From Streptomyces sp. WZ-12 (GTDB taxonomy: Bacteria > Actinomycetota > Actinomycetes > Streptomycetales > Streptomycetaceae), in contig NZ_CP118574.1 in assembly GCF_028898845.1 (NCBI RefSeq), forward strand, positions 7,303,001 through 7,367,000: a stretch of DNA of 64,000 nucleotides. Reading direction: 5' to 3'. The translations under genes were made by a program, and so were the position numbers. Below, in pieces: positions 1 through 64,000 of this stretch. The stretch's first letter is position 1. Every line of letters begins with the position of its first letter. The notes under the pieces are model-generated. The model worked only from the letters and a program-made list of their open reading frames with translations, searched no databases and was not told the DNA's origin.

Positions 1-1
1 C

Positions 2-1036
<1,035 letters not shown>

Positions 1037-1073
1037 CCCGCCGGCCCGTCGAGGGCCGACGCAACCGCCGCTC

Positions 1074-1106
1074 ACCGGCCCCGCACCGACCTGGTGCGGG
1101 GCCGGT
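1074..1106 (+). terminator. Terminator after guaB1
   Basis: A perfect 14-bp inverted repeat (ACCGGCCCCGCACC, then GGTGCGGGGCCGGT) with a 5-nt loop sits 38 bp after the guaB1 stop. There is no U tract, as is common in Streptomyces. Confidence 0.8.
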
Positions 1107-1144
1107 CGCGTTCTGCGGCGGCGGGCGTGATTGACTGCGGTGGA

Positions 1145-1201
1145 GCGCAACGATCCGCCGCCCTTCGCCGCCGCGCGCAACGATCCACCGCGGTTGCGCA
1201 A
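1145..1201. promoter_or_regulatory. Direct repeats GCGCAACGATCC, probable Lrp/AsnC operator
   Basis: GCGCAACGATCC occurs at 1145-1156 and again at 1175-1186, 30 bp apart (about three helical turns). A related palindrome TTGCGCAA follows at 1194-1201. The array lies in the 336-bp gap between guaB1 and the permease, which otherwise holds two hairpins. Nearly the same motif recurs at 5135-5195 ahead of the amidohydrolase. Phased repeats suit an Lrp-type octamer. The candidate regulator is encoded at 2871; this link is inference. Confidence 0.5.
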
Positions 1202-1263
1202 GGAACCTGCATTACGGCAGGTCAACGAGGGGCCGTAAGGTCATGCGCTGTACGTGGAGTGGC

Positions 1264-1288
1264 GGAGACCGCCTGCTCGGCGGTCTCC
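1264..1288 (+). promoter_or_regulatory. Leader hairpin upstream of the permease
   Basis: GGAGACCGCC and GGCGGTCTCC form a perfect 10-bp stem with a 5-nt loop, 84 bp before the permease start. It could be a 5' leader structure or an attenuator; nothing in the sequence decides between these. Confidence 0.4.
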
Positions 1289-1372
1289 TGCTACAGGGTG
1301 GTTCGTCCTGCCTGGGTGACCGCTGCGGTCCCGCTCACCGGAATGTGCCGGAATCTGCGAATCTGACCGGCA

Positions 1373-2860
1373 GTGACGAAGGAGCCCCCAGTGTTGGAGA
1401 ACGGCGCCGCCCCGCCCCCAGGGGGCAGCTCGCCCCGGCCACCGGCCGGAGGGCTCGGCACGCGTCTGATGCGCCGCAAGCCGGTCGAGCGACTCGTCGC
1501 CGAGGGCGGCCAGGGCGAAGGGGGCACCCTCCGCCGCTCGATGGGCGTCTGGCAGCTCACGATGATCAGCATCGGGGCCACGCTCGGCACCGGCATCTTC
1601 GTGGTGCTCGGCGAGGCGGTCCCGGACGCCGGCCCCGCGGTCGTGCTCTCCTTCGTCATCGCCGGCATCACCGCGCTGTTCTCCGCGCTCTCCTACGCCG
1701 AACTGGCCGGCACCATCCCGGTCTCCGGCTCGTCCTACTCCTACGCCTACGCCACCCTCGGCGAACTGATCGCCTGGGTCTGCGGCTGGTGCCTGATCCT
1801 GGAGTACGGCGTCTCGGTCGCGGCGGTCGCGGTCGGCTGGGGCCAGTACCTCAACGAGTTCCTCGGCGGGACGGTGGGCTTCACCATCCCCGCCGCGCTC
1901 TCCGCGCCCCCGGGCCAGGGCGGTTACTTCAACCTGCCGGCGCTGCTGGTGGTGTTGCTGGCGATGGTGTTCCTGCTGGGCGGCGCCAAGGAGAGCGCCC
2001 GGGCCAACACCATCATGGTGATCGTCAAGATCGTCACGCTGCTGCTCTTCTGCGCCGTCGCGATCCAGGGCGTGAAGTCCGGCAACTACGCCAACTTCAT
2101 GCCGATGGGCATGGCGGGCGTCAGCGCCGCCGGCGCCACCCTGTTCTTCTCCTACATCGGCTTCGACGCCGCCTCCACGGCCGGCGAGGAGGCCCGGAAC
2201 CCGCAGCGCGACCTGCCGCGCGCCATCATGCTCTCGCTGGTGATCGTCACCACCCTGTACTGCCTGGTCGCGGCCATCGCGGTCGGCGCCCTGCCCTGGC
2301 AGGAGTTCAAGGGGTCGGAGGCCGCGCTCGCCGGGATCCTCAAGACCGTCACCGGGCAGGGCTACTGGTCGGTGATGCTGGCCTTCGGCGCCGTCGTCGC
2401 CATCGCCAGCGTCGTGCTGACCGTGCTCTACGGACAGACCCGGATCCTCTTCGCGATGTCCCGCGACCGGCTGGTGCCCACGGTGTTCTCCAAGATTCAC
2501 CCCAAGAGCGGCGTGCCCCGGGTGAACACCGTGATCGTCTCGCTGTTCTGCGGCGTGCTCGCCGCCGCGGTGCCGCTCGGCCAGCTCGCGGACGCCACCA
2601 GCATCGGCACGCTCTTCGCGTTCGCGCTGGTCAACGTGGCAGTGATCGTGCTGCGGCGGACCCGGCCGGACATGCCGCGGGCGTTCCGCACCCCGCTGTC
2701 GCCGCTCTTCCCGGCGATCGGTTTCCTGCTCTGCCTCTACATGATGGGCAGCCTCGGCCCGGTGACCTGGGTGGTCTTCGGAGTCTGGATGGTGGTCGGC
2801 CTTGTGATCTACTTCGGATACGGCATGCGCCGCTCCCGATTGGCCACCGCAGAGAAGTGA
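1373..2860 (+). CDS. APC-family amino acid permease
   Basis: A 495-residue membrane protein with about 12 hydrophobic segments after a Pro/Gly-rich cytoplasmic N-terminus of roughly 55 residues. The first membrane segment carries the APC substrate/ion motif IGATLGTGIFVVLG, followed by conserved segments such as PVSGSSYSYAYATLGELIAW and FFSYIGFDAAST, as in cationic amino acid transporters. It should take up an amino acid by proton or exchange coupling. GTG at 1373 is chosen because the homologous core starts soon after. The Lrp/AsnC gene follows after only 10 bp, so the two are probably co-transcribed. The substrate is not readable; the shared operator motif suggests the substrate of the oxidase at 6270. 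Confidence 0.88.
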   Translation: MTKEPPVLENGAAPPPGGSSPRPPAGGLGTRLMRRKPVERLVAEGGQGEGGTLRRSMGVWQLTMISIGATLGTGIFVVLGEAVPDAGPAVVLSFVIAGITALFSALSYAELAGTIPVSGSSYSYAYATLGELIAWVCGWCLILEYGVSVAAVAVGWGQYLNEFLGGTVGFTIPAALSAPPGQGGYFNLPALLVVLLAMVFLLGGAKESARANTIMVIVKIVTLLLFCAVAIQGVKSGNYANFMPMGMAGVSAAGATLFFSYIGFDAASTAGEEARNPQRDLPRAIMLSLVIVTTLYCLVAAIAVGALPWQEFKGSEAALAGILKTVTGQGYWSVMLAFGAVVAIASVVLTVLYGQTRILFAMSRDRLVPTVFSKIHPKSGVPRVNTVIVSLFCGVLAAAVPLGQLADATSIGTLFAFALVNVAVIVLRRTRPDMPRAFRTPLSPLFPAIGFLLCLYMMGSLGPVTWVVFGVWMVVGLVIYFGYGMRRSRLATAEK

Positions 2861-2870
2861 TCCACCCGCA

Positions 2871-3326
2871 GTGCGACTGAACGATCTCGACGAACGCATC
2901 GTCCACGCCCTCGCCGAGGACGCCCGCCGCAGTTACGCGGACATCGGCCAGGAGGTCGGGCTGTCCGCCCCGGCGGTCAAACGGCGGGTGGACCGGCTGC
3001 GGGCGGACGGCGCGATCACCGGCTTCACGGTGCGCGTCGACCCGGCCGCCCTCGGCTGGGAGACCGAGGGGTTCATCGAGATCTTCTGCCGCCGCAACAC
3101 CTCGCCCGAGGCGATCCACCGCGGCCTGTCGCGCTACCCGGAAGTGGCGTCCGCCTCCACCGTCACCGGTGAGGCGGACGCCCTGGTGCAGGTCTTCGCC
3201 TCCGACATGCGGCACTTCGAGCGGGTCCTGGAACGGATCGCCGGCGAGCCGTTCGTCGAACGCACCAAGTCGGTGCTGGTCCTCTCCCCGTTGCTGCGAC
3301 GGTACGGGGCGGGGGCGCCGGGCTAG
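2871..3326 (+). CDS. Lrp/AsnC-family transcriptional regulator
   Basis: 151 residues, the normal Lrp/AsnC length. The N-terminal winged helix-turn-helix (LNDLDERIVHALAEDARRSY, then ADIGQEVGLSAPAVKRRVDR) is followed by a ligand-binding RAM domain, in which EVASASTVTGEADALVQV is the typical effector-sensing strand-turn. GTG start 10 bp after the permease. Such proteins bind phased repeats and respond to amino acids. The GCGCAACGA arrays at 1145 and 5135 are the obvious candidate targets, which would make it the local controller of amino acid uptake and oxidation. Confidence 0.92.
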   Translation: MRLNDLDERIVHALAEDARRSYADIGQEVGLSAPAVKRRVDRLRADGAITGFTVRVDPAALGWETEGFIEIFCRRNTSPEAIHRGLSRYPEVASASTVTGEADALVQVFASDMRHFERVLERIAGEPFVERTKSVLVLSPLLRRYGAGAPG

Positions 3327-3413
3327 GTCCTCTCCCGACCCTGATCCGCCGGGCAGGGGCCCCGGGGCGACAAGTCCCGCCTGCCGCGTCCCCAACCTCA
3401 CAGGGCAATACAC

Positions 3414-3917
3414 CTAGGCCGCGTCCGCCGCCGGGCCCGTTCCCGTCGGCAGACGGGGTGGGGTGCCCTGGGTCCAGGCGATGCGCAGGGTGGAGGCGGT
3501 GATCCGCCAGCCGTCCGGGGTGCGGACCAGTTCGGTGGCGGCGTGGCCGCCGGAGACGAACAGGGCCCCGGAGCCGTCCGCCAGGACGTGGGTGCTCAGT
3601 TGGGGCGCGCGGGCGGTGGCCCGGTCGCCGTCGACCTCGATGACGGCGGCGCCGCCCAGGTGCATCGTCCGGGCGAAGAGCGCCATCCCCTCCCGGATCC
3701 GGGTCACCACGGCGTCCCGGCCGCGGACCGTGCCGATCGGCATCTCGGCCGTGGCGTCCTCGGCGTAGTAGGCACGGCCCCACGCCTCGTCGAAGACGCC
3801 CTCGTCGAGGGAGTGCTGAAGGCGGGCCAGCAGGTCGGTGATCTCGGCGCGGTCGAGGAGGAGTTGGAGCCGCCGGTCGTCGGGGCGTCGGGCGGCGGTG
3901 GTCTGGTGTGTGGTCAT
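3414..3917 (-). CDS. NTF2-like / SnoaL-like protein
   Basis: About 167 residues from ATG 3917. An N-terminal helix (LQLLLDRAEITDLLARLQHS) precedes a cone-shaped NTF2-like fold with typical features: FDEAWGRAYYAEDATAEMP, a VRGRDAVVTRI segment, and paired beta strands ending in WRITASTLRIAW. Related proteins are ketosteroid-isomerase-like enzymes or small-molecule binders; no catalytic set can be assigned. An in-frame upstream start at 3938 would overlap the operator described next, so the internal ATG is preferred. Control by a MerR-family redox or drug sensor is suggested by the promoter. Confidence 0.75.
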   Translation of the reverse strand: MTTHQTTAARRPDDRRLQLLLDRAEITDLLARLQHSLDEGVFDEAWGRAYYAEDATAEMPIGTVRGRDAVVTRIREGMALFARTMHLGGAAVIEVDGDRATARAPQLSTHVLADGSGALFVSGGHAATELVRTPDGWRITASTLRIAWTQGTPPRLPTGTGPAADAA

Positions 3918-3956
3918 GCGGGGATCCTGCTGCCTCAAGCGGACTTGAGGTCAAGG
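3918..3956 (-). promoter_or_regulatory. MerR/SoxR-type promoter with 18-bp palindrome, leaderless layout
   Basis: CCTCAAG (3933-3939), a 4-nt spacer, and CTTGAGG (3944-3950) form a perfect palindrome whose arms match the SoxR box. On the minus strand TTGACC acts as -35 and CAGGAT as -10, with a 19-bp spacer holding the palindrome, which is the MerR-family layout. The expected start of transcription falls at or next to ATG 3917, so the mRNA would be leaderless. No soxR gene is in the window. Confidence 0.65.
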
Positions 3957-4179
3957 GTGGGGGTGACGGGCGTTCCGTCGCGGGGTGGGGGAGCGGCGTC
4001 GGGGCGGCCACCTTCCGTGCGGTGTAGTGGAGTTCGGGTCCGGTGCGCCGGCGCGGACGTCACGGTCCGCCGCGACCGCCTCGGTGCGGAATGCCGCCGG
4101 CCGCCGGCGGCGCTGACGTGATCATGGGCCGGGCACTACGGCCGCCCGTTGTCGATCCCGAAGGCAAGGTGTGCACTCC

Positions 4180-5094
4180 ATGATCGAGCCAACCGCGAAC
4201 ATCGACTTCAACCTGTTGACCGCCCTGGACGCCCTGTTGGAGGAGGAGAGCGTCACCGCGGCCGCCGACCGGCTCGGGCTCTCCGGGCCCGCGATGAGCC
4301 GCGCGCTCGGCCGGATCCGGCGGACCGTCGGGGACCCGATCCTGGTCCGCGCCGGCCGCCGCATGGTGCCGACCCCGCGGGCGGTGGAGATCAAGGCCGA
4401 GGTGCGGCGGCTGGTGGAGGCGGCGCACGGGGTGCTGAGTCCGGCCGGGCCCGCCGACCCGGCCCGGCTGAACCGGGTCTTCACCCTCAACGCCAGCGAC
4501 GTCATGGTCACCATCCTCGGCCCTCCGCTGGTCGCCCGGGTCGCCCGGGAGGCGCCCGGGGTGGTGCTGCGCTTCCTCGGCGAGAGCCACGTCGATCTGC
4601 CGCTGCTGCGGGACGGGGTGGCCGACCTGGAGCTGGGCGTGATCGACAGCCCGGAGCCTGAGGTGCGGACGGCGCCGCTCTTCGAGGACCGGATCGTCGC
4701 GGTCGTCCGCGGCGGCCATCCGCTGGCCGAACAGCCGCTCACCGCCCGCCGGTTGGTCGCCGGCCCGCATCTCGGCTTCTCCCGGCGCGGGCGGCTGGCC
4801 GGCCCCCTCGACACCGCGCTGGCCGAACGAGGGCTGCGCCGTCGGGTGATCGCCACCGTCCCGACCCTGGCGGCCATGCTGATGATGGTGCGGGACAGCG
4901 ACGCGGTGGGCCTGGCCCCGGAGCGGACCGCGGCCCCGATGATCCGTGGCCTCGGCCTGCGCGCCCTGCCCGTCCCGCTGGACCTCCCGCCGATGCCGAT
5001 GGCGATGGCCTGGCACCCGCGGCAGGAGGCCGATCCGGGCCACCGCTGGCTGCGCGAGGTGGTGCGCGAGACGGTCGCCGCCACGGTGGTCTGA
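4180..5094 (+). CDS. LysR-family transcriptional regulator
   Basis: About 304 residues. The N-terminal winged helix (NIDFNLLTALDALLEEESVT, then AAADRLGLSGPAMSRALGRI) is of the LysR class, followed by the two-lobed periplasmic-binding-like effector domain from about residue 90. ATG 4180 is chosen; a GTG three codons upstream (4171) is an alternative, with AAGG ribosome-binding bases close to either. It lies divergent to the NTF2-like gene and upstream of the amidohydrolase/oxidase pair in the same direction. LysR proteins usually control a neighbouring gene, so either flank is possible; the ligand is unknown. Confidence 0.9.
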   Translation: MIEPTANIDFNLLTALDALLEEESVTAAADRLGLSGPAMSRALGRIRRTVGDPILVRAGRRMVPTPRAVEIKAEVRRLVEAAHGVLSPAGPADPARLNRVFTLNASDVMVTILGPPLVARVAREAPGVVLRFLGESHVDLPLLRDGVADLELGVIDSPEPEVRTAPLFEDRIVAVVRGGHPLAEQPLTARRLVAGPHLGFSRRGRLAGPLDTALAERGLRRRVIATVPTLAAMLMMVRDSDAVGLAPERTAAPMIRGLGLRALPVPLDLPPMPMAMAWHPRQEADPGHRWLREVVRETVAATVV

Positions 5095-5134
5095 GTCACC
5101 CGTCGGCGTCCCGTCCGGCCGGCACGGAGGGGTC

Positions 5135-5195
5135 GTGCAACGAATCGCCGCGCCAACCCTTGAACGCGCAACGAATCGTCCCGCGTCGCGCAACG
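5135..5195. promoter_or_regulatory. Direct repeats (G/C)GCAACGAATCG, second copy of the putative operator
   Basis: GTGCAACGAATCG at 5135-5147 and GCGCAACGAATCG at 5166-5178 lie 31 bp apart. A shorter GCGCAACG follows at 5188-5195. Motif and spacing match the array at 1145-1201 upstream of the permease, and this array lies directly upstream of the amidohydrolase gene. Confidence 0.5.
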
Positions 5196-5272
5196 CTGGA
5201 GCCTTGTCGTGGATCACCGCCGGCCCGTACCGTCATTGCGTCCCGCCCGCACCGCCATCGCCGAGGGGTCCC

Positions 5273-6079
5273 ATGTCGCCGCTGCACACCGCCCTGCTCC
5301 AGAGTTCGGGACGGCCCGGCGACGTCGCCCACAACCTCGCGGCGCTCGCCGACGCGGCGCGCGAGGCGGCCGCGACCGGCGCCCGGCTGCTGGTCTGCCC
5401 CGAGCTCTTCCTCACCGGCTACGCCATCGGCGCCGACCTGCACCGCCTGGCCGAGCCGGCCGACGGCGTCAGCGCCCGGACCATCGCCGGGATCGCCGCC
5501 GAACACGGCATCGCGGTCCTCTACGGCTACCCGGAGCGCGCCCCCGAGAAGCACGGCGTGGTGCACAACTCCGTCCAGTTGATCGGCCCCGACGGCAGCC
5601 CGCTCGCCAACTACCGCAAGACCCACCTCTTCGGCTGCTTCGAGCGGGAGTGGTTCACCCCCGGCGAAGACCCGGTCGTGCAGGCGGAGTTGGACGGAAT
5701 CCGGATCGGCCTGCTGATCTGCTACGACGTGGAGTTCCCGGAGAACGTCCGGGCGCACGCGCTGGCCGGCACCGATCTGCTGCTGGTGCCCACCGCGCAG
5801 ATGCACCCCTTCCAGATCGTGCCGGAGCAGATGATCCCGGTGCGCGCCTTCGAGAGCCAGATGTACATCGCGTACGTCAACCGGGTCGGCACGGAAGGGG
5901 AGTTCGAGTTCATCGGGCTGAGCTGCCTGGCCGGACCGGACGGCGTGGTCCGCGCCCGCGCCGGGCACGCCGAGCAACTGGTGCAGGCCGCGGTCGACCC
6001 CGCCTTCCTCAAGGAATCGCGGGAGAACAACCCCTACCTGCACGACCGGAGGCCGGAGCTCTACACCGACCTGACCTGA
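5273..6079 (+). CDS. Nitrilase-superfamily carbon-nitrogen hydrolase
   Basis: 268 residues, the size of single-domain nitrilase-fold amidases. The catalytic triad is visible: Glu in CPELFLTGY (about 44), Lys in NYRKTHLFG (about 116) and Cys in LLICYDVEFPE (about 150). ATG 5273 is used because the frame before it is unrelated read-through. The flavin oxidase starts about 190 bp downstream. Flavin monooxygenases of that type turn an aromatic amino acid into the corresponding amide, and an amidase then frees the acid, as IaaM and IaaH do in the indole-acetamide route. This enzyme could play the second role with a different fold; that pairing is inference. A role in general amide salvage is the alternative. 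Confidence 0.88.
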   Translation: MSPLHTALLQSSGRPGDVAHNLAALADAAREAAATGARLLVCPELFLTGYAIGADLHRLAEPADGVSARTIAGIAAEHGIAVLYGYPERAPEKHGVVHNSVQLIGPDGSPLANYRKTHLFGCFEREWFTPGEDPVVQAELDGIRIGLLICYDVEFPENVRAHALAGTDLLLVPTAQMHPFQIVPEQMIPVRAFESQMYIAYVNRVGTEGEFEFIGLSCLAGPDGVVRARAGHAEQLVQAAVDPAFLKESRENNPYLHDRRPELYTDLT

Positions 6080-6269
6080 CCGGTCCCGCACCCGGCGGCC
6101 CCACCCGGCCCTGCCGCGCCCCGGTCCGTCACCGCGCACGCCCCGCCACCGACCCGTCGCGCCCGCGCGCACCCCGCCCCGCGCGCCCACGGTGCGCCCG
6201 AAACGCCCGCATACCGCCGTATGCATCCCCCTGCCCGTCCTGCCTGCCCGTCCGCAAGGAGTCCGCCCG

Positions 6270-7985
6270 ATGACGTCCACGGTGCCCCCCGCCGTCCCGC
6301 ACACCACCGCGCAGCCGCCGATCACCATGTTCGGCCCGGACTTCCCCTACGCGTACGACGACTTCCTCGCCCACCCGACGGGCCTCGGGCAGATCCCGGC
6401 GACCGAACACGGCACCGAGGTGGCCATCGTCGGCGGCGGCCTCTCCGGCATCGTCACCGCGTACGAGCTGATGAAGATGGGCCTCAAGCCCGTCGTCTAC
6501 GAGGCGGACCAGATAGGCGGCCGGCTGCGCACCGTCGGATTCGAGGGCTGCGGCATTCCGGCGGAGGGGCTCAACTGCGAGCTGGGCGCGATGCGCTTCC
6601 CGCCGTCCTCCACCGCCCTCCAGCACTACATCGACCTGGTGGGCCTTGAGACCAGCCCGTTCCCCAACCCGCTGGCCGAGGCCACCCCCTCGACCGTCGT
6701 CGACCTCAAGGGCGAGTCGCACTACGCCGAGACCGTCGACGACCTGCCCGCGGTCTACCGCCAGGTCGCCGAGGCGTGGAACGCCTGCCTCGAAGAGGGC
6801 GCCGACTTCTCCGACATGAACCAGGCGATGCGCGAGCGCGACGTGCCGCGCATCCGCGAGATCTGGGCGAAGCTGGTCGAGAAGCTGGACAACCAGACCT
6901 TCTACGGCTTCCTCTGCGACTCCGAGGCGTTCAAGTCCTTCCGGCACCGCGAGATCTTCGGCCAGGTCGGCTTCGGTACCGGCGGCTGGGACACCGACTT
7001 CCCCAACTCCATCCTGGAGATCCTCCGCGTCGTCTACACCGAGGCCGACGACCACCACCGCGGCATCGTCGGCGGCTCCCAGCAGCTCCCGCTGCGCCTG
7101 TGGGAGCGGGAGCCGCAGAAGATCGTGCACTGGGCGCCGGGCACCTCGCTGTCGTCGCTGCACGACGGCGCGCCCCGCCCGGCCGTGACCCGGCTGCACC
7201 GCACCGCCGGCAACCGCATCACCGTCACCGACTCCTCCGGCGACATCCGCTCCTACAAGGCGGTGGTCTTCACCGCCCAGTCGTGGATGCTGCTGTCGAA
7301 GATCGACTGCGACGACGACCTGTTCCCGATCGACCACTGGACGGCGATCGAGCGCACCCACTACATGGAGTCCAGCAAGCTCTTCGTGCCCGTGGACCGG
7401 CCGTTCTGGCTGGACAAGGCCGTCGACGACGAGGGCAACGAGACGGGCCGGGACGTCATGTCGATGACGCTCACCGACCGCATGACGCGCGGGACCTACC
7501 TCCTCGACAACGGTCCGGACCAGCCGGCCGTCATCTGCCTCTCCTACACCTGGTGCGACGACAGCCTGAAGTGGCTGCCGCTGTCGGCCAACGAGCGCAT
7601 GGAGGTCATGCTCAAGTCGCTCGGCGAGATCTATCCCAAGGTCGACATCCGCAAGCACATCATCGGCAACCCGGTGACCGTGTCGTGGGAGAACGAGCCG
7701 TACTTCATGGGCGCGTTCAAGGCCAACCTGCCCGGCCACTACCGCTACCAGCGGCGCCTGTTCACCCACTTCATGCAGGAGCTGCTCCCCGAGGACAAGC
7801 GCGGCATCTTCCTCGCCGGCGACGACATCTCGTGGACGGCGGGCTGGGCCGAGGGCGCCGTGCAGACCGCGCTGAACGCGGTGTGGGGCGTGATGCACCA
7901 CCTCGGCGGCTCCACCGACGCGGCCAACCCGGGCCCGGGCGACGCCTACGACGAGCTCGCGCCGGTGGAGCTCCCGGAGGACTGA
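6270..7985 (+). CDS. Flavin L-amino acid oxidase / amino acid 2-monooxygenase-like protein
   Basis: 571 residues from ATG 6270, preceded by AAGGAG at good spacing. The N-terminal dinucleotide fold TEVAIVGGGLSGIVTAYEL (about residues 50-66) and the segment VYEADQIGGRLRT are the FAD-binding signature of the flavin amine oxidase family. The C-terminal GIFLAGDDISWTAGWAEGAV is the second FAD/substrate motif (GD...G-x-x-EGA). Length and layout resemble bacterial phenylalanine and tryptophan 2-monooxygenases and L-amino acid oxidases, soluble and cytoplasmic. Products would be an oxo-acid with ammonia and peroxide, or an amide with CO2. The upstream amidohydrolase favours the amide route, but the sequence does not prove it. 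Confidence 0.85.
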   Translation: MTSTVPPAVPHTTAQPPITMFGPDFPYAYDDFLAHPTGLGQIPATEHGTEVAIVGGGLSGIVTAYELMKMGLKPVVYEADQIGGRLRTVGFEGCGIPAEGLNCELGAMRFPPSSTALQHYIDLVGLETSPFPNPLAEATPSTVVDLKGESHYAETVDDLPAVYRQVAEAWNACLEEGADFSDMNQAMRERDVPRIREIWAKLVEKLDNQTFYGFLCDSEAFKSFRHREIFGQVGFGTGGWDTDFPNSILEILRVVYTEADDHHRGIVGGSQQLPLRLWEREPQKIVHWAPGTSLSSLHDGAPRPAVTRLHRTAGNRITVTDSSGDIRSYKAVVFTAQSWMLLSKIDCDDDLFPIDHWTAIERTHYMESSKLFVPVDRPFWLDKAVDDEGNETGRDVMSMTLTDRMTRGTYLLDNGPDQPAVICLSYTWCDDSLKWLPLSANERMEVMLKSLGEIYPKVDIRKHIIGNPVTVSWENEPYFMGAFKANLPGHYRYQRRLFTHFMQELLPEDKRGIFLAGDDISWTAGWAEGAVQTALNAVWGVMHHLGGSTDAANPGPGDAYDELAPVELPED

Positions 7986-8004
7986 GCGCCCGCGGGCCGC
8001 CGCC

Positions 8005-8937
8005 CTACAGCCCGGCCGCCCGGATCCGGGCGTGCAGGTCGGCGGCCCGGTCGGTGAGCTCCGCGCCGTCCCGGCAGTGCTGTTGGAGGTCCAACAGCAC
8101 CTCCCGGGCACCGGCTTCGGCCGCCCCGGCGAGGTCGGCCAGTACCTGCTCGTGGCTGCCGCGGTACGGACGGCGGTCGCCCTCGGGCAGCGGCGCGCCG
8201 GTCAGCTCCACCCCGACCCGCAGGACGACGTCCAGTTCCCCGGCGTCGCGGCCGTGCCGCTCGACGGCCTCCGCCAACCGCCCCATGAGCGGGGCCAGTT
8301 GGCCGCCGGTCAGGTGGGCCGGTAGCCAGCCGTCGGCGCGCCGGGCCACCCGCTCCAGGGCCCGGCCGTTGCTCCCGGCCAGGTAGACCGGGATCGGCCG
8401 GGCCGGCTTGGGGCCGACCGAGGCCGGCCCGATCTGAGTCCAACGGCCCCGGTACCCGACCGGGTCGGGGCCCCAGACCGCCGCGCAGACGTCCAGCAAC
8501 TCGTCCAACTGGGCGCCGCGGTCGGGGAAGGCGGTGATCCCCGCGGCGCGGTACTCGTCCCGCGACCAGCCGGTACCCAGGCCCGCCAGCACCCGCCCGC
8601 CGCCGGCCGCGTCGAGCGTCGCCAGCGTCCGGGCGAGCGGGAACGGCGCGTGCAGCCCGGAGACCAACACGCTGCTGCCCAGCCGGACCCGGTCGGTGAC
8701 CGCGGCGGCCAGCGCGAGGGTGACCAGGGGGTCGGCGCAGTGGCGGTAGAAGTCGGGCCAGGGCAGGCCCGGCACGCCGTAGAGGCCGTCCAGCGGCTCG
8801 CGCGGGAACACCGTCCGCTCGAAGACCCACACGCTGTCGTAGCCGGTCTCCTCCGCGGCGCGGGCCACGCTCCGCACGTCGCGCCGCGGGTCGTACTGCG
8901 GCATCTGGGGCAACCCCAGTCCCAGTCGCAAGGTCAT
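8005..8937 (-). CDS. LLM-class (luciferase-like) flavin/F420-dependent oxidoreductase
   Basis: About 310 residues. It starts with MTLRLGLGLPQMPQYDP and has typical bacterial-luciferase barrel landmarks: ARAAEETGYDSVWVFER, a VTLALAAAVTDRVRLGSSVL strand, VLAGLGTGWSRDEYRAAGI, and the YLAGSNGRALERVARRADGW cofactor region. Many actinobacterial members use F420 rather than FMN; the choice cannot be made from sequence. ATG 8937 is preferred over GTG 8946. It converges on the flavin oxidase gene with only about 20 bp between, so the two are separate units. The substrate is unknown. Confidence 0.88.
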   Translation of the reverse strand: MTLRLGLGLPQMPQYDPRRDVRSVARAAEETGYDSVWVFERTVFPREPLDGLYGVPGLPWPDFYRHCADPLVTLALAAAVTDRVRLGSSVLVSGLHAPFPLARTLATLDAAGGGRVLAGLGTGWSRDEYRAAGITAFPDRGAQLDELLDVCAAVWGPDPVGYRGRWTQIGPASVGPKPARPIPVYLAGSNGRALERVARRADGWLPAHLTGGQLAPLMGRLAEAVERHGRDAGELDVVLRVGVELTGAPLPEGDRRPYRGSHEQVLADLAGAAEAGAREVLLDLQQHCRDGAELTDRAADLHARIRAAGL

Positions 8938-9021
8938 GGCCGGCACCCTACGACGGGCCGCCGGGAAGCGGAACGCGGCGGCGCGGGGCGCGGCGTGCCG
9001 CCCTCCCGTTCGCCTGCCGGG

Positions 9022-9756
9022 CTATCCAAGGGGCGTCAGCAGGCAGCGCCCGATCAGGCCCACGCTCGCGTCCAGGCGGTCGGCGAACTCCTCGACCAGT
9101 TCCGGGAAGTGGCGGACGCCCCACATCATCCGGGCCGCGGCCCAGGCGCCGTCGCGGGCCTTTGCCAGGCTCCAGGAACCGATGAGGTGGGTGAGCGGAT
9201 CGGCGATGTCCAGGAGGTCGGGGCCGGGCATCAGGGTCTCCCGGATGCCCTCCTCCAGGTCGGTCAGGACGGTGCCGATGCGGTCGAAGTCGCCCTCCAG
9301 GGCGGGCGGTTCGCACTCCAGCGCCCGGCAGGTGTCCACGACGGCCAGTGCGAGGTCGTGACCGATGTGCGCGTTGATCCCGGCCAGCGCGAACTGGAGC
9401 GGACGGATCCGGGGGTGGCGGCGCAGGTGGAACAGCGGCCGCCAACAGGCCGGCGGCCGCAGCCCGGTGGCGTCGGCGTCGACCGCGGTGAGGTAGCGGT
9501 GGGCGAACTGGACGTCGAGTTCGCCGGTGGCCTTCGGGTCCTCGAAGGCGCCGTCGCCCACCCGTTGGGCGACGGCCTCGGTGACGGTCAGGTAGACGCG
9601 GTTGAAGACGGCCACCCCGTCGTCGGCGGGGAGCGTGCGGTCCAGCTCCCGCATCCGTGCCAGTACGTGTGCCACGCCCGCGGTCGGCGGGGCGGCGGGC
9701 TCCGTGGCGGTGGCGGGGTGCGGGCCGCCACCGCCGTGCTGCTGAAGGGTCGTCAT
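9022..9756 (-). CDS. DUF5995 family protein
   Basis: 244 residues, mostly helical, with a Pro/Ala-rich N-terminus of about 25 residues. The conserved core DGVAVFNRVYLTVTEAVAQR, FAHRYLTAVDAD, CWRPLFHLRRHPRIRPLQFA and GINAHIGHDLALAVV (His-rich) matches the actinobacterial DUF5995 family. The clustered His residues could bind a metal, but no reaction is known. No signal peptide is seen. It stands between convergent and divergent neighbours of unrelated function. Confidence 0.8.
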   Translation of the reverse strand: MTTLQQHGGGGPHPATATEPAAPPTAGVAHVLARMRELDRTLPADDGVAVFNRVYLTVTEAVAQRVGDGAFEDPKATGELDVQFAHRYLTAVDADATGLRPPACWRPLFHLRRHPRIRPLQFALAGINAHIGHDLALAVVDTCRALECEPPALEGDFDRIGTVLTDLEEGIRETLMPGPDLLDIADPLTHLIGSWSLAKARDGAWAAARMMWGVRHFPELVEEFADRLDASVGLIGRCLLTPLG

Positions 9757-9874
9757 CCGGTCAGCGTGACAGCGAAATGCCCCGAAATATGCGGATGAAC
9801 ATGGCGAGTTGCCCGGATCGGGGTAACGGGCGGCGCGCCGTCTTGAGGCTCCTTCCGCCCGGCCGGCCCCGCCG

Positions 9875-11284
9875 CTACGGCTTCTGGGGACCGCCCGGTT
9901 CCGCCGGCCCCTCCGGCCGGTCGTACGCCGAGGTGCCCTCGTCCAGGAGCGGACGCTGCTCCTTGAGGTGGGCGGGGGCCAGGGCCTTCAGGGCGTGGTA
10001 GCCGGTGAGCACCACGATGGTGCCCAGGGCGATCCCGCTGAGCTGGAAGGTGTTGGTCAGGTGCAGGCCGACGCCGCCGATGCCGATGATGATGCCCGCG
10101 GCGACCGGGACGAGGTTGAGCGGATTGCGCAGGTCCACCTTGTTGTGCACCCAGATCTGGGCGCCCAGCAGGCCGATCATGCCGTAGAGGATGACCGTGA
10201 TGCCGCCCAGCACCCCGCCGGGGATCGCGGCCACCACGGCGCCGAACTTCGGGCAGAGTCCGAAGAGCAGCGCGAAGCCGGCCGCCGCCCAGTAGGCCGC
10301 GGTGGAGTAGACCCGGGTCGCCGCCATCACGCCGATGTTCTCGGAGTAGGTGGTGTTCGGCGGGCCGCCCAGCGCGGTGGAGAGGACCGAGGCCGCACCG
10401 TCCGCGGAGATCGCGGTGCCCAGCTTGTCGTCGAGCGGGTCGCCGGTCATCTCGCCGACCGCCTTGACGTGTCCGGCGTTCTCCGCCACCAGGGCGATCA
10501 CGACCGGCAGCGCCACCAGGACCGCCGACCACTGGAAGCTGGGCCCGTGGAAGGACGGCAGGCCGATCCAGTCGGCCTTGCCGACCGCGGAGAAGTCCAG
10601 CCGCCAGTGGTCGGTCACCTTCCCCGCGCCGTTGACGGAGTGGATCATCCCGAAGGCCCGGTCGAAGACCCAGGAGATCGCGTAGCCGAAGACCAGCCCC
10701 AGGAAGATCGCGATCCGGGACCAGAAGCCGCGCAGACACACCACGGCGAGCCCGGTGAACAGCATGGTCAACAGCGCCACCCACTGGTCCTGCGGCCAGT
10801 ACGTGCTCGCCGTCACCGGCGCCAGGTTGAAGCCGATCAGCATCACCACGGCACCGGTCACCACCGGCGGCATCGCGGCATGGATGATCCGCGCCCCGAA
10901 CCGCTGCACGGCCAGCCCGATCAGGAACAGCACCACCCCGACCACCAGCACCGCGCCGGTGACCGTGGCGCTGGTGCCGCCCTGCGCCCGGATGACGGCC
11001 GCGACCCCGACGAAGGAGAGCGAGCAGCCGAGGTAGGACGGCACCCGTCCGCGGGTGGCCAGCAGGAAGATGACGGTCGCGACGCCCGACATCATGATCG
11101 CGAGGTTGGGGTCGAGCCCCATGAGGACGGGGGCGACGAAACTCGCCCCGAACATCGCGACGACGTGCTGCGCACCCAGGCCGATCGTGCGCGGCCACGA
11201 CAGCCGCTCGTCCGGTCTGACCACGGCACCAGGGGCCGGGTTGCGCCCGTCGCCATGCACGGTCCAGCGCACGCCGAGGCCCAT
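9875..11284 (-). CDS. Uracil/xanthine permease (NCS2 family)
   Basis: 469 residues with about 12-14 hydrophobic segments. Family signatures include GLGAQHVVAMFGASFVAPVL near the start, LGCSLSFVGVAAVI, the pair QRFGARIIHAAMPPVVTGAVV, and the substrate-site segment ALGGPPNTTYSENIGVMAATRV characteristic of UraA-type nucleobase:proton symporters. It should import uracil or a related base. The C-terminal tail of about 50 residues is hydrophilic and Pro-rich. The gene is monocistronic and divergent from the thioesterase. Confidence 0.9.
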   Translation of the reverse strand: MGLGVRWTVHGDGRNPAPGAVVRPDERLSWPRTIGLGAQHVVAMFGASFVAPVLMGLDPNLAIMMSGVATVIFLLATRGRVPSYLGCSLSFVGVAAVIRAQGGTSATVTGAVLVVGVVLFLIGLAVQRFGARIIHAAMPPVVTGAVVMLIGFNLAPVTASTYWPQDQWVALLTMLFTGLAVVCLRGFWSRIAIFLGLVFGYAISWVFDRAFGMIHSVNGAGKVTDHWRLDFSAVGKADWIGLPSFHGPSFQWSAVLVALPVVIALVAENAGHVKAVGEMTGDPLDDKLGTAISADGAASVLSTALGGPPNTTYSENIGVMAATRVYSTAAYWAAAGFALLFGLCPKFGAVVAAIPGGVLGGITVILYGMIGLLGAQIWVHNKVDLRNPLNLVPVAAGIIIGIGGVGLHLTNTFQLSGIALGTIVVLTGYHALKALAPAHLKEQRPLLDEGTSAYDRPEGPAEPGGPQKP

Positions 11285-11430
11285 GACTGCTCCAGTTGTT
11301 CAGGTGTTCTTCACGGGGGGACTTCAAAAGCATTCTAAGCAGCCGCTTACGATGGCTCGGGCTCGTCGCGCCGGCCCGGCTGGCCCCGCGCGCCCCGATC
11401 ACCCCGTCGTAAACCCCAGGAGCACCACCC

Positions 11431-11919
11431 GTGAGCGTCGAACCCCTCCAGACCGCCGGACCCGTCGACTTCGGTCAACTGGTCCCCGTCACCGTCCACT
11501 TCGACGACCTCGACGCGCTCGGCATGCTCCACAACTCCCGCTACCCGCTGCTGGCCGAGCGGGCCTGGGCCGAGTACTGGCACGGCTTCGGCTACGGATT
11601 CGACGGCGACTGGGCCGCCGCGGGCGACATGTGCAACGTCATCAAGGAGATGAAGGTCTCCTACGAGCGCCCGCTCACCCGCGCCGGCCACTACGCCGCG
11701 CACCTGTGGGTCGAGCGCCTCGGCCGCACCGGCCTCACCTACGGCTTCCGGATCTGCTCCGCCGACGGCGCCGAGACCCACGCGTACGGCCACCGCGTGC
11801 TGGTCCGCGTCGACCCGCAGACGCTGCGCCCCACCCCGTGGTCGGAGCGGGCCCGCTCGATCGCCGCGGACCTGCTGCGGCCGGCCCCGGAGAGCACCGG
11901 GGCCGCCGACGCGGCCTGA
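11431..11919 (+). CDS. Acyl-CoA thioesterase, hotdog fold
   Basis: 162 residues with a GTG start. VTVHFDDLDALGMLHNSRYP is the 4-hydroxybenzoyl-CoA-thioesterase-like motif, with the Asp/His/Asn region at the start of the hotdog helix, and MKVSYERPLTRAGHY is the second conserved strand. It likely hydrolyses an acyl-CoA. It converges on the MFS gene with about 10 bp between stops. The substrate is not predictable. Confidence 0.85.
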   Translation: MSVEPLQTAGPVDFGQLVPVTVHFDDLDALGMLHNSRYPLLAERAWAEYWHGFGYGFDGDWAAAGDMCNVIKEMKVSYERPLTRAGHYAAHLWVERLGRTGLTYGFRICSADGAETHAYGHRVLVRVDPQTLRPTPWSERARSIAADLLRPAPESTGAADAA

Positions 11920-11929
11920 GCCGCCGCGG

Positions 11930-13183
11930 TCAGGAGCGCTCCAGGTCGCTGCCGCGCTCGGCGGCGGCCGGGGCGCCCGCGCGGGCCGTCCGGGACGGCA
12001 TCCGCAGCACCCGGGCCCCCGCCACCAGTCCGAAGGTCAACGTCGTCACCAGCACGAACGACCCGGTCAGCGAGGTCGCCTGGGCGATGCCGCCGATCGC
12101 CGAGGGGGCGATCAGCCCCGAGGTGTAGGTGATGGTGGCCACCCCCGCGATGGCCTGGCTGGGCGCCGGGCCGCTGCGCGCGGCCGCCGCGAACGCCAGC
12201 GGCACCACCACCGCGATCCCCAGCCCCACCAGGCCGAAGCCGGCCATCGCCTGGACCGGCCGGCCCGCGGTGACGATCAGCAGCCCGCCGGCGGTGGCCA
12301 GCACCCCGCCGGCCCGGACCGTGCGGACCGGGCCGAAGCGGGCCACCGTCCGGTCCCCGGCCAGCCGGGCGAGGGCCATCGTGCAGGAGAACGCGGTGGT
12401 GCACGCGGCCGCCAGCCCCGCGTCGGTGCCCAGCCGGTCGCGGAGGTAGACCGCCGACCAGTCCAGCGAGGCGCCCTCGGCGAACACCGCGCAGAACCCG
12501 ATGGCGCCGATGACCAGTGCCGACCGCGGCGGGAGCGCGAAGCGCGGCGGCGGATGCTCCTCGGGCGCGCTGCGCAGATCCAGCACGCCTCGGCAGGCGA
12601 GCGCGCCGAGCAGGGTCAACACCAGGGCGGCGCCGGCGAGATGGAGCCGGGCGTCGGTGCCGGTGTGTGCGGCGACGGTGCCGGCCGCCGAGCCGAGCAG
12701 CGCGCCCACGCTCCACATCCCGTGCAGCCCCGACATGATCGGCCGGCCCAGCCGGTCCTCGGTCTCCACGCCCAGCGCGTTCATCGCCACGTCCGCCATG
12801 CCCGAGGTGGCGCCGTAGACCAGCAGCGCGCCGCAGAGCACGAACAGGTCGGGGGAGAGGGCGGGCAGGGCCAGGGCGAGCGTCCACAGTGCGAGCAGCG
12901 CGCGCAGGGCGGTGCGGGCGCCGAGGCGGTGCGTGATCCGGCCGGCCAACGGTATCGCCAGCGACGCGCCGATCGCGGGGAAGGCCAGGGCCAGACCGAG
13001 TTGGCCGGGCGGGAGCTGGGTGTGGTCCTGGAGCCACGGTATGCGGGTGGCGAAGTTGCCGGTGACCGAGCCGTGCACGAGGAAGACCGCGGCTATCGCC
13101 CAGCGGGCGCGGCGCAGTTGGCGGTCGGGGCGTCGGGGGTAGGGGGCACGCGAAATGGCGTCGGGAACGCCGTTGCCAGCCAT
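11930..13183 (-). CDS. MFS transporter
   Basis: 417 residues from ATG 13183 with 12 predicted membrane segments. It begins RRARWAIAAVFLVHGSVTGN and has the loop GRITHRLGARTALRALLALW, the MFS cytoplasmic signature between segments 2 and 3. The FATRIPWLQDHTQLPPGQLG opening resembles YbjJ-like MFS proteins. The reading frame is open for another 141 codons upstream of this start, but that part crosses the attachment site of the mobile element and belongs to a different small gene. The substrate is unknown. Confidence 0.87.
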   Translation of the reverse strand: MAGNGVPDAISRAPYPRRPDRQLRRARWAIAAVFLVHGSVTGNFATRIPWLQDHTQLPPGQLGLALAFPAIGASLAIPLAGRITHRLGARTALRALLALWTLALALPALSPDLFVLCGALLVYGATSGMADVAMNALGVETEDRLGRPIMSGLHGMWSVGALLGSAAGTVAAHTGTDARLHLAGAALVLTLLGALACRGVLDLRSAPEEHPPPRFALPPRSALVIGAIGFCAVFAEGASLDWSAVYLRDRLGTDAGLAAACTTAFSCTMALARLAGDRTVARFGPVRTVRAGGVLATAGGLLIVTAGRPVQAMAGFGLVGLGIAVVVPLAFAAAARSGPAPSQAIAGVATITYTSGLIAPSAIGGIAQATSLTGSFVLVTTLTFGLVAGARVLRMPSRTARAGAPAAAERGSDLERS

Positions 13184-13246
13184 GGCCGGCAAATTATCAG
13201 GGCCCCTGCCTGCCCATAAGGGCGACGATCCCGCCATGCGGCGTTG

Positions 13247-13320
13247 GCTTGGCTTCCCACGTTGTTGGCTTTCCCGCCGTGGGCCTGCGGCCGGCTGTTC
13301 CCCACGTTGTTGGCTTTCCC
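13247..13320. repeat. GC-rich repeat (left outer part of an interrupted inverted repeat)
   Basis: Two near-identical units, CCCACGTTGTTGGCTTTCCC, are separated by GCCGTGGGCCTGCGGCCGGC. The reverse complement of the whole stretch is found at about 23361-23440 with few changes. Before the element inserted, this was the outer end of the left arm of a long inverted repeat whose inner part is now at 22743-22908. Confidence 0.8.
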
Positions 13321-13343
13321 GAAGCTCGAAACTGGTACTCCTG
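13318..13343. other. attL-like junction
   Basis: The sequence runs CCCGAAGCTC GAA A CTGG TACTCCTG. The left half (CCCGAAGCTC) is the inverted partner of GAGCTTCGGG at 22732-22741. Joining the two chromosomal halves restores a palindromic attB with a 7-nt centre GAAACTG. TACTCCTG is the imperfect inverted partner (6/8) of CAGAACTA at 22716-22723, which would give attP with centre GAATCTG. Both junctions share GAA-N-CTGG, the likely crossover region. Confidence 0.7.
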
Positions 13344-13359
13344 CGTTGGACCTGAGAGA

Positions 13360-13394
13360 GCCCCGCCCGGGGACGAGCCCAGACGGGGCGGGGT
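13360..13394 (-). terminator. Terminator-like hairpin near the left end of the element
   Basis: CCCCGCCC (13361-13368) pairs with GGGCGGGG (13386-13393); on the minus strand TCTCTC follows. It would stop transcription of the two small minus-strand genes just before the attL junction. Confidence 0.6.
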
Positions 13395-13396
13395 CG

Positions 13397-13606
13397 TGCG
13401 TTCAGCGAGTGCGGATCACCGTCATCCGGAGTGGGGCCGGCGCCGAGTTCTACGGCGTGCGTCGGACAGGCGTAGAGGATCGTCCCCGGCCCGCAACTGC
13501 TCTCGATCCAGCGCACGGCAACGGGGGCGGTGGTGAGCGTGCGGCATCGGATGCACAGTGCGACGCGCACGTCCGGTATCGGGCCGGTTATCCCGTCGCG
13601 GGTCAT
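13397..13606 (-). CDS. Small Cys-rich protein at the element's left edge (3' end uncertain)
   Basis: The frame starts at ATG 13606, overlapping the stop of the upstream 108-residue gene as ATGA. It encodes MTRDGITGPIPDVRVALCIR, then CRTLTTAPVAVRWIESSCGP and LYACPTHAVELGAGPTPDDG. The CxxC pair plus the later CPTH suggests a small zinc ribbon. No in-frame stop follows: the frame runs through the terminator and attL into the MFS gene (558 codons in all). A stop in the neighbouring frame at 13402-13404, just before the terminator, suggests a one-base frameshift lost the native end. The coordinates given cover only the part up to the terminator. Function unknown; such genes sit beside GntR regulators in Streptomyces elements. 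Confidence 0.55.
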
Positions 13607-13929
13607 GCGGACACCGCCCCGGCAGCGGCGAACGCGCTCGCGGGGAACGGGGCACCGGGATAGCTGTACGGGTAGTCCGCGCCCATGGTGGCGAGCACTG
13701 CGGCGCGCCGCCGCTCACGGACCGCGTGCAGTTCGAGCGTGGTCTCGGCTTGCTGTCGGAAGAACTCGGCAGCTTCCTCTTTGGTCGGTCCGGTCCAGGG
13801 GCGGGACCAGGGGCTCACGGGTGCGGGTTCGGTGTTCGGTTCGGGGGTGGGGGTTGCTGCGTGTCGTCCTTGGGCGGGCAGCAGTAACCGCAGCATCCAC
13901 ACCAGGGCGTTGGCGATACGATCGCGCAT
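13603..13929 (-). CDS. Hypothetical protein (108 aa)
   Basis: Starts MRDRIANALVWMLRLLLPAQ, a short amphipathic or membrane-touching helix, then a Pro-rich linker, then a charged helix WTGPTKEEAAEFFRQQAETT and an RERRRAAVLATMGADYPYSY tail. ATG 13929 is used instead of an upstream in-frame start because homology-like character begins there. It is coupled (ATGA) to the small Cys-rich gene. It is divergent from the GntR gene across an operator-like palindrome and so probably repressed by it. No known function. Confidence 0.65.
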   Translation of the reverse strand: MRDRIANALVWMLRLLLPAQGRHAATPTPEPNTEPAPVSPWSRPWTGPTKEEAAEFFRQQAETTLELHAVRERRRAAVLATMGADYPYSYPGAPFPASAFAAAGAVSA

Positions 13930-14028
13930 GAGTCGGTCAGCTCCTAGATAGCTGTGTCGGCTAAGCCCCGGCGGACCGCTTAGGACCGGTCTTCCGGGGC
14001 GTTTTCGCGTTCGACGGTAGCGAGCATG

Positions 14029-14070
14029 CATAGAGATGTCTATGTGCAGGTGTATACAGGGGTCTCTATG
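14029..14070. promoter_or_regulatory. Operator-like nested palindromes between divergent genes
   Basis: CATAGAGA (14029-14036) and TCTCTATG (14063-14070) are perfect inverted repeats. The left one is also half of a 16-bp palindrome CATAGAGATGTCTATG (14029-14044), and GTATAC lies between them. It sits 33 bp before the GntR start and 100 bp before the divergent 108-residue gene, the expected place for an autoregulatory GntR operator. Confidence 0.6.
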
Positions 14071-14102
14071 CAGCCACTGGAGGTGATAGGTAGGTTCCGC
14101 GC

Positions 14103-14351
14103 GTGTTTGAGTTCGACCCCACCCGGCCCAAGTGGCACCAGATCGCCGAAGTATTGCGCCGACGCATTGACAGTGGCGAGTACCCAGCGCGGCACCTGGT
14201 ATCCGAGGTTCAACTAGAGAACGAGTTCGACGTGACCCGGACCACGGTCCGCAAGGCGACTGCGGCGCTGCGCGAAGAGGGGCTAATCATCACAACGCCC
14301 GGGATGGGGTCATTCGTCAGCGAGCGCGCGGCCGACCAGAACGGCGACTAG
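14103..14351 (+). CDS. GntR-family winged-helix protein, DNA-binding domain only
   Basis: 82 residues with a GTG start at 14103. FEFDPTRPKWHQIAEVLRRR, then QLENEFDVTRTTVRKATAAL and EGLIITTPGMGSFV, is a complete GntR winged helix. The usual effector domain is absent, so it is much shorter than a full GntR regulator (about 240 residues), like the KorSA-related and stand-alone GntR proteins of Streptomyces mobile elements. It probably represses the divergent small genes through the palindromes at 14029-14070. It may work together with another effector-binding protein. Confidence 0.82.
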   Translation: MFEFDPTRPKWHQIAEVLRRRIDSGEYPARHLVSEVQLENEFDVTRTTVRKATAALREEGLIITTPGMGSFVSERAADQNGD

Positions 14352-14391
14352 CCCCGCCCGCACGCCACGGGGGCAGTGCACGGACGGGGCT
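14350..14391. terminator. Bidirectional terminator between GntR and methyltransferase genes
   Basis: AGCCCCGCCCG (14350-14360) and CGGACGGGGCT (14381-14391) form an 11-bp stem with one mismatch. It lies between two convergent genes. Confidence 0.7.
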
Positions 14392-14403
14392 TCGGGGCTG
14401 TCA

Positions 14404-15585
14404 CTAGGTGACAGGCCGGTCGGGTACCAGGTCGTCTGGCGAGTCGAGCCACACCCGCTCGCCGTCGTCGTCCACGGTGAGCCCGAACCGCTCGAAACCG
14501 GGGCGGCCCTGGTTGTCCCACCAGCGCCACGCGGCCTCTAGTTCGTCCCAGAGCTGACGGGGGCCCGACTGGATGACCGGGAACCTCTCGCGGCCCTTCT
14601 CGTAGTCGGCCGTTGCCCACGATGTAACGCCCGTGTCCATGAGCCACAGTCGGTAGGCCCCGTCGTCGCCCCACTCGACGCGACAGAACAAGTCCGGCAC
14701 CTGCACGCCGATGGCAAACATGTGCACCCAGTCGCCCACGCTGTCCGGGGAGAGCTCGGTCTCGGACCGGGCGCCAGTGCCGGGCCACTCCTCTCCGTCC
14801 AAGTACGCGCTAGTCGGCGGCAGTTGCTTGCGCTGTGCGCTGATTCGCATGAACGCCGACGAGCCTACGAACGGGCCGGATGCCGATCCGTCCTCGGCGA
14901 CCGTGAGACGCGCTACCGCTTCCCCGCCGTACGTCGGGCCCCACGGGGTCACGATGACACCCCCAGGCCGCGTCTGCGTCCGCCAGGCAGGGGGGACAGA
15001 CCGGACCGAACACGTGGCGATCACGCGGTCGAACGGGGCCCGCTCCGGGTAGCCCGCCGCCCCGTCGCCGACATGCACCAGCGGGTGAAACCCCGCCAGG
15101 TTCAAGCGCGTTCGCGCGTCCTCGGCCGTCGCCGGGTCAACCTCGACGGACACGACGTGATCGGGGCCCAACCGGTGTGACAGCAGACTCGCGTTCCATC
15201 CCGTTCCGGTGCCGATCTCCAACACTTCGTGCCCGGCCTCGGCGCTTAGCGCGTCCAGCATCGAAAAGACCATGGTCGGCATGGAGTTGGAACTAGTCGG
15301 GGTTCGGCCCTTCTTCGGGCCCGTGTACTCCCCGTTGTCCCACTGGGTGGTGATCGGTGCGTCGCGGTAGACCGCCTCCCACCATACGTCGGGCTGTTCG
15401 TCCCGGGCCACGCGGTCGTCTTGGCGGTTCATGCCCGCCTGTCCCGGCCAAATCGTGTCGGGCACGAACAGGTGACGGGGCACCGCCTCGAAGGCGGGCA
15501 ACCAATCGCTTGTCAGCGCTCCCTTTTCCATGAGCGCGGAGGCGAGCCGCTTGGGGCCCGCCTCCTTGAGTTCGTGCTCGGTCAC
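14404..15585 (-). CDS. PIMT-like (L-isoaspartyl O-methyltransferase fold) peptide methyltransferase
   Basis: 393 residues from GTG 15585. The core is the protein-L-isoaspartate methyltransferase fold: WLPAFEAVPRHLFVPDTIWP, the substrate segment SSNSMPTMVFSMLDAL, SAM motif I in HEVLEIGTGTGWNASLLSHR, VVSVEVDP, and HVGDGAAGYPERAPFDRVIA. It is far longer than housekeeping PIMT (about 210 residues), with an extra C-terminal domain of roughly 160 residues. Such extended forms modify RiPP precursors, methylating Asp so that an aspartimide forms. The 45-residue peptide just upstream overlaps it by GTGA, so the two are translationally coupled. A classical protein-repair role is unlikely in a mobile cassette. 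Confidence 0.82.
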   Translation of the reverse strand: MTEHELKEAGPKRLASALMEKGALTSDWLPAFEAVPRHLFVPDTIWPGQAGMNRQDDRVARDEQPDVWWEAVYRDAPITTQWDNGEYTGPKKGRTPTSSNSMPTMVFSMLDALSAEAGHEVLEIGTGTGWNASLLSHRLGPDHVVSVEVDPATAEDARTRLNLAGFHPLVHVGDGAAGYPERAPFDRVIATCSVRSVPPAWRTQTRPGGVIVTPWGPTYGGEAVARLTVAEDGSASGPFVGSSAFMRISAQRKQLPPTSAYLDGEEWPGTGARSETELSPDSVGDWVHMFAIGVQVPDLFCRVEWGDDGAYRLWLMDTGVTSWATADYEKGRERFPVIQSGPRQLWDELEAAWRWWDNQGRPGFERFGLTVDDDGERVWLDSPDDLVPDRPVT

Positions 15586-15719
15586 TTGCCGTCCGCCGGG
15601 CCCTGGCCGTCGTTGGTGTTGCCACCCTCGTCGGAGCCGCCACCGCCGTGCTTGTTGCCGCTGTCGCTGTCGTCCTGCGGGTTACCGCCGGTCGCCATCG
15701 TCAACCACCATGCGTTCAT
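15582..15719 (-). CDS. 45-residue Gly/Asp/Asn-rich peptide, candidate RiPP precursor
   Basis: ATG 15719 follows a strong AAGGAGG ribosome-binding site seven bases upstream, and the stop overlaps the methyltransferase start (GTGA). The peptide opens with MNAWWLTMATGGNPQDDSDS, has a GGGGSDEGG middle and ends NTNDGQGPADGK. It is nearly free of hydrophobic residues after position 10. The C-terminal half holds two Asp-Gly pairs (NDG and ADGK), the dipeptide most prone to aspartimide formation and the usual target of PIMT-type RiPP enzymes. No Cys is present, so lanthionine chemistry is excluded. Its role as substrate is inferred from coupling and composition. Confidence 0.6.
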   Translation of the reverse strand: MNAWWLTMATGGNPQDDSDSGNKHGGGGSDEGGNTNDGQGPADGK

Positions 15720-15804
15720 GTCGTTACCTCCTTGTTGATGGTGCTGGATACCCGCCCCCTGGGACGGGAGTATGTGGGGGAAGGGCAGGGGAGCAGCCAC
15801 CGCG

Positions 15805-15924
15805 CTACCACTTCCGGCCGGTGTTCTTACCCGTGTCCGAGCCGTACGACGAGCGGCGATTCTCCTCGGCGGCCCGCTCGCGCAAGTCCTTGGCGGAGCC
15901 CTTCTCCTTCGGCTTCTCACTCAT
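15805..15924 (-). CDS. 39-residue highly charged protein
   Basis: ATG 15924 overlaps the stop of the 70-residue gene as ATGA. The product starts MSEKPKEKGSAKDLRERAAE and ends SYGSDTGKNTGRKW. It is strongly basic overall with one charged helix (KDLRERAAEENRR) and a polar tail. It could be a second peptide substrate or leader, or a small partner of the methyltransferase. Too short for family assignment; the coupled position and clean codon pattern support it being real. Confidence 0.5.
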   Translation of the reverse strand: MSEKPKEKGSAKDLRERAAEENRRSSYGSDTGKNTGRKW

Positions 15925-16133
15925 CGCCGGGCCGCCTCCAGGATCCGGCACAGCCGCTCCGTGTCCGAGTCAGACAACGGCGGGGGTGCGACCTTCTCCA
16001 CCAGGGCGCCGCTGGCCCTCTTGAGAGTGGCGACGACTGGTTCACCGTCAAGGAATCCGGCCGATTTGAGCGCGTCGTTCAGGCGCTTGCACAACTCTTC
16101 GACCGTGCGTGCCGTTGCGGGGGTAGCGCACAT
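15921..16133 (-). CDS. 70-residue helical protein, first gene of the methyltransferase cassette
   Basis: ATG 16133 is preferred over an upstream in-frame start because AAGGAGG stands five bases before it. The product runs MCATPATARTVEELCKRLND, then AGFLDGEPVVATLKRASGAL, ending in a helix SDTERLCRILEAARR. It is a small helical protein with three Cys and no membrane segment. It heads a four-gene minus-strand unit (this gene, the 39-residue gene, the 45-residue peptide, the methyltransferase) divergent from the XRE-DUF5753 regulator. Function unknown; it could be a peptide-recognition or immunity partner. Confidence 0.55.
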   Translation of the reverse strand: MCATPATARTVEELCKRLNDALKSAGFLDGEPVVATLKRASGALVEKVAPPPLSDSDTERLCRILEAARR

Positions 16134-16260
16134 GCTCGCCTCCTTGGCTCTCAGTAGCGCTTCCACTACCGGGGAGGTTCAGCGTGGCTCACACCTGGGA
16201 AGCGTTCAACGTGTTGCCGATGGACGGAAGGTAGGCGAACGGGCCATAAACAAGAACGAG

Positions 16261-17082
16261 TTGAACCCGGATGCATCACCCGAGGCGGCCTACGGAGCGC
16301 GTCTACGCAGCCTGCGGGAAGCGCGCGGCTGGACCCAAGAGGATCTTGCCAGCCGCACGGACTATTCCAGCGTGCACGTTTCCGCCGTCGAAAATGGTCG
16401 GAAACCTCCAACCCTCCGCTTTTCCAAGGGAGTTGACGCGGTGCTTGGGCTGGTCGGAACGGACGCCTCGTTCGAACGCGAGTACCGGCAGATCAAGCAC
16501 GGCAACTTGTTGGAGGGCTTCCCGGAGTACGTCAAGTACGAGGGTAAGGCGGCAGAGATCAGGCTGTTTGAGATCGGACTGGTGCCCGGCCTGTTGCAGA
16601 CGCCGGAGTACGCGCGGGCGGTGGCAGATGGTGACGTACAGCGCGGAGCCATCACGCCCGAACAAGCAGAGGGGCGGGTTTCCTTCCTCGCGAGGAGGCA
16701 AGCCGCGTTGGTGCGACCCCGGTCCCCTATGGTGCTTGTGGTGATGGACGAGAGTTGTCTTCGCCATGCGGTCGGCGGTGCCGAGGTGATGGAAGCTCAG
16801 TTTCGGCGGTTGGTCGAAGTCGCCTCTCTCCCCAACTGGGTGCTGCAGGTGTCACCCTTTGGCATAGGGGCGCGGCGGTCGTTCAACCTCCCAATGAACT
16901 TACTGACGATGTCAGACCTGTCTGCGGTCGCGTACGCGGAATCCCAGTTGCGGGGGCACCTGGAGCGCGATACGGCAGCCGTGCTGCCATTGTTGACGGC
17001 CTACCATCAGTTGCAGGCCGAAGCTCTGTCCCAGACGGCATCGGTGGACATGATCAATGAGGTACGGAAGGGCACCCCATGA
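16261..17082 (+). CDS. XRE-family HTH regulator with DUF5753 domain
   Basis: About 273 residues. TTG 16261 is chosen because the protein then begins at LNPDASPEAAYGARLRSLRE, matching the normal start of this family; no better start lies nearby. The N-terminal HTH (ARGWTQEDLASRTDYSSVHV, then SAVENGRKPPT) is followed by DUF5753 (EIRLFEIGLVPGLLQTPEYA ... LLTAYHQLQAEALS). These Streptomyces regulators are almost always followed by DUF397, as here with an ATGA overlap. One leucine (codon at 16900-16902) is the rare TTA, so translation should need the bldA tRNA. It is divergent from the methyltransferase cassette and is its probable controller. Confidence 0.88.
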   Translation: MNPDASPEAAYGARLRSLREARGWTQEDLASRTDYSSVHVSAVENGRKPPTLRFSKGVDAVLGLVGTDASFEREYRQIKHGNLLEGFPEYVKYEGKAAEIRLFEIGLVPGLLQTPEYARAVADGDVQRGAITPEQAEGRVSFLARRQAALVRPRSPMVLVVMDESCLRHAVGGAEVMEAQFRRLVEVASLPNWVLQVSPFGIGARRSFNLPMNLLTMSDLSAVAYAESQLRGHLERDTAAVLPLLTAYHQLQAEALSQTASVDMINEVRKGTP

Positions 17083-17279
17083 CGACCAACTCCCCCCGCT
17101 GGTTCAAGTCCTCCTACAGCAGCAACGGCGGTAACTGCGTCGAGGTCGCCGCCAATGTCCCCGGCGCCGTCCCCGTCCGTGACAGTAAGGACCCGCACGG
17201 CCCGGCGCTGGCCTTCTCTGCGCTCGCGTGGCAGGCGTTCGTGGGCCAGGTGAAGTCAGGGTCACGGCCGGCCCTGTAA
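17079..17279 (+). CDS. DUF397 domain protein
   Basis: 66 residues: MTTNSPRWFKSSYSSNGGNC, then VEVAANVPGAVPVRDSKDPH and LAFSALAWQAFVGQVK. This is the full DUF397 signature (W-x-K-S-S-x-S and VRDSKDP). The start overlaps the regulator stop as ATGA. DUF397 proteins partner with DUF5753 regulators (for example the BldB-related and AbaA-type loci); the molecular role is unclear. A terminator follows. Confidence 0.9.
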   Translation: MTTNSPRWFKSSYSSNGGNCVEVAANVPGAVPVRDSKDPHGPALAFSALAWQAFVGQVKSGSRPAL

Positions 17280-17319
17280 GGCTGACAGGCCGGCCGCTAG
17301 CCGCTCGGAAACGCCAACG

Positions 17320-17357
17320 GCCCCGGCTCCCTCCTGTGACGGAAGGAACCGGGGCTT
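17320..17357 (+). terminator. Terminator after DUF397
   Basis: GCCCCGG (17320-17326) pairs with CCGGGGC (17349-17355), with further pairing inside (CTCC/GGAAGG), followed by TT. It ends the regulator/DUF397 unit. Confidence 0.65.
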
Positions 17358-17493
17358 CAACATGCCAGGAGCACGGAACGGCGCGGATAGATCTGCGCGG
17401 AGGGCTGACGGCCCTTAGAAAGGGTTATGACGGAACACCCGTCGAAACTCATCGCCCTTGATGGTCCGCATGCCGCACCACCGCCGACGGAGG

Positions 17494-17991
17494 TCAGTCC
17501 CAGATATCCGAGTCGTCGTCCTCGGGTTCCGGTGCCGTGATCGCCGAGCGAGCACTTGGCGACAGGCCCAACTCGCGGATATACCGGGCTAGTTGACTAC
17601 GGTACTGCCCTGCGATCGTAGCTGCGCCGTTCTTCACCGTGCCTCGCTCGGCGGTCACCATGAGCCCGCGCTCGGACAGGTCCCGCTCCGCCTGGTCGAT
17701 GCGGGCGACGCACACGCACAGATCTTTGACCGTGGTGTGATCCACTTCGCCGATACCGGCTGCCACTTCCAGGATCGGGACGACCCGGCGCCACTCGGCC
17801 GAAGCGACTTGCCGGCATCGGGTGTTCGCTGCCTCAACAGCGGGATCGGGTGATGCCTTGAAAACCTCGTTCCAATCCGGCTCGGCGAGGATGGCGCGCG
17901 GGACAACCACGCCTTCTTTGATTGCGGTCTTTGCCGGGTTGCCTTCTCTCCTCCGTTGGATTGCTGGTTTGGGTCGGTATCTGTCTGCCAT
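17494..17991 (-). CDS. terS: Phage terminase small subunit, P27 family
   Basis: 165 residues with a basic N-terminus (ADRYRPKPAIQRRREGNPAK), a helical middle (DHTTVKDLCVCVARIDQAER), and the family tail TVKNGAATIAGQYRSQLARY, then IRELGLSPSARSAI. Terminase small subunits select the DNA to be packaged. It is the last gene of the minus-strand head cluster, after the HNH nuclease. HNH plus P27 is the arrangement of cos-packaging HK97-like phages. The large subunit that should follow is missing; only about 100 bp of noncoding DNA separates this stop from the next terminator region. A satellite would use it to redirect a helper's large terminase to its own DNA. Confidence 0.85.
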   Translation of the reverse strand: MADRYRPKPAIQRRREGNPAKTAIKEGVVVPRAILAEPDWNEVFKASPDPAVEAANTRCRQVASAEWRRVVPILEVAAGIGEVDHTTVKDLCVCVARIDQAERDLSERGLMVTAERGTVKNGAATIAGQYRSQLARYIRELGLSPSARSAITAPEPEDDDSDIWD

Positions 17992-18109
17992 TCACTCTCG
18001 CTTACTTGACTAGCCCGTTTCGGGGCTCCCAAACTTTACTCCAGCACCGGCGCAAGTTTCTTTTCTCCCTCTCGCTCATTCTGAACAGCGCATCGGGGGT
18101 GGTGCCTGG

Positions 18110-18502
18110 TCAGTGCGACGAGCGTTCGCGTGATTCACGTCGCGAACGGGCTTCGGCGGCGAATCCGCCTGGCTGATTCCTCGCCGTTTCGCGGTTATGG
18201 CAATTCGCGCACAGCGAGCGAAGATGCTTTGTCGAATCCGGATTCACCTCGCCTTTCGCCATCAACTCGCGTCTACTCAGCGGGAAATGATCGGCGACAT
18301 TCGCCGCACGACCACACAGCGCACACCACGGATTCGCATACAGGAATTCCTTACGGATTCGCTGCCATCGCGTCGTGTATACCGCGCCACCACGCGACGC
18401 GCGTTGCTTGTTCGCCTGTTGCTGGTGATCCTTGCATCGTCCACCCGTCGTCAGCTCGGGGCATCCGGGGACACTGCAAGGGGGGCGGGGTTTCTTTGGC
18501 AT
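18110..18502 (-). CDS. Phage HNH endonuclease
   Basis: 130 residues from ATG 18502. A basic N-terminus with a Cys/His knuckle (CSVPGCPELTTGGRCKDH) precedes the HNH core: LYANPWCALCGRAANVADHF and STKHLRSLCANCHNRETARN. CxxC pairs and the ADH and CHN elements are all present. HNH proteins beside terminase genes are required for terminase cutting at cos in HK97-type phages. It lies between the capsid and small terminase genes in the same direction. The earlier in-frame start at 18550 is rejected as it lacks conserved sequence. Confidence 0.87.
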   Translation of the reverse strand: MPKKPRPPCSVPGCPELTTGGRCKDHQQQANKQRASRGGAVYTTRWQRIRKEFLYANPWCALCGRAANVADHFPLSRRELMAKGEVNPDSTKHLRSLCANCHNRETARNQPGGFAAEARSRRESRERSSH

Positions 18503-18555
18503 GGGGGCTCCAATGGGGGGCCGGGGGCTTATGTTGAACCCCCGGCCCATGGTGG

Positions 18556-19398
18556 TTACTTGGCAGCGTTCTGAATCATCACGTGCGCCCCGGCGACGGG
18601 GAATGCGAATCCGACGCGCATGGTGCCCTTGACGGCCACGCGGTCACTGGTGAAGTAGACGGACTTATCCACGTCCAAGCGCGTGCCCTCGCGAACAACG
18701 GTGAGCATGTCGGCCCGGCTAATTCCGTAGACCACATCGGCCGGCGCATACGGCGAAACGAACACCGGACGTCCGAGGATCTGCCGCCGACCCACGGCAG
18801 TCATATCGGAGTTGAGCAAACCGCGATTCGAATTCGCCTGATCCTTGAGCTTGGCCAGTTCCAGCGCAGTTGCCGCGCTCATGACCCATGCGGTGATGTT
18901 GCCGCCCGCAGCCTCAGACAACGACAACGCTTCTTCCAGCGGGTCCAGGTTGGTGTACGTAACGGGCGCGGGCACCTTCGATATGCCGTCCAGAGCAGCG
19001 AGGCCCGAGGGGTTCGGGGCATTGAGCTTGTTCAACAGTGCGTTGTCCACGCTGTTGGCGATCTGGCGGGCAATGGACCGGCCGACCTGGTCACCAGCGG
19101 ACGGGGAACTGTCCTCCGCCATCTCCCGGCTGATCACGGTAAGTCCCGCGAACTTGGCCGGAGTCACCACGATTTCATCGAACTTCACGTCGGACGGGGT
19201 GATTTCTGCGCCCTCTTCCACGGCGCCAACCGTGACGTCGGATGCGAGCAGCGGAACGCGGTAGCGGGTGCTGCCGGTCTGAATGATGGTTCCCACCTGC
19301 ATGGCGAGCGACAGTTCCTGTACGGGCTTCTCGACCAGTGCCCCGTACTCGTCGGGCAGAATCCCTTGCGTGCCGGGCGTGTTGGTGTAAATGGACAT
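18556..19398 (-). CDS. Phage major capsid protein (HK97 fold)
   Basis: 280 residues with GAGGAAAG before the ATG. Start: MSIYTNTPGTQGILPDEYGA. Family landmarks include a spine-helix/E-loop region (VPLLASDVTVGAVEEGAEIT, PAKFAGLTVISREMAEDSSP), the A-domain DNALLNKLNAPNPSGLAALD, and ILGRPVFVSPYAPADVVYGI with the closing DRVAVKGTMRVGFAF. It is shorter than capsid proteins that carry a fused scaffold or protease substrate domain, and a separate scaffold gene precedes it. No prohead protease or portal gene is found. In a satellite it would assemble a dedicated, perhaps smaller, head. Confidence 0.88.
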   Translation of the reverse strand: MSIYTNTPGTQGILPDEYGALVEKPVQELSLAMQVGTIIQTGSTRYRVPLLASDVTVGAVEEGAEITPSDVKFDEIVVTPAKFAGLTVISREMAEDSSPSAGDQVGRSIARQIANSVDNALLNKLNAPNPSGLAALDGISKVPAPVTYTNLDPLEEALSLSEAAGGNITAWVMSAATALELAKLKDQANSNRGLLNSDMTAVGRRQILGRPVFVSPYAPADVVYGISRADMLTVVREGTRLDVDKSVYFTSDRVAVKGTMRVGFAFPVAGAHVMIQNAAK

Positions 19399-19445
19399 GC
19401 TTTCCTCGGTTCTCTTCGGTGTGTCGGGTTAGTGGCTACGGCGTG

Positions 19446-19901
19446 TCAGTGACGCTGCCCGCGAAGTGCCGACTTCCAGTTGGGCGCGTCGTCATCGGCG
19501 CTGCTGTGCGCCCCGCCCCCAACGTCACCCCAACCGATTGGACGGGCTGCAAGGTTGGGGCGGGACTTCAACAGCGCATCAAGTGCGGCAGTGACCTTTT
19601 CGGTATCAACGTCGCCGTCCTCGCCGAGCAGATCGGCAACCTGCTGCTTTCCGAGGTCGAAAAGGTCGGAGGGAACGTCAAGACGCTGCGCCGCCTGGCG
19701 TTCGATCTCTCGCAACAGCATCGCGTCAATCCGCTTTTGCGCTGCCTCCAAGCGGCTGTGCGCTTCGTCTAGGGCCTGGCGGTGATCCTCCGGAACAGAC
19801 TCCCCGCCATCGACTGCGGGGCGCTCAGCGGACGCCGTGGCGGGGTCCTCGGGGGTCTTGGCGTGCTCGTCCTGGTCGTGCATGTTCTCGATGGTTTCCA
19901 T
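19446..19901 (-). CDS. Phage scaffolding-like protein
   Basis: 151 residues, very acidic and helical. A disordered acidic N-terminus (about 1-35) precedes a coiled coil HRQALDEAHSRLEAAQKRID, then REIERQAAQRLDVPSDLF and a short C-terminal tail ending DDDAPNWKSALRGQRH. Position directly before the capsid gene, size, charge and coiled coil fit a capsid scaffold. The basic end would bind the capsid protein. Sequence alone cannot exclude another head-assembly role. A GGAG lies about 30 bases before ATG 19901, farther than normal, so the start is less certain. Confidence 0.7.
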   Translation of the reverse strand: METIENMHDQDEHAKTPEDPATASAERPAVDGGESVPEDHRQALDEAHSRLEAAQKRIDAMLLREIERQAAQRLDVPSDLFDLGKQQVADLLGEDGDVDTEKVTAALDALLKSRPNLAARPIGWGDVGGGAHSSADDDAPNWKSALRGQRH

Positions 19902-19949
19902 AGGCGGTTGCCGCCCTGGTCGGGGCGGTGCTCCTTTCGAGAGTGGGCA

Positions 19950-19983
19950 TGAAAAAGCCCCTGCGTGTGGTCACTCAGGGGCG
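19950..19983 (-). terminator. Intrinsic terminator just upstream of the head-gene cluster
   Basis: On the minus strand GCCCCTG ... CAGGGGC is followed by five T. It would stop transcription coming from the recombinase side before it reaches the scaffold gene, so the head genes need their own promoter or antitermination. Confidence 0.75.
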
Positions 19984-20111
19984 AACAGAGTTCAGGCAGT
20001 TGCCTGTTATGCGGTTCGGCTAACTGTGCTGCGAGTCGAACGCAGGGGACTTGAGCAGTGCTCGCGCGGCTACATGTTGTGCGCGGAACGGTCTCGCTCC
20101 CAGGATGGGAG

Positions 20112-20290
20112 GGAGACCGGAGGTTTCCCGCGCCCCGAGGGGCGCCAAGCAGGATCACCGGTCTCTCCTCCGGGCTGTAGTGGAGAGCGGAGGTTTCCCG
20201 CAGTGTCGAACCGTGACGGTGTGCCGAAATGTGGTCCGGTCTCTCTTCTCTCTTATTTTTTCTACGTGTTCTAAAAAAGTGGTGTAAACC
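20112..20290. repeat. Short repeats and AT-rich stretch in the element's noncoding region
   Basis: CGGAGGTTTCCCGC occurs at 20118-20131 and 20188-20201. A GAGACCGGAGG / CCGGTCTCTCC inverted pair and a second CCGGTCTCTC lie nearby. An unusually AT-rich run with ATTTTTT and TAAAAAA follows at about 20250-20280. No gene is seen from 19902 to 20870. The layout could be an origin, a packaging site or a control region; nothing decides this. Confidence 0.5.
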
Positions 20291-20521
20291 GTCACTCCAT
20301 CACCATCCTTCTCCGCTGTAGGGCAGCCCCGGCCCGAGCCCGGAGCCGACCGGACCCCGCAGGGCGCCTGTACGCCCGTCTGCGGGCACGCGAAAGCCCC
20401 GGCGACCTTGGGAGTCAGCCGAGGCTGTTCGGGTCTGTGGTGCCTGGTTACGCGGCTGTTGCGAGCACCTGCGCAGACAGGTTCTGGTGCGCCTTCGCCC
20501 TCGGCGTTAGGTGCGCGGTAA
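20283..20521. repeat. Direct repeat copy 1, containing a recombinase C-terminus remnant
   Basis: About 239 bp from TGTAAACCGTCACTCC, closely similar to 20704-20943. Read on the minus strand it ends an open stretch TPRAKAHQNLSAQVLATAA with a stop at 20448-20450. The intact recombinase ends TPGANAHRNLTPQTLTTAA. So copy 1 keeps the 3' end and terminator of a second, otherwise lost, recombinase gene. Confidence 0.75.
20448..20513 (-). pseudogene. 3' remnant of a second serine recombinase gene
   Basis: About 20 codons survive, matching the last residues of the recombinase at 20871-22703 in sequence, stop position and downstream terminator. No further recombinase sequence is visible between 20521 and 20704. 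It points to replacement or tandem insertion of recombinase modules. Confidence 0.65.
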
Positions 20522-20703
20522 TCCCGCTCTCGGAAGCGGCAGGGAGCAAGCCTGGTAAGCCCTCACCTCGAACTAGGCGGAACGGCACGTCTCCCGGATT
20601 GGGTAGGGTGCAAGCCTTGCCGGGGCTGGAGAAGTGTCAAAGTGCCGGAATGAATCACCGGCTCGGTATCCCTTAGGTTTTTCTAGGGATATCTGGGTTG
20701 TGT

Positions 20704-20943
20704 TGTAAACCGTCACTCCAACACCATTCCTCTCCGCTGTAGGACAGCCTCGGCCCGACCCCGGAGCCGGCCAGGCCCCGCAAAGCGGCCTGTACGCCCG
20801 TCTGCGACCATGCGAAAGCCCCGGCGACCTTGAGGGGTCAACCGGGGCTGTTCGGGGCTGTGATGACCGGTTACGCGGCGGTTGTGAGTGTCTGCGGTGT
20901 CAGGTTCCGGTGTGCGTTTGCCCCGGGTGTGGGTGCGTGGTCG
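20704..20943. repeat. Direct repeat copy 2, overlapping the recombinase 3' end
   Basis: About 240 bp starting TGTAAACCGTCACTCC, offset 421 bp from copy 1. It covers the downstream region, the terminator and the last 24 codons of the live recombinase gene. Confidence 0.75.
20817..20849 (-). terminator. Terminator of the recombinase gene
   Basis: AGCCCCGG (20817-20824) pairs with CCGGGGCT (20842-20849), with an inner GACC/GGTC pair; on the minus strand the stem is followed by TTTCG. Copy 1 of the direct repeat has the equivalent hairpin near 20392-20427. Confidence 0.75.
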
Positions 20944-22703
20944 GGGTTGTCTTCCGCTGCGAGGTGATCGGCCATGGCTGCGGCTTCGCCGATGCAGGGG
21001 TCAAGGTCCCCGGTGATGGTGAACTCCACCCGCCGCAGATCGAGCTTCCGCCACCCGCCCTTGGTCCCGCGCTTCACGTCCAGGCGGGCGCCTGCCTCGA
21101 TGAGCATGGCGCGTTTGCCTGCGGTGTCGGCTGCGTGCCATTCGTCGGCGAACGTGCGCCCCGTGGGGATGATCTCGCGCCGGGGCTCGGTCTTCTCCCG
21201 CGTCTCCAACTCCGCCAGTCTCGCGTCAAGTGCATCTGCTCGGCGCTGCCACTCGGCTTGGGCTGCCTTGGACTTCTGGCGCCCCTTCTGTTGCTGGTGT
21301 TCGGCGAACTCGGCTGCGGTGGCGTCGATTTCGGGCTGTGGGTCGTAGCCGGGTATCTCGGTGACGCGAGTGAACTGCACCGGGCCGACCAGGCGCAGGA
21401 ACTCGGCGGTGACGTACTCATCCACCCATGTATCGCGGATGGTGACCGGGGCCGGGCAGCGCGATCCGTTCTTGTAGGACCCGCAACCGTAGTTGCGCAA
21501 CGCCTTGTTGAGGTACATGCGGCTGCCGCAACCGGTGCAGTGGATCACCCGCAACAGCAGCGCCACCGAGTCCTTACGCGTGGGCGCCTTCTCCGCCGTG
21601 GGCTTCGGTGCGAGCAGTGCGCCGATCTGGTCGAACTCCTCGCGGGTCACGAGCGCCGTTTCGGACGCCATGACGGGGTTGCCCTGGTCGTCACGGACGG
21701 GGTTGTCCTTGTGCATCTTCCAGCCCAGCAGTGCGGGGCTCGTCAGCATCCGCACGATGGTCTGACCACGCCACGCACCGCGCGTGTTCTTCAGCTCGTC
21801 GATGTCGGGGGTGCCCTTGCGGCGGGCTTTGTATGCCGTCCAGTGCGCCGAGGGCGACAGCACCCCGTCCGCGTTGAGCATCCGCGCGACGGCGTGCACC
21901 GTCTTGCCCTCCAACAGGGCCGCGATGATCCGCTCAATGACACGCACGGCGTCCGGATCGGGGACGAGCGTCCAGCCGACCCCGCCGTGATTCGCCGGCA
22001 TAGGGGCCGGAAGGTAGCCGTAGGCCGGACGCGAGCCACGCCACCGAAGTGCTATCTTCCGCAGGGCCGCTTGGGCGCCGGTCACGCGGGCCTTGATGGA
22101 ATCCGTCTCCACCTGTGCCGCGAACGCGAGCATCGTCATCCTGAGCATGGACATGGGGTCCATGGGGTTGCGGAAATCCAGGACCAAGCGATCCCCACCG
22201 ACCCCCTCGGCGAACACAATCATCTTCCGATGCATGCGGGCCCACTTCGCCAGCTCGTGCATGTCCTCCATGGACCGGATTGCGCGATCGAAGCGCCAGA
22301 ACACCAGGGCATCGAAGTCGGCGGGCCGGGCGAGCCAGCCGCCGAGCTGCGGACGATCAAACGGCCCGATCTTGGACGCGGACACGTCCAAGTCCACGGC
22401 TTCCCGCAGCTCATCACCCTCGCCAAAGTCGATTCCGAGGGCTGCCGCCGCGATGTCGTCGGCCTCGCGCTGCCGCTCGGGGCTGGTCGTCTCGTCCGTC
22501 CGCACCGAGAGGCGGATGCACCGGACCCCGCGCAGGGTCTCGGTGAACACGGTTCCTACTGTCGCATCGTTCTTCACGACATTCTTAGGAGAGCGACGGT
22601 TTCCCGAACCAGGGCTGACCTGCACAGATGTCGACACCCTGCTTGTCATGTCCCTTGCAGGGTCGGGCGCATTCTGCGACTTCCTAGCTCGCGCTGCCAC
22701 CAC
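20871..22703 (-). CDS. int: Large serine recombinase (site-specific integrase)
   Basis: Up to 610 residues. The catalytic region has VRCIRLSVRTDETTSPERQR (nucleophile Ser about 66 from the longest start) and LVFWRFDRAIRSMEDMHELA. A recombinase domain follows, then a zinc ribbon with Cys about 389, 392, 407 and 416 (CTGCGSRMYLNK, YGCGSYKNGSRC), a coiled coil at about 450-510 and a polar tail. The true start may be ATG 22649 or GTG 22577, since the catalytic domain begins only at about residue 58. The gene ends the element next to attR. It should integrate and excise the element; no excision factor is recognised. Confidence 0.92.
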   Translation of the reverse strand: MVAARARKSQNAPDPARDMTSRVSTSVQVSPGSGNRRSPKNVVKNDATVGTVFTETLRGVRCIRLSVRTDETTSPERQREADDIAAAALGIDFGEGDELREAVDLDVSASKIGPFDRPQLGGWLARPADFDALVFWRFDRAIRSMEDMHELAKWARMHRKMIVFAEGVGGDRLVLDFRNPMDPMSMLRMTMLAFAAQVETDSIKARVTGAQAALRKIALRWRGSRPAYGYLPAPMPANHGGVGWTLVPDPDAVRVIERIIAALLEGKTVHAVARMLNADGVLSPSAHWTAYKARRKGTPDIDELKNTRGAWRGQTIVRMLTSPALLGWKMHKDNPVRDDQGNPVMASETALVTREEFDQIGALLAPKPTAEKAPTRKDSVALLLRVIHCTGCGSRMYLNKALRNYGCGSYKNGSRCPAPVTIRDTWVDEYVTAEFLRLVGPVQFTRVTEIPGYDPQPEIDATAAEFAEHQQQKGRQKSKAAQAEWQRRADALDARLAELETREKTEPRREIIPTGRTFADEWHAADTAGKRAMLIEAGARLDVKRGTKGGWRKLDLRRVEFTITGDLDPCIGEAAAMADHLAAEDNPDHAPTPGANAHRNLTPQTLTTAA

Positions 22704-22715
22704 GGCGGATCACTC

Positions 22716-22741
22716 CAGAACTATGAATCTGGAGCTTCGGG
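22716..22741. other. attR-like junction
   Basis: The sequence runs CAGAACTA T GAA T CTGG AGCTTCGGG. GAGCTTCGGG (22732-22741) is the perfect inverted partner of CCCGAAGCTC at 13318-13327, and CAGAACTA matches the inverse of TACTCCTG at 13336-13343 in 6 of 8 bases. Each predicted site (attB and attP) is an imperfect palindrome centred on the same GAA-N-CTG, as expected for a large serine integrase. The site lies 13 bp from the longest recombinase start. Confidence 0.7.
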
Positions 22742-22742
22742 A

Positions 22743-22908
22743 TTTCCCACCGCGCGGGTTGCTGTTTTGCGCCTTGCGGCGCGGGCGGTGCCGCTGCGCG
22801 GGGCGGGCCGAGTTGTCTGGTCCGCTGCGCGGGGCTGTTGGGGTGCGGTGACGGGCCTGCGGGGCGGGCATGCCAGACTGCTTCGCTTTACGTCTGGCAC
22901 ACCCGCCC
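22743..22908. repeat. Inner left arm of a long interrupted inverted repeat
   Basis: From TTTCCCACCGCGCGGG to GTCTGGCACACCC, this arm matches the reverse complement of 23120-23361, which has one extra block of tandem units. It ends in the hairpin TGCCAGAC ... GTCTGGCA. No coding evidence. With 13247-13331 it formed one continuous arm before the element inserted. Confidence 0.8.
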
Positions 22909-23119
22909 CTCCGGCCCGTCCCCTCCCGTTGGGGGTGGGTGAAAACGGTGGGTGCCACGTCCGCTCGGTGGGTCAACTCGGGCCACTGGGTTGGGTGGTG
23001 ACCGTAAGAGGAACGGGTGGCCTCAGCGACCGGGTGGTGACCGTCAGTGGACCACAGTGGCCAGCCCCCGACTAGAGAATTCCACCCACTCAACGGGAGG
23101 GGACGGGTCGGAGGGGGTG

Positions 23120-23440
23120 GTATGCCAGACGTAAAGCGAAGCAGTCTGGCATGCCGCCCCCGGAGGCCCGTCACCGCAGCCGACAGCCCCGCGCAGCGGA
23201 TCGGCCCGCCGCAGGCGCAACGGTGGGACAGCCGACAACGTGGGCGAGGCCCCGCGCAGCGGAGCCGCAGGCGCAACGGTGGCACAGCCGACAACGTGGG
23301 CAGCAAGCCAAGCGCAGCGGCCCCGCCGCAGGCGCAAAACAGCAACCCGCGCGGCGGGAAAGCCGCCAACGTGGGCAGCAGCCGGCCGCAGGCCCACGGC
23401 GGGACAGCCACCAACGTGGGGAACACCCGGCCGCCAGGCC
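23120..23440. repeat. Right arm of the long inverted repeat, with tandem units
   Basis: The arm starts with the hairpin TATGCCAGAC ... GTCTGGCATG, then three or more units of the type CGCAGGCGCAACGGTGG and GACAGCCGACAACGTGGG, and an outer part with CCAACGTGGG units matching 13247-13320 inverted. A unique core (22909-23119, about 210 bp) separates the arms and holds nothing recognisable apart from direct repeats of GGTGGTGACCGT (near 22994 and 23034). Open frames on both strands here reflect GC bias, not genes. Confidence 0.8.
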
Positions 23441-23531
23441 GGAAACGTGAGGCAGCCCACAACGCCGGGCTCCCCCCGCCCCCGACCCCCATGGCAGACT
23501 GGGCGCGTACAGACATAAGCAGCAGCGCACT

Positions 23532-23652
23532 CCGGGGTCGGTGTAATTCCGAACCGGCGGTAATAGTCCGCGACCCGTCCGCAGCCAGCGGCCGGTTGAG
23601 CAGGTGGAATTCCTGCACCGACGGTGAAAGTCCGGATGGGAGGCAGTGCGCG
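23532..23652 (+). ncRNA. FMN riboswitch (RFN element)
   Basis: The conserved blocks are all present in order: CCGGGGTCGGTGTAATTCCG, ACCGGCGGTAATAGTCCGCG, a variable stem, GGTGGAATTCCTGCACCGAC, and GGTGAAAGTCCGGATGGGAG. It lies about 155 bp before ribD and should lower expression of the whole rib operon when FMN is high. The following region has a CCACTCC that could mask the AGGAGG of ribD, so translational control is plausible. Confidence 0.95.
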
Positions 23653-23806
23653 GCGGGCGAGCTCGACGTACACCGCCGTCGGCGGCGCGTCCGAACGTTT
23701 TCGGGCGGGCCACTCCTTTCGGCACCGGTGTCGTCGTGCGTTTCGCGTCCGCTCCTGTCGTTCTCGACAGCCCCGGAGTCCGTGCCCGAAGAGGCAGGAG
23801 GACCCG

Positions 23807-24934
23807 GTGGCCACCGAAGCCCCCGTGGAGATCGCGGCGATGCGCCGGGCCATCGAGCTCGCCGCCCACGGCCTCGGTCACACCAGCCCGAACCCGGTCG
23901 TCGGTTGCGTCGTCCTGGACGCCGCGGGCGACATCGTGGGCGAGGGCTGGCACCAGCGGGCTGGCGGGCCGCATGCCGAGGTCCACGCGCTGCGCGCCGC
24001 GGGCGAGCGGGCCCGGGGCGGGACCGCGCTGGTCACCCTGGAGCCCTGCAACCACACCGGGCGGACGGGGCCGTGCGCCCGGGCGCTGATCGACGCCGGC
24101 ATCGCCCGGGTCGTCTACGCCGTCGCCGACCCCAACCCCACCGCCACCGGCGGCGCGCTGACGCTGGCCGAGGCCGGCGTCGACGTCGAGGGCGGGCTGC
24201 TCGCCGACGAGGCGGCGGCCGGCAACGAGGCGTGGTTGACGTCGGTGCTGCGCGGCCGCCCGTTCGTGCTGTGGAAGTACGCGGCCACCCTGGACGGCCG
24301 GATCGCCGCCGCCGACGGCACCAGCCGTTGGATCTCCTCGCCCGAGTCGCGGGCCGATGTGCACCGGCTGCGGGCCGCGGCGGACGCGGTCGTGGTCGGC
24401 TCCGGCACCGCCCGCGCGGACGATCCGCACCTCGGCGCGCGGCTCGCCGATCTCGCGGACGGCGAGGTCAGCCAGCCGCTGCGGGTGGTCCTCGACTCCG
24501 ACGCCGGCGTGGTCAAGGCCGGCGCCCGGGTGTTGGACGGGACCGCACCGACCCTGATCGCGGTCGCCGAGGACGCGGACGCCACCCACCTCGAAGGGCT
24601 CGCGCCGATCGTCCGGTTGCCGCGCGCGCCCGAGGGCCGCGGCCTGTCCATCCCCGCCCTGCTCCGGGCCCTGACGGCCCGCGACGTGCGGTCGGTGCTG
24701 CTCGAAGGCGGGCCCACGCTCGCCGGGGCCTTCCTCGCCGCCGGGGCCGTCGACAAGGTCGTCGGCTATCTCGCGCCGGTGCTGCTCGGCGCCGGCCCGG
24801 CCGCCGCCGGCGACGCCGGAATCACCACCCTCACCGAGGCGTTGCGGCTCGATGTGACCGACACCGCCCGCCTCGGCCCCGATCTACGCATCACCGCCAC
24901 CCTCAACCGCCACGCCCGCACCGAGGAGAACTGA
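23807..24934 (+). CDS. ribD: Bifunctional riboflavin-specific deaminase/reductase
   Basis: 375 residues. GTG 23807 is chosen since AGGAGG stands just before it and homology begins at once. The N-terminal deaminase has the zinc site PHAEVHAL and TLEPCNHTGRTGPC. The C-terminal reductase domain begins near FVLWKYAATLDGRIAAADGT and includes LLEGGPTLAGAFLAAG. It deaminates then reduces the pyrimidine intermediate after GTP cyclohydrolase II. It is the first gene of the operon under the FMN riboswitch; ribE follows 2 bp after the stop. Confidence 0.95.
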   Translation: MATEAPVEIAAMRRAIELAAHGLGHTSPNPVVGCVVLDAAGDIVGEGWHQRAGGPHAEVHALRAAGERARGGTALVTLEPCNHTGRTGPCARALIDAGIARVVYAVADPNPTATGGALTLAEAGVDVEGGLLADEAAAGNEAWLTSVLRGRPFVLWKYAATLDGRIAAADGTSRWISSPESRADVHRLRAAADAVVVGSGTARADDPHLGARLADLADGEVSQPLRVVLDSDAGVVKAGARVLDGTAPTLIAVAEDADATHLEGLAPIVRLPRAPEGRGLSIPALLRALTARDVRSVLLEGGPTLAGAFLAAGAVDKVVGYLAPVLLGAGPAAAGDAGITTLTEALRLDVTDTARLGPDLRITATLNRHARTEEN

Positions 24935-24936
24935 CC

Positions 24937-25572
24937 GTGTTCACCGGAATCGTCGAAGAACTGGGTGAGATCGTCGCCGTCGAGAACCTCGGTGACTCCT
25001 CCCGCTTCCGCCTGCGCGGCCCCGTCGTCACCGAGGACGCCAAGCACGGCGACTCGATCGCCGTCAACGGCGTCTGTCTGACGGTGGTGGACACCGGCGG
25101 CGGCGAGTTCACCGCCGATGTGATGGCCGAGACCCTCAACCGCTCCAGCCTCGGCGCGCTGGCCCCCGGCTCGCGGGTCAACCTGGAGCGCCCGATGGCG
25201 CTGGGTGGCCGGCTCGGTGGGCACCTCGTCCAGGGCCATGTCGACGGCACGGGCACGATTCTTGAGCGCACGCCCGGCGAGCACTGGGAGTTGGTGAAGG
25301 TCGGACTGCCCGCCCAACTCGCCCGTTACGTCGTCGAGAAGGGGTCCATCACCGTCGACGGCGTCAGCCTCACCGTCGTCGATGCCGCCGACGACCACTT
25401 CACCATCAGCCTCATCCCCACCACGCTCGCCCTGACCACCCTCGGCATCAAGCAGCCCGGCGACCCCGTCAACCTCGAAGTGGACGTGCTCGCCAAGTAC
25501 GTCGAGCGGCTGCTCGGCCGGGGCGGCAAGGGCGCGGACGACCTCGCGGAGCTGAAGGAGACGGACCGGTGA
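24937..25572 (+). CDS. ribE: Riboflavin synthase alpha chain
   Basis: 211 residues from GTG 24937: [20 protein letters not shown] is the canonical opening. Two tandem lumazine-binding barrels are visible, each with the repeat signature ([13 protein letters not shown] and [13 protein letters not shown]) and [11 protein letters not shown]. It dismutates two lumazine molecules to riboflavin. The stop overlaps the ribM start as GTGA, so translation is coupled. Confidence 0.96.
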
Positions 25573-26231
25573 GCGTCCTGGACTGGCTCAACGGCCCGGC
25601 GTTCACGGCCTTCGGGCAGCGCGTCATCTGGTCCGACATGATCGGCAACACCGTCGGCCTGGCCGCCCTGGCGCTCGGCTGGCGGCGCTCGATCTGGACC
25701 TGGCCCGCCCAGTTCCTCTCCGGCGTCATCCTCGTCGCCGCCTACGCCTCCGCCCACCTCAGCGGCGGCGTCGGCAAGCAACTGCTCGTCATCGGGGTGG
25801 CGTTGTGGGGCTGGCGGCAGTGGCAGCGCGGCCGCCGGCAGGCCCAGGACGGCTCGATCGCCGTCCGGTTCGCCACCTGGCGCGAGCGCGGGCTGCTGAT
25901 CGGCGGCACCGCCGTCGGCACGCTCGCCGTCGGCGGGCTGTTCACCCTGGTCCCGCAGTTGTCCTGGAACCCCTGGCCGGACGCCTACATCTTCGTCGGC
26001 ACGCTCGCCGCGATGGTCGCCCAGGCCCGCGGGCTGGTCGAGTTCTGGTTCGCCTGGCTGCTGGTCGACGTGGTCGGCGTCCCGCTCGCCTTCAGCAGCG
26101 GCCTGGCCTTCTCCGGCCTCGTCTACGTCGTCTACCTCGCCCTCGTCGCATGGGGCATGCGCGACTGGTGGCTCCGCTCGCGGGCCGCCACCGTCGCGGA
26201 GAGCTCCGCTTTGGAAGGAGTCGCGGCATGA
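25569..26231 (+). CDS. ribM: Riboflavin transporter of the PnuC family
   Basis: 220 residues with about 7 hydrophobic segments. [40 protein letters not shown], the repeated W-rich stretch [15 protein letters not shown] and [20 protein letters not shown] are typical of PnuC-like vitamin transporters. Actinobacterial members inside rib operons import riboflavin (RibM), and position between ribE and ribBA under the FMN riboswitch supports this over nicotinamide riboside transport. Both ends overlap neighbours by four bases. Confidence 0.9.
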
Positions 26232-27541
26232 CCGCACTGCAGAGCTGGTACGCCGAGGTCGAGTCCGACGACCTCACCCTGGACCCGGTCGAGCGGGCCA
26301 TCGCCGACATCGCCGCCGGCCGGCCGGTCGTCGTGGTGGACGACGAGAACCGCGAGAACGAGGGCGACCTGATCGTCGCGGCCGAGAAGGCCACCCCCGA
26401 GATCATCGCGTTCATGATGAGCGAGTGCCGCGGCCTGATCTGCGCCCCCATGGAGGGCCCCGAGCTGGACCGGCTCGGCCTGCCGCAGATGGTCGAGCAC
26501 AACACCGAGTCGATGCGGACCGCCTTCACCGTCTCCGTCGACGCCACCGCCGCGCACGGCGTCTCCACCGGCATCTCCGCCGCCGACCGCGCCACCACCC
26601 TGCGCCTGCTGGCCGCCGGCGACAGCGTTCCCGGCGACTTCGTCCGGCCCGGCCACATCTTCCCGCTGCGCGCCAAGCCCGGCGGCGTCCTGGTCCGCAA
26701 CGGCCACACCGAGGCCGGCGTGGACCTCGCCCGGCTGGCCGGACTGCGCCCCGCCGCCGCCATCGTCGAGATCGCCGGCGAGGACGGCACCATGCTGCGG
26801 CTGCCCGAGCTCGTCCCGTTCGCCCGCAAGCACGGCCTGTCGATCATCTCCATCGAGGACCTGATTGCCTACCGGCGTTCCGCGGAGCCCACCGTCCGCC
26901 GCGAGGCCACCACCCGACTTCCCACCGCCTTCGGCGAGTTCACCGCCCACGGCTACCGCTCCACGGTCGACGGCGTCGAGCACATCGCCCTGGTCGCCGG
27001 CGACCTCGGCGACGGCGAGGACGTCCTGGTCCGGGTCCACTCCGAGTGCCTGACCGGGGACGTCTTCCACTCGCTGCGCTGCGACTGCGGCCCCCAACTG
27101 GAGGCGTCGCTGCGCCGGATCAGCCAGGCCGGCCGCGGCGTGGTGGTCTACCTCCGCGGCCACGAGGGACGCGGCATCGGCCTGCTGTCCAAGCTGCGCG
27201 CCTACGAACTCCAGGAGAACGGCCGGGACACCCTCGACGCCAACCTCGAACTGGGGCTGCCCGCCGACTCCCGCGACTACGGCGCCGGCGCCCAGATGCT
27301 CACCGACCTCGGCGTCCGCTCGCTGCGGCTGCTGACCAACAACCCCGACAAGACCGACGCCCTGGTGCGGCACGGCCTCACCGTCACCGGCCGCGAGCCG
27401 ATGCCCGTCCAGGCCGGCGAACACAACCTGCGGTACCTGCGCACCAAGCGCGACCGGATGGGGCACGACCTGCCCTGGCTGGACGGCGCCGCCGGCCCGG
27501 CCGCCGACCCCGCCGCGGCCGGCCCCTGCGGCAACCAGTGA
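26228..27541 (+). CDS. ribBA: Bifunctional 3,4-dihydroxy-2-butanone-4-phosphate synthase / GTP cyclohydrolase II
   Basis: 437 residues, ATG 26228 overlapping the ribM stop. The N-terminal RibB half has [20 protein letters not shown] and [15 protein letters not shown], and [10 protein letters not shown]. The RibA half from about residue 220 has the zinc site [19 protein letters not shown] and the motif [20 protein letters not shown]. It makes both precursors of riboflavin from ribulose-5-phosphate and GTP. The Ala/Pro-rich C-terminal tail is not conserved. Confidence 0.96.
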
Positions 27542-28072
<531 letters not shown>

Positions 28073-28155
28073 CCGGCCCGCCCGTCACCCGCCACCGCCC
28101 TTGGGTCGAGGCGCTGCGCGCCACTGTGACATCACCGCGTAGGCTAGGCGGCATC

Positions 28156-28428
28156 ATGTCCAAGAAGACGTTCGAGGAGCTCTTCGCCGAGCTCCAGCAG
28201 AAGGCCGCCACCGGCGACCCGGCCACCTCCCGCACCGCCGAGCTGGTGCAGTCCGGCGTCCATTCCATCGGCAAGAAGATCGTCGAGGAAGCCGCCGAGG
28301 TCTGGATGGCCGCGGAGCACGAGTCGCACGACGCCGCCGCCGAGGAGATCTCCCAGCTCCTCTACCACCTTCAGGTGATGATGGTCGCCAAGGGCATCTC
28401 CCTCGACGACGTCTACGCCCACCTCTGA
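28156..28428 (+). CDS. hisE: Phosphoribosyl-ATP pyrophosphatase
   Basis: 90 residues from ATG 28156. [20 protein letters not shown] and [20 protein letters not shown] carry the E-x-x-E metal site of the all-alpha NTP pyrophosphatase fold. It does the second step of histidine synthesis. hisG follows 50 bp downstream in the same direction. A TAGGCT -10-like box sits only 10 bp before the ATG, so the mRNA leader is probably very short. Confidence 0.95.
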
Positions 28429-28480
28429 ACCACCCTCCCCGCACTCCCCAACTCTCCCAGCCGTAAAGGAAATCGCCGTC

Positions 28481-29329
28481 ATGCTGCGCATCGCTGTCCC
28501 CAACAAGGGTTCACTGTCCGAGCCTGCGTCGGCGATGCTCCATGAGGCCGGCTACCGCCAGCGCAAGGACCGTCGGGAGCTGGTCCTGGTCGACGCCGAG
28601 AACGAGGTCGAGTTCTTCTTCCTGCGCCCCCGCGACATCGCGGTCTACGTCGGCTCGGGCAAGCTGGACATCGGCATCACCGGCCGGGACCTGCTGCTCG
28701 ACTCCGGCTCGCCGGCCGAGGAGATCCTCCAGCTCGGCTTCGCCGGCTCCACGTTCCGCTACGCCACCCGCCCGGGCACGGCCAAGGACGTGGCCGACTT
28801 CGGCGGCATGACCATCGCCACCTCCTTCTCCGGCCTGGTCACCAAGCACCTGGCCGACAACGGCGTGGACGCCTCCGTCGTCCACCTCGACGGCGCGGTG
28901 GAGACCGCGATCCAGCTCGGCGTCGCCGAGATCATCGCCGACGTGGTGGAGACCGGCACCACCCTGCGCAACGCCGGACTGGAGGTCATCGGCGAGCCGA
29001 TCCTCACGTCCGAGGCCGTGGTCATCCGCGGCACCGGCGCTCCGGACGACGACCCCAAGGTCCGCCAGTTCCTCCGCCGGATGCAGGGCGTCCTGGTGGC
29101 CCGCCGGTACGTGATGATGGACTACGACATCCGCGTCGACCAGGTCGAGAAGGCCGTGGCGCTCACGCCGGGCCTGGAGTCGCCGACCGTCTCCCCGCTG
29201 CACCACGAGGGCTGGGTCGCGGTCCGCTCGATGGTCCCGTCCAAGGACGCCCAGCGGATCATGGACGAGCTCTACGACCTCGGCGCCCGCGCGATCCTGA
29301 CCACCGGCATCCACGCCTGCCGGCTCTGA
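28481..29329 (+). CDS. hisG: ATP phosphoribosyltransferase
   Basis: 282 residues, the long form. It opens LRIAVPNKGSLSEPASAMLH and has DIGITGRDLLLDSG and IADVVETGTTLRNAGLEVI (the phosphate-binding motif). The C-terminal regulatory ACT-like domain includes VSPLHHEGWVAVRSMVPSKD, ending in the family tail GARAILTTGIHACRL. It catalyses the first, feedback-inhibited step of histidine synthesis. It forms a unit with hisE. Confidence 0.96.
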   Translation: MLRIAVPNKGSLSEPASAMLHEAGYRQRKDRRELVLVDAENEVEFFFLRPRDIAVYVGSGKLDIGITGRDLLLDSGSPAEEILQLGFAGSTFRYATRPGTAKDVADFGGMTIATSFSGLVTKHLADNGVDASVVHLDGAVETAIQLGVAEIIADVVETGTTLRNAGLEVIGEPILTSEAVVIRGTGAPDDDPKVRQFLRRMQGVLVARRYVMMDYDIRVDQVEKAVALTPGLESPTVSPLHHEGWVAVRSMVPSKDAQRIMDELYDLGARAILTTGIHACRL

Positions 29330-29371
29330 ACATCCCCCGCCCCGCCCACACCCCCTGACGGAAGACGACCC

Positions 29372-29839
29372 GTGTCCGCGCCCGCGTCCCCCGCCGCCCT
29401 GCCCGACCTCCCGGTGACCTTCCGGCCGACCCGCACCCGGGCCGTCCTGTACACCGTCGGCATCGCCCAGCTCGCCGCCCTCGTCGCGATCGCGCTGCTG
29501 CTGCCGGAGTTGAGCGGCGGCGAGCGGATCAGCTTCGTGGCCACCGGCGTCCTGGTGGCCGCCGTCCTGATGCTGCTCAGCCGCCCCAAGGTGGTCGCCC
29601 ACCCGGAGGGCGTGCGGATCGTCAACCTCACCACCCGGCGCGACCTGGCCTGGGCCCAGGTGCTGCGCGTCAACCTCCGTGCGGGCGACCCCTGGGTCCA
29701 TCTGGACCTCGCCGACGGCACCAGCCTGCCCGCGATGGGCATCCAGCCCGGCATCGCCCGGGAGCAGGCCATCCGCGACGCCCGGGCGCTGCGCGACCTC
29801 GTCGAGCGGCACGGTGCCGTCGACCACACGGGCCGATGA
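29372..29839 (+). CDS. PH-domain membrane protein
   Basis: 155 residues with a GTG start. Two hydrophobic segments (about residues 28-46 and 52-70) are followed by a small PH-like domain: VVAHPEGVRIVNLTTRRDLA, WAQVLRVNLRAG and GTSLPAMGIQPGIAREQAIR. It is the common actinobacterial bacterial-PH2 type next to hisG. It is presumably membrane-bound with the PH domain in the cytoplasm; no specific role is known. Confidence 0.82.
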   Translation: MSAPASPAALPDLPVTFRPTRTRAVLYTVGIAQLAALVAIALLLPELSGGERISFVATGVLVAAVLMLLSRPKVVAHPEGVRIVNLTTRRDLAWAQVLRVNLRAGDPWVHLDLADGTSLPAMGIQPGIAREQAIRDARALRDLVERHGAVDHTGR

Positions 29840-30015
29840 CCCTGGCCCTGACGCCGGCCCCGCTGTTTACTCTGTTCTCCGGGGCGCGCCCGCGCCCCGT
29901 CCCCGTAGAGGGGAACCCAACGACCCGAGGAGTGACTCCCTCCGGCAATGGACGGATCGTCCTGTAGTACCTGCGCCGCCCCTCCCGAACCCCCGCATAC
30001 GACGGAGGCGGCGGC

Positions 30016-31389
30016 ATGACCGGCCCCCTGCTGCTCCTCCTTGCGGCACTCGCACTCATCCTCGCCAACGGCTTCTTCGTGGCCGCCGAGTTCGGACTCG
30101 TCACCGTCGAGAAGGCGGACGCCGAACGGGCCGCGGCCGACGGCGACCGCCGGGCCGGCACCGTCGTCTCCGCACTGCGGGAACTCTCCTTCCAGCTCTC
30201 CGGCACCCAACTCGGCATCACCATCACCTCCTTGGTGGTCGGGATGCTCGCCGAGCCGGCGCTGGCCGAGCTGCTCTCCGACCCGCTGCGCGCCCTCCAC
30301 CTGCCCGAGGGCGCCATACCGGGCATCGCGGTCGTCATCGGCATGCTGGTGGCCTCCGCCGTCCAGATGGTCGTCGGTGAACTGGTGCCCAAGAACTGGG
30401 CGGTCTCCAAGCCGCTCCAGGTCGCCCGGGTCGTCGCCGGGCCGCAGAACGCCTTCTCCCGCTTCTTCCGACCGGTGATCACCTTGCTGAACACCGTCGC
30501 CAACCGGCTGGTCCGCGCCCTGGGCGTGGAGCCCACCGACGAACTCGCCTCCGCCCGCACCCCCGGCGAACTGGTCTCGCTGGCCCGGCACTCGGCCCGG
30601 GCCGGGGCGATCGAGCAGGACACCGCGGACCTCTTCGTCCGCACCCTCTCGCTGGGCGACCTCACCGCGGAGAACGTGATGACGCCCCGCGTCCGGGTCA
30701 GCGCCCTCCAGGCGAGCGCCACCGCCGAGGACGTCGTCAACCTCACCCGTGCCACCGGGCTCTCCCGCTTCCCCGTCTACCGCACCCGGCTCGACGAGAT
30801 CGTCGGCATGGTGCACCTCAAGGACGCGTTGGCGGTCCCCGCCGAGGACCGGATGCGCGTCCCCGCGGCCCGGATCGCGGTGGCGCCGCTGCTGGTCCCC
30901 GAAACGCTGCCGGTGCAGCCGCTGTTGGAGCGGCTGCGCAGCGAGCAGCCGATCGCCGTGGTCGTCGACGAGTACGGCGGCACCGCCGGCGTGGTGACCC
31001 TGGAGGACATCATCGAGGAGCTCGTCGGCGAGGTCCGCGACGAGCACGACCGGGCGGACCTGCCCGAGCTCGGCCAGGCTCCGCCGGAGGACGGCCGGCC
31101 CGCGTGGGACGCCGACGGCGGCTGCCGGGTCGACACCCTGCGCCGGATCGGCCTGTCCGCCCCCGAGGGCCCGTACGAGACCGTCGCCGGGCTGGTCGCG
31201 CACATACTCGGCCGGATCCCGGCCCCGGGCGACACCGCGGAACTCGACGGCTGGCGGCTGCGGGTGCGGCTGGTCTCGCACCACCGCGCCGAGCGGATAC
31301 GACTGGTCCGGCTGGCCCCCGCGGCTCCCGCGGTCCCCGAGGCGGCCGCCCGGGAGCGGGTCGCGGCCGGTGCGGAGGTGGCCCGATGA
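30016..31389 (+). CDS. CNNM/CorC-domain hemolysin-family protein 1
   Basis: 457 residues. A CNNM (DUF21) membrane domain (LILANGFFVAAEFGLVTVEK, QLSGTQLGITITSLVVGMLA, VGELVPKNWAVSKP) is followed by a CBS pair (VMTPRVRVSALQ, YGGTAGVVTLEDIIEELVGE) and a C-terminal CorC_HlyC domain to about residue 440. Proteins of this type handle magnesium or other divalent cations at the membrane. The 176-bp leader has a strong GC hairpin near 29880-29900 but no riboswitch I can name. The stop overlaps the second gene as ATGA. Confidence 0.9.
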   Translation: MTGPLLLLLAALALILANGFFVAAEFGLVTVEKADAERAAADGDRRAGTVVSALRELSFQLSGTQLGITITSLVVGMLAEPALAELLSDPLRALHLPEGAIPGIAVVIGMLVASAVQMVVGELVPKNWAVSKPLQVARVVAGPQNAFSRFFRPVITLLNTVANRLVRALGVEPTDELASARTPGELVSLARHSARAGAIEQDTADLFVRTLSLGDLTAENVMTPRVRVSALQASATAEDVVNLTRATGLSRFPVYRTRLDEIVGMVHLKDALAVPAEDRMRVPAARIAVAPLLVPETLPVQPLLERLRSEQPIAVVVDEYGGTAGVVTLEDIIEELVGEVRDEHDRADLPELGQAPPEDGRPAWDADGGCRVDTLRRIGLSAPEGPYETVAGLVAHILGRIPAPGDTAELDGWRLRVRLVSHHRAERIRLVRLAPAAPAVPEAAARERVAAGAEVAR

Positions 31390-32609
31390 CCATGGCCCAA
31401 CTCCTCTTCGCCGTCCTGCTCGTGCTCGCCAACGGCTTCTTCGTCGGCGCCGAGTTCGCCCTGGTCTCGGTCCGCCGCAGCCAGATCGAACCGCTCGCCG
31501 TCATGGGCTCCAAGCGGGCCCGCCGGGTCCTGCACGGCCTGGAGAACCTGCCGCAGATGATGGCCGCCGCCCAGTTCGGCATCACCATCTGCTCCCTGAC
31601 CCTCGGCGCGGTCGCCGAACCGACCGTCGCCCGCCTGCTGGAGCCGGCCTTCGCGGCTGCCCGGCTGCCGACCGCCCTGGTCCACCCGCTCGGCTACGCC
31701 ATCGCCCTGGCCCTGGTGGTCTTCCTCCACCTCGTCATCGGCGAGATGGTCCCGAAGAACCTCGCGATGGCCGCGCCGGAGAAGACCGCCCTGTGGTTCA
31801 GCCCCGGGCTGGTCGCCTTCGCCCGGCTGTGCCGCCCGGTCACCGCGCTGCTCGGCGCGCTGGCCCGCGGGGTGTTGCGGCTCTTCCGCGTCGAGCCCAA
31901 GGACGAGGTCGAGGCGGTCTTCACCAGCGAGCAACTCACCCATCTCGTCGAGGACTCCGGCCAGGCGGGACTGCTCGACCCCGTCGAGCAGGAGCGGCTC
32001 TCCGACGCCCTGGAGCTCGGCAGCCGCCCGGTCACCGACGTGCTGCTGGACCCCGCCGGACTGATCACCGTCGAACCGACGGTGACGCCCCGACAGGTGG
32101 AGGAGCTGACCGTGCGGACCGGCTACTCCCGCTTCCCGGTGTGCGCGCCGGGCGGCGCCTACATGGGCTATCTGCACGTCAAGGACGTCCTGGACCTGGA
32201 GGAACGGGATCGGGCGGTGCCGCAGCGGTTCTGGCACCCGATGGCCACGCTCCGGGCCGAACTGCCCCTGGACGACGCCCTGACGGCGATGCGCCGGGCC
32301 GCCTCGCACCTCGCATCGGTCGCCGACGCCACCGGTCGGGTGCTCGGCCTGGTCACGCTGGAGGACGTCCTGGAGATGCTGGTCGGCGAGGTCCGCGACC
32401 CGGCGCACCGGACGGAGGCGGCGGCGACCGCTTCGGCGGCGGCGGTGCCTTCGGGGGCCGCGGCCGGTACGGAGGCCGACGACGCCGACGAGACGGGCGA
32501 GCGGCGCGGCGAGGTGCACGAGTTGGCCGAGCCGCGTGCGTCGGACGAGCCGGACGCGTCGCGCGAGGGGGTGCCGTCGGCGGCCGAGAACCCCGCGCTG
32601 GCGAGCTGA
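31386..32609 (+). CDS. CNNM/CorC-domain hemolysin-family protein 2
   Basis: 407 residues, same membrane and CBS architecture (LVLANGFFVGAEFALVSVRR, GEMVPKNLAMAAPEK, VLGLVTLEDVLEMLVGEVRD). It lacks the CorC_HlyC domain and ends in a disordered acidic Ala/Glu/Asp-rich tail of about 65 residues. Coupled translation with its paralogue suggests a heteromeric complex in which only the first subunit carries the C-terminal domain. Such tandem pairs are common in actinobacteria. Confidence 0.9.
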   Translation: MTMAQLLFAVLLVLANGFFVGAEFALVSVRRSQIEPLAVMGSKRARRVLHGLENLPQMMAAAQFGITICSLTLGAVAEPTVARLLEPAFAAARLPTALVHPLGYAIALALVVFLHLVIGEMVPKNLAMAAPEKTALWFSPGLVAFARLCRPVTALLGALARGVLRLFRVEPKDEVEAVFTSEQLTHLVEDSGQAGLLDPVEQERLSDALELGSRPVTDVLLDPAGLITVEPTVTPRQVEELTVRTGYSRFPVCAPGGAYMGYLHVKDVLDLEERDRAVPQRFWHPMATLRAELPLDDALTAMRRAASHLASVADATGRVLGLVTLEDVLEMLVGEVRDPAHRTEAAATASAAAVPSGAAAGTEADDADETGERRGEVHELAEPRASDEPDASREGVPSAAENPALAS

Positions 32610-32638
32610 GCGGCGCCGAGCGGCCGCGGGATGGGAAA

Positions 32639-32667
32639 GGGGCGTGCCGGGACCACCGGCGCGCCCC
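32639..32667. terminator. Terminator between the CNNM pair and the AAA gene
   Basis: GGGGCGTGCCGG and CCGGCGCGCCCC form a 12-bp stem (one mismatch) with a 5-nt loop between two convergent genes, so it can act in both directions. Confidence 0.75.
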
Positions 32668-32742
32668 GCGTCCGTTCCTGCGCCCTTACTGGCCGGGTCC
32701 GTTCCGGCGCTCCTACCGGGCCGGTTGCCCACCGGCTCCCTC

Positions 32743-34635
32743 TTACAGGTCGAGCTCCTGCGGCGGCGCCTGCGGGTCCGGGCCGCGGCCGGAGAGCACC
32801 TCGCCGTACGCCTGCATCAGGTCCGGCAGGCGGAGCGTGGCGAGGTCGTCCCGGGACGGGGTGGTCTGCCAGGTGGACAGCCGCAGATCGCGGTAGGCGC
32901 AGCTCTTCTCGTACAGGGTGCGCAGGAAGCGGCCGTTGCCCAGTTCGTCGATCCACCCCTGCTCGACGACGTGGCCGTTGATGCTGCACAGCTCCTCGCG
33001 GGCCTCCTCGTCCCAGCGGTCGCCGTTCTCCGCGGCCAACACCTCGCCGATCTTGGTCAGTTCCAGTGGCCGGTAGCTGGGGAAGTCCACCCGGCTGGTG
33101 AACCGCGACGACAGGCCCGGGTTGGCGGCCAGCAGCCGGTCCATGCCCTCGGGGTAGCCGGCCAGGATGACCACCAGCCGGTCGCGGTTGTCCTCGGCGC
33201 GCTTCAGCAGCACCTGGAGGGCCTCGTCGCCGTACGCGTCGCCCTTGCTGTAGCCGGAGTTGGCGAGGCTGTACGCCTCGTCGACGAAGAGCACGCCGCC
33301 CAGCGCCGAGTCGATCAGTTCGTTCGCCTTGACCGCGGTCTGGCCGAGGAACTCGCCGACCAGATCCGCCCGTTGGGCCTCCACGAGATGGTCGCCGCCG
33401 AGCAGCCCCAGCGCGTAGAAGACCCGGCCGAGTATCCGGGCCACCGTGGTCTTGCCGGTCCCCGAGGGCCCGGAGAAGACGAAGTGCCGCTTCGGGGGCG
33501 CCACCGGCAGGCCCTGGCTCGCGCGCAGCCGGGCCATCCGCAACTGCGCCGAGAGCGCCCGCACATGCCGCTTGACCGGCTCCATGCCGACCATCCGCTC
33601 CAGCTCCGCCAGCGCCTTCTCCAGCAGCACCGGATCGGCCGGCCCGGTGGGCAGCCGGTCGCCGCCGTAGCGGCCCGGCACGGTGACCTTGGCGCGGGCC
33701 GCGCGGCCGTCCCCGGTGGGCGGCACCGCCGGCTCCGCCTCCTGCCCGGCCCCCTCGCCGGTCACCAGCAACTCCCGCCCGTCCACCGGGTCCAGCGGAT
33801 CGAGGTCGCCGCCGGCCTGTTGGGCCGGGCCCTGGGCGGGGACGGTCGCCAGGCCGCCGCCCTCGTCCAGCCCGTCCGCCTCGGCTATGGCGGCCAGCCG
33901 GGCGGCGGTGTCCATGAACGTCGGGTCGACGCGGTGCACCGCGCGGTAGAGGGGGAGGGCGGCGGCGCTGCGGCCGGTGCCCTCGTAGGCGCGGGCGAGC
34001 CAGTAGCGCAGCTCCTTGCGTTGCGGCTGCTCGCTGCGGCACCGCATCAGCGCGGTGGCCAGCAGCGGTTCGGCCTGCCCGTACGTCTCCAGCCGGACCC
34101 GCGCCATGCCGCCGAACAGCCCCGCCTCGATGCCCAGCACCGGGTCGCCGAGCAGCGGTTCGGTGTGCCGGACGAGCTGGTCCCAGTCCTTGACGAGATA
34201 GGCGCGGCAGGCGTGCAGGAACCGCACCTGGGGGTCGGTGTCCACCGGCGGGCAGCCGGCCAGCGCCTGGTCGAGCTCGGCGACGTGCCGGCCGTCGAGC
34301 CAGTGGGAGGCGTGCGCCAGGAGGAGGTCACGGCCGGTCTCCAGTACGGGCTGGACCCACCAGCCCAGCCAGTACCAGGAGTTGAGGGCGCGTCGGTGCC
34401 GGGCGCGCTGTTCGCCGAAGCGGTCGCGGTGCTGGTGCATCCGCAGCAGCGCCATGGTGGTGTCGGCGCGCAGCGCGTGCAGGCCGAGCCAGGCGTCGGC
34501 CATCGACGGGTCGAGCCGCACCGCGGCCCGGAACTCCTCCTCGGCCTGGGGGTAGGCCCCCATGGTGTAGGCGTCCACCGCGCGCAGCCAGGCGAGTTCG
34601 GCCGGGGCGGGCGAACCCTGAGTGCCGACATCCAT
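32743..34635 (-). CDS. EccA-like AAA ATPase (CbxX/CfqX type) with N-terminal TPR domain
   Basis: 630 residues from ATG 34635 (MDVGTQGSPAPAELAWLRAV). The N-terminal 260 residues form a TPR-like helical repeat domain. After a linker of about 80 residues comes one AAA domain with Walker A GPSGTGKTT (about 389-397), Walker B GGVLFVDEAYSL (about 446-456), and sensor/arginine motifs in LAGYPEGMDRLLAANPGLSS and RFTSRVDFPSY. This is the architecture of EccA, the cytosolic ATPase of type VII (ESX) secretion. No other ESX gene is nearby, so a secretion role is inferred only from architecture. Confidence 0.87.
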   Translation of the reverse strand: MDVGTQGSPAPAELAWLRAVDAYTMGAYPQAEEEFRAAVRLDPSMADAWLGLHALRADTTMALLRMHQHRDRFGEQRARHRRALNSWYWLGWWVQPVLETGRDLLLAHASHWLDGRHVAELDQALAGCPPVDTDPQVRFLHACRAYLVKDWDQLVRHTEPLLGDPVLGIEAGLFGGMARVRLETYGQAEPLLATALMRCRSEQPQRKELRYWLARAYEGTGRSAAALPLYRAVHRVDPTFMDTAARLAAIAEADGLDEGGGLATVPAQGPAQQAGGDLDPLDPVDGRELLVTGEGAGQEAEPAVPPTGDGRAARAKVTVPGRYGGDRLPTGPADPVLLEKALAELERMVGMEPVKRHVRALSAQLRMARLRASQGLPVAPPKRHFVFSGPSGTGKTTVARILGRVFYALGLLGGDHLVEAQRADLVGEFLGQTAVKANELIDSALGGVLFVDEAYSLANSGYSKGDAYGDEALQVLLKRAEDNRDRLVVILAGYPEGMDRLLAANPGLSSRFTSRVDFPSYRPLELTKIGEVLAAENGDRWDEEAREELCSINGHVVEQGWIDELGNGRFLRTLYEKSCAYRDLRLSTWQTTPSRDDLATLRLPDLMQAYGEVLSGRGPDPQAPPQELDL

Positions 34636-34940
34636 CCCGTCCCCCCACAAAACGTCCCCCCGTGGTGTACCACCGGACGTGTGCCGGGCCGCGCTCCCAG
34701 GGCCGGCTGGCCCTGGCCGAACCGATGTGTGAGGGACGGGAGTTGCCCCGCCACGCGCCCTGGTCCGGGTCCTGCGGTGGCACAGACTCGCATCGTACCT
34801 GCGCTGTCGGTGCAGGTCGTAGAGGGCCGCACGAGGTGGAAACGGGGGCGTGAACGGGGGCGTGTCGGCGGGAAGAGAGCGGTGACCCTGGGTGAAGAAA
34901 GTGCGCCGTGGTGACCGCCGCGCGGAGAATCCACGCAGAA

Positions 34941-34978
34941 CGAAGCCCCCGATCACGGGGGAACAACCGGGGGCTTCG
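34941..34978. terminator. Strong hairpin terminator in the 34636-35129 gap
   Basis: CGAAGCCCCCG and CGGGGGCTTCG form a perfect 11-bp stem. The rest of this 494-bp gap shows no convincing gene, RNA or repeat. Confidence 0.75.
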
Positions 34979-35129
34979 CGTCTGCAGGCGGTCCGAAGAA
35001 CCGCACATTCAGAACGTAAGTCCTGTACGCCCCCTGGGTCAAGCCGAGTTGGCGCACTCGGCGGGTCCCGTTCGTCGACTGTCGGCGTGTCAGCCACGGA
35101 CGGCTACGCAGGGTGAATTCCGGGCCTGT

Positions 35130-35738
35130 TCACGGCCGTCCGGCGGGTCCCACCCGTACCTCGTATCCCATCTGCCCCTGGAGTACCAGGAGATCGGCGT
35201 GCGGCCGGGACGGATCGGCCGCGAAGTGCGCTCGCTCCGCCGGGATCCAGCCATCCCAGAACGCTGACTGCCCCGGCCCGTCCCGGAGTTGACCCCGTTC
35301 CCATGAATGCTCGCTCGCCAGTTCCATCCACAGCAGGCACGCCGCGTACGGCCGCAGCGCGCGCCGTCCGGTGCCGACGCCCTCGACGAGCGCCACCGGG
35401 GCCGGCGGCAGCTCCCGCACCTCGGCGAACTCCCGGCGCACCCAGTCGTAGACCCCGTAGCGCGCCGTTTCGCCACGGGACAGCGGGTCGAGCACCTGCT
35501 CCCGGAACCGGTCGCTCCACTCGAACAGTTCCTCGTGCGTCGCGAGATCGTCGGTGTGCACGACCGGGGCGCCGCCCAGCGCCTCCGCCAGCCGCGCCGC
35601 GAAGGTGCTCTTGCCGGAGCCCGCGTGCCCGTCCACCGCGATCAGCCGCACCGGGCCGCAGGAGGGCGGCAGGGTGTGCAGCCGGGCGGCGAGCGGGTCC
35701 AGCACGGGGTCCGGGGCGGAGGTTGGGGCGGGGGTCAT
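35130..35738 (-). CDS. Uridine kinase-like P-loop protein
   Basis: 202 residues. Walker A GHAGSGKST is at about residues 38-46 (IAVDGHAGSGKSTFAARLAE), with a DDLATHEELFEWSDRFREQV segment and a VALVEGVGTG beta strand, as in small uridine kinase/nucleotide kinase-like actinobacterial proteins. The substrate is unknown; the conserved DD after strand 2 fits phosphate transfer to a small hydroxyl substrate. It is divergent from the peptidase gene. Confidence 0.8.
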   Translation of the reverse strand: MTPAPTSAPDPVLDPLAARLHTLPPSCGPVRLIAVDGHAGSGKSTFAARLAEALGGAPVVHTDDLATHEELFEWSDRFREQVLDPLSRGETARYGVYDWVRREFAEVRELPPAPVALVEGVGTGRRALRPYAACLLWMELASEHSWERGQLRDGPGQSAFWDGWIPAERAHFAADPSRPHADLLVLQGQMGYEVRVGPAGRP

Positions 35739-35892
35739 CCCACCAGCCTACGCATCAGTGGTCCACACCAATGTTCCTGGCGCGACGCGCGTCGCAGCGC
35801 CTTCCGAAGCCCGCCCGGAACGGAGATAGTTGAGCCCACTCGCACCAGCCCCGCACGTCCCGATCACGTCCGACGTCCGACAGGGGGACCCC

Positions 35893-37260
35893 ATGAGCAG
35901 CTCCGCGCCCCGGCGCACCGTCCTGGCCGCCGCGCTCGCCGCCGCCGCGGCCGCCGCCACCCCCCTCCCCGCGGCCGCCGCCCCCCACCACGCCACTCCA
36001 CCGAACCCGACCCGGACGACGAACCCCGTGGACTACCACGCCTGGACCACCCCCACCGACTGGCACCGGGGCACCGCCCACGGCACCCGCGTCGCCGCCG
36101 GCTACCGCCCCGGCATCCGCATCGCCCGCCCCGTCGGCACCACCGACTACCACGACCCCCACACCGGCAAGTCCGCCACCTGGGAATACGCGACCTGGAC
36201 CGGCCCCGTCCACCGCCTTCCGGTGCCCGCCACCGAGGCCGTCGCCTCCTGGAACGCGCACACCCCGCCCGGCACCTGGATCGCCGTGGAACTGCGCGCC
36301 ACCTACTCGGACGGCGGCCGCACCCCCTGGTACGTCATGGGCCGCTGGACCGCCGGCGACGGCGACGCCGACATCCGGCGCACCTCCGTCGACGACCAGA
36401 AGGACGGCCGCAGCGCCGTCTCCACCGACACCCTCGCCCTCAACGACCCCACCACCGGCCTCCGTTTCACCGCCTACCAGCTCCGCCTCACCCTCCTCCG
36501 CCGTCCCGGCAGCCCCCAGACCCCCACTGTCTGGCGCCTGGGCGCGATGGCCTCGGACGTCCCGGCCCGCTTCGAGGTCCCGCCCTCCACCCCCGGCCTG
36601 GTCGGCCACGAACTCCGCGTCCCCCGCTACTCGCAGGAGATCCACAAAGGGCAGTACCCCGAGTACGACAACGGGGGAGAGGCGTGGTGCAGCCCCACCT
36701 CCTCCGAGACGATCATCGAGCACTGGGGCCGCCGCCCCACCCGCAAACAGCTCGCCTGGGTCGACCCCACCTACGCCGACCCCCAGGTCTGCCACGCCGC
36801 CCGCTACACCTTCGACTACCAGTACAAGGGCTGCGGCAACTGGCCCTTCAACGCCGCCTACGCCGCCACCTACCGCGACCTCCAGGCCGTCGTCACCCGC
36901 CTCTCCTCCCTCAACGACGTCGAACGCCTCGTCCACGCCGGCATCCCCGTCATCACCTCCCAGTCCTTCCTCAAGTCCGAACTCGACGGCGCCGGTTACG
37001 GCACCGCCGGCCACCTCATGACCGTCATCGGCTTCACCTCGACCGGCGACGTCATCGCCAACGACCCGGCCGCCCCCAACGACCCCGCCGTCCGCCGCGT
37101 CTACCAACGCCACCAGTTCGAAACCATCTGGCTACGGACGAAGCGCAAGGACGCAACAGGCCAGGTCAAGTCCGGCTCGGGCGGCGTGTGTTACCTCTAC
37201 TTCCCGGCGAACCCAACACCAACTCAGCACCGCGTCCTGCGCGAACTCGGCATCCGCTAG
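35893..37260 (+). CDS. Secreted C39-like cysteine peptidase family protein
   Basis: 455 residues. SSSAPRRTVLAAALAAAAAA is a signal peptide with twin arginines replaced by PRR, probably cleaved after the AAAAA-P stretch near residue 30. The N-terminal half is a beta-rich domain. The peptidase_C39_2 half has the catalytic Cys in GGEAWCSPTSSETI, His in YGTAGHLMTVIGFTSTG and Asp in VIANDPAAPND. It should act outside the cell on peptides or cell-wall material; the substrate is unknown. An integrase fragment lies right after the stop on the other strand. Confidence 0.85.
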   Translation: MSSSAPRRTVLAAALAAAAAAATPLPAAAAPHHATPPNPTRTTNPVDYHAWTTPTDWHRGTAHGTRVAAGYRPGIRIARPVGTTDYHDPHTGKSATWEYATWTGPVHRLPVPATEAVASWNAHTPPGTWIAVELRATYSDGGRTPWYVMGRWTAGDGDADIRRTSVDDQKDGRSAVSTDTLALNDPTTGLRFTAYQLRLTLLRRPGSPQTPTVWRLGAMASDVPARFEVPPSTPGLVGHELRVPRYSQEIHKGQYPEYDNGGEAWCSPTSSETIIEHWGRRPTRKQLAWVDPTYADPQVCHAARYTFDYQYKGCGNWPFNAAYAATYRDLQAVVTRLSSLNDVERLVHAGIPVITSQSFLKSELDGAGYGTAGHLMTVIGFTSTGDVIANDPAAPNDPAVRRVYQRHQFETIWLRTKRKDATGQVKSGSGGVCYLYFPANPTPTQHRVLRELGIR

Positions 37261-37302
37261 CGCCCAGACGGCGAGCCCAACCGCCAACCCCTCCGGCAGA
37301 AA

Positions 37303-37467
37303 GCCCCGGAAGGCCATCGCGACCACCGAACGGGAGCGCTCACGCCCGTCCTGGGTGAGGCGCCCGTATCGATCGACCGTGACCTTGATGGACCGGTGTC
37401 CGAGCCAACGCGACACCTCGTGAAGGGAGACTCCATTCGTCAGGGTCACGGGGTCACGGTCGCCCAT
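37303..37467 (-). pseudogene. Tyrosine recombinase (phage integrase) C-terminal remnant
   Basis: Fifty-five codons encode GVSLHEVSRWLGHRSIKVTV and DRYGRLTQDGRERSRSVVAM. The LGH-R and the Y of VDRYGRLTQ are the last catalytic His/Arg box and nucleophile region of tyrosine integrases. The catalytic core upstream is absent, and the frame runs on antisense into the C39 gene. It marks an old integration or deletion; no att core or tRNA was found beside it. The rest of the 37261-37729 gap holds nothing else recognisable. Confidence 0.75.
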
Positions 37468-37729
37468 TTGTGGCGCCCATGAGTTGGGGGCGGGGGACCG
37501 TGTTGGTTCCTGGAGAGCGGGCATCATGGCGGCGTTTCCCCGCGCGTTGAGTGCTGGGGAGGTGATTCCGTAGGTGTGGGGCGTGGCGGGCGTTTTGGGG
37601 CTGGGTGGGGGTCTTTGCCGGGGGTGTCGTTTCACTGGTTTCACGGGGTTCGGCGGGTGGGAGGGGTTCCCGGGCGGGGGCGGGGGGCCTTGAATCGCTG
37701 GTCTGGTCCTGCCGCGCGGAGGTGGGTGC

Positions 37730-39166
37730 GTGGCGGGGGAGTCGAGGCGATGTGAGGGTGGGGGCGTTGTGTCTCGCTGCACTCCCAATCGGCAGTTGTC
37801 CGCGCTTCTGTTGGAGGCCGACTGGAGCGCCGCTGATCTGGCCCGGGCGGTCAACGCCCTGGGGACGGCACAGGGGTTGGCGCTGCGGTACGACCGCACG
37901 TCCGTTGCGCACTGGCTCACCGGCTCCCGGCCGCGGGCGCCCGTCCCGGACCTGGCCGCGCAGGCGTTGAGCCGTCGCAGTGGGCGTCCGGTCACCGCTC
38001 GGGAGACCGGGCTCACGCAGTTTCCGAGAGCGGCGGCCGTACGGTCCGGGTTGGCCGAGGAGGGGGAGCCGCTGCGGCGGTTGGGCGCGTTGTGCCGGGG
38101 GGAGTCGGACCCGGCGCAGCGGGCCGAGCTGGCGCGGACCGTTTACACGGTGACGACCGCGCCCTCCGCGCGGCCCGGGCCCGCCCCGCCCCCCGCCCGG
38201 GTGGCGGCGCGGCGGCGGGCGGTTCATCCGTCCGACGTGCAGGGGCTGACGGAGATGAGCGGGGTGTTCGCGTCCCTGGCGCAGACGCATGGGGGCGGGC
38301 ATGCGCGGACGGCGTTGGCCGCCTACCTCGGGGATGACGTCGTTCCGCTGCTGGACGCCTCGGGGAGCGAGTCGTGGCACCGTGAACTGCTCACCGGCTG
38401 CGCCCAGTTGACGCATGTGTTGGCGGCCATGACCGATGACGCCGGGCACCACGGCCTGGCCCGGCGGTACTTCCGCACGACGCTGTCGCTGGCTCGTGAG
38501 GCCGGGAGCCGGGCCGTGCGGGCCATCACGCTGCGGGTGATGAGTGGTCAGGCGTTGCGGTTGGGGTATCTGCACCACGCCGCGGAGCTTGCCCAGGCCG
38601 CGGTGGGGGTGGATGCGGCGGGGCTCGACGTGCAGGCGTTCGTGCTGGTCCAGCGTGCTCTCGTGCGGGCTACGCAGCGTCGTGCGCGGGAGGCGTTGGC
38701 GGACTTGGGGGCGGCGGAGGGGGCGCACGAGCGGGCTTCCGGCGCGCCCGGGCCGTTCACCGCCTATCCCCGGTCCGGGCTCGACTACCAACGCGCGCTG
38801 ACGTTCCGGGCCCTCGGGCGGACGGACGACGCGCTGGCCGCCCTGCACGACTCGGTGCGCCACCGTTCCGGCGGTGAGCAGCGCGGGGACGCGCTGACCC
38901 AGGCGCGGATCGCCGAAATGCTGTTGGAGCAGGGGCGGTTGGAGGAAGCCTGTGCGCGCTGGCACGCCTTCCTCGACGTCTATCCGCGCCTGCACTCCGT
39001 CCAGGCCGACCAGGCCCTCGGCCGCCTCACCCGCACCCTGCGCAGCTTCGTCCGCCATCCGCACGCGGCGGGGGTGCAGGAGCGGGCGCGGGGCGTCTCG
39101 CGCCCGACCCGTTTGACTCATCCAGCCCGTCCGACCCGTCCGACCCGTCCGGCCCGAACGGCCTGA
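37730..39166 (+). CDS. HTH-TPR regulator-like protein
   Basis: Up to 478 residues from GTG 37730; GTG 37769 is an alternative. The N-terminal part (LSALLLEADWSAADLARAVN, then LALRYDRTSVAHWLTGSRPR) is an HTH-like domain seen in Streptomyces TPR regulators. From about residue 190 on it is helical repeats (DDAGHHGLARRYFRTTLSLA, RAITLRVMSGQALRLGYLHH) of TPR type. The C-terminus is a Thr/Pro/Arg low-complexity tail made by a tandem CCGACCCGT repeat. NsdA-type developmental regulators share this layout. It precedes the MIB locus in the same direction but across 190 bp, so a regulatory link is only possible. Confidence 0.72.
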   Translation: MAGESRRCEGGGVVSRCTPNRQLSALLLEADWSAADLARAVNALGTAQGLALRYDRTSVAHWLTGSRPRAPVPDLAAQALSRRSGRPVTARETGLTQFPRAAAVRSGLAEEGEPLRRLGALCRGESDPAQRAELARTVYTVTTAPSARPGPAPPPARVAARRRAVHPSDVQGLTEMSGVFASLAQTHGGGHARTALAAYLGDDVVPLLDASGSESWHRELLTGCAQLTHVLAAMTDDAGHHGLARRYFRTTLSLAREAGSRAVRAITLRVMSGQALRLGYLHHAAELAQAAVGVDAAGLDVQAFVLVQRALVRATQRRAREALADLGAAEGAHERASGAPGPFTAYPRSGLDYQRALTFRALGRTDDALAALHDSVRHRSGGEQRGDALTQARIAEMLLEQGRLEEACARWHAFLDVYPRLHSVQADQALGRLTRTLRSFVRHPHAAGVQERARGVSRPTRLTHPARPTRPTRPARTA

Positions 39167-39357
39167 CGGACGCCGCGTCATTGCGCCGCCCGCCCGCGCG
39201 GGCCCCCGGCTTCACAAGCGCACGAGCGTTCAACGCGTTCATGGCTCGCGCGGCGGTACGGGGTTCCGGGGTGGCCGGATTCGGCGCTTGATGGAAGCCC
39301 GAGCCGGCGCCTCCCAGGGGTGCCCCGCCGGCATCCGGTTCTCGATGTGAGGTTCCG

Positions 39358-41240
39358 ATGACCCCTTCCACGCACCATCCCGTAACGCTCCCCCCGTTGG
39401 CCGACCCCGACTGCGCCGCGTCGCTGCGCGGCCTGCCGTACGAGGCGTTGGAATCCCTCGCGCAGGAGATCCGCGCGTTCCTGATCGAGAAGGTCACCGC
39501 CGTCGGCGGCCACCTCGGGCCGAACCTCGGGATGGTGGAGCTGACGCTCGCGCTCCACCGGGTCTTCGACTCGCCGCACGACACCCTGCTGTTCGACACC
39601 GGTCACCAGGCGTACGTGCACAAGCTGTTGACCGGACGGGCCGCGGACTTCGACGGGCTGCGACGGCGCGGGGGGCTGTCGGGCTACCCGTCGCGGGCCG
39701 AGTCCCCGCACGACGTGATCGAGAACTCCCATGCCTCGACGGCCCTTTCCTACGCGGACGGGCTGGCCAAGGCGCGTCGGCTGCGCGGGGAGCGCGACCG
39801 GGCCGTGGTGGCCGTGATCGGCGACGGGGCGCTGACCGGGGGCATGGCCTGGGAGGCGATGAACAACCTGGGGGCGCATCCGGACCGGCCGGTCGTCGTG
39901 GTGCTGAACGACAACGAGCGCTCCTACGCGCCCACCATCGGGGCGTTGGCGGATCACCTCCAGTACCTGCGCGGTGACGGCACGGACAGCGTCGACTGGT
40001 TGGTGGACGGGGGCGGGGCGCGGGCCGGGGGCAACCTGGGGCCGCTGCCGGTGGCGGGGAACCTCTTCGAGTTGCTCGGGTTCTGCTATCTCGGGCCGGT
40101 GGACGGCCACCATCTGCCCTCCGTGGAGGAGGCGTTGCGGGTCGCCCGCGAGCTGTCCCGGCCGGTGGTGGTGCACGTCGTCACCGTCAAGGGGAAGGGG
40201 TACCCGCCGGCGCTGGCGGACCAGGCCGACCGCATGCATGCGGTGGGGGTGCTCGACCCGGTGTCCGGGCGGCCCCGTTCCTCCTCGGAGCGGCCGTCGT
40301 GGACGCAGGTCTTCGCGGACGCGCTGCGTGACGTGGGGGAGCGGCGCCGGGACGTGGTCGCGGTCACGGCGGCCATGCCGGGGCCGACGGGGCTGGCGCG
40401 GTTCGGGGAGCGGTTTCCCGAGCGGCTCTTCGACGTGGGGATCGCCGAACAGCACGCCGTGACCTCGGCCGCGGCGTTGGCGATGGCCGGGCTGCACCCG
40501 GTGGTCGCGGTCTATGCCACCTTCCTCGGGCGCGCCTTCGACCAGGTGTTGATGGACGTCGCGCTGCACCGGCTGCCGGTCACCTTCGCCCTGGACCGGG
40601 CCGGCATCACCGGCCCGGACGGGCCGAGCCACCACGGCATGTGGGACCTGACCGTGCTCGGCGCGGTGCCGGGCATGCGGGTGGCGGTGCCACGGGACGC
40701 GGCGCGGCTGCGCGAACTGCTCCCCGAGGCGCTGGACTGCGCCTCGGGGCCGACCGCGCTGCGCTTCCCGAAGGCGACCGCCGGCACCGACCTGCCGGCC
40801 GTCGAACGCATCGGGCCCGTCGACGTCCTGCACCGCACCGAGACCCGGGACGTGCTGCTGGTGCCGGTCGGCCCGCTGGCCGGGCCGGCGTTGGAGGCCG
40901 CGCGCTATCTGGCGACCAAGGGCGTCGGGGTCACCGTCGCGGACCCGCGCTGGGTGCTCCCGGTGCCCGAGGAGCTCACGGAACTGGGCGGCCGGCACCG
41001 CGTGGTGGTGACCGTCGAGGACAACACCCGCTCCGGCGGGATGGGTACCGCCGTCGCCCGCGCCCTGGCCGACGCCGGCTCCACCGTGCCGGTCCGCGTG
41101 CTCGGCCTGCCCGGGCGGTTCATCCGCCACGGCACCCGCGAGGAACTGCTCGCCGCGGCCGGCCTGAACCGGTCCGGCATCGTCCACTCCGTCCTGCGCG
41201 CCCGCGCCCACCTCCCCCACCTGGAACCGGAGATCCGGCC

Positions 41241-41244
<4 letters not shown>
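39358..41244 (+). CDS. dxs: 1-deoxy-D-xylulose-5-phosphate synthase
   Basis: 628 residues. The thiamine site [20 protein letters not shown] (GDG at about 155-157, NN near 170), the transketolase central domain ([20 protein letters not shown]) and the C-terminal domain are intact. It makes DXP from pyruvate and glyceraldehyde-3-phosphate, the entry step of the MEP pathway. It overlaps ispG by ATGA. As the locus ends in a terpene cyclase, this is probably a dedicated paralogue that boosts precursor supply. GCGTT-C-AACGC at 39226-39236 is a small palindrome in its upstream region. Confidence 0.95.
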
Positions 41245-42386
<1,142 letters not shown>

Positions 42387-42488
42387 CGCCCTCTCCGAGA
42401 CCCCTGACGCCCACTTCGTGACCGCATCTGCCCACACCAAGGAACGCCCGACGCAGCACGCAATGACCAACAGGGAGGAACCGCTGTC

Positions 42489-43909
<1,421 letters not shown>

Positions 43910-43913
<4 letters not shown>

Positions 43914-45067
43914 CGTCCCAGGCGCTGCGGGCGCTGCTGTCGGGGCCGGCGGGGCTGGGCACCCTCGCCGCCGGCCCCCGCCCCCCGCGCCCACCGGGTG
44001 CAGCGACGCCCGGTGGGGACCAACCTCCCTGTGTCCCCACCGGGTCCGCCCCGGCCGCCGGGGTGGTGCGACGGCCCGCGGGCCCGCCCCGCCCCGGCGA
44101 CCCGATCCCGGGGCTGTACCACCAGCCCGCCGTGCCGGCCGACCCGGCCAAGGTCGCCGAGGTGGACCGCCGACTCGAAGCCTGGGCCCACGAGTTGGAG
44201 CTGTTCCCGCCCGAATGGGCGGGCGACTTCGCCGGGTTCCAGACCGGCCGGGCGGTCGTCCTGCAACACCCCGGCGCCGCGGACATGGAGCGCCTGGTCG
44301 CCGCCGGGAAGCTGCTGGTCGCGGAGAACGTCGTCGACGACTGCTACTGCGAGGACTACGGCGGCTCCCCGATCGGCCTGGGCGGCCGGCTGATCATCGC
44401 CCAGGGCGCCCTGGACCCCGTGCACACCGCCGAGCCCTACCAGCGGCAGTGGTGCGAGGGGCTGGGCGCGGACGCCCCGCTGCGCTCCTACGCCGACGCG
44501 ATCCGCGCCTACCGGGAGTTCGCCACGCCCAGTCAGGTCACCCGGTTCCTCCACGACGCCGCGCGCCTGCACCTGGGCTACCTCGGCGAGGCCGCCTGGG
44601 CCCAGACCCGCACCACCCCGCCGGTGTGGAAGTACCTGGTGATGCGGCAGTTCAACAGCTTCCGCCCCTGCCTGTCCCTGGTGGACGCGGTGGACGGCTA
44701 CGAACTGCCCGAACCGCTCTACTCCCGGCCCGAGCTCCAGCGCGTCACCGCGCTGGCCGGCAACGCCACCACCCTCGTCAACGACCTGTACTCCTTCACC
44801 AAGGAGTTGAACAACGACGAGCACCACCTGAACCTGCCCGTGGTGCTCGCCGCCGAGGAGGGCCGCGGTCTGCGGGCCGCCTACCTCAAGGCCGTCGAGA
44901 TCCACAACGAGATCATGCACGCCTTCGAGGACGAGGCCGCCACCCTCGCCGCCCGCGACCCGCTCGTGGGCCGCTACACCACCGGCCTCGCCGCCTGGGT
45001 CGCCGGCAACCACGCATGGCACTGCACCAACACCTACCGCTACTCGCTGCCCGCCTACTGGAACTGA
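43910..45067 (+). CDS. 2-methylisoborneol synthase
   Basis: 385 residues. The metal motifs are DDCYCED (about 143-149) and NDLYSFTKE (291-299), the latter an intact NSE/DTE triad. The first 65 residues are Pro/Gly-rich and disordered, opening [20 protein letters not shown]; such an N-terminus is the cargo-loading part in family 2 encapsulin systems. It cyclises 2-methyl-GPP to the earthy odorant 2-methylisoborneol. Translation is coupled to the shell gene (ATGA), and the methyltransferase follows after 13 bp. Confidence 0.94.
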
Positions 45068-45080
45068 AGGAGCCCCCATC

Positions 45081-45938
45081 ATGACCCTCCACGACAGCGC
45101 ATCCCCGGTCCTCGCCAGCCGGTACCAGCAGTCGGTCGCCGACTACTGGAACCGCGAGAAGAACGACGTCAACCTCCGCCTGGGCGACGTGGACGGTCTC
45201 TACCACCACCACTACGGCATCGGCAGCGCCGACTGGACCGTGCTCGACACCCCCAAGGACACCCGCGACGAGGCGATCACCGCCGAGCTGCACCGACTGG
45301 AGTCCGCCCAGGCCGAGTTCCTCGCCGACCACCTCGGCGCCATCGCCCCCGAGGACCGCCTGCTGGACTCCGGCTGCGGCCGGGGCGGCGGCAGCCTGGT
45401 CGCCAACCAGCGGTTCGGCTGCCACGTCGACGGGATCTCCATCTCCGAGACCCAGGTGGCCTTCGCCAAGGCGCAGGCCGAGAAGCGCGGCGTGGCCGAC
45501 AAGGTCCGCTTCCACCTCAGGAACATGCTCGACACCGGCTTCGACACCGGCTCGTACCGCGCCATCTGGAACAACGAGTCCACGATGTACGTCGACCTGT
45601 CGCTGCTGTTCGCCGAGTACTCCCGGCTGCTGGCCCGCGGCGGCCGCTACGTCACCGTCACCGGCTGCTACAACGACGCCTACGGACTCCCCTCCCGCGA
45701 GGTCTCCACGATCAACGCGCACTACATCTGCGACATCCACCCCCGCTCCACCTACTTCAGGGAGATGGCCGCCAACCGCCTGGTCCCCATCAGCGTGGTG
45801 GACCTCACCGAGGCGACCCTCCCGTACTGGGAGCTGCGCGCCCAGTCGTCCCTGGTCACCGGCATCGAGGACGCGTTCCTCACCGCGTACAAGAACGGCA
45901 GCTTCCAGTACCTGCTGATCGCCGCCGACCGCGTCTGA
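45081..45938 (+). CDS. Geranyl diphosphate 2-C-methyltransferase
   Basis: 285 residues with AAGGAG before the ATG. SAM motif [20 protein letters not shown], the family-typical [20 protein letters not shown] and [20 protein letters not shown], and [20 protein letters not shown] all match the GPP C2-methyltransferase of 2-MIB clusters. It makes 2-methyl-GPP for the cyclase just upstream. Confidence 0.95.
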
Positions 45939-46015
45939 CCCCCCGCCCGCGAGCACCCTCCGCCCGGGCAGCTACCGGCCTCCCGGCCCGGGCGGAGGGG
46001 GAAAGGACCCCGGTC

Positions 46016-47095
46016 ATGACTCCCACGCCCCTCATGGCGGCCCCCCTGGACCTGGACCACATCCGCGCCTGCGTCGACGAGGTCCTCACGGCGTTCCTCG
46101 GCGACCTCGAACGGACCGCGCCCCACCCCCAACTCCCCGAACTCGTCCGTGCCCTGCGGAGGTTCGTCGGGGCCGGCGGCAAGCGGCTGCGGCCCCTGCT
46201 GTGCGTCGTCGGCTGGCACGCCGCCGGCGGCACCGGCGGCCGGGGCGCCGCGCTGCGCGTGGCCGCCTCGCTGGAGCTGCTGCACGCCGCCGTGCTCATC
46301 CACGACGACCTGATCGACGACTCCGCCACCCGCCGCGGCCGCCCCACCGTCCACCGCGCCCTGGCCGCCCGGCACTTGACCGGTCGCGGGCCGGACGCCC
46401 TGCGGTTCGGGACCAGCGCCGCCCTGCTGCTCGGGGACCTCGCCCTCGTCTGGTCGGACCACCTGCTGCGGACCGCGCACCTCACCGACGGCGAGTACCG
46501 GGCCGTGCTGCCGGTGCTGGACGCCGTGCGCCGCGACGTGCTGCTGGGCCAGTACCTGGACCTGCTGTCGACCGGCACCCCCGGCGACGACCTGGACAGC
46601 GCGCTGGCCATCACCCGCTACAAGACCGCCCACTACACCGTCGAACGCCCCCTCCAGGCCGGCGCCGCGCTGGCCGGCGCCGGGCCCGAACTCCTCGCCG
46701 CGTGCAGCGACTTCGGCATCCCGCTGGGCGAGGCGTTCCAACTGCGCGACGACCTCCTGGGCGTCTTCGGCGACCCGCGGCGCACCGGCAAGTCCGACCT
46801 CGACGACCTGCGCGAGGGCAAGCACACCCCGCTGATCGCCCTCACCCTGCGCCGCGCCGACCCGCACCAGCGCTCCTTCCTCCGCCGCCACCTGGGCCGG
46901 CCGGACCTGCGCGCCGCCGACGCGGCCGCGGTCCGCGACATCATCCGCGCCACCGGCGCCCACGACACCGTCGAGGAAATGATCGAGACCCGCTACCTAC
47001 AGGCCCTGGCGGCGCTGGACGCGGCCGACTTCCCGCCGCCCGCCACGACCGCCCTGCACACCCTCGCCGAGGCCGCCGTACGGAGGTCCGCATGA
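46016..47095 (+). CDS. Polyprenyl diphosphate synthase (probable GPP synthase)
   Basis: 359 residues. First Asp-rich motif DDLIDD (97-102), second motif [13 protein letters not shown] (about 241-253), and KRLRP near 56-60. Trans-isoprenyl synthase fold, all alpha, cytoplasmic. In this locus it most likely makes geranyl diphosphate from the IPP and DMAPP supplied by IspH; chain length cannot be proven by eye. The residues before the first Asp motif ([19 protein letters not shown]) are bulky-poor, so FPP or longer products remain possible. Overlaps ispH by ATGA. Confidence 0.88.
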
Positions 47096-48123
47096 CCACT
47101 CCCGACCAACCCGCGCTCGCCGCCGCCAGTCAACTCACCCCGCGGCGTGTGCTGTTGGCCGCGCCCCGCGGCTACTGCGCCGGCGTGGAGCGCGCCGTCG
47201 CCACCGTGGAGCAGGCCCTGGAGCGACACGGGCCGCCGGTCTACGTACGGCACCAGATCGTCCACAACGCCCACGTGGTGCGCACCCTGGAGCGCAAGGG
47301 CGCCGTCTTCGTCGAGCGGACCGACGAGGTGCCCGAGGGCGCCACCGTGATCTTCTCCGCCCACGGCGTCGCCCCGCCGGTCCACGCCGAGGCCGCCCGA
47401 CGCCGGTTGACCGTCATCGACGCCACCTGCCCCCTGGTCACCAAGGTCCACAAGGAGGCCCGGCGCTTCGCCGACGAGGGCTACGACATCCTGCTCATCG
47501 GCCACGAGGGCCACGAGGAGGTCGTCGGCACCATGGGCGAGGCCCCCGGCCGCATCCACCTGGTCGACGGCCCGTCGGGCGTCGCCGACGTCCACGTCCG
47601 CGACGAGCGGAAGGTCGCCTGGCTGTCCCAGACCACGCTCTCCGTCGACGAGACCATGGACACCGCGACCGCCCTCAAGGACCGCTTCCCGGCGCTGACC
47701 AGCCCGCCCAGCGACGACATCTGCTACGCCACCCAGAACCGCCAGGAGGCCGTCAAGCGGATCGCCGCCGAGGCCGATCTGGTCCTGGTCGTCGGCTCCC
47801 CGAACTCCTCCAACTCCGTCCGGCTGGTCGAGGTCGCCCTCGCCTCGGGCGCCGCCGCGGCCCATCTCGTGGACACCGCGGGGGAGTTGGCGCCGGACTG
47901 GCTCGACGGGGTGCGCACCATCGGCGTCACCTCCGGCGCCTCCGTCCCCGACGTGCTGGTCGACGGCGTCCTGGACCGGCTGGCCGACCGCGGCTTCGAC
48001 CACGTCGAGGTCGTCCGCTCCACCGAGGAGACCCAGCGCTTCGCCCTGCCCCGCCCCTCCTTCCCCACGACGACAGTTGAGCCCCCGACCCGACCCACCC
48101 CGCTGCCTGGGAGTCACCCGTGA
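47092..48123 (+). CDS. ispH: 4-hydroxy-3-methylbut-2-enyl diphosphate reductase
   Basis: 343 residues. The three Fe-S ligands are Cys 29 ([12 protein letters not shown]), Cys 113 ([14 protein letters not shown]) and Cys 211 ([14 protein letters not shown]), with the catalytic Glu/Thr region and [17 protein letters not shown]. It is the last MEP-pathway step, giving IPP and DMAPP. It needs reductant; the next gene (GTGA overlap) encodes a ferredoxin. Confidence 0.96.
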
Positions 48124-48440
48124 CCTACCTCATCGCGCTGCCCTGCATCGACGTCAAGGACAAGTCCTGCATCGAGGAGTGCCCCGTCGACTGCATCTAC
48201 GAGGGCTCCCGCTCGATGTACATCCACCCGGACGAATGCGTCGACTGCGGGGCGTGTGAGCCGGTCTGCCCGGTCGAGGCGATCTTCTACGAGGAGGACA
48301 CCCCGCAGGAGTGGCAGCGCTACCACGTGGCCAACGCCGAGTTCTTCGCCGAGTTGGGTGCGCCCGGCGGCGCCGCCCGGCTCGGCCCGATCGCCCGCGA
48401 CCACCCCCTCATCGCCCGGCAGACGGCCCGCACCCCATGA
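48120..48440 (+). CDS. fdxA: Seven-iron ferredoxin
   Basis: 106 residues: [20 protein letters not shown] and CPVDCIYEG, then [19 protein letters not shown]. One cluster motif is the [3Fe-4S]-type variant, the other a full CxxCxxCxxxCP, as in actinobacterial FdxA. It lies between ispH and dxr and overlaps both (GTGA and ATGA). The probable role is to feed electrons to IspG and IspH of this locus. Confidence 0.93.
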
Positions 48441-49696
48441 CTCCGGGACCGCTCGCGGATCCGCACCGCCCCCCGGCACCGGCCGCGGGCCGCCGGGACG
48501 TCGTCGTCCTCGGTTCGACCGGTTCGATCGGCACCCAGGCCGTCGAGCTGATCGGGCGCAACCCCGACCGCTTCCGCGTCACCGGGCTCGCCGCCGGCGG
48601 CCAGCGGCTCGGTCAACTCGCCGCGCAGGCGCGACGGTTGAGGCCGCGCACCGTGGCGGTGGCCCGCGCGGACGTGGTGCCGGCGCTGCGTCAGGCGCTG
48701 GCCGCGCAGTACCGGGCCGAGCCGCCGCCCGAGATCCTCGCGGGCCCCGGCGCGGCGGCCGAACTCGCCGCCTCCGACTGCCACACGGTGCTCAACGGCA
48801 TCACCGGCTCCATCGGCCTGGCCCCGACGCTCGCCGCCCTGGAGGCCGGGCGCACCCTGGCGCTCGCCAACAAGGAATCGCTGATCGCCGGCGGCCCGTT
48901 GGTGGCGGAACTCGCCCGGCCCGGGCAGATCGTCCCGGTCGACTCCGAGCACGCCGCGCTCTTCCAGGCGCTCGCCGCCGGCGCGCGGACGGACGTGCGC
49001 AGGCTCCTGCTCACCGCGTCCGGCGGCCCGTTCCGGGGCCGCACCAGGGCCCAACTCGCCGATGTCACGCCGGCCGACGCGCTCGCCCACCCCACCTGGT
49101 CGATGGGCCCGACGATCACCGTCAACTCCGCGACCCTGGTCAACAAGGGCCTGGAGGTCATCGAGGCGCACCTGCTCTTCGGCGTCCCCTTCGACCGCAT
49201 CGAGGTCGTCATCCACCCGCAGTCCGCCGTGCACTCCATGGTGGAGTTCGTCGACGGTTCGACGCTCGTGCAGGCCGCCCCGCCGGACATGCGCGGCCCG
49301 CTCGCCATCGGGCTCGGCTGGCCCGAGCGGATCGCCGACGCGGCGCCCGCCTTCGACTGGACCGCGCCCCTCGCCTGGGAGTTCCTCCCCCTCGATGCGG
49401 CGGCGTTCCCCGCGGTCCAACTCGCCCGACACGTAGGGCAGTTGGGCGGTACGGCCCCGGCGGTCTTCAACGCCGCGAACGAGGAGTGCGTGACCGCGTT
49501 CCTCGCCGGCCGGCTGCCGTTCACCGGCATCGTGGAGACGGTCACCGCGGTGGTGGCCGAACACGGGACCCCGGTCAACGGGGCCGCGCTCACCCTGCCG
49601 GACATCGTGGCGGCGGAAGCCTGGGCGCACGCCCGGGCCCGCGAACTGGCGACGCGGGCGGGCCGGCCGGCCGCGCGCCGCGGATCGCGGCGCTGA
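48437..49696 (+). CDS. dxr: 1-deoxy-D-xylulose-5-phosphate reductoisomerase
   Basis: 419 residues. NADPH fold VVVLGSTGSIGTQAVELI (about 23-40), metal/substrate segments LANKESLIAGGPLVAE, PVDSEHAALFQAL and TASGGPFRGRTRAQL, and GPTITVNSATLVNKGLEVIE. It converts DXP to MEP. It is the last gene of the locus. ispD, ispE and ispF are missing, so the housekeeping copies must complete the pathway. Confidence 0.95.
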   Translation: MTPGPLADPHRPPAPAAGRRDVVVLGSTGSIGTQAVELIGRNPDRFRVTGLAAGGQRLGQLAAQARRLRPRTVAVARADVVPALRQALAAQYRAEPPPEILAGPGAAAELAASDCHTVLNGITGSIGLAPTLAALEAGRTLALANKESLIAGGPLVAELARPGQIVPVDSEHAALFQALAAGARTDVRRLLLTASGGPFRGRTRAQLADVTPADALAHPTWSMGPTITVNSATLVNKGLEVIEAHLLFGVPFDRIEVVIHPQSAVHSMVEFVDGSTLVQAAPPDMRGPLAIGLGWPERIADAAPAFDWTAPLAWEFLPLDAAAFPAVQLARHVGQLGGTAPAVFNAANEECVTAFLAGRLPFTGIVETVTAVVAEHGTPVNGAALTLPDIVAAEAWAHARARELATRAGRPAARRGSRR

Positions 49697-49796
49697 AGCG
49701 GTCACCAACCGTCCCCCCTCGCCAACTACCGCCCCGAATCGGTGAGATGCGGCGGAAAGCCTGGATTCCGCACCCCCGATCCGGGATCGTAGAGAA

Positions 49797-50126
49797 ATGA
49801 ACTCCGGCGACTGCGACCACCCACCCGACCGCGACGGCGACGACGTCGAGATGCGCGAAGTGGTCCGCGAACTGGCCCGGGCATTGGAGACGATGCTCAA
49901 CCTGATCAAGGCCGACGCCCTGCCCGTGACCCCCGAGGCGCGCGCCCTGATGCACCGGACCATGGCCTTCCTGGACGAGTCCACCGACCGGTTCGCGACC
50001 CTGGACCACCCCGGCGAGATCCTCCCCCTGGCCGCGGCCATCAACAAGATGGTCAACTCCACGCGCCAACAGATCCACGACGACGTGATCGCCGCCTCCC
50101 CACCCCCCGACCATCCGACCCCCTGA
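49797..50126 (+). CDS. Small helical hypothetical protein
   Basis: 109 residues. An acidic start precedes helices EMREVVRELARALETMLNLI and PEARALMHRTMAFLDESTDR, and NKMVNSTRQQIHDDV. It is likely a four-helix soluble protein. It follows dxr by 100 bp with only a weak ribosome-binding site. No family recognised; codon usage is Streptomyces-like, which supports it being expressed. Confidence 0.55.
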   Translation: MNSGDCDHPPDRDGDDVEMREVVRELARALETMLNLIKADALPVTPEARALMHRTMAFLDESTDRFATLDHPGEILPLAAAINKMVNSTRQQIHDDVIAASPPPDHPTP

Positions 50127-50215
50127 GCACGATCGTGCACCGGCCTCCCAGGACACCCACCGCCAACCCACCTCCCCTGCAGAAACGTCTGTGCAACGAA
50201 CTACCCTGACCCGTT

Positions 50216-51166
50216 ATGGATTGGCTCGAACGGGTGGTGGACCTCAGACGGTGGACGCAGAACGGCGTCCGCGCCCCGCACAAGCCGCTGTTGCTCCTCT
50301 ACGCCCTCGGCAGCTACCAGCGGGATGCCGATGCCGAACTCCGCTATACCGCGGTCGAGGACGACCTCAAGCGCCTGCTCACCGAGTACGGACCGCCGAA
50401 CCCGACGACCCCCGCCTACCCCTTCCACCACCTCGTCAGCGACGGCGTGTGGGAGGTCCACACCGACCGGGGACCGGGCAGCCCCGGCGCCAAGGTCGGC
50501 GAACTCCGTGCCAGCGGAGCCACCGGCAGCCTCGCGCCCGGCCTGCGGGACGCCCTCGCCGCGGACCCGGCACTGCTCGGCCGCCTGGTCAGGGTGGCGC
50601 TGGACGCCCACTTCCCGCCGTCCCTGCACGGCGACCTGTGCGAGGCGGTCGGCCTCGACCTGGAGCGCGCCGAACTCGGCCCCGCACACCCCGCGGACGG
50701 CCCGGCCCGACGCCAACGGGACCCGCGGATCCGCGAACTCGTCTTCACCGCCTACGAGTACCAGTGCGCGTTCTGCGGCTACGACGGGGCGCTCGGCGAC
50801 GCGCGGCTGCGCACGAGCGCGGTCGGGCTGGAGGCCGTGCACGTGCGCTGGTGGAGCCACGACGGGCCGGACGCGGTCGACAACGGCCTGTGCCTGTGCG
50901 CCCTGCACTACAAGCTCTTCGACAAGGGCGTCCTGGGCCTCGGCAACGACCACCGCATCCAGGTCTCCCAGCGCTTCGTCGGCCGCAACGAGGCCAGCCG
51001 ACGGCTGGTCCTCGCCCTCGCCGGCCAGCCGGTCCTCGGCCCCCAGCCCGGTTTCGCGCCGGTCGCCGAACGCCACCGCGCCTGGCACGCCAAACAGGTC
51101 TTCCGCGGCGCTCCCCGCGACCCCGTCCTCACCCCCACGAACTACCACACCCTGGCAACGGACTGA
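50216..51166 (+). CDS. McrA-like type IV restriction HNH nuclease (phosphorothioate-DNA binding)
   Basis: 316 residues. The N-terminal 160 residues (LERVVDLRRWTQNGVRAPHK, YPFHHLVSDGVWEVHTDRGP) match the sulfur-binding domain that recognises phosphorothioated DNA in Streptomyces McrA proteins. The C-terminal HNH domain has Cys 184/187 (YECAFCGYDG-type), VGLEAVHVRWWSHDGPDAVD with the first His, NGLCLCALHYKLFDKGVLGL with Asn and last His. It should cut DNA carrying Dnd-type sulfur modification, so this host is probably itself unmodified. No dnd genes are in the window. A solitary gene. Confidence 0.85.
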   Translation: MDWLERVVDLRRWTQNGVRAPHKPLLLLYALGSYQRDADAELRYTAVEDDLKRLLTEYGPPNPTTPAYPFHHLVSDGVWEVHTDRGPGSPGAKVGELRASGATGSLAPGLRDALAADPALLGRLVRVALDAHFPPSLHGDLCEAVGLDLERAELGPAHPADGPARRQRDPRIRELVFTAYEYQCAFCGYDGALGDARLRTSAVGLEAVHVRWWSHDGPDAVDNGLCLCALHYKLFDKGVLGLGNDHRIQVSQRFVGRNEASRRLVLALAGQPVLGPQPGFAPVAERHRAWHAKQVFRGAPRDPVLTPTNYHTLATD

Positions 51167-51259
51167 TCATCCAGGCCCGTTGGGCTCGTTGGGCCCGGTG
51201 CGGGCGCGCGTCGGGCGCGGGCGCGATGGCCCCACGGCCGAGAGGGTCCCTGCCGCCCC

Positions 51260-52036
51260 TCACGTCACGGAGAACCCACCGTCCACGAACACCGTCTGGC
51301 CGGTCACATACGCCGCGCCCGGGCCGGCCAGGAACACCGCGGCGCCGGCGAAGTCGGCCAGTTCGCCGGTGCGGCCGGCCATCGTCCGGCGGGCGATCGC
51401 CTCGACGCGGTCCGGGTCGGCGTAGACCTCCGCGGTGAGCGGGGTGCGCACGAAGCCCGGGGCGAGGGCGTTGACGCACACGCCGTGCCGGGACCACGCC
51501 TCGGCCTGCGAGCGGGTCAGCGCCGCCAGTCCGGCCTTGGACACCCCGTAGGCGCCGCTGTTGCCGAACGCCCGGATCGACTGCTGGGAGGCGAGGTGCA
51601 GGATGCGGCCCCAGCCCCGCTCCGCCATCCCGGGCCCGAACCGCTGGCCCAGCAGGAACGGGGCGTCCAGGTTGACCGCCATCGTGCGGTCCCACTCCTC
51701 GGTGCTCAACTCGCCCATGGGCGGGCGGGGGTTGACGCCGGCAGAGTTGACCAGGATGTCCGGCTCGCCGAACCGGCGCGCCACCTCGTCCGCACCGGCC
51801 CGCACCGCCGCCCGGTCGCCCAGGTCGGCGGCGACCCAGTCCGCGGCGACGCCCGCCGCCCGCAACTCCTCGGCGGCGGTTACCAACGGCTCCGGGCGGC
51901 GCGCCATCAGGACCACCTCCGCGCCGGCCCGGCCCAGCGCCTCGGCGATCGCCCGGCCGATCCCGGAGCCGCCCCCGGTCACCAGGACCCGCCGACCGGA
52001 GAGCGAGAACAGCGCGTCGAGGTACGGGGTGGACAT
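51260..52036 (-). CDS. SDR-family oxidoreductase
   Basis: 258 residues. Cofactor motif VLVTGGGSGIGRAIAEALGR, NSAG (ILVNSAGVNPRPP), catalytic Ser (HLASQQS), Y-x-x-x-K (AYGVSKAGL) and the C-terminal YVTGQTVFVDGGF make a complete classical short-chain dehydrogenase. The ARR after strand 2 favours NADP. Substrate unknown. Its upstream region carries four tandem GGAATGAA-type repeats, a likely control site. Confidence 0.9.
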   Translation of the reverse strand: MSTPYLDALFSLSGRRVLVTGGGSGIGRAIAEALGRAGAEVVLMARRPEPLVTAAEELRAAGVAADWVAADLGDRAAVRAGADEVARRFGEPDILVNSAGVNPRPPMGELSTEEWDRTMAVNLDAPFLLGQRFGPGMAERGWGRILHLASQQSIRAFGNSGAYGVSKAGLAALTRSQAEAWSRHGVCVNALAPGFVRTPLTAEVYADPDRVEAIARRTMAGRTGELADFAGAAVFLAGPGAAYVTGQTVFVDGGFSVT

Positions 52037-52058
52037 GGGACGGGCCTCCGGGATACGA

Positions 52059-52100
52059 CGGAATGAAGCGGAATGAAACGGAATGAAAGCGGAATGAAAG
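52059..52100. promoter_or_regulatory. Four tandem TTCATTCCG repeats upstream of the SDR gene
   Basis: CGGAATGAA recurs about every 10-11 bp (GAATGAA at 52061, 52071, 52081, 52092), one helical turn apart and 25-60 bp before the SDR start (minus strand). Such phasing suits cooperative regulator binding. Confidence 0.5.
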
Positions 52101-52186
52101 GGGACGCGGGGGAGCGGGGCGGGCGCGGTGGGCCGGTGTTGTCGCCGGCCGCTCGTCGTGTCCCGGCGGTCCCCGGTCGTGGACGA

Positions 52187-52978
52187 TCACACCGTTCGGT
52201 CGACCAGGTCCAGAACGGGCCGCAATCCGTCCGGGCGGCGGTCGACGGGGAGGTGGTCGACCGGGAAGTAGCCGCAGCCGACGGCGGTGGCGCCGCCGTC
52301 CGCGGTCCGGTCGTCGCCGACCATCAGAACCTGCGCGGGGGAGCGGCCCAACGCACCGCAGGCGAGCGCGAAGAGGCGTGGGTCCGGTTTCTGGAGGGCG
52401 TGCTCGTAGGAGAGGACGCAGGCGGTGAGGTGGCGGTCCAGGCCGTGGGCGCGCAGGACCGGGCGGAGGTCCCAGCCGATGTTGCTGAGGACGCCGGTGC
52501 GGATGCCGCGGCGGTGCAGCGCGGTGAGCACCTCGGCGGCGTCGGGGTAGGGCAGCCAGGCGTCCGGGGTCATATGGCGGTCGTAGAGCACGTCGTAGAG
52601 CGAGCGGCCACCCGGCGGGTCGTACAACTCGGGGCGGGGGAGGGGGACTTGGCGGGCCAGGCCAGTGTAGAGGGCGCGGTGGTGGCGGGCCTCGCGGTCG
52701 CGGGCCTCCCAGAGGGCGGTCAGGGTGTCGGGGAGCGTGGCCGGCGAGGGCCCGCCGGGGAGGGCGCCGGCCCGTTCCAGGGCGGTGGCCAGCGCCGTGA
52801 TCTCGGCGTCGCCGAGCGGGCAGGGCGCCGTGCCCGGGGCGGCGTGGAAGGCGGCGAGGGAGGCCCGGAGCCAGGCTCCGGCCGGCTCGATGCGCAGCAG
52901 CGTCCCGGAGAAGTCGAACAGGACGCCGGCGATCCGGCCGGCGGCCGGCCCGTCGGACGTGCCGTTGAGGGTCGTCAT
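52187..52978 (-). CDS. HAD-family phosphatase
   Basis: 263 residues. Motif I is GVLFDFSGTLLRI: the second catalytic Asp of the usual DxD is replaced by Ser, as in DFSGT phosphatases. Motif II is TGVLSNIGWDL, motif III Lys in EHALQKPDPRLF, and motif IV VLMVGDDRTADGGATAVG. The helical cap lies at about 35-140. It should be a small-molecule phosphatase, substrate unknown. It is close to the M56 gene but separated by 34 bp after that gene's start side. Confidence 0.87.
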   Translation of the reverse strand: MTTLNGTSDGPAAGRIAGVLFDFSGTLLRIEPAGAWLRASLAAFHAAPGTAPCPLGDAEITALATALERAGALPGGPSPATLPDTLTALWEARDREARHHRALYTGLARQVPLPRPELYDPPGGRSLYDVLYDRHMTPDAWLPYPDAAEVLTALHRRGIRTGVLSNIGWDLRPVLRAHGLDRHLTACVLSYEHALQKPDPRLFALACGALGRSPAQVLMVGDDRTADGGATAVGCGYFPVDHLPVDRRPDGLRPVLDLVDRTV

Positions 52979-53012
52979 GGCTCCATGGTGACCCCGGCCC
53001 GGCCGCCGCGGG

Positions 53013-53951
53013 TCAGGTCAGCGCGTTCAGGCCCGGCCAGAACGTCACCACGAGCGGGACGGCGGGCAGCAGGACGGCACAGGCGGTCATCCCCAGGCGG
53101 CGGCCGGGGGTGAGCCGGGCGGCCGGCGCCAGCAGCCGGTCGACCCGCTGCGGGACCTGCGCGAGCTGGGGCGGGCACGGCCCGAACACCCCGCTGTCCT
53201 CGTTGAGTTGGACCAGTGCCAGGGCTATCGTCAGCCGGCCGAAGCGGCGCGAGGCGACGTCGTCGGCGGCCCACTCGACCAGCCGGTGCACCTGGTCGCG
53301 GAACGCGGCGAACACCGGGATCTGCGGGAAGCCGGCAGCCAGCGCCGACGCGCAGTGCAACAGCACGTCGTGCCGGGCCCGGAGGTGCCCCTGCTCGTGG
53401 GCGATCAACGCATCGAGCTGGCGGCCCTTCAGGCGCCGCAACGCCGAGGTGGTGATGACCATTTGGGTCGCGGGGTGGTGCTGCAACAGCCAGGCGGCCG
53501 GCCGGTCGCCCTCCAGCACCACCAGGCGGCCGCCGCGCGGGTCCTCGCCGGGCAGCAGCGGCGAACGGCGCCGGAGTTCGGCCCGGCGTCGCCGGCGGCG
53601 GGCCCGCGCCGCCCGCACTTCGCGGGTCAGCGCCACCACCGTCCACGCGCCGCCGCCCGCCAACAGCAGCGCCAGCACGCCGGCCCACGGCCCGTAGGTG
53701 TTGAGCGCGTACGCCTCGACGACCACCCGCGGGGCGAAGCCGAACACCGGGCTGCGCACCGCGTCCCAGGCGGCGGCCGCGCTCAGCGCCATGGCGAGCA
53801 CACAGCAGAGCAGCACCCCGGCCACCACGCACTGCCACACCCACAAGGCGAGTACCGGCTCCCGGTCCGGCCAGTTGGAACGGGCCATCAGGCGCGGCGC
53901 GGTCGCCGCGGCCAGCACGCCGAGGGTCATCAGCGTGAGGGGGACCATCAT
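53013..53951 (-). CDS. M56-family (BlaR1-like) membrane metallopeptidase
   Basis: About 312 residues from ATG 53951 (GTG 53957 possible). Membrane segments lie at the start, about 38-60, 90-110 and near the C-terminus. The zinc motif is IAHEQGHLRARHD (HExxH) with the downstream Glu in VEWAADDVASRR. BlaR1/MecR1-type peptidases usually pair with a BlaI/MecI repressor gene; none is adjacent here and no penicillin-binding sensor domain is present. The DUF5134 gene follows upstream in the same direction. Signal and target unknown. Confidence 0.85.
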   Translation of the reverse strand: MMVPLTLMTLGVLAAATAPRLMARSNWPDREPVLALWVWQCVVAGVLLCCVLAMALSAAAAWDAVRSPVFGFAPRVVVEAYALNTYGPWAGVLALLLAGGGAWTVVALTREVRAARARRRRRRAELRRRSPLLPGEDPRGGRLVVLEGDRPAAWLLQHHPATQMVITTSALRRLKGRQLDALIAHEQGHLRARHDVLLHCASALAAGFPQIPVFAAFRDQVHRLVEWAADDVASRRFGRLTIALALVQLNEDSGVFGPCPPQLAQVPQRVDRLLAPAARLTPGRRLGMTACAVLLPAVPLVVTFWPGLNALT

Positions 53952-54071
53952 GGCCACAGCCTATGAGCGGCCGACTACCGGTTGGTACGCTCCCGCGGCG
54001 GAAGTGACGCACGCCACGCCACGGTCCGGCGCGCCCCGCGGCCCGGCGCAATCCCCTCCCGGCGGCGCCCG

Positions 54072-54662
54072 TCAGAGCGCCAGCAGCATGGCGAGCATGC
54101 CCACCCCCATGGCCACTTGGCAGGCCCGTAGTACACCGGGCGCACCCGGGCGCACGGCGGTACCGCCGTCGGACGCCGGACCGGCCGGCGCCAACCGCAC
54201 GCCGGCGGCGAGCACATAGACCACGTAGTAGACGAGCAACACCCCGGTCACCAGCGGCACTCCGGCCGGCACCGCATGTCCCGCCCCGGCCGCCCCCGTC
54301 ATCCCGGTCATGCCGTGCGCACTCGGCATCCCCTGCATCCCCGGCATGTCCCGCATGCCGACCATCGCGAGCGCCATGTAGACCATCGCCAGCGCGCCCA
54401 CCGCGTGGTGCAGATGGCGCCGCAGCAGCGCCCACAGCCCCGCCGCGCCGAACACCACGGCGTACGGCCAGGGCGCCCACGCCGGCGGCGCCACCACGGA
54501 CGCGGGCAGCGCCATCACCGCCATGCCCCCCGCCATCAGCGCCTCGCTACGGGCCGTCGCCCGCTGGGCCGGCGGCCCGCTGCGCATACGGGACAGGCAG
54601 TAGCCGCCGGTCGCTGCGCACAGCGCCACCAGCAACCAGCCGACCAGCGGCGACGTGTGCAT
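54072..54662 (-). CDS. DUF5134 membrane protein
   Basis: 196 residues, about six membrane segments (HTSPLVGWLLVALCAATGGY, EALMAGGMAVMALPASVV, VLLVYYVVYVLAAGVRLAP). A Met/Gly-rich loop (GMRDMPGMQGMPSAHGMTGM) with His could bind copper; DUF5134 proteins often have such loops. ATG 54662 is used; the longer frame adds a Ser/Arg-rich stretch with no family character. A role in metal homeostasis is a guess. Confidence 0.8.
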   Translation of the reverse strand: MHTSPLVGWLLVALCAATGGYCLSRMRSGPPAQRATARSEALMAGGMAVMALPASVVAPPAWAPWPYAVVFGAAGLWALLRRHLHHAVGALAMVYMALAMVGMRDMPGMQGMPSAHGMTGMTGAAGAGHAVPAGVPLVTGVLLVYYVVYVLAAGVRLAPAGPASDGGTAVRPGAPGVLRACQVAMGVGMLAMLLAL

Positions 54663-54869
54663 GGCACACCTCCTGGACCGGGGGACGGAGAGCGGGACGG
54701 AGATCACCCGCAGGATTCCCGCCCGGGGCGGGGCGCATGGGAGCGCACGGGCGCATACGGGAGCGCAGGGCGCCGCCCGGCACCTTCGTCCCCGGCGCGC
54801 CGGCCACCGACCGCCCCCGGGGCGAGGCCACCGACACCCGGTCCTGACGGCGCCGCGGCGCGCGGCCGA

Positions 54870-56420
54870 TCAGCCCGCCGCCGGCCGCTCCGGGCCGCAC
54901 CAGGCGGTCAGCGCCGCCCGCAGCGCGTCCTCGGTCACCGGGGCGTCGCCCGCCCAGGCGAGATAGCCGTCCGGGCGCACCAGCAGCGCCGCCGCTCCCA
55001 CCCCCTCGGCATCGGCCGGGACGATCGCGACCCGGTCGGCCCACCCCGCCGCGGCCTTGCGCAGACCGTCCGCGCCCACTTCCCCGTCGAGCCCCAGGAG
55101 CAACGGCCGCCCCGAGCGCAGCAGTTCCACCAGCCGGGTCGGCCCGTCCGCCGTCGTCAGCGGCAGATCGCGGAGGAACGTCCCCGCCAACGGGTGCCCG
55201 TCCGGGCCCGGGTCGTAGCGGATGCCGGTGGCGTAGATGGTCTCGGTGAGGTACTTGTTGACCTCGTCCATCGCCATCAGTTCGGTGAACAGCCCGCGCA
55301 GCGCGTCGACTTGGGGGCCGGGGCGCATCAGCGCCACCTGGGCGCGGGTGTTCGCCAACACCCGCGCGGCGACCGGATGCCGCTCGACCTGGTAGCTGTC
55401 CAGCAGCCCCGCCGGCGCCCAGCCCCGGCACTGGGCGGCCAGCTTCCACCCCAGGTTGAAGGCGTCCTGGAGGCCGAGGTTGGCGCCCTGCCCACCGGCC
55501 GGGAAGTGGATGTGCGCGGCGTCCCCGGCCAACAGCACCCGGCCCGCGCGGTACCGGTCCGCCTGCCGGGTGCTGTCGGAGAAGCGGTTGACGAAGTCCA
55601 CGTCGGTCAGGGTGATCCGCACCCCGGTCACCCGCTCGATGCCCGCGGCCAGTTCCGCCGCGGTCGCCGGCCCCTCCGGCGCCTTCGACGCGTCCCACTC
55701 GACGACGGCTATCCGCCCGTCCGGCATCCGCATGAACCAGCCCCGGTCGGTCCGCTCCCAGGCGGCCGGCAACTCCCCGCCCCCGTGGACCTCGACGGTG
55801 CCCCGCCCCATCCGGCTGATCAGGGACGCATCGGTGCCGGGGAAGTCGATCCCGGCGCCCTTGCGGACCGCGCTGCGCCCGCCGTCGCACCCGACCAGGA
55901 AGTCCCCGCGCACCTCCGACTCGCCGTCCGAAGTCCGCACCCGGACGGTGACCCCGGTGTCGTCCTGCGTCAGCCCGGTCACCTCGTGGCCGTGCCGGAC
56001 CACCGCGCCGAGCGCGGCGGCCCGTTGGCCGAACAACTCGGTGAGGACCTCGTGCGTCAGCATCAGGTTGTGCGGCTGCTCGGCCGGCTCCGCGGTGTGC
56101 CGGCCGAGCAGGAACAGCCCGGCGAAGTGGCCGCGGGCGCCGCGGTCGTCGAGGTTCCGCCGGAAGGCCGCGAGCCCCGGAAGCCGCTCCTGGGCCCGGG
56201 CGAACTCCGTCAGCAGCCCGCGCCGGTCCAGGCTCTCCAACGTCCGGGAGTGCACCATCAGCGTGCGCGGCTCGCCCTCCCCGGGGCGGCCCCTCTCCAG
56301 GACGAGCGTCGCGACCCCGTGCAGCCGCAACTCCCCCGCCAACGCCAGGCCGACCGGCCCGCCGCCCGCGATGACGACGTCGAAGTGCTCCCCGCCCAGC
56401 GGGTGTTCCGTAGTGGTCAT
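54870..56420 (-). CDS. FAD-dependent aromatic monooxygenase
   Basis: 516 residues. FAD motif VVIAGGGPVGLALAGELRLH (about 14-33), DG motif GDFLVGCDGGRSAVRKGAGI, and GD motif VLLAGDAAHIHFPAGGQGAN, LGLQDAFNLGWKLA. The C-terminal 120 residues form the thioredoxin-like domain seen in rifampicin/tetracycline-type hydroxylases. It hydroxylates an aromatic or antibiotic substrate using NADPH; substrate unknown. The ATG overlaps the end of the VOC remnant frame described next. Confidence 0.9.
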   Translation of the reverse strand: MTTTEHPLGGEHFDVVIAGGGPVGLALAGELRLHGVATLVLERGRPGEGEPRTLMVHSRTLESLDRRGLLTEFARAQERLPGLAAFRRNLDDRGARGHFAGLFLLGRHTAEPAEQPHNLMLTHEVLTELFGQRAAALGAVVRHGHEVTGLTQDDTGVTVRVRTSDGESEVRGDFLVGCDGGRSAVRKGAGIDFPGTDASLISRMGRGTVEVHGGGELPAAWERTDRGWFMRMPDGRIAVVEWDASKAPEGPATAAELAAGIERVTGVRITLTDVDFVNRFSDSTRQADRYRAGRVLLAGDAAHIHFPAGGQGANLGLQDAFNLGWKLAAQCRGWAPAGLLDSYQVERHPVAARVLANTRAQVALMRPGPQVDALRGLFTELMAMDEVNKYLTETIYATGIRYDPGPDGHPLAGTFLRDLPLTTADGPTRLVELLRSGRPLLLGLDGEVGADGLRKAAAGWADRVAIVPADAEGVGAAALLVRPDGYLAWAGDAPVTEDALRAALTAWCGPERPAAG

Positions 56421-56609
56421 GCCGCGACGCTAGCGACCGCGGCCCCCTCCCACCAGTTACCGTTGCGCAGGCCAGAGTTGCACCACACGCACGCGTGCCG
56501 CCCGACCTCGCCGTCGGGTCTGGGCCGGTACCGGAGCGGATGGTCCGCGGGCACCTCGGTCGGCACGATCCGGTGCCCGTCCGGGCCGCCTCGTGACCAC
56601 GGGGCGCTT
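56418..56609 (-). pseudogene. VOC/glyoxalase C-terminal remnant
   Basis: The frame reads GPDGHRIVPTEVPADHPLRY, then RPRPDGEVGRHACVWCNSGL and RNGNWWEG before a stop at the monooxygenase start. Its first part matches the end of the intact VOC protein at 60950-61336 (DPDGHRVVIVEIPADHPLRY), where the gene stops. The catalytic N-terminal part is missing and no start codon or ribosome site precedes it, so it is a fragment of a related gene with an extended tail. Confidence 0.55.
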
Positions 56610-56615
56610 GGGGGG

Positions 56616-57983
56616 TCATGCCTTGGCGGGTGCCGGTTCGGCCTCGGTGTCGTGTGGTGGTGCCTGGGCGGGCTCGGGAGTTCGGGCGTGCAGGACGCGG
56701 TTGACGCGTGCGGTGTCGAGGGCGTGTTCCCAGCGTGCGACGACGAGGGTGGCGACGCTGTTTCCGGCGAGGTTGGTCAGGGCACGGCACTCGGACATGA
56801 ACTTGTCGATACCGAAGATCAACATGATGCCCGCGGCCGGCACGGTGCCGACGGTGGAGAGGGTGGCGGACAGGGCGATGAAGCCGGCGCCGGTGACGCC
56901 TCCGGAGCCCTTGGCGGTGAGGATCATGACGGCGAGCAGGCCGAGTTGGTGGCCGAGGCCGAGGGGCGTGTCGGTGGCCTGGGCGATGTAGACGGCGGCC
57001 AGGGACAGGTAGAGGGAGCTGCCGTCGAGATTGAAGGAGTAGCCGGTCGGCACGGTCAGGCCGACGATGTCGCGGTGTACGCCGAGCCCTTCGAGCTTGT
57101 CCATCAGCCGCGGCAGCACGCTCTCGGAGGAGGAGGTGCCCAGGACGATGAGGAACTCCTCGCGCAGGTAGCGCAGTAGCCGGAAGACGTTGATCCTGAG
57201 CAGGGCCAGAACGCCGCCGAGGACCACGACGACGAAGAACAGCGAGGTCCCGTAGAACACTCCGATGAGCTGGCCGAGGCTGGTGAGGGTGGAGATGCCG
57301 TACTTGCCGATGGTGAAGGCCATCGCGCCGAACGCGCCGACGGGTGCGGCCAGCATGAGGTGGTGCAGGATCCTGAACACCACGGCGCTCAGCCGGTTGA
57401 TGCCGTCGACGATCGCAACCCCCGTCGCCCCCACCGCTTTGACCGCGATGCCGAACAACACCGAGAGGAAGATGACTTGGAGGATGTTGCCGTCGGCGAA
57501 GGCGCCCACCGCGCTGGAGGGCACGATGTCGGTGAGGAGGTGCCACCAGCTCCGGCCCTCGCCGTCCTTGACGTACTGGGCGGCGTCGCCCGCCAGATGC
57601 AGTGCGCCGGGGTGGGCATGGACTCCCGCACCGGGTTGGAAGACGTTGACGGCGATCAGTCCGACGGCCAGGGCGGCCAGGGTGCCGGCCTGGAAGTAGA
57701 GCAGGGATTTGAGGCCGACCCTGCCGACCCGGCGCAGGCTGTCGGCACCGCCGATGCCGGCCACGATCGTCAGGAAGACGATCGGCGTGATGAGCATCTT
57801 GACGGCGGACACGAAGGTGGTGCCGACCGGCTCCAGCGCGCAGCCGATGCCCGGCCAGAGCCAGCCGGTCAGGCTGCCGCAGACGATCGCGGTCAGGACC
57901 CAGAAGTACAGCTGCCTGTACCAGGGGGTGTCGGGTGGTGTGGCAGGAGACGGGCCGGGAGCGGGGTACGCGGTTGCTGCCAT
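56616..57983 (-). CDS. dctA: C4-dicarboxylate:cation symporter
   Basis: 455 residues, DAACS family. PWYRQLYFWVLTAIVCGSLT opens the first membrane segment. The Ser-rich loop LGTSSSESVLPRLMDKLEGL (hairpin 1), GYSFNLDGSSLYLSLAAVYI, the second hairpin AKGSGGVTGAGFIALSATLS and FGIDKFMSECRALTNLAGNS are full family signatures. It imports succinate, malate or fumarate with protons or sodium. A long upstream region with a 19-bp palindrome (58221-58239) is its probable control region. Confidence 0.92.
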   Translation of the reverse strand: MAATAYPAPGPSPATPPDTPWYRQLYFWVLTAIVCGSLTGWLWPGIGCALEPVGTTFVSAVKMLITPIVFLTIVAGIGGADSLRRVGRVGLKSLLYFQAGTLAALAVGLIAVNVFQPGAGVHAHPGALHLAGDAAQYVKDGEGRSWWHLLTDIVPSSAVGAFADGNILQVIFLSVLFGIAVKAVGATGVAIVDGINRLSAVVFRILHHLMLAAPVGAFGAMAFTIGKYGISTLTSLGQLIGVFYGTSLFFVVVVLGGVLALLRINVFRLLRYLREEFLIVLGTSSSESVLPRLMDKLEGLGVHRDIVGLTVPTGYSFNLDGSSLYLSLAAVYIAQATDTPLGLGHQLGLLAVMILTAKGSGGVTGAGFIALSATLSTVGTVPAAGIMLIFGIDKFMSECRALTNLAGNSVATLVVARWEHALDTARVNRVLHARTPEPAQAPPHDTEAEPAPAKA

Positions 57984-58220
57984 GGCGTTTCTCCTCGTCG
58001 AGGAACGTGGACGCAGCCGGGACGCGGGGCGGTCTTCCCGGCGTGAAGACCGACGGGGAGGGCGCGGCTCGGTAGCGGACAGACGCAGGTGTCCGGTGAT
58101 CGGCTCGGGACGGTTACCCCGCCGTGGGCGGGCCGGGGCATGTCGCCCGTGCCGCCCTCGGCCCGGGGGTTCGCGCAGAGCACTCTCCGGGGACCAGCAC
58201 GATGCCGTGATGAGTCATGC

Positions 58221-58239
58221 GCTGATTGCAGCAATCAGC
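58221..58239. promoter_or_regulatory. 19-bp perfect palindrome upstream of dctA
   Basis: GCTGATTGC-A-GCAATCAGC is a perfect 9-bp inverted repeat around one base, in a locally AT-richer stretch. A second feature nearby is the direct repeat TATAAGC (58275 and 58289 region). The 508-bp gap 57984-58491 holds no gene. The palindrome is 238 bp from the dctA start and is a plausible regulator site. Confidence 0.5.
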
Positions 58240-58491
58240 CCGCGGGGCCGTCCAAGACACTCTGCCGATCTGCCTTATAAGCCCGACCTATAAGCGCCTC
58301 TGCCAGCGCCCGACGGCATCGAGTACAGGGGCCAGGACGCCGGCGGTCGGGGTGGAGGAAGTGCGCCGCGCCCGCATCACCGCCAGGCATCCGACCACCG
58401 ACCGGCAACCCGGCAGCACCGACGGCTGGGGTTGGCTCTCCCCGGTCCCCGTCGTGGTCCTACGGGCGTCGGTGGGCACGGTCGGGTGGGA

Positions 58492-59574
58492 TCACGGCTG
58501 TGGGTGGTAGGTGCGCGGGCGGTGGACCGTGCGGCCCGCGTTGGCGTCGTCGTAGAGGTCCTGGGCGTCCTTGCCGTACAGGGGTGAGTAGGTGACGCTG
58601 TCGTCGTTGGCGTCGTTCCCGCCACCGTTGTAGCCGCCGACGTTCCCGATGACCTTGCCGGCCCTCGCGGAAGGGCGGTAGCCGCTGATCCACGGGCCTC
58701 CGGAGACGCCGCCGTAGAACCCTCCACACTCCATCCGCATCTGCCGAAAGCCCGGCAGCCGGCTGGTGGTGACGTCGCAACGCACGGCCTGGTGGCCTCG
58801 GTTGACCGCGGCGGAGTAGGGATAACCGATCACCGTGACACGGTTGTGGTAGCCGGGTGTCCGGCCGAATGTCAGAGCTCCGGTGTTGCCTTCAACCGTG
58901 TGGTGGTTGGCGTTCGTGGAGACCTGGAGGAAGGCGAGGTCCAGGTCGGATGTCGCTTGTTTGGTGTTGGCCCGGTAGCGGGGGTCCACGAAGAAGCGGG
59001 TCACCGGATAGATGCCGTAGGGCTGGGCGGTGGCGGAGCGGCCGAAGCGGTAGTCGGGCACGAAGATGGCGTGCTTGGCGTGGGTGAGACCGAGGACGCA
59101 GTGCCCGGCCGTCAGGACGAGGCCGTGACCGGTGCTGTGCACCACGCTGCCCGTGCAGTACGTGGCCCTACCGTTGACGGGGCTGCCGTCGTAGAAGAAG
59201 GTCCCCACCATGGGCATGCCGTCGAAGTGCTCGGCCGCTCGAAGCGGCACCCCGGTGCGGAGGAATTTCCCGGTGGACGTCAACAGGCCCGTGCCCAGGC
59301 GAACGGCGTCCGCTATGTCGACCGGCACCGCTTCAGCCATCCGTTGAGCGGTCCAGTATGCCGTCTCCTCACGGTTCCGCGCGGGCCCGGGCAGAGGAAG
59401 ATGCCCCAACACCCCTGCTGCCAGCCGAGTTCCCCCGCGCACCGTCGAGGGAATGACCTCGCCCGACTCCTGCCCGGCCGAGGCGGGAGCCACCACTCCC
59501 CATCCGACGCGGAGCACGTCCGCGCACAACACGAGCCCCACCATTCCTACGAGCCATCTCCTACGCACTGACAC
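58492..59574 (-). CDS. Secreted trypsin-like serine protease
   Basis: About 360 residues from GTG 59574, chosen because GAAAGGG lies before it and a signal sequence follows at once (VRRRWLVGMVGLVLCADVLR). The catalytic triad is His in VLTAGHCVLGL, Asp in TSDLDLAFLQVS and Ser in GVSGGPWISGYR. Cys pairs (YCTGS, GHC; RCDV, ECGG) suggest disulfides. A pro-region of about 85 residues precedes the protease domain. Similar to Streptomyces extracellular S1-type endopeptidases. Earlier in-frame starts would bury the signal peptide. Confidence 0.85.
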   Translation of the reverse strand: MSVRRRWLVGMVGLVLCADVLRVGWGVVAPASAGQESGEVIPSTVRGGTRLAAGVLGHLPLPGPARNREETAYWTAQRMAEAVPVDIADAVRLGTGLLTSTGKFLRTGVPLRAAEHFDGMPMVGTFFYDGSPVNGRATYCTGSVVHSTGHGLVLTAGHCVLGLTHAKHAIFVPDYRFGRSATAQPYGIYPVTRFFVDPRYRANTKQATSDLDLAFLQVSTNANHHTVEGNTGALTFGRTPGYHNRVTVIGYPYSAAVNRGHQAVRCDVTTSRLPGFRQMRMECGGFYGGVSGGPWISGYRPSARAGKVIGNVGGYNGGGNDANDDSVTYSPLYGKDAQDLYDDANAGRTVHRPRTYHPQP

Positions 59575-59903
59575 CGAATCCCTTTCACCAAGAGCGCGGG
59601 CCACGACGGGCCCTGGGTAAATGCCGTCAGATGCCTCGACGGGAGTTTCCATGAAGGTGATGTGGCTGAGCCGTGGAGCGCGGCTGACGCTGTCGACAAA
59701 CACCGTCGCTCGTTCCGGCGGAAGCAACCGCGGTGGGCTGCATCGCCGTTACTTCGCCGCTTCGGCAGCTGCCGTCAACGGGCCCCGCCAGACGGTGTGT
59801 CGCAGGCCGAAACCGAAATGACGGGCTCAAGCGCCGCAGAGCGGCGAGCCCCAAGAGTGGTCACTCTCAGAGCATCGCGTTGAAGAAACCCGCGAGGGGC
59901 AAC
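59575..59903. other. Gap without a recognisable gene
   Basis: I see no gene, RNA or repeat in this 329-bp stretch between the protease start and the end of the hypothetical gene. Open frames on both strands have poor codon character. Confidence 0.5.
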
Positions 59904-60269
59904 TCAGGGGCCGGATCTACCGGTTGGCGGGTCGGCCGCGGGGAAATCCTCGGTATCCATATCCATACGCCAGGACACGTTACGCACCCCGGGTTCGCGG
60001 GTCAGTTGGACAACCAGCCGTTCCAGGACGGCGGTTGCGGAACCACCGGCGGCGAGGCCGATCTCCACGAGCACAGTGGTGGTGCCACTCGGATCGATGA
60101 CGTATCGGCTGTCCAAAGGCACGTTGATTCTCGCGAACATGCCAACGCACAGTTCGCGTACCGTCTCCTCCGCTTGCTGGTCGCACACGATGCGAAGTGC
60201 GCAGTGCACCGCGACGGGGCGCGCAGAATCCTCGGAACGCACTAAGCGCAGACGAGGTGGAAGCCCCAT
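59904..60269 (-). CDS. Hypothetical alpha/beta protein
   Basis: 121 residues from ATG 60269, which has GGAGGT at good distance. The first part is LRLVRSEDSARPVAVHCALR; then alternating strands and helices (IVCDQQAEETVRELCVGMFA, TTTVLVEIGLAAGGSATAVL, ERLVVQLTREPGVRNVSWRM) hint at two ferredoxin-like halves. No family recognised. The strong ribosome site supports expression. Confidence 0.6.
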   Translation of the reverse strand: MGLPPRLRLVRSEDSARPVAVHCALRIVCDQQAEETVRELCVGMFARINVPLDSRYVIDPSGTTTVLVEIGLAAGGSATAVLERLVVQLTREPGVRNVSWRMDMDTEDFPAADPPTGRSGP

Positions 60270-60949
60270 GAGGCACCTCCTGGAGGTGTGAGTCGATTGC
60301 ACACGAGCGAGGGTTACTCAAACCCGCGAGGAGGCATGCGAACGGCCTTCTCCTTGATGCGGGATACAGCGGACGCGTGACTGCGGAAGCTGAGGCCACA
60401 TCGGACATCGGTGGCCGATGTGGCTATTCTCGCCAGGGATTCGCGTCGCGGAAGCAACCCTTGTGGTGAGAAAGCCGATTGGGCCTACTCATGGGCACTC
60501 CCAGGAGCCCTGTCCCGTTCCGAGCATGCGGAGGTGGCCGGCTTTTGTTTGCGCAGCCGCCTCGGGCCTGAGACTAGCGCCATAACTGCGCAAGAACGCA
60601 AGTGTTGACGCAAGCTTGGCACTCCGGTCGCCCCCCCGGCTTCGGCAGGCAGGGCACTCCTGTTCCAGGATGACGGATCGCCACACTTCAGCGAACCGCG
60701 TCCGTCACCGAGCAACAAGGGCCCCACCCGTCACGGAATTCGCTACCAGGGGTGACGTGGATGGTCCTTTACCAGGGGATTGCGTACGCGTCAGGCAATT
60801 CACAGGAACCACATCGCACAAAGCTGCTAGCCGTCCCGCCGGTCGACTTCGCGTGCCCCCTTGCCGCTCCGGCGGCCGGACTTCGGGCGGTTCGTTCGCC
60901 TCGGCCATGCCGCCGGGCAGGTCCCAGCGGGTTCGTAGGCCGCGTTTCC
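60270..60949. other. 680-bp gap with hairpin, short repeats and a possible NUDIX fragment
   Basis: GCCACATCGG (60395-60404) and CCGATGTGGC (60415-60424) are perfect inverted repeats. CGCAAG recurs at 60589, 60597 and 60609. On the minus strand near 60870-60950 a stretch reads TRWDLPGGMAEANEPPEV, like the start of a NUDIX box, but the REL-EE part is missing, so it would be a decayed fragment. No intact gene is seen. Confidence 0.45.
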
Positions 60950-61336
60950 TCAGGGCCGGTAACGCAACGGATGGTCCGCCGGGATTTCCACGATGACGAC
61001 CCTGTGCCCGTCCGGGTCCGCGATCCACATCTCGATCAGTCCCCACGGCTCCCGCACCGGTGGCCGCAGCACCGTCACCCCGCGCCCGACCAACTCCTCG
61101 TGCGCCCGCGCCGCGTCGGCCACCTGGAGCCACAACTGGAGCGTCGGCGTGGGCGCCTCCGCCGACCGCCCGGACACCTCCAGGAAGCCGCCGCCGAGGA
61201 AGTACACCGTGCCGCGCTCCGGCCCCGTACCGAACTCCCGGTAGATCGCCAGGCCCAGTGCCTCGCCGTAGAACGTCCGCGACCGCTCCGGATCGGTCGG
61301 CCGCAACAGCACCCTGCTGCTCAGTACCTGCACCAT
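60950..61336 (-). CDS. VOC-family (glyoxalase-like) protein
   Basis: 128 residues from ATG 61336: VQVLSSRVLLRPTDPERSRT, FYGEALGL and LWLQVADAARAHEELVGRGV, ending in MWIADPDGHRVVIVEIPADH. Two beta-alpha-beta-beta-beta modules typical of the VOC fold; His/Glu residues could bind a metal. A role in dioxygenase, isomerase or resistance chemistry cannot be told apart. A shorter relative's C-terminus is found at 56418-56609. Confidence 0.85.
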   Translation of the reverse strand: MVQVLSSRVLLRPTDPERSRTFYGEALGLAIYREFGTGPERGTVYFLGGGFLEVSGRSAEAPTPTLQLWLQVADAARAHEELVGRGVTVLRPPVREPWGLIEMWIADPDGHRVVIVEIPADHPLRYRP

Positions 61337-61493
61337 GCCAGGGACCCTACGCCGGGCGACGGGCCCCGGGTGCCTGACACGGCACACCCGACACCCCGCC
61401 CGGAGCGGGGGACCTCCGGCCCTGCCGCCGCCGACCGCCTCTTGTTAGCCTCGCGGTCAGTCATCCTTACGACCCGAGAGGACCCCGCGCGCC

Positions 61494-62027
61494 ATGTCCC
61501 CCACCTCGCTGACCTTCCGCACCGCCACCGAGGACGACATCCCCGGGCTCGTCGACCTGGTGGAGGCGGCCTATCGCGGGGACGCCAGCCGGGCCGGGTG
61601 GACGACCGAGGCGGACCTGCTGGAGGGCCAGCGGACCGACCCCGAGGGCGTCGGCGCGGCGGTGCGCCACGAGAGCGGCCGGCTGCTGATCGCCGAGCGG
61701 GACGGCGAGTTGATCGCCTGCTGCCAGTTGGAGCACCGCGGTGACCACACCTACTTCGGGATGTTCGCGGTCCGGCCCACCCTCCAGGGCGGCGGCCTGG
61801 GCAAGACGATCATCGCCGAGGCCGAGCGGGTCGCCCGCGCCACCTGGGGCGCCGGGGAGATGCGGATGACCGTGATCCGGCAGCGCGAGGAACTGATCGC
61901 CTGGTACGAGCGGCGCGGCTACCGCCGCACCGGCGAGCTCAGCCCGTTCCCGTACGGCGACGAGCGGTTCGGCGTCCCGCAGCGCGCCGACCTGGAGTTC
62001 GAGCTGCTGGTCAAGCCGCTGGGCTGA
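61494..62027 (+). CDS. GNAT-family N-acetyltransferase
   Basis: 177 residues. TFRTATEDDIPGLVDLVEAA opens the fold. The acetyl-CoA site is MFAVRPTLQGGGLGKTIIAE (V-x-P-x-x-Q-G-x-G-x-G/L), with WYERRGYRRTGELSPFPYGD near the end. Substrate unknown. It converges on the ABC transporter operon with 24 bp between stops. Confidence 0.88.
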   Translation: MSPTSLTFRTATEDDIPGLVDLVEAAYRGDASRAGWTTEADLLEGQRTDPEGVGAAVRHESGRLLIAERDGELIACCQLEHRGDHTYFGMFAVRPTLQGGGLGKTIIAEAERVARATWGAGEMRMTVIRQREELIAWYERRGYRRTGELSPFPYGDERFGVPQRADLEFELLVKPLG

Positions 62028-62051
62028 CCGCCCGGCCGACCGGCAGGCCGC

Positions 62052-62852
62052 TCACAGCCGCCCGGCCTCGATGATCCGCTGGAGGAACCGCCGGGTCCGG
62101 GCGTGCTCGGGAGCGCCGAACACCCGCTCCGGCGCCCCGCGTTCCAGCACCACCCCGTCCTCCAGGAAGCACACCTGGTCGGCGACCTCCCGGGCGAACC
62201 CCATCTCATGGGTGGCGATCACCATCGTCAGGCCCTCCTCCTTGAGGTCCCGCACGACCGTCAACACCTCGCCGACCAGCTCCGGATCGAGCGCCGCGGT
62301 GATCTCGTCGAGCAGCAGCAACCGCGGCCGCCCGGCCAGCGCCCGGGCGATCGCCACCCGCTGCTGCTGGCCGCCGCTGAGCCGGTCCGGATACTCCCCG
62401 GCCCGCTCGCCGAGCCCCAGCCGCGCCAGCAGCGCCCGGGCCCGCTCCTCGGCCTCGGCGCGCGGCACCCCGTGTACCCGGCGCGGCGCCAGCGTGACGT
62501 TGTCCAGCACGCTCATGTGCGGGAAGAGGTTGTACGCCTGGAAGACCACGCCGATCCGGCGGCGCACCGCGTCCGCGTCCACCCGCGGATCGGTGATCTC
62601 CTCGCCGTCCAGGAAGATCGCCCCGTCGTCGATCTCCTCCAGCAGATTGGCGCACCGCAGCAGCGTGGACTTGCCGGACCCGGAGGCCCCGATCAGCACG
62701 GTCACGTTGTGCGGGGCGACGGTCAGATCCACGTCCCGCAGCACGACGCTCCGCCCGCGCCCGTAGGTCTTGCGCACCGCCTCCAGCCGCAGCACCGGCC
62801 CGCCGGCCCCGTCCGCCGTCCCCGCCGTCACCGCCCCGTCCGTCGTGCTCAT
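62052..62852 (-). CDS. Polar amino acid ABC transporter, ATP-binding protein
   Basis: 266 residues from ATG 62852. Walker A is in VLIGASGSGKSTLLRCANLL, Q-loop VVFQAYNLFPHMSVLDNV, signature RLSGGQQQRVAIARALAGRP, Walker B LLLLDEITAALDPELVGEV, and switch His in IATHEMGFAREVADQV. It belongs to the GlnQ/HisP group. It overlaps the permease stop by four bases. Confidence 0.94.
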   Translation of the reverse strand: MSTTDGAVTAGTADGAGGPVLRLEAVRKTYGRGRSVVLRDVDLTVAPHNVTVLIGASGSGKSTLLRCANLLEEIDDGAIFLDGEEITDPRVDADAVRRRIGVVFQAYNLFPHMSVLDNVTLAPRRVHGVPRAEAEERARALLARLGLGERAGEYPDRLSGGQQQRVAIARALAGRPRLLLLDEITAALDPELVGEVLTVVRDLKEEGLTMVIATHEMGFAREVADQVCFLEDGVVLERGAPERVFGAPEHARTRRFLQRIIEAGRL

Positions 62853-63745
62853 ACCGTCCCTCCCTGGGCGCGCCGGCGGTCCATCCGGGCGGTGACCCAG
62901 TCCGTGAAGCGGGTCATCGGGATCGTCAGCGCCACGAAGACCAGCCCGGCCACCACGTACGGCGTGTAGTTGAAGTCCTTGCCGGCGATGATCTGCGCCG
63001 CGTACACCGCGTCCACCGCGCCCGCGATCGACACCAGCCCGGTGTCCTTCTGCAGCGACACCAGGTCGTTGAGCAGCGGCGGCACCACCCGCCGCACCGC
63101 CTGCGGCAGCACCACGAAGCGCAGCGCCTGCCCGCTGGTCAACCCCAACGACCGGGCCGCGGCCCGCTGCGAGGGGTGCACCGACTCGATGCCGGCCCGG
63201 AAGACCTCCGCCACATACGCCGAGTACGTCAGCACCAGTGCCGCGCCACCGAGGACCACCGGGTCGGTGGTGACCCCCTGGAGCCGCAGCGCCGGCACCC
63301 CGAACACCACCATCAACAGGCAGATGATCAACGGCATTCCGCGGAAGACGTCGGTGTACGCGGCAGCCAGCGCCCGCAGCGGGAAGAACACCGGCCCGCG
63401 CAGCGTCCGCGCCACCGCCAGCAGCAGCCCGAACACCAACACCGCGGCCCCGCACACCACCAGCAGCCGCAGGTTCAACAGCAGCCCCTCCAGCACCTTC
63501 GGCAGCGCGATCCGCGCATACGCCGGGCTGAAGAACGTCTCCCGAGTGCGCGGCCAGCCCGGCGAGTTGACCACCGCAACGACCAGCACAGCGCCGGTGA
63601 CCAGCGTGCTCAGCGCCGCGATGGCGACGGCCCGCCGCGCCCGGACCCGCCGGTACCGCTCCCGCTCGATCCGTCGCCGCGACGGCACGTACCCGTCGTC
63701 GACGACGCCGGACCCGGCGCTCCCCGCCGCCCCCGTCTCCGTCAT
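62849..63745 (-). CDS. Polar amino acid ABC transporter, permease
   Basis: 298 residues from ATG 63745. A basic cytoplasmic N-terminus (RRRIERERYRRVRARRAVAI), one first membrane segment, an extracytoplasmic loop, then the HisM-type core with the EAA-like loop AARSLGLTSGQALRFVVLPQ, AVRRVVPPLLNDLVSLQKDT. It may function as a homodimer, since only one permease gene is visible. It lies 17 bp after the binding-protein gene. Confidence 0.93.
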   Translation of the reverse strand: MTETGAAGSAGSGVVDDGYVPSRRRIERERYRRVRARRAVAIAALSTLVTGAVLVVAVVNSPGWPRTRETFFSPAYARIALPKVLEGLLLNLRLLVVCGAAVLVFGLLLAVARTLRGPVFFPLRALAAAYTDVFRGMPLIICLLMVVFGVPALRLQGVTTDPVVLGGAALVLTYSAYVAEVFRAGIESVHPSQRAAARSLGLTSGQALRFVVLPQAVRRVVPPLLNDLVSLQKDTGLVSIAGAVDAVYAAQIIAGKDFNYTPYVVAGLVFVALTIPMTRFTDWVTARMDRRRAQGGTV

Positions 63746-63762
63746 CTCCCCTTCCCCGTAGT

Positions 63763-63999
63763 TCACTTGAGCACCGGGACGTCGACCGCGTCGGCCAGCC
63801 ACCGCTTCTCCAGCGCGGCCAGCGTGCCCTTGCGGCGCAGCGCGTCGACCGCCGCCGTGACGCAGCCGGTCAGCGGGCTCTCCTTGTCCAGCACCAGCCC
63901 GAACTGCTCCTCGGCCGGGCCCCGTTGCGCGAACTGCCCAACGACCACGGCGTCCTTGAGCTCCGCCGAGGTGATGGAGAAGGCGGTCGGCAGGTCGAC
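63763..63999 (-). CDS. Amino acid ABC transporter substrate-binding protein (5' partial)
   Basis: The last 78 codons are inside the window; the gene runs off the right edge. The visible part (GPAEEQFGLVLDKESPLTGC, VTAAVDALRRKGTLAALEKR, then WLADAVDVPVLK) is the C-terminal lobe of a family 3 solute-binding protein. With the permease and ATPase it forms one operon for a polar amino acid. Confidence 0.9.
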   Translation of the reverse strand, partial: VDLPTAFSITSAELKDAVVVGQFAQRGPAEEQFGLVLDKESPLTGCVTAAVDALRRKGTLAALEKRWLADAVDVPVLK

Positions 64000-64000
64000 C

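Follow-up and report, generated by a model that had tools for sequence, protein, structure and literature searches.

A 64,000-nucleotide stretch of the Streptomyces sp. WZ-12 genome (the window) harbours a 9,428 bp serine-integrase element (positions 13315-22748) that is probably an integrated, capsid-encoding and cos-packaged satellite, using the large terminase (TerL), portal and tail of a helper predicted to be a Rowa-type phage. It is best read as a variant of a known satellite kind that takes in the cfPICIs, the mycobacterial phiRv-like elements, the 11 kb elements of Mycolicibacterium aichiense and MulchRoom/MiniFlayer. What is new here is a putative cos site just after the HNH gene, resembling that of Rowa-type Streptomyces phages.

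Boundaries and gene content of the element

The element is inserted into a chromosomal repeat and carries the same TTTCCC core at both ends (Table 1). An earlier reading of the letters without database searches (the sequence-only reading) had placed it correctly to within ~20 bp and had claimed matching att junctions and an intact recombinase, both of which we observe, the latter through the family matches of the integrase. Read from the sequence, the element-side arms at attL form a near-perfect palindrome, GAGCTTCGGGATTTCCCGAAGCTC. Joining the flanks yields a contiguous copy of the repeat as present at other loci of this genome. Genus relatives gave no empty site at this locus: the flank aligns at 74-79% over only the first ~270 of 481 bases and the repeat region is not alignable, so the empty site is shown from own-genome repeat copies instead. 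Among the 20 repeat loci compared with the joined flanks (two being the element's own flank and two giving no match), the best unoccupied copy differs by 3 mismatches in 50 (L170). The repeat core, CACGTTGTTGGCTTTCCC, has 89 genomic copies at up to two mismatches, 11 of them exact and two of these beside the element, compared to 0 copies of a reversed control pattern. phiRv1, too, is inserted by a serine integrase into a repeated target.

Table 1. Features of the element, in window coordinates
Feature	Position	Strand	Basis
attL core TTTCCC	13315..13320	+	within genomic repeat; joined flanks match uninterrupted repeat copies
Conserved small satellite protein, 142 aa	13603..14031	-	homologues in L037, L073, L074
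GntR-type winged-helix regulator, 82 aa	14103..14351	+	profile match; also in L073, L074
PCMT-type methyltransferase (cargo)	14404..15585	-	PF01135
45-codon ORF upstream of methyltransferase	15582..15719	-	sequence only
HTH/DUF5753 regulator, start codon uncertain	16255..17082	+	PF19054, PF13560
DUF397 protein	17079..17279	+	PF04149
Small terminase TerS, P27 family	17494..17991	-	PF05119; TIGR01558 above cut-off
cos-like site between HNH and TerS	18024..18075	-	profile from 20 phage cos sites; alignment with Rowa genome ends
HNH endonuclease	18110..18502	-	phrog_144 (3e-22)
Major capsid protein, HK97-type, 280 aa	18556..19398	-	PF05065 (E 2.7e-27); TIGR01554 above cut-off
Scaffolding protein, 151 aa	19446..19901	-	phrog_4708 (5e-9)
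Stretch with ~230 bp direct duplication	20279..20930	.	second copy extends into integrase 3' end
Large serine integrase, 610 aa	20871..22703	-	PF07508, PF00239, PF13408; phrog_95
attR core TTTCCC	22743..22748	+	joined flanks match uninterrupted repeat copies

Profile matches identify all four head and packaging genes that the sequence-only reading had named, i.e. scaffold, capsid, HNH and TerS. Neither HNH nor scaffold has a Pfam match, the scaffold being assigned through phrog_4708. Identity to the Rowa counterparts is 57% for TerS, 60% for HNH and 35% over ~90 residues for the scaffold. The capsid shows no sequence relationship to the Rowa capsid, which belongs to PF20911 (hhalign probability 0.3% against this one sequence).

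Profile searches of the element's ORFs found no portal, TerL, protease, tail or primase gene, and the TerL, portal and protease of Rowa and SF1 (tblastn, E 1e-3) gave no match in the element or in 26 other loci. Likewise, no portal, connector or head maturation protease family was matched among the ORFs scanned, very short ones being left out. Six-frame ORFs of at least 380 aa comprise only the integrase, its opposite frame, the methyltransferase and an HTH regulator frame; with no ORF of this size unexplained, portal and TerL are missing on both grounds, ORF length and homology. The gaps that had been noted by eye (portal, TerL, protease, connector and tail genes) are borne out by profiles, tblastn and ORF sizes, and the genes for making particles alone (portal, TerL, tail) are missing, as in a satellite by definition.

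Recurrence of the gene set in nine Streptomyces elements

The scaffold-capsid-HNH set is present in the same order in nine core elements (that of the window, L036, L037 and L073-L078), five with TerS and four without; strains with a core element include S. celluloflavus NRRL B-2493 and Streptomyces sp. NRRL S-455. The integrases of the nine share 22-78% identity where BLAST aligns them, and no portal, TerL, tail or replication gene was found in any of the nine. Core-element ORFs of at least 380 aa are integrases, regulators, a methyltransferase or frames without a family match, in a family scan that left out the frame opposite the window integrase. In the pairs compared, selection on the element genes is purifying: pN/pS against L073 is 0.08 for capsid, 0.20 for TerS, 0.23 for HNH, 0.28 for integrase and 0.37 for scaffold, and against L075, L074 and L037 it is 0.16-0.21 for capsid and 0.40-0.54 for scaffold (the L074 integrase row was left out of the comparison). 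Single stops in the L073 HNH and the L075 scaffold are ascribed to end coordinates placed beyond the stop.

These data bear on the explanation that the element is the remnant of a full-length prophage from which portal, TerL, tail and lysis genes were deleted, which we consider very unlikely. Its HNH is up to 81% identical to the HNH of Rowa-type phage contigs, its integrase is 67% identical to that of the Rowa-type contig L115 (and 78% to that of L073), and the duplicated integrase 3' end records a past rearrangement. However, the order in Rowa-type phages is HNH-cos-TerS-TerL-portal-protease-scaffold-capsid and that of the element is scaffold-capsid-HNH-cos-TerS, so that the collinearity apart from deletions expected of a defective prophage is not seen against these phages. 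The capsid belongs to a different family, the att ends are intact, and the genes are under selection in the pairs tested. The compact set recurs with divergent integrases, and no portal, TerL or tail gene was found with it, so the element did not arise by deletion. This recurrence largely refutes a deletion-derived prophage, which we rejected on the further grounds of gene order, capsid family and selection. The sequence-only reading had suggested looking for the same four genes with a serine integrase and no tail genes; the set does recur, with TerS in five of the nine elements (that of the window included) and without it in four. The outcome it named as fatal to its case, homologues only as pieces of full-length prophages, was not borne out.

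A cos-like site after HNH and its pairing with TerS

In phage Rowa, TerS is the first coding sequence and HNH the second-last, hence the genome ends meet between HNH and TerS. The satellites have a site 3' of HNH that is similar to these joined ends. We collected 38 contigs with a 16-mer picked because it is common to the Rowa ends and L077; nine without a Rowa-type gene were dropped, and two without full flanks and seven duplicates were removed from the remaining 29 to give 20 unique phage cos sites. The resulting profile puts the post-HNH position first in eight of the nine core loci, the rank in L077 being partly by construction owing to the shared 16-mer. In L036 the site was not located by the profile, and a core-only match at 9359, which falls inside HNH, was counted as a miss. 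Scores range from 10.2 to 46.2 in the TerS-less loci and reach at most 4.9 in the TerS-bearing ones. The right half of the site had no role in contig collection and was used to check for circularity arising from the 16-mer. With this half alone, the post-HNH site ranks first in three of the TerS-less loci, second in the fourth, and between 4 and 227 in the five loci with TerS.

In the window, the cos-like site is the best match in 15 kb on both strands (full-profile score -26.5, next -32.4). Its core alone ranks first, with a score of 1.4, and its right half alone ranks 227. The window's own match thus appears diverged and weak, only the core resembling a phage cos. Cos packaging, which the sequence-only reading had proposed from the proximity of HNH and a P27-type TerS, is supported by the resemblance of the post-HNH site to the joined Rowa ends. 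The site also suggests that the element does not share the direct terminal repeats of the Mulch/Flayer satellites. Separately, short non-coding patches are common to the element and phage contig L104 only; these are not general and were not used.

The satellite TerS sequences (n = 5) group in a single clade, with the 20 phage TerS outside it (99/98 support). Identity in the cos right half is 67% among TerS-bearing satellites and 40% between them and phages. Across 19 phages, TerS and cos right half co-vary (r 0.94, 0 of 5000 permutations), a value inflated by common descent, by which phages and satellites are related. The five TerS-bearing elements have a diverged cos, and the four TerS-less elements a phage-type cos. 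We lean towards the view that this minimal, shell-only family follows two packaging strategies, one with its own TerS and a private cos, the other without TerS and with a helper-type cos on which the helper TerS would act. The TerS/cos pair would then be a code predicting which phage mobilises which satellite.

The same observations weigh on a further explanation, namely that the element is not packaged and that its scaffold and capsid act on helper assembly, by poisoning or diverting it, or else build a shell akin to a transfer agent or nanocompartment. Such an anti-phage or domesticated role would suit a capsid and scaffold without a motor, the lack of any replication gene found and the unrelated cargo (methyltransferase, regulators). 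We nevertheless regard it as highly improbable, since the conserved position of the cos-like site and the co-variation of TerS with cos are hard to account for unless element DNA is packaged; moreover, the M. aichiense relatives entered GenBank as phage genomes.

Predicted helper, proposed cycle and known satellites

A Rowa-type helper is not the only candidate. The element could have taken cos, HNH and TerS from Rowa-type phages long ago and now draw TerL, portal and tail from a different phage, perhaps similar to one of the prophage-like regions resident in the same genome, although we find this rather unlikely. Two such regions, at C1:1.35 and C1:7.14 Mb, have SPP1-type portals, and the former harbours a TerL (phrog_9), an HNH 32% identical to that of the element and a portal 34% identical to that of Rowa. 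The Rowa TerL has no match at all in the element's own genome; PF03354 has none there either, the TerL of the resident prophage belonging to another family. Of the genomes sampled that carry a core element, four in all, none has a TerL at least 70% identical to that of Rowa, and the right half of the window cos is not phage-type. Against this, the stretches examined of both resident regions contain no site within one mismatch of GGGAGGCAAAAA and only scattered one-mismatch matches to the 11-mer CGGCAGGGAGG, and the TerS-less relatives retain a Rowa-type cos, which points to present use of that packaging type in the family.

The position of the cos-like site and the M. aichiense precedents speak indirectly for packaging and spread of the element's DNA by a helper phage. 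For a satellite of a Rowa-type phage, we infer the following cycle. The serine integrase would keep the element in one of many genomic repeat copies, and infection by, or induction of, a Rowa-type Streptomyces phage would lead to excision. Replication by helper or host enzymes is proposed because no primase was found in the element. Element scaffold and capsid protein may form a small procapsid around the helper portal; as the capsid families differ, the fit of this capsid with a Rowa portal is hypothetical. The element TerS, aided by HNH, would bind its own cos variant and recruit the helper TerL, upon which the 9.4 kb would be cut and packaged, and helper connectors and tail would finish the particle. 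In TerS-less relatives, helper TerS and TerL would make the cut, in keeping with the phage-type cos of these elements. If true, a satellite that brings its own shell and borrows portal and motor crosses the usual divide between satellites that remodel a helper capsid and those that encode a whole head, and makes testable how a foreign capsid and scaffold take in a helper's portal. TerS/cos pairing would likewise become a sequence rule for helper prediction, and phages of the type predicted as helper, namely Rowa and AbbeyMikolon, already have GenBank entries.

Rowa (NC_047906) and related phages resemble the element in the placement of cos between HNH and TerS, their cos being closest to that of the TerS-less relatives. 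Unlike the element, Rowa has a complete phage genome of 43 kb that includes TerL, an SPP1-type portal and a protease, and its capsid is of a different family. With cfPICIs, as defined in PMC10690885, the element shares its own major capsid protein and, as predicted, its own packaging specificity and a need for helper tails. However, the cfPICI gene set comprises protease, portal, connectors, TerL, TerS and HNH, and the first four were not found in the element, TerL being missing though TerS and HNH are present. L285, a Streptomyces element closer to the cfPICIs in having TerL and portal, provides a contrast. MulchRoom and MiniFlayer are described as Streptomyces satellites with capsid, scaffold, HNH and small terminase and no primase, but they have their own large terminase, portal and adaptor, direct terminal repeats, low GC and virulent phages as helpers, and the MulchRoom integrase is of the tyrosine type (PMC10690885); own TerL and portal, characteristic of that family, are both missing here. 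The sequence-only reading had taken the element for a minimal satellite and knew of no described Streptomyces satellite with this gene set. Recurrence and the cos-like site support its interpretation in part, and we found no exact Streptomyces counterpart described in the open-access literature, but capsid-encoding precedents were already known, including these two from Streptomyces.

In Mycobacterium, candidate PICIs with capsid and integrase, including phiRv1 and phiRv2, have been reported (PMC10654092), and the element falls within the loose definition given there, as its integrase and major capsid genes lie together in a phage-like region. According to that source these are small integrated elements, some with serine integrase, terminase and scaffold. 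They differ in that their capsids are highly diverse, some carry genes for DNA replication, of which the Streptomyces core elements showed none, and its text gives no cos common with a named helper. There are also 12 M. aichiense phages (Alyssa1, Anya and 10 others; GenBank OR387110-OR387121) of 10.9-11.1 kb with a related capsid, which is 32% identical to that of the element; scaffold identity is up to 48% (over 78 residues). The two of 12 records examined have serine integrase and TerS and no annotated TerL or portal, but their annotation includes a tape measure protein as well as a head-tail adaptor and stopper, which profiles confirm in Alyssa1, and no HNH. The Alyssa1 TerS also best matches another family (phrog_1496).

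The left half of the element (13.3-17.3 kb), left undiscussed by the sequence-only reading, encodes a GntR-type regulator, the PCMT-type methyltransferase and an HTH/DUF5753 and DUF397 pair. The conserved 142 aa protein has no match in Pfam, PHROG or NCBIfam profiles. The methyltransferase scores 341 bits against TIGR04188, under the cut-off of 380, and 485 bits against phrog_13505. The adjacent 45-codon ORF, which has no NCBIfam match, is possibly a modified-peptide precursor. Counterparts of the HTH/DUF5753 regulator are present in L036, L073, L074, L075 and L078.

Gene content and boundaries of the element

The sequence-only reading had assigned the element a large serine integrase, scaffold, capsid, HNH endonuclease and small terminase (TerS), a set borne out by open reading frames (ORFs) and profiles. 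In the left half, a PCMT-type methyltransferase is preceded by a 45-codon ORF; this half also encodes a GntR-type regulator and a protein pair, HTH/DUF5753 and DUF397. Among six-frame ORFs of at least 380 aa in the element, the only one that is not an identified gene runs opposite the integrase. GC content is 65.2%, compared with 72.7% in the remaining window; the host genome comprises 9.55 Mb in two contigs. The methyltransferase falls near TIGR04188, a family of ATP-grasp peptide methyltransferases (341 bits against a cut-off of 380), and the ORF just upstream is Asp-rich, a pairing that could possibly represent modified-peptide cargo on a satellite. A direct duplication of ~230 bp takes in the integrase 3' end and suggests past recombination beside this gene.

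Features of the element and its surroundings (window coordinates)
Feature	Position	Strand	Basis or remark
Large serine integrase	20871-22703	minus	ORFs and profiles
Scaffold	19446-19901	minus	PHROG match phrog_4708, E 5e-9
Capsid, HK97-type	18556-19398	minus	ORFs and profiles
HNH endonuclease	18110-18502	minus	ORFs and profiles
TerS, P27-type	17494-17991	minus	ORFs and profiles
Methyltransferase with upstream 45-codon ORF	14404-15719		TIGR04188
TTTCCC cores	13315-13320 and 22743-22748		element ends
Direct duplication	20279-20507 and 20700-20930		~230 bp
attB repeat	13256-13320 and about 23210-23420		

The TTTCCC cores delimit a unit of 9,428 bp, and the arms adjoining them form a near-palindrome, GAGCTTCGGGATTTCCCGAAGCTC, with a TT centre. 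Near-palindromic arms with such a centre are expected of a serine-integrase attP. The insertion lies within a repeat, CACGTTGTTGGCTTTCCC, present in the host genome in 89 copies with at most two mismatches (11 exact), while the reversed control pattern gave 0 copies in the same genome. When joined, the element flanks match uninterrupted repeat copies elsewhere, the best with 3 mismatches in 50 (locus L170). Streptomyces sp. NBRC 110611 carries a sister element (L073; capsid 95% and integrase 78% identical to the window's) that occupies, by eye, the same kind of repeat, adjoining an assembly gap. The high-copy repeat corresponds to attB; its 89 sites lie on one contig (C1), at some places in short tandem arrays.

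Recurrence and comparison with known satellites

Capsid matches (E<=1e-5) were found in 29 of 392 genus genomes; identity is at least 69% in four, the window's own among them, and 41–45% in three more (one match partial). A genome-contig scan for relatives returned 19 loci, at least two from genomes already counted. Requiring a capsid at least 67% identical defined nine core elements, namely the window's, L036, L037 and L073 to L078 (L077 and L038 are one element, counted once). All nine have scaffold, capsid and HNH in that order; between integrases that BLAST could align, identity runs from 78% down to 22%. TerS is present in five (window, L036, L037, L073, L075) and was not found in L074, L076, L077 and L078.

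Searches with the large terminase (TerL), portal and protease of phages Rowa and SF1 (tblastn, E 1e-3) gave no match in the window element or 26 other loci. Besides integrases, the core-element frames of at least 380 aa that were scanned, all but the one lying opposite the window integrase, encode regulators or a methyltransferase or show no family match, and smaller cargo genes include kinase-like, phosphotransferase-like and SAH-hydrolase-like ones. As a positive control, 25 distant Streptomyces loci with a capsid match were examined: a PF04860 portal lies within 3 kb in 7 and is missing at that distance from the other 18, another portal family having been checked in part of those genomes. 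Among more distant capsid relatives, whose gene content varies, L039, L204, L206 and L208 carry primases, and one in Brevibacterium antiquum (L087) combines a TerL-like ORF of 249 aa with a primase/helicase-like gene and an integrase of phrog_1.

cfPICIs, in the defining passages of PMC10690885, carry portal, connectors, TerL and protease, and MulchRoom and MiniFlayer are described there with TerL and portal; none of these genes was found in the element, which sets it apart from both. For the candidate PICIs described in PMC10654092, reported there for Mycobacterium, integrase plus capsid suffices, and the element has both, though in Streptomyces. PMC10023795 raises the possibility that small prophage-like elements of actinobacteria are satellites and adds that experimental validation lags. 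The closest relatives found that were deposited as phage genomes are 11 kb M. aichiense records; two of them (L034, L035) have a tape measure gene (phrog_305 in L034), TerL and portal unannotated, and, by eye, a hairpin-like CCAGGGGGCTACCCCC near the right genome end, like one beside Rowa-type cos sites. A Streptomyces element of ~11 kb (L285 in genome G083; size by eye) encodes serine integrase, capsid, HNH, TerL and portal, a gene set near that of a cfPICI. L043, L045 and L046 form a second small-element family, with a serine integrase (56% identical to the window element's in L043), a capsid of ~390-400 aa and, at the locus, neither a PF04860 nor a PF05133 portal.

A putative cos site and its relation to TerS

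Streptomyces phage Rowa provides the top phage match of TerS (57%) as well as that of HNH (60%). Its first CDS is TerS and its second-last is HNH, so its genome ends meet between the two genes. Rowa ends CGGCAGGGA, as does AbbeyMikolon, and starts GGCAAAAA; the satellites' post-HNH stretch, CGGCAGGGAGGCAAAAA in L077, resembles these ends. A 16-mer picked for being common to Rowa's ends and L077, GGCAGGGAGGCAAAAA, occurs in 38 viral contigs, 29 of which carry Rowa-type HNH and/or TerS next to the 16-mer.

We scanned core loci (12-21 kb, both strands) with a phage cos profile of 27 usable sites, 20 unique. The top site lies 34-56 nt past the HNH stop in eight of nine loci, L036 being the miss. 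Scores of the four TerS-less elements (L077 46.2, L076 42.4, L074 26.2, L078 10.2) all exceed those of the five TerS-bearing ones (L037 4.9, L073 0.6, L075 -6.2, window -26.5, L036 lower), a chance of 1 in 126 if the elements are independent and 1 in 56 without L077. Because the 16-mer was drawn partly from L077, the scan was repeated with parts of the profile. With the right half only (34 columns outside the 16-mer; 24,000-42,000 positions ranked), the post-HNH site came first in L074, L076 and L077 and second in L078, compared with ranks of 4 (L037), 17 (L036), 20 (L075), 133 (L073) and 227 (window). With the core only, it came first in seven of nine loci, second in L037 and was missed in L036; the window's score was low (1.4). 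From these scans, the putative cos of TerS-less elements is of phage type throughout, whereas TerS-bearing elements, the window's above all, have at most the core in common. Since the TerS-less L074 is close to the window element by capsid (86% identical), TerS has probably been lost or gained more than once, with the elements not fully independent.

Across 19 phages, TerS identity correlates with identity over the 36 nt on the right-hand side of the core (r 0.94, 0/5000 permutations, relatedness not removed). Right halves are 64-100% identical to Rowa's in five phages with Rowa-type TerS (Rowa included) and 36-47% in the 14 others. Compared with 20 phage TerS, those of the satellites group in a single clade (support 99/98), and right halves of TerS-bearing satellites average 67% identity among themselves and 40% to phages. 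Those of TerS-less satellites average 36-48% to TerS-bearing satellites and reach 61-83% to the best phage, although TerS-bearing L037 also reaches 61% to a phage, so simple identity does not separate the two groups cleanly.

That the element is instead a prophage remnant was rejected, first on pN/pS values: against L073, capsid 0.08, TerS 0.20, HNH 0.23, integrase 0.28 and scaffold 0.37; against L075, L074 and L037, capsid 0.16-0.21 and scaffold 0.40-0.54. Second, Rowa-type phages are ordered HNH-cos-TerS-TerL-portal-protease-scaffold-capsid, unlike the satellite's scaffold-capsid-HNH-cos-TerS. Lastly, the capsid family is PF20911 in Rowa but PF05065 in the satellite, and hhalign did not align the satellite capsid profile to Rowa's single sequence (probability 0.3%).

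Predicted helper and packaging

A TerL at least 70% identical to Rowa's is encoded by 6 of 392 genus genomes and by none of the four with a core element. The host genome has no match to Rowa TerL at E 1e-10 or better, and PF03354 and PF04860 are absent from it. Its two prophage-like regions (L283/L286, C1:1.343-1.383 Mb; L284/L287, C1:7.130-7.165 Mb) have SPP1-type portals by profile and tail genes by eye, and a TerL that belongs to a different family (phrog_9, by profile) is present in the first; neither the element's capsid nor a close cos match was seen in them. The element's predicted helper would thus have to enter from elsewhere. Exchange between satellites and Rowa-type phages can be seen in the identity to Rowa-type phage contigs, up to 81% for HNH (L096) and 67% for the integrase (L115).

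For the candidate satellite, we propose that the element most likely excises and that enzymes of the helper or the host would copy it. A small shell, a size we infer from genome length, would most likely be built around a portal of the helper from the element's own scaffold and capsid, while TerS and HNH of the element would most likely steer helper TerL to the element cos. The scaffold is about 35-48% identical to Rowa-type scaffolds over part of its length, a partial likeness that may be its means of meeting the helper portal.
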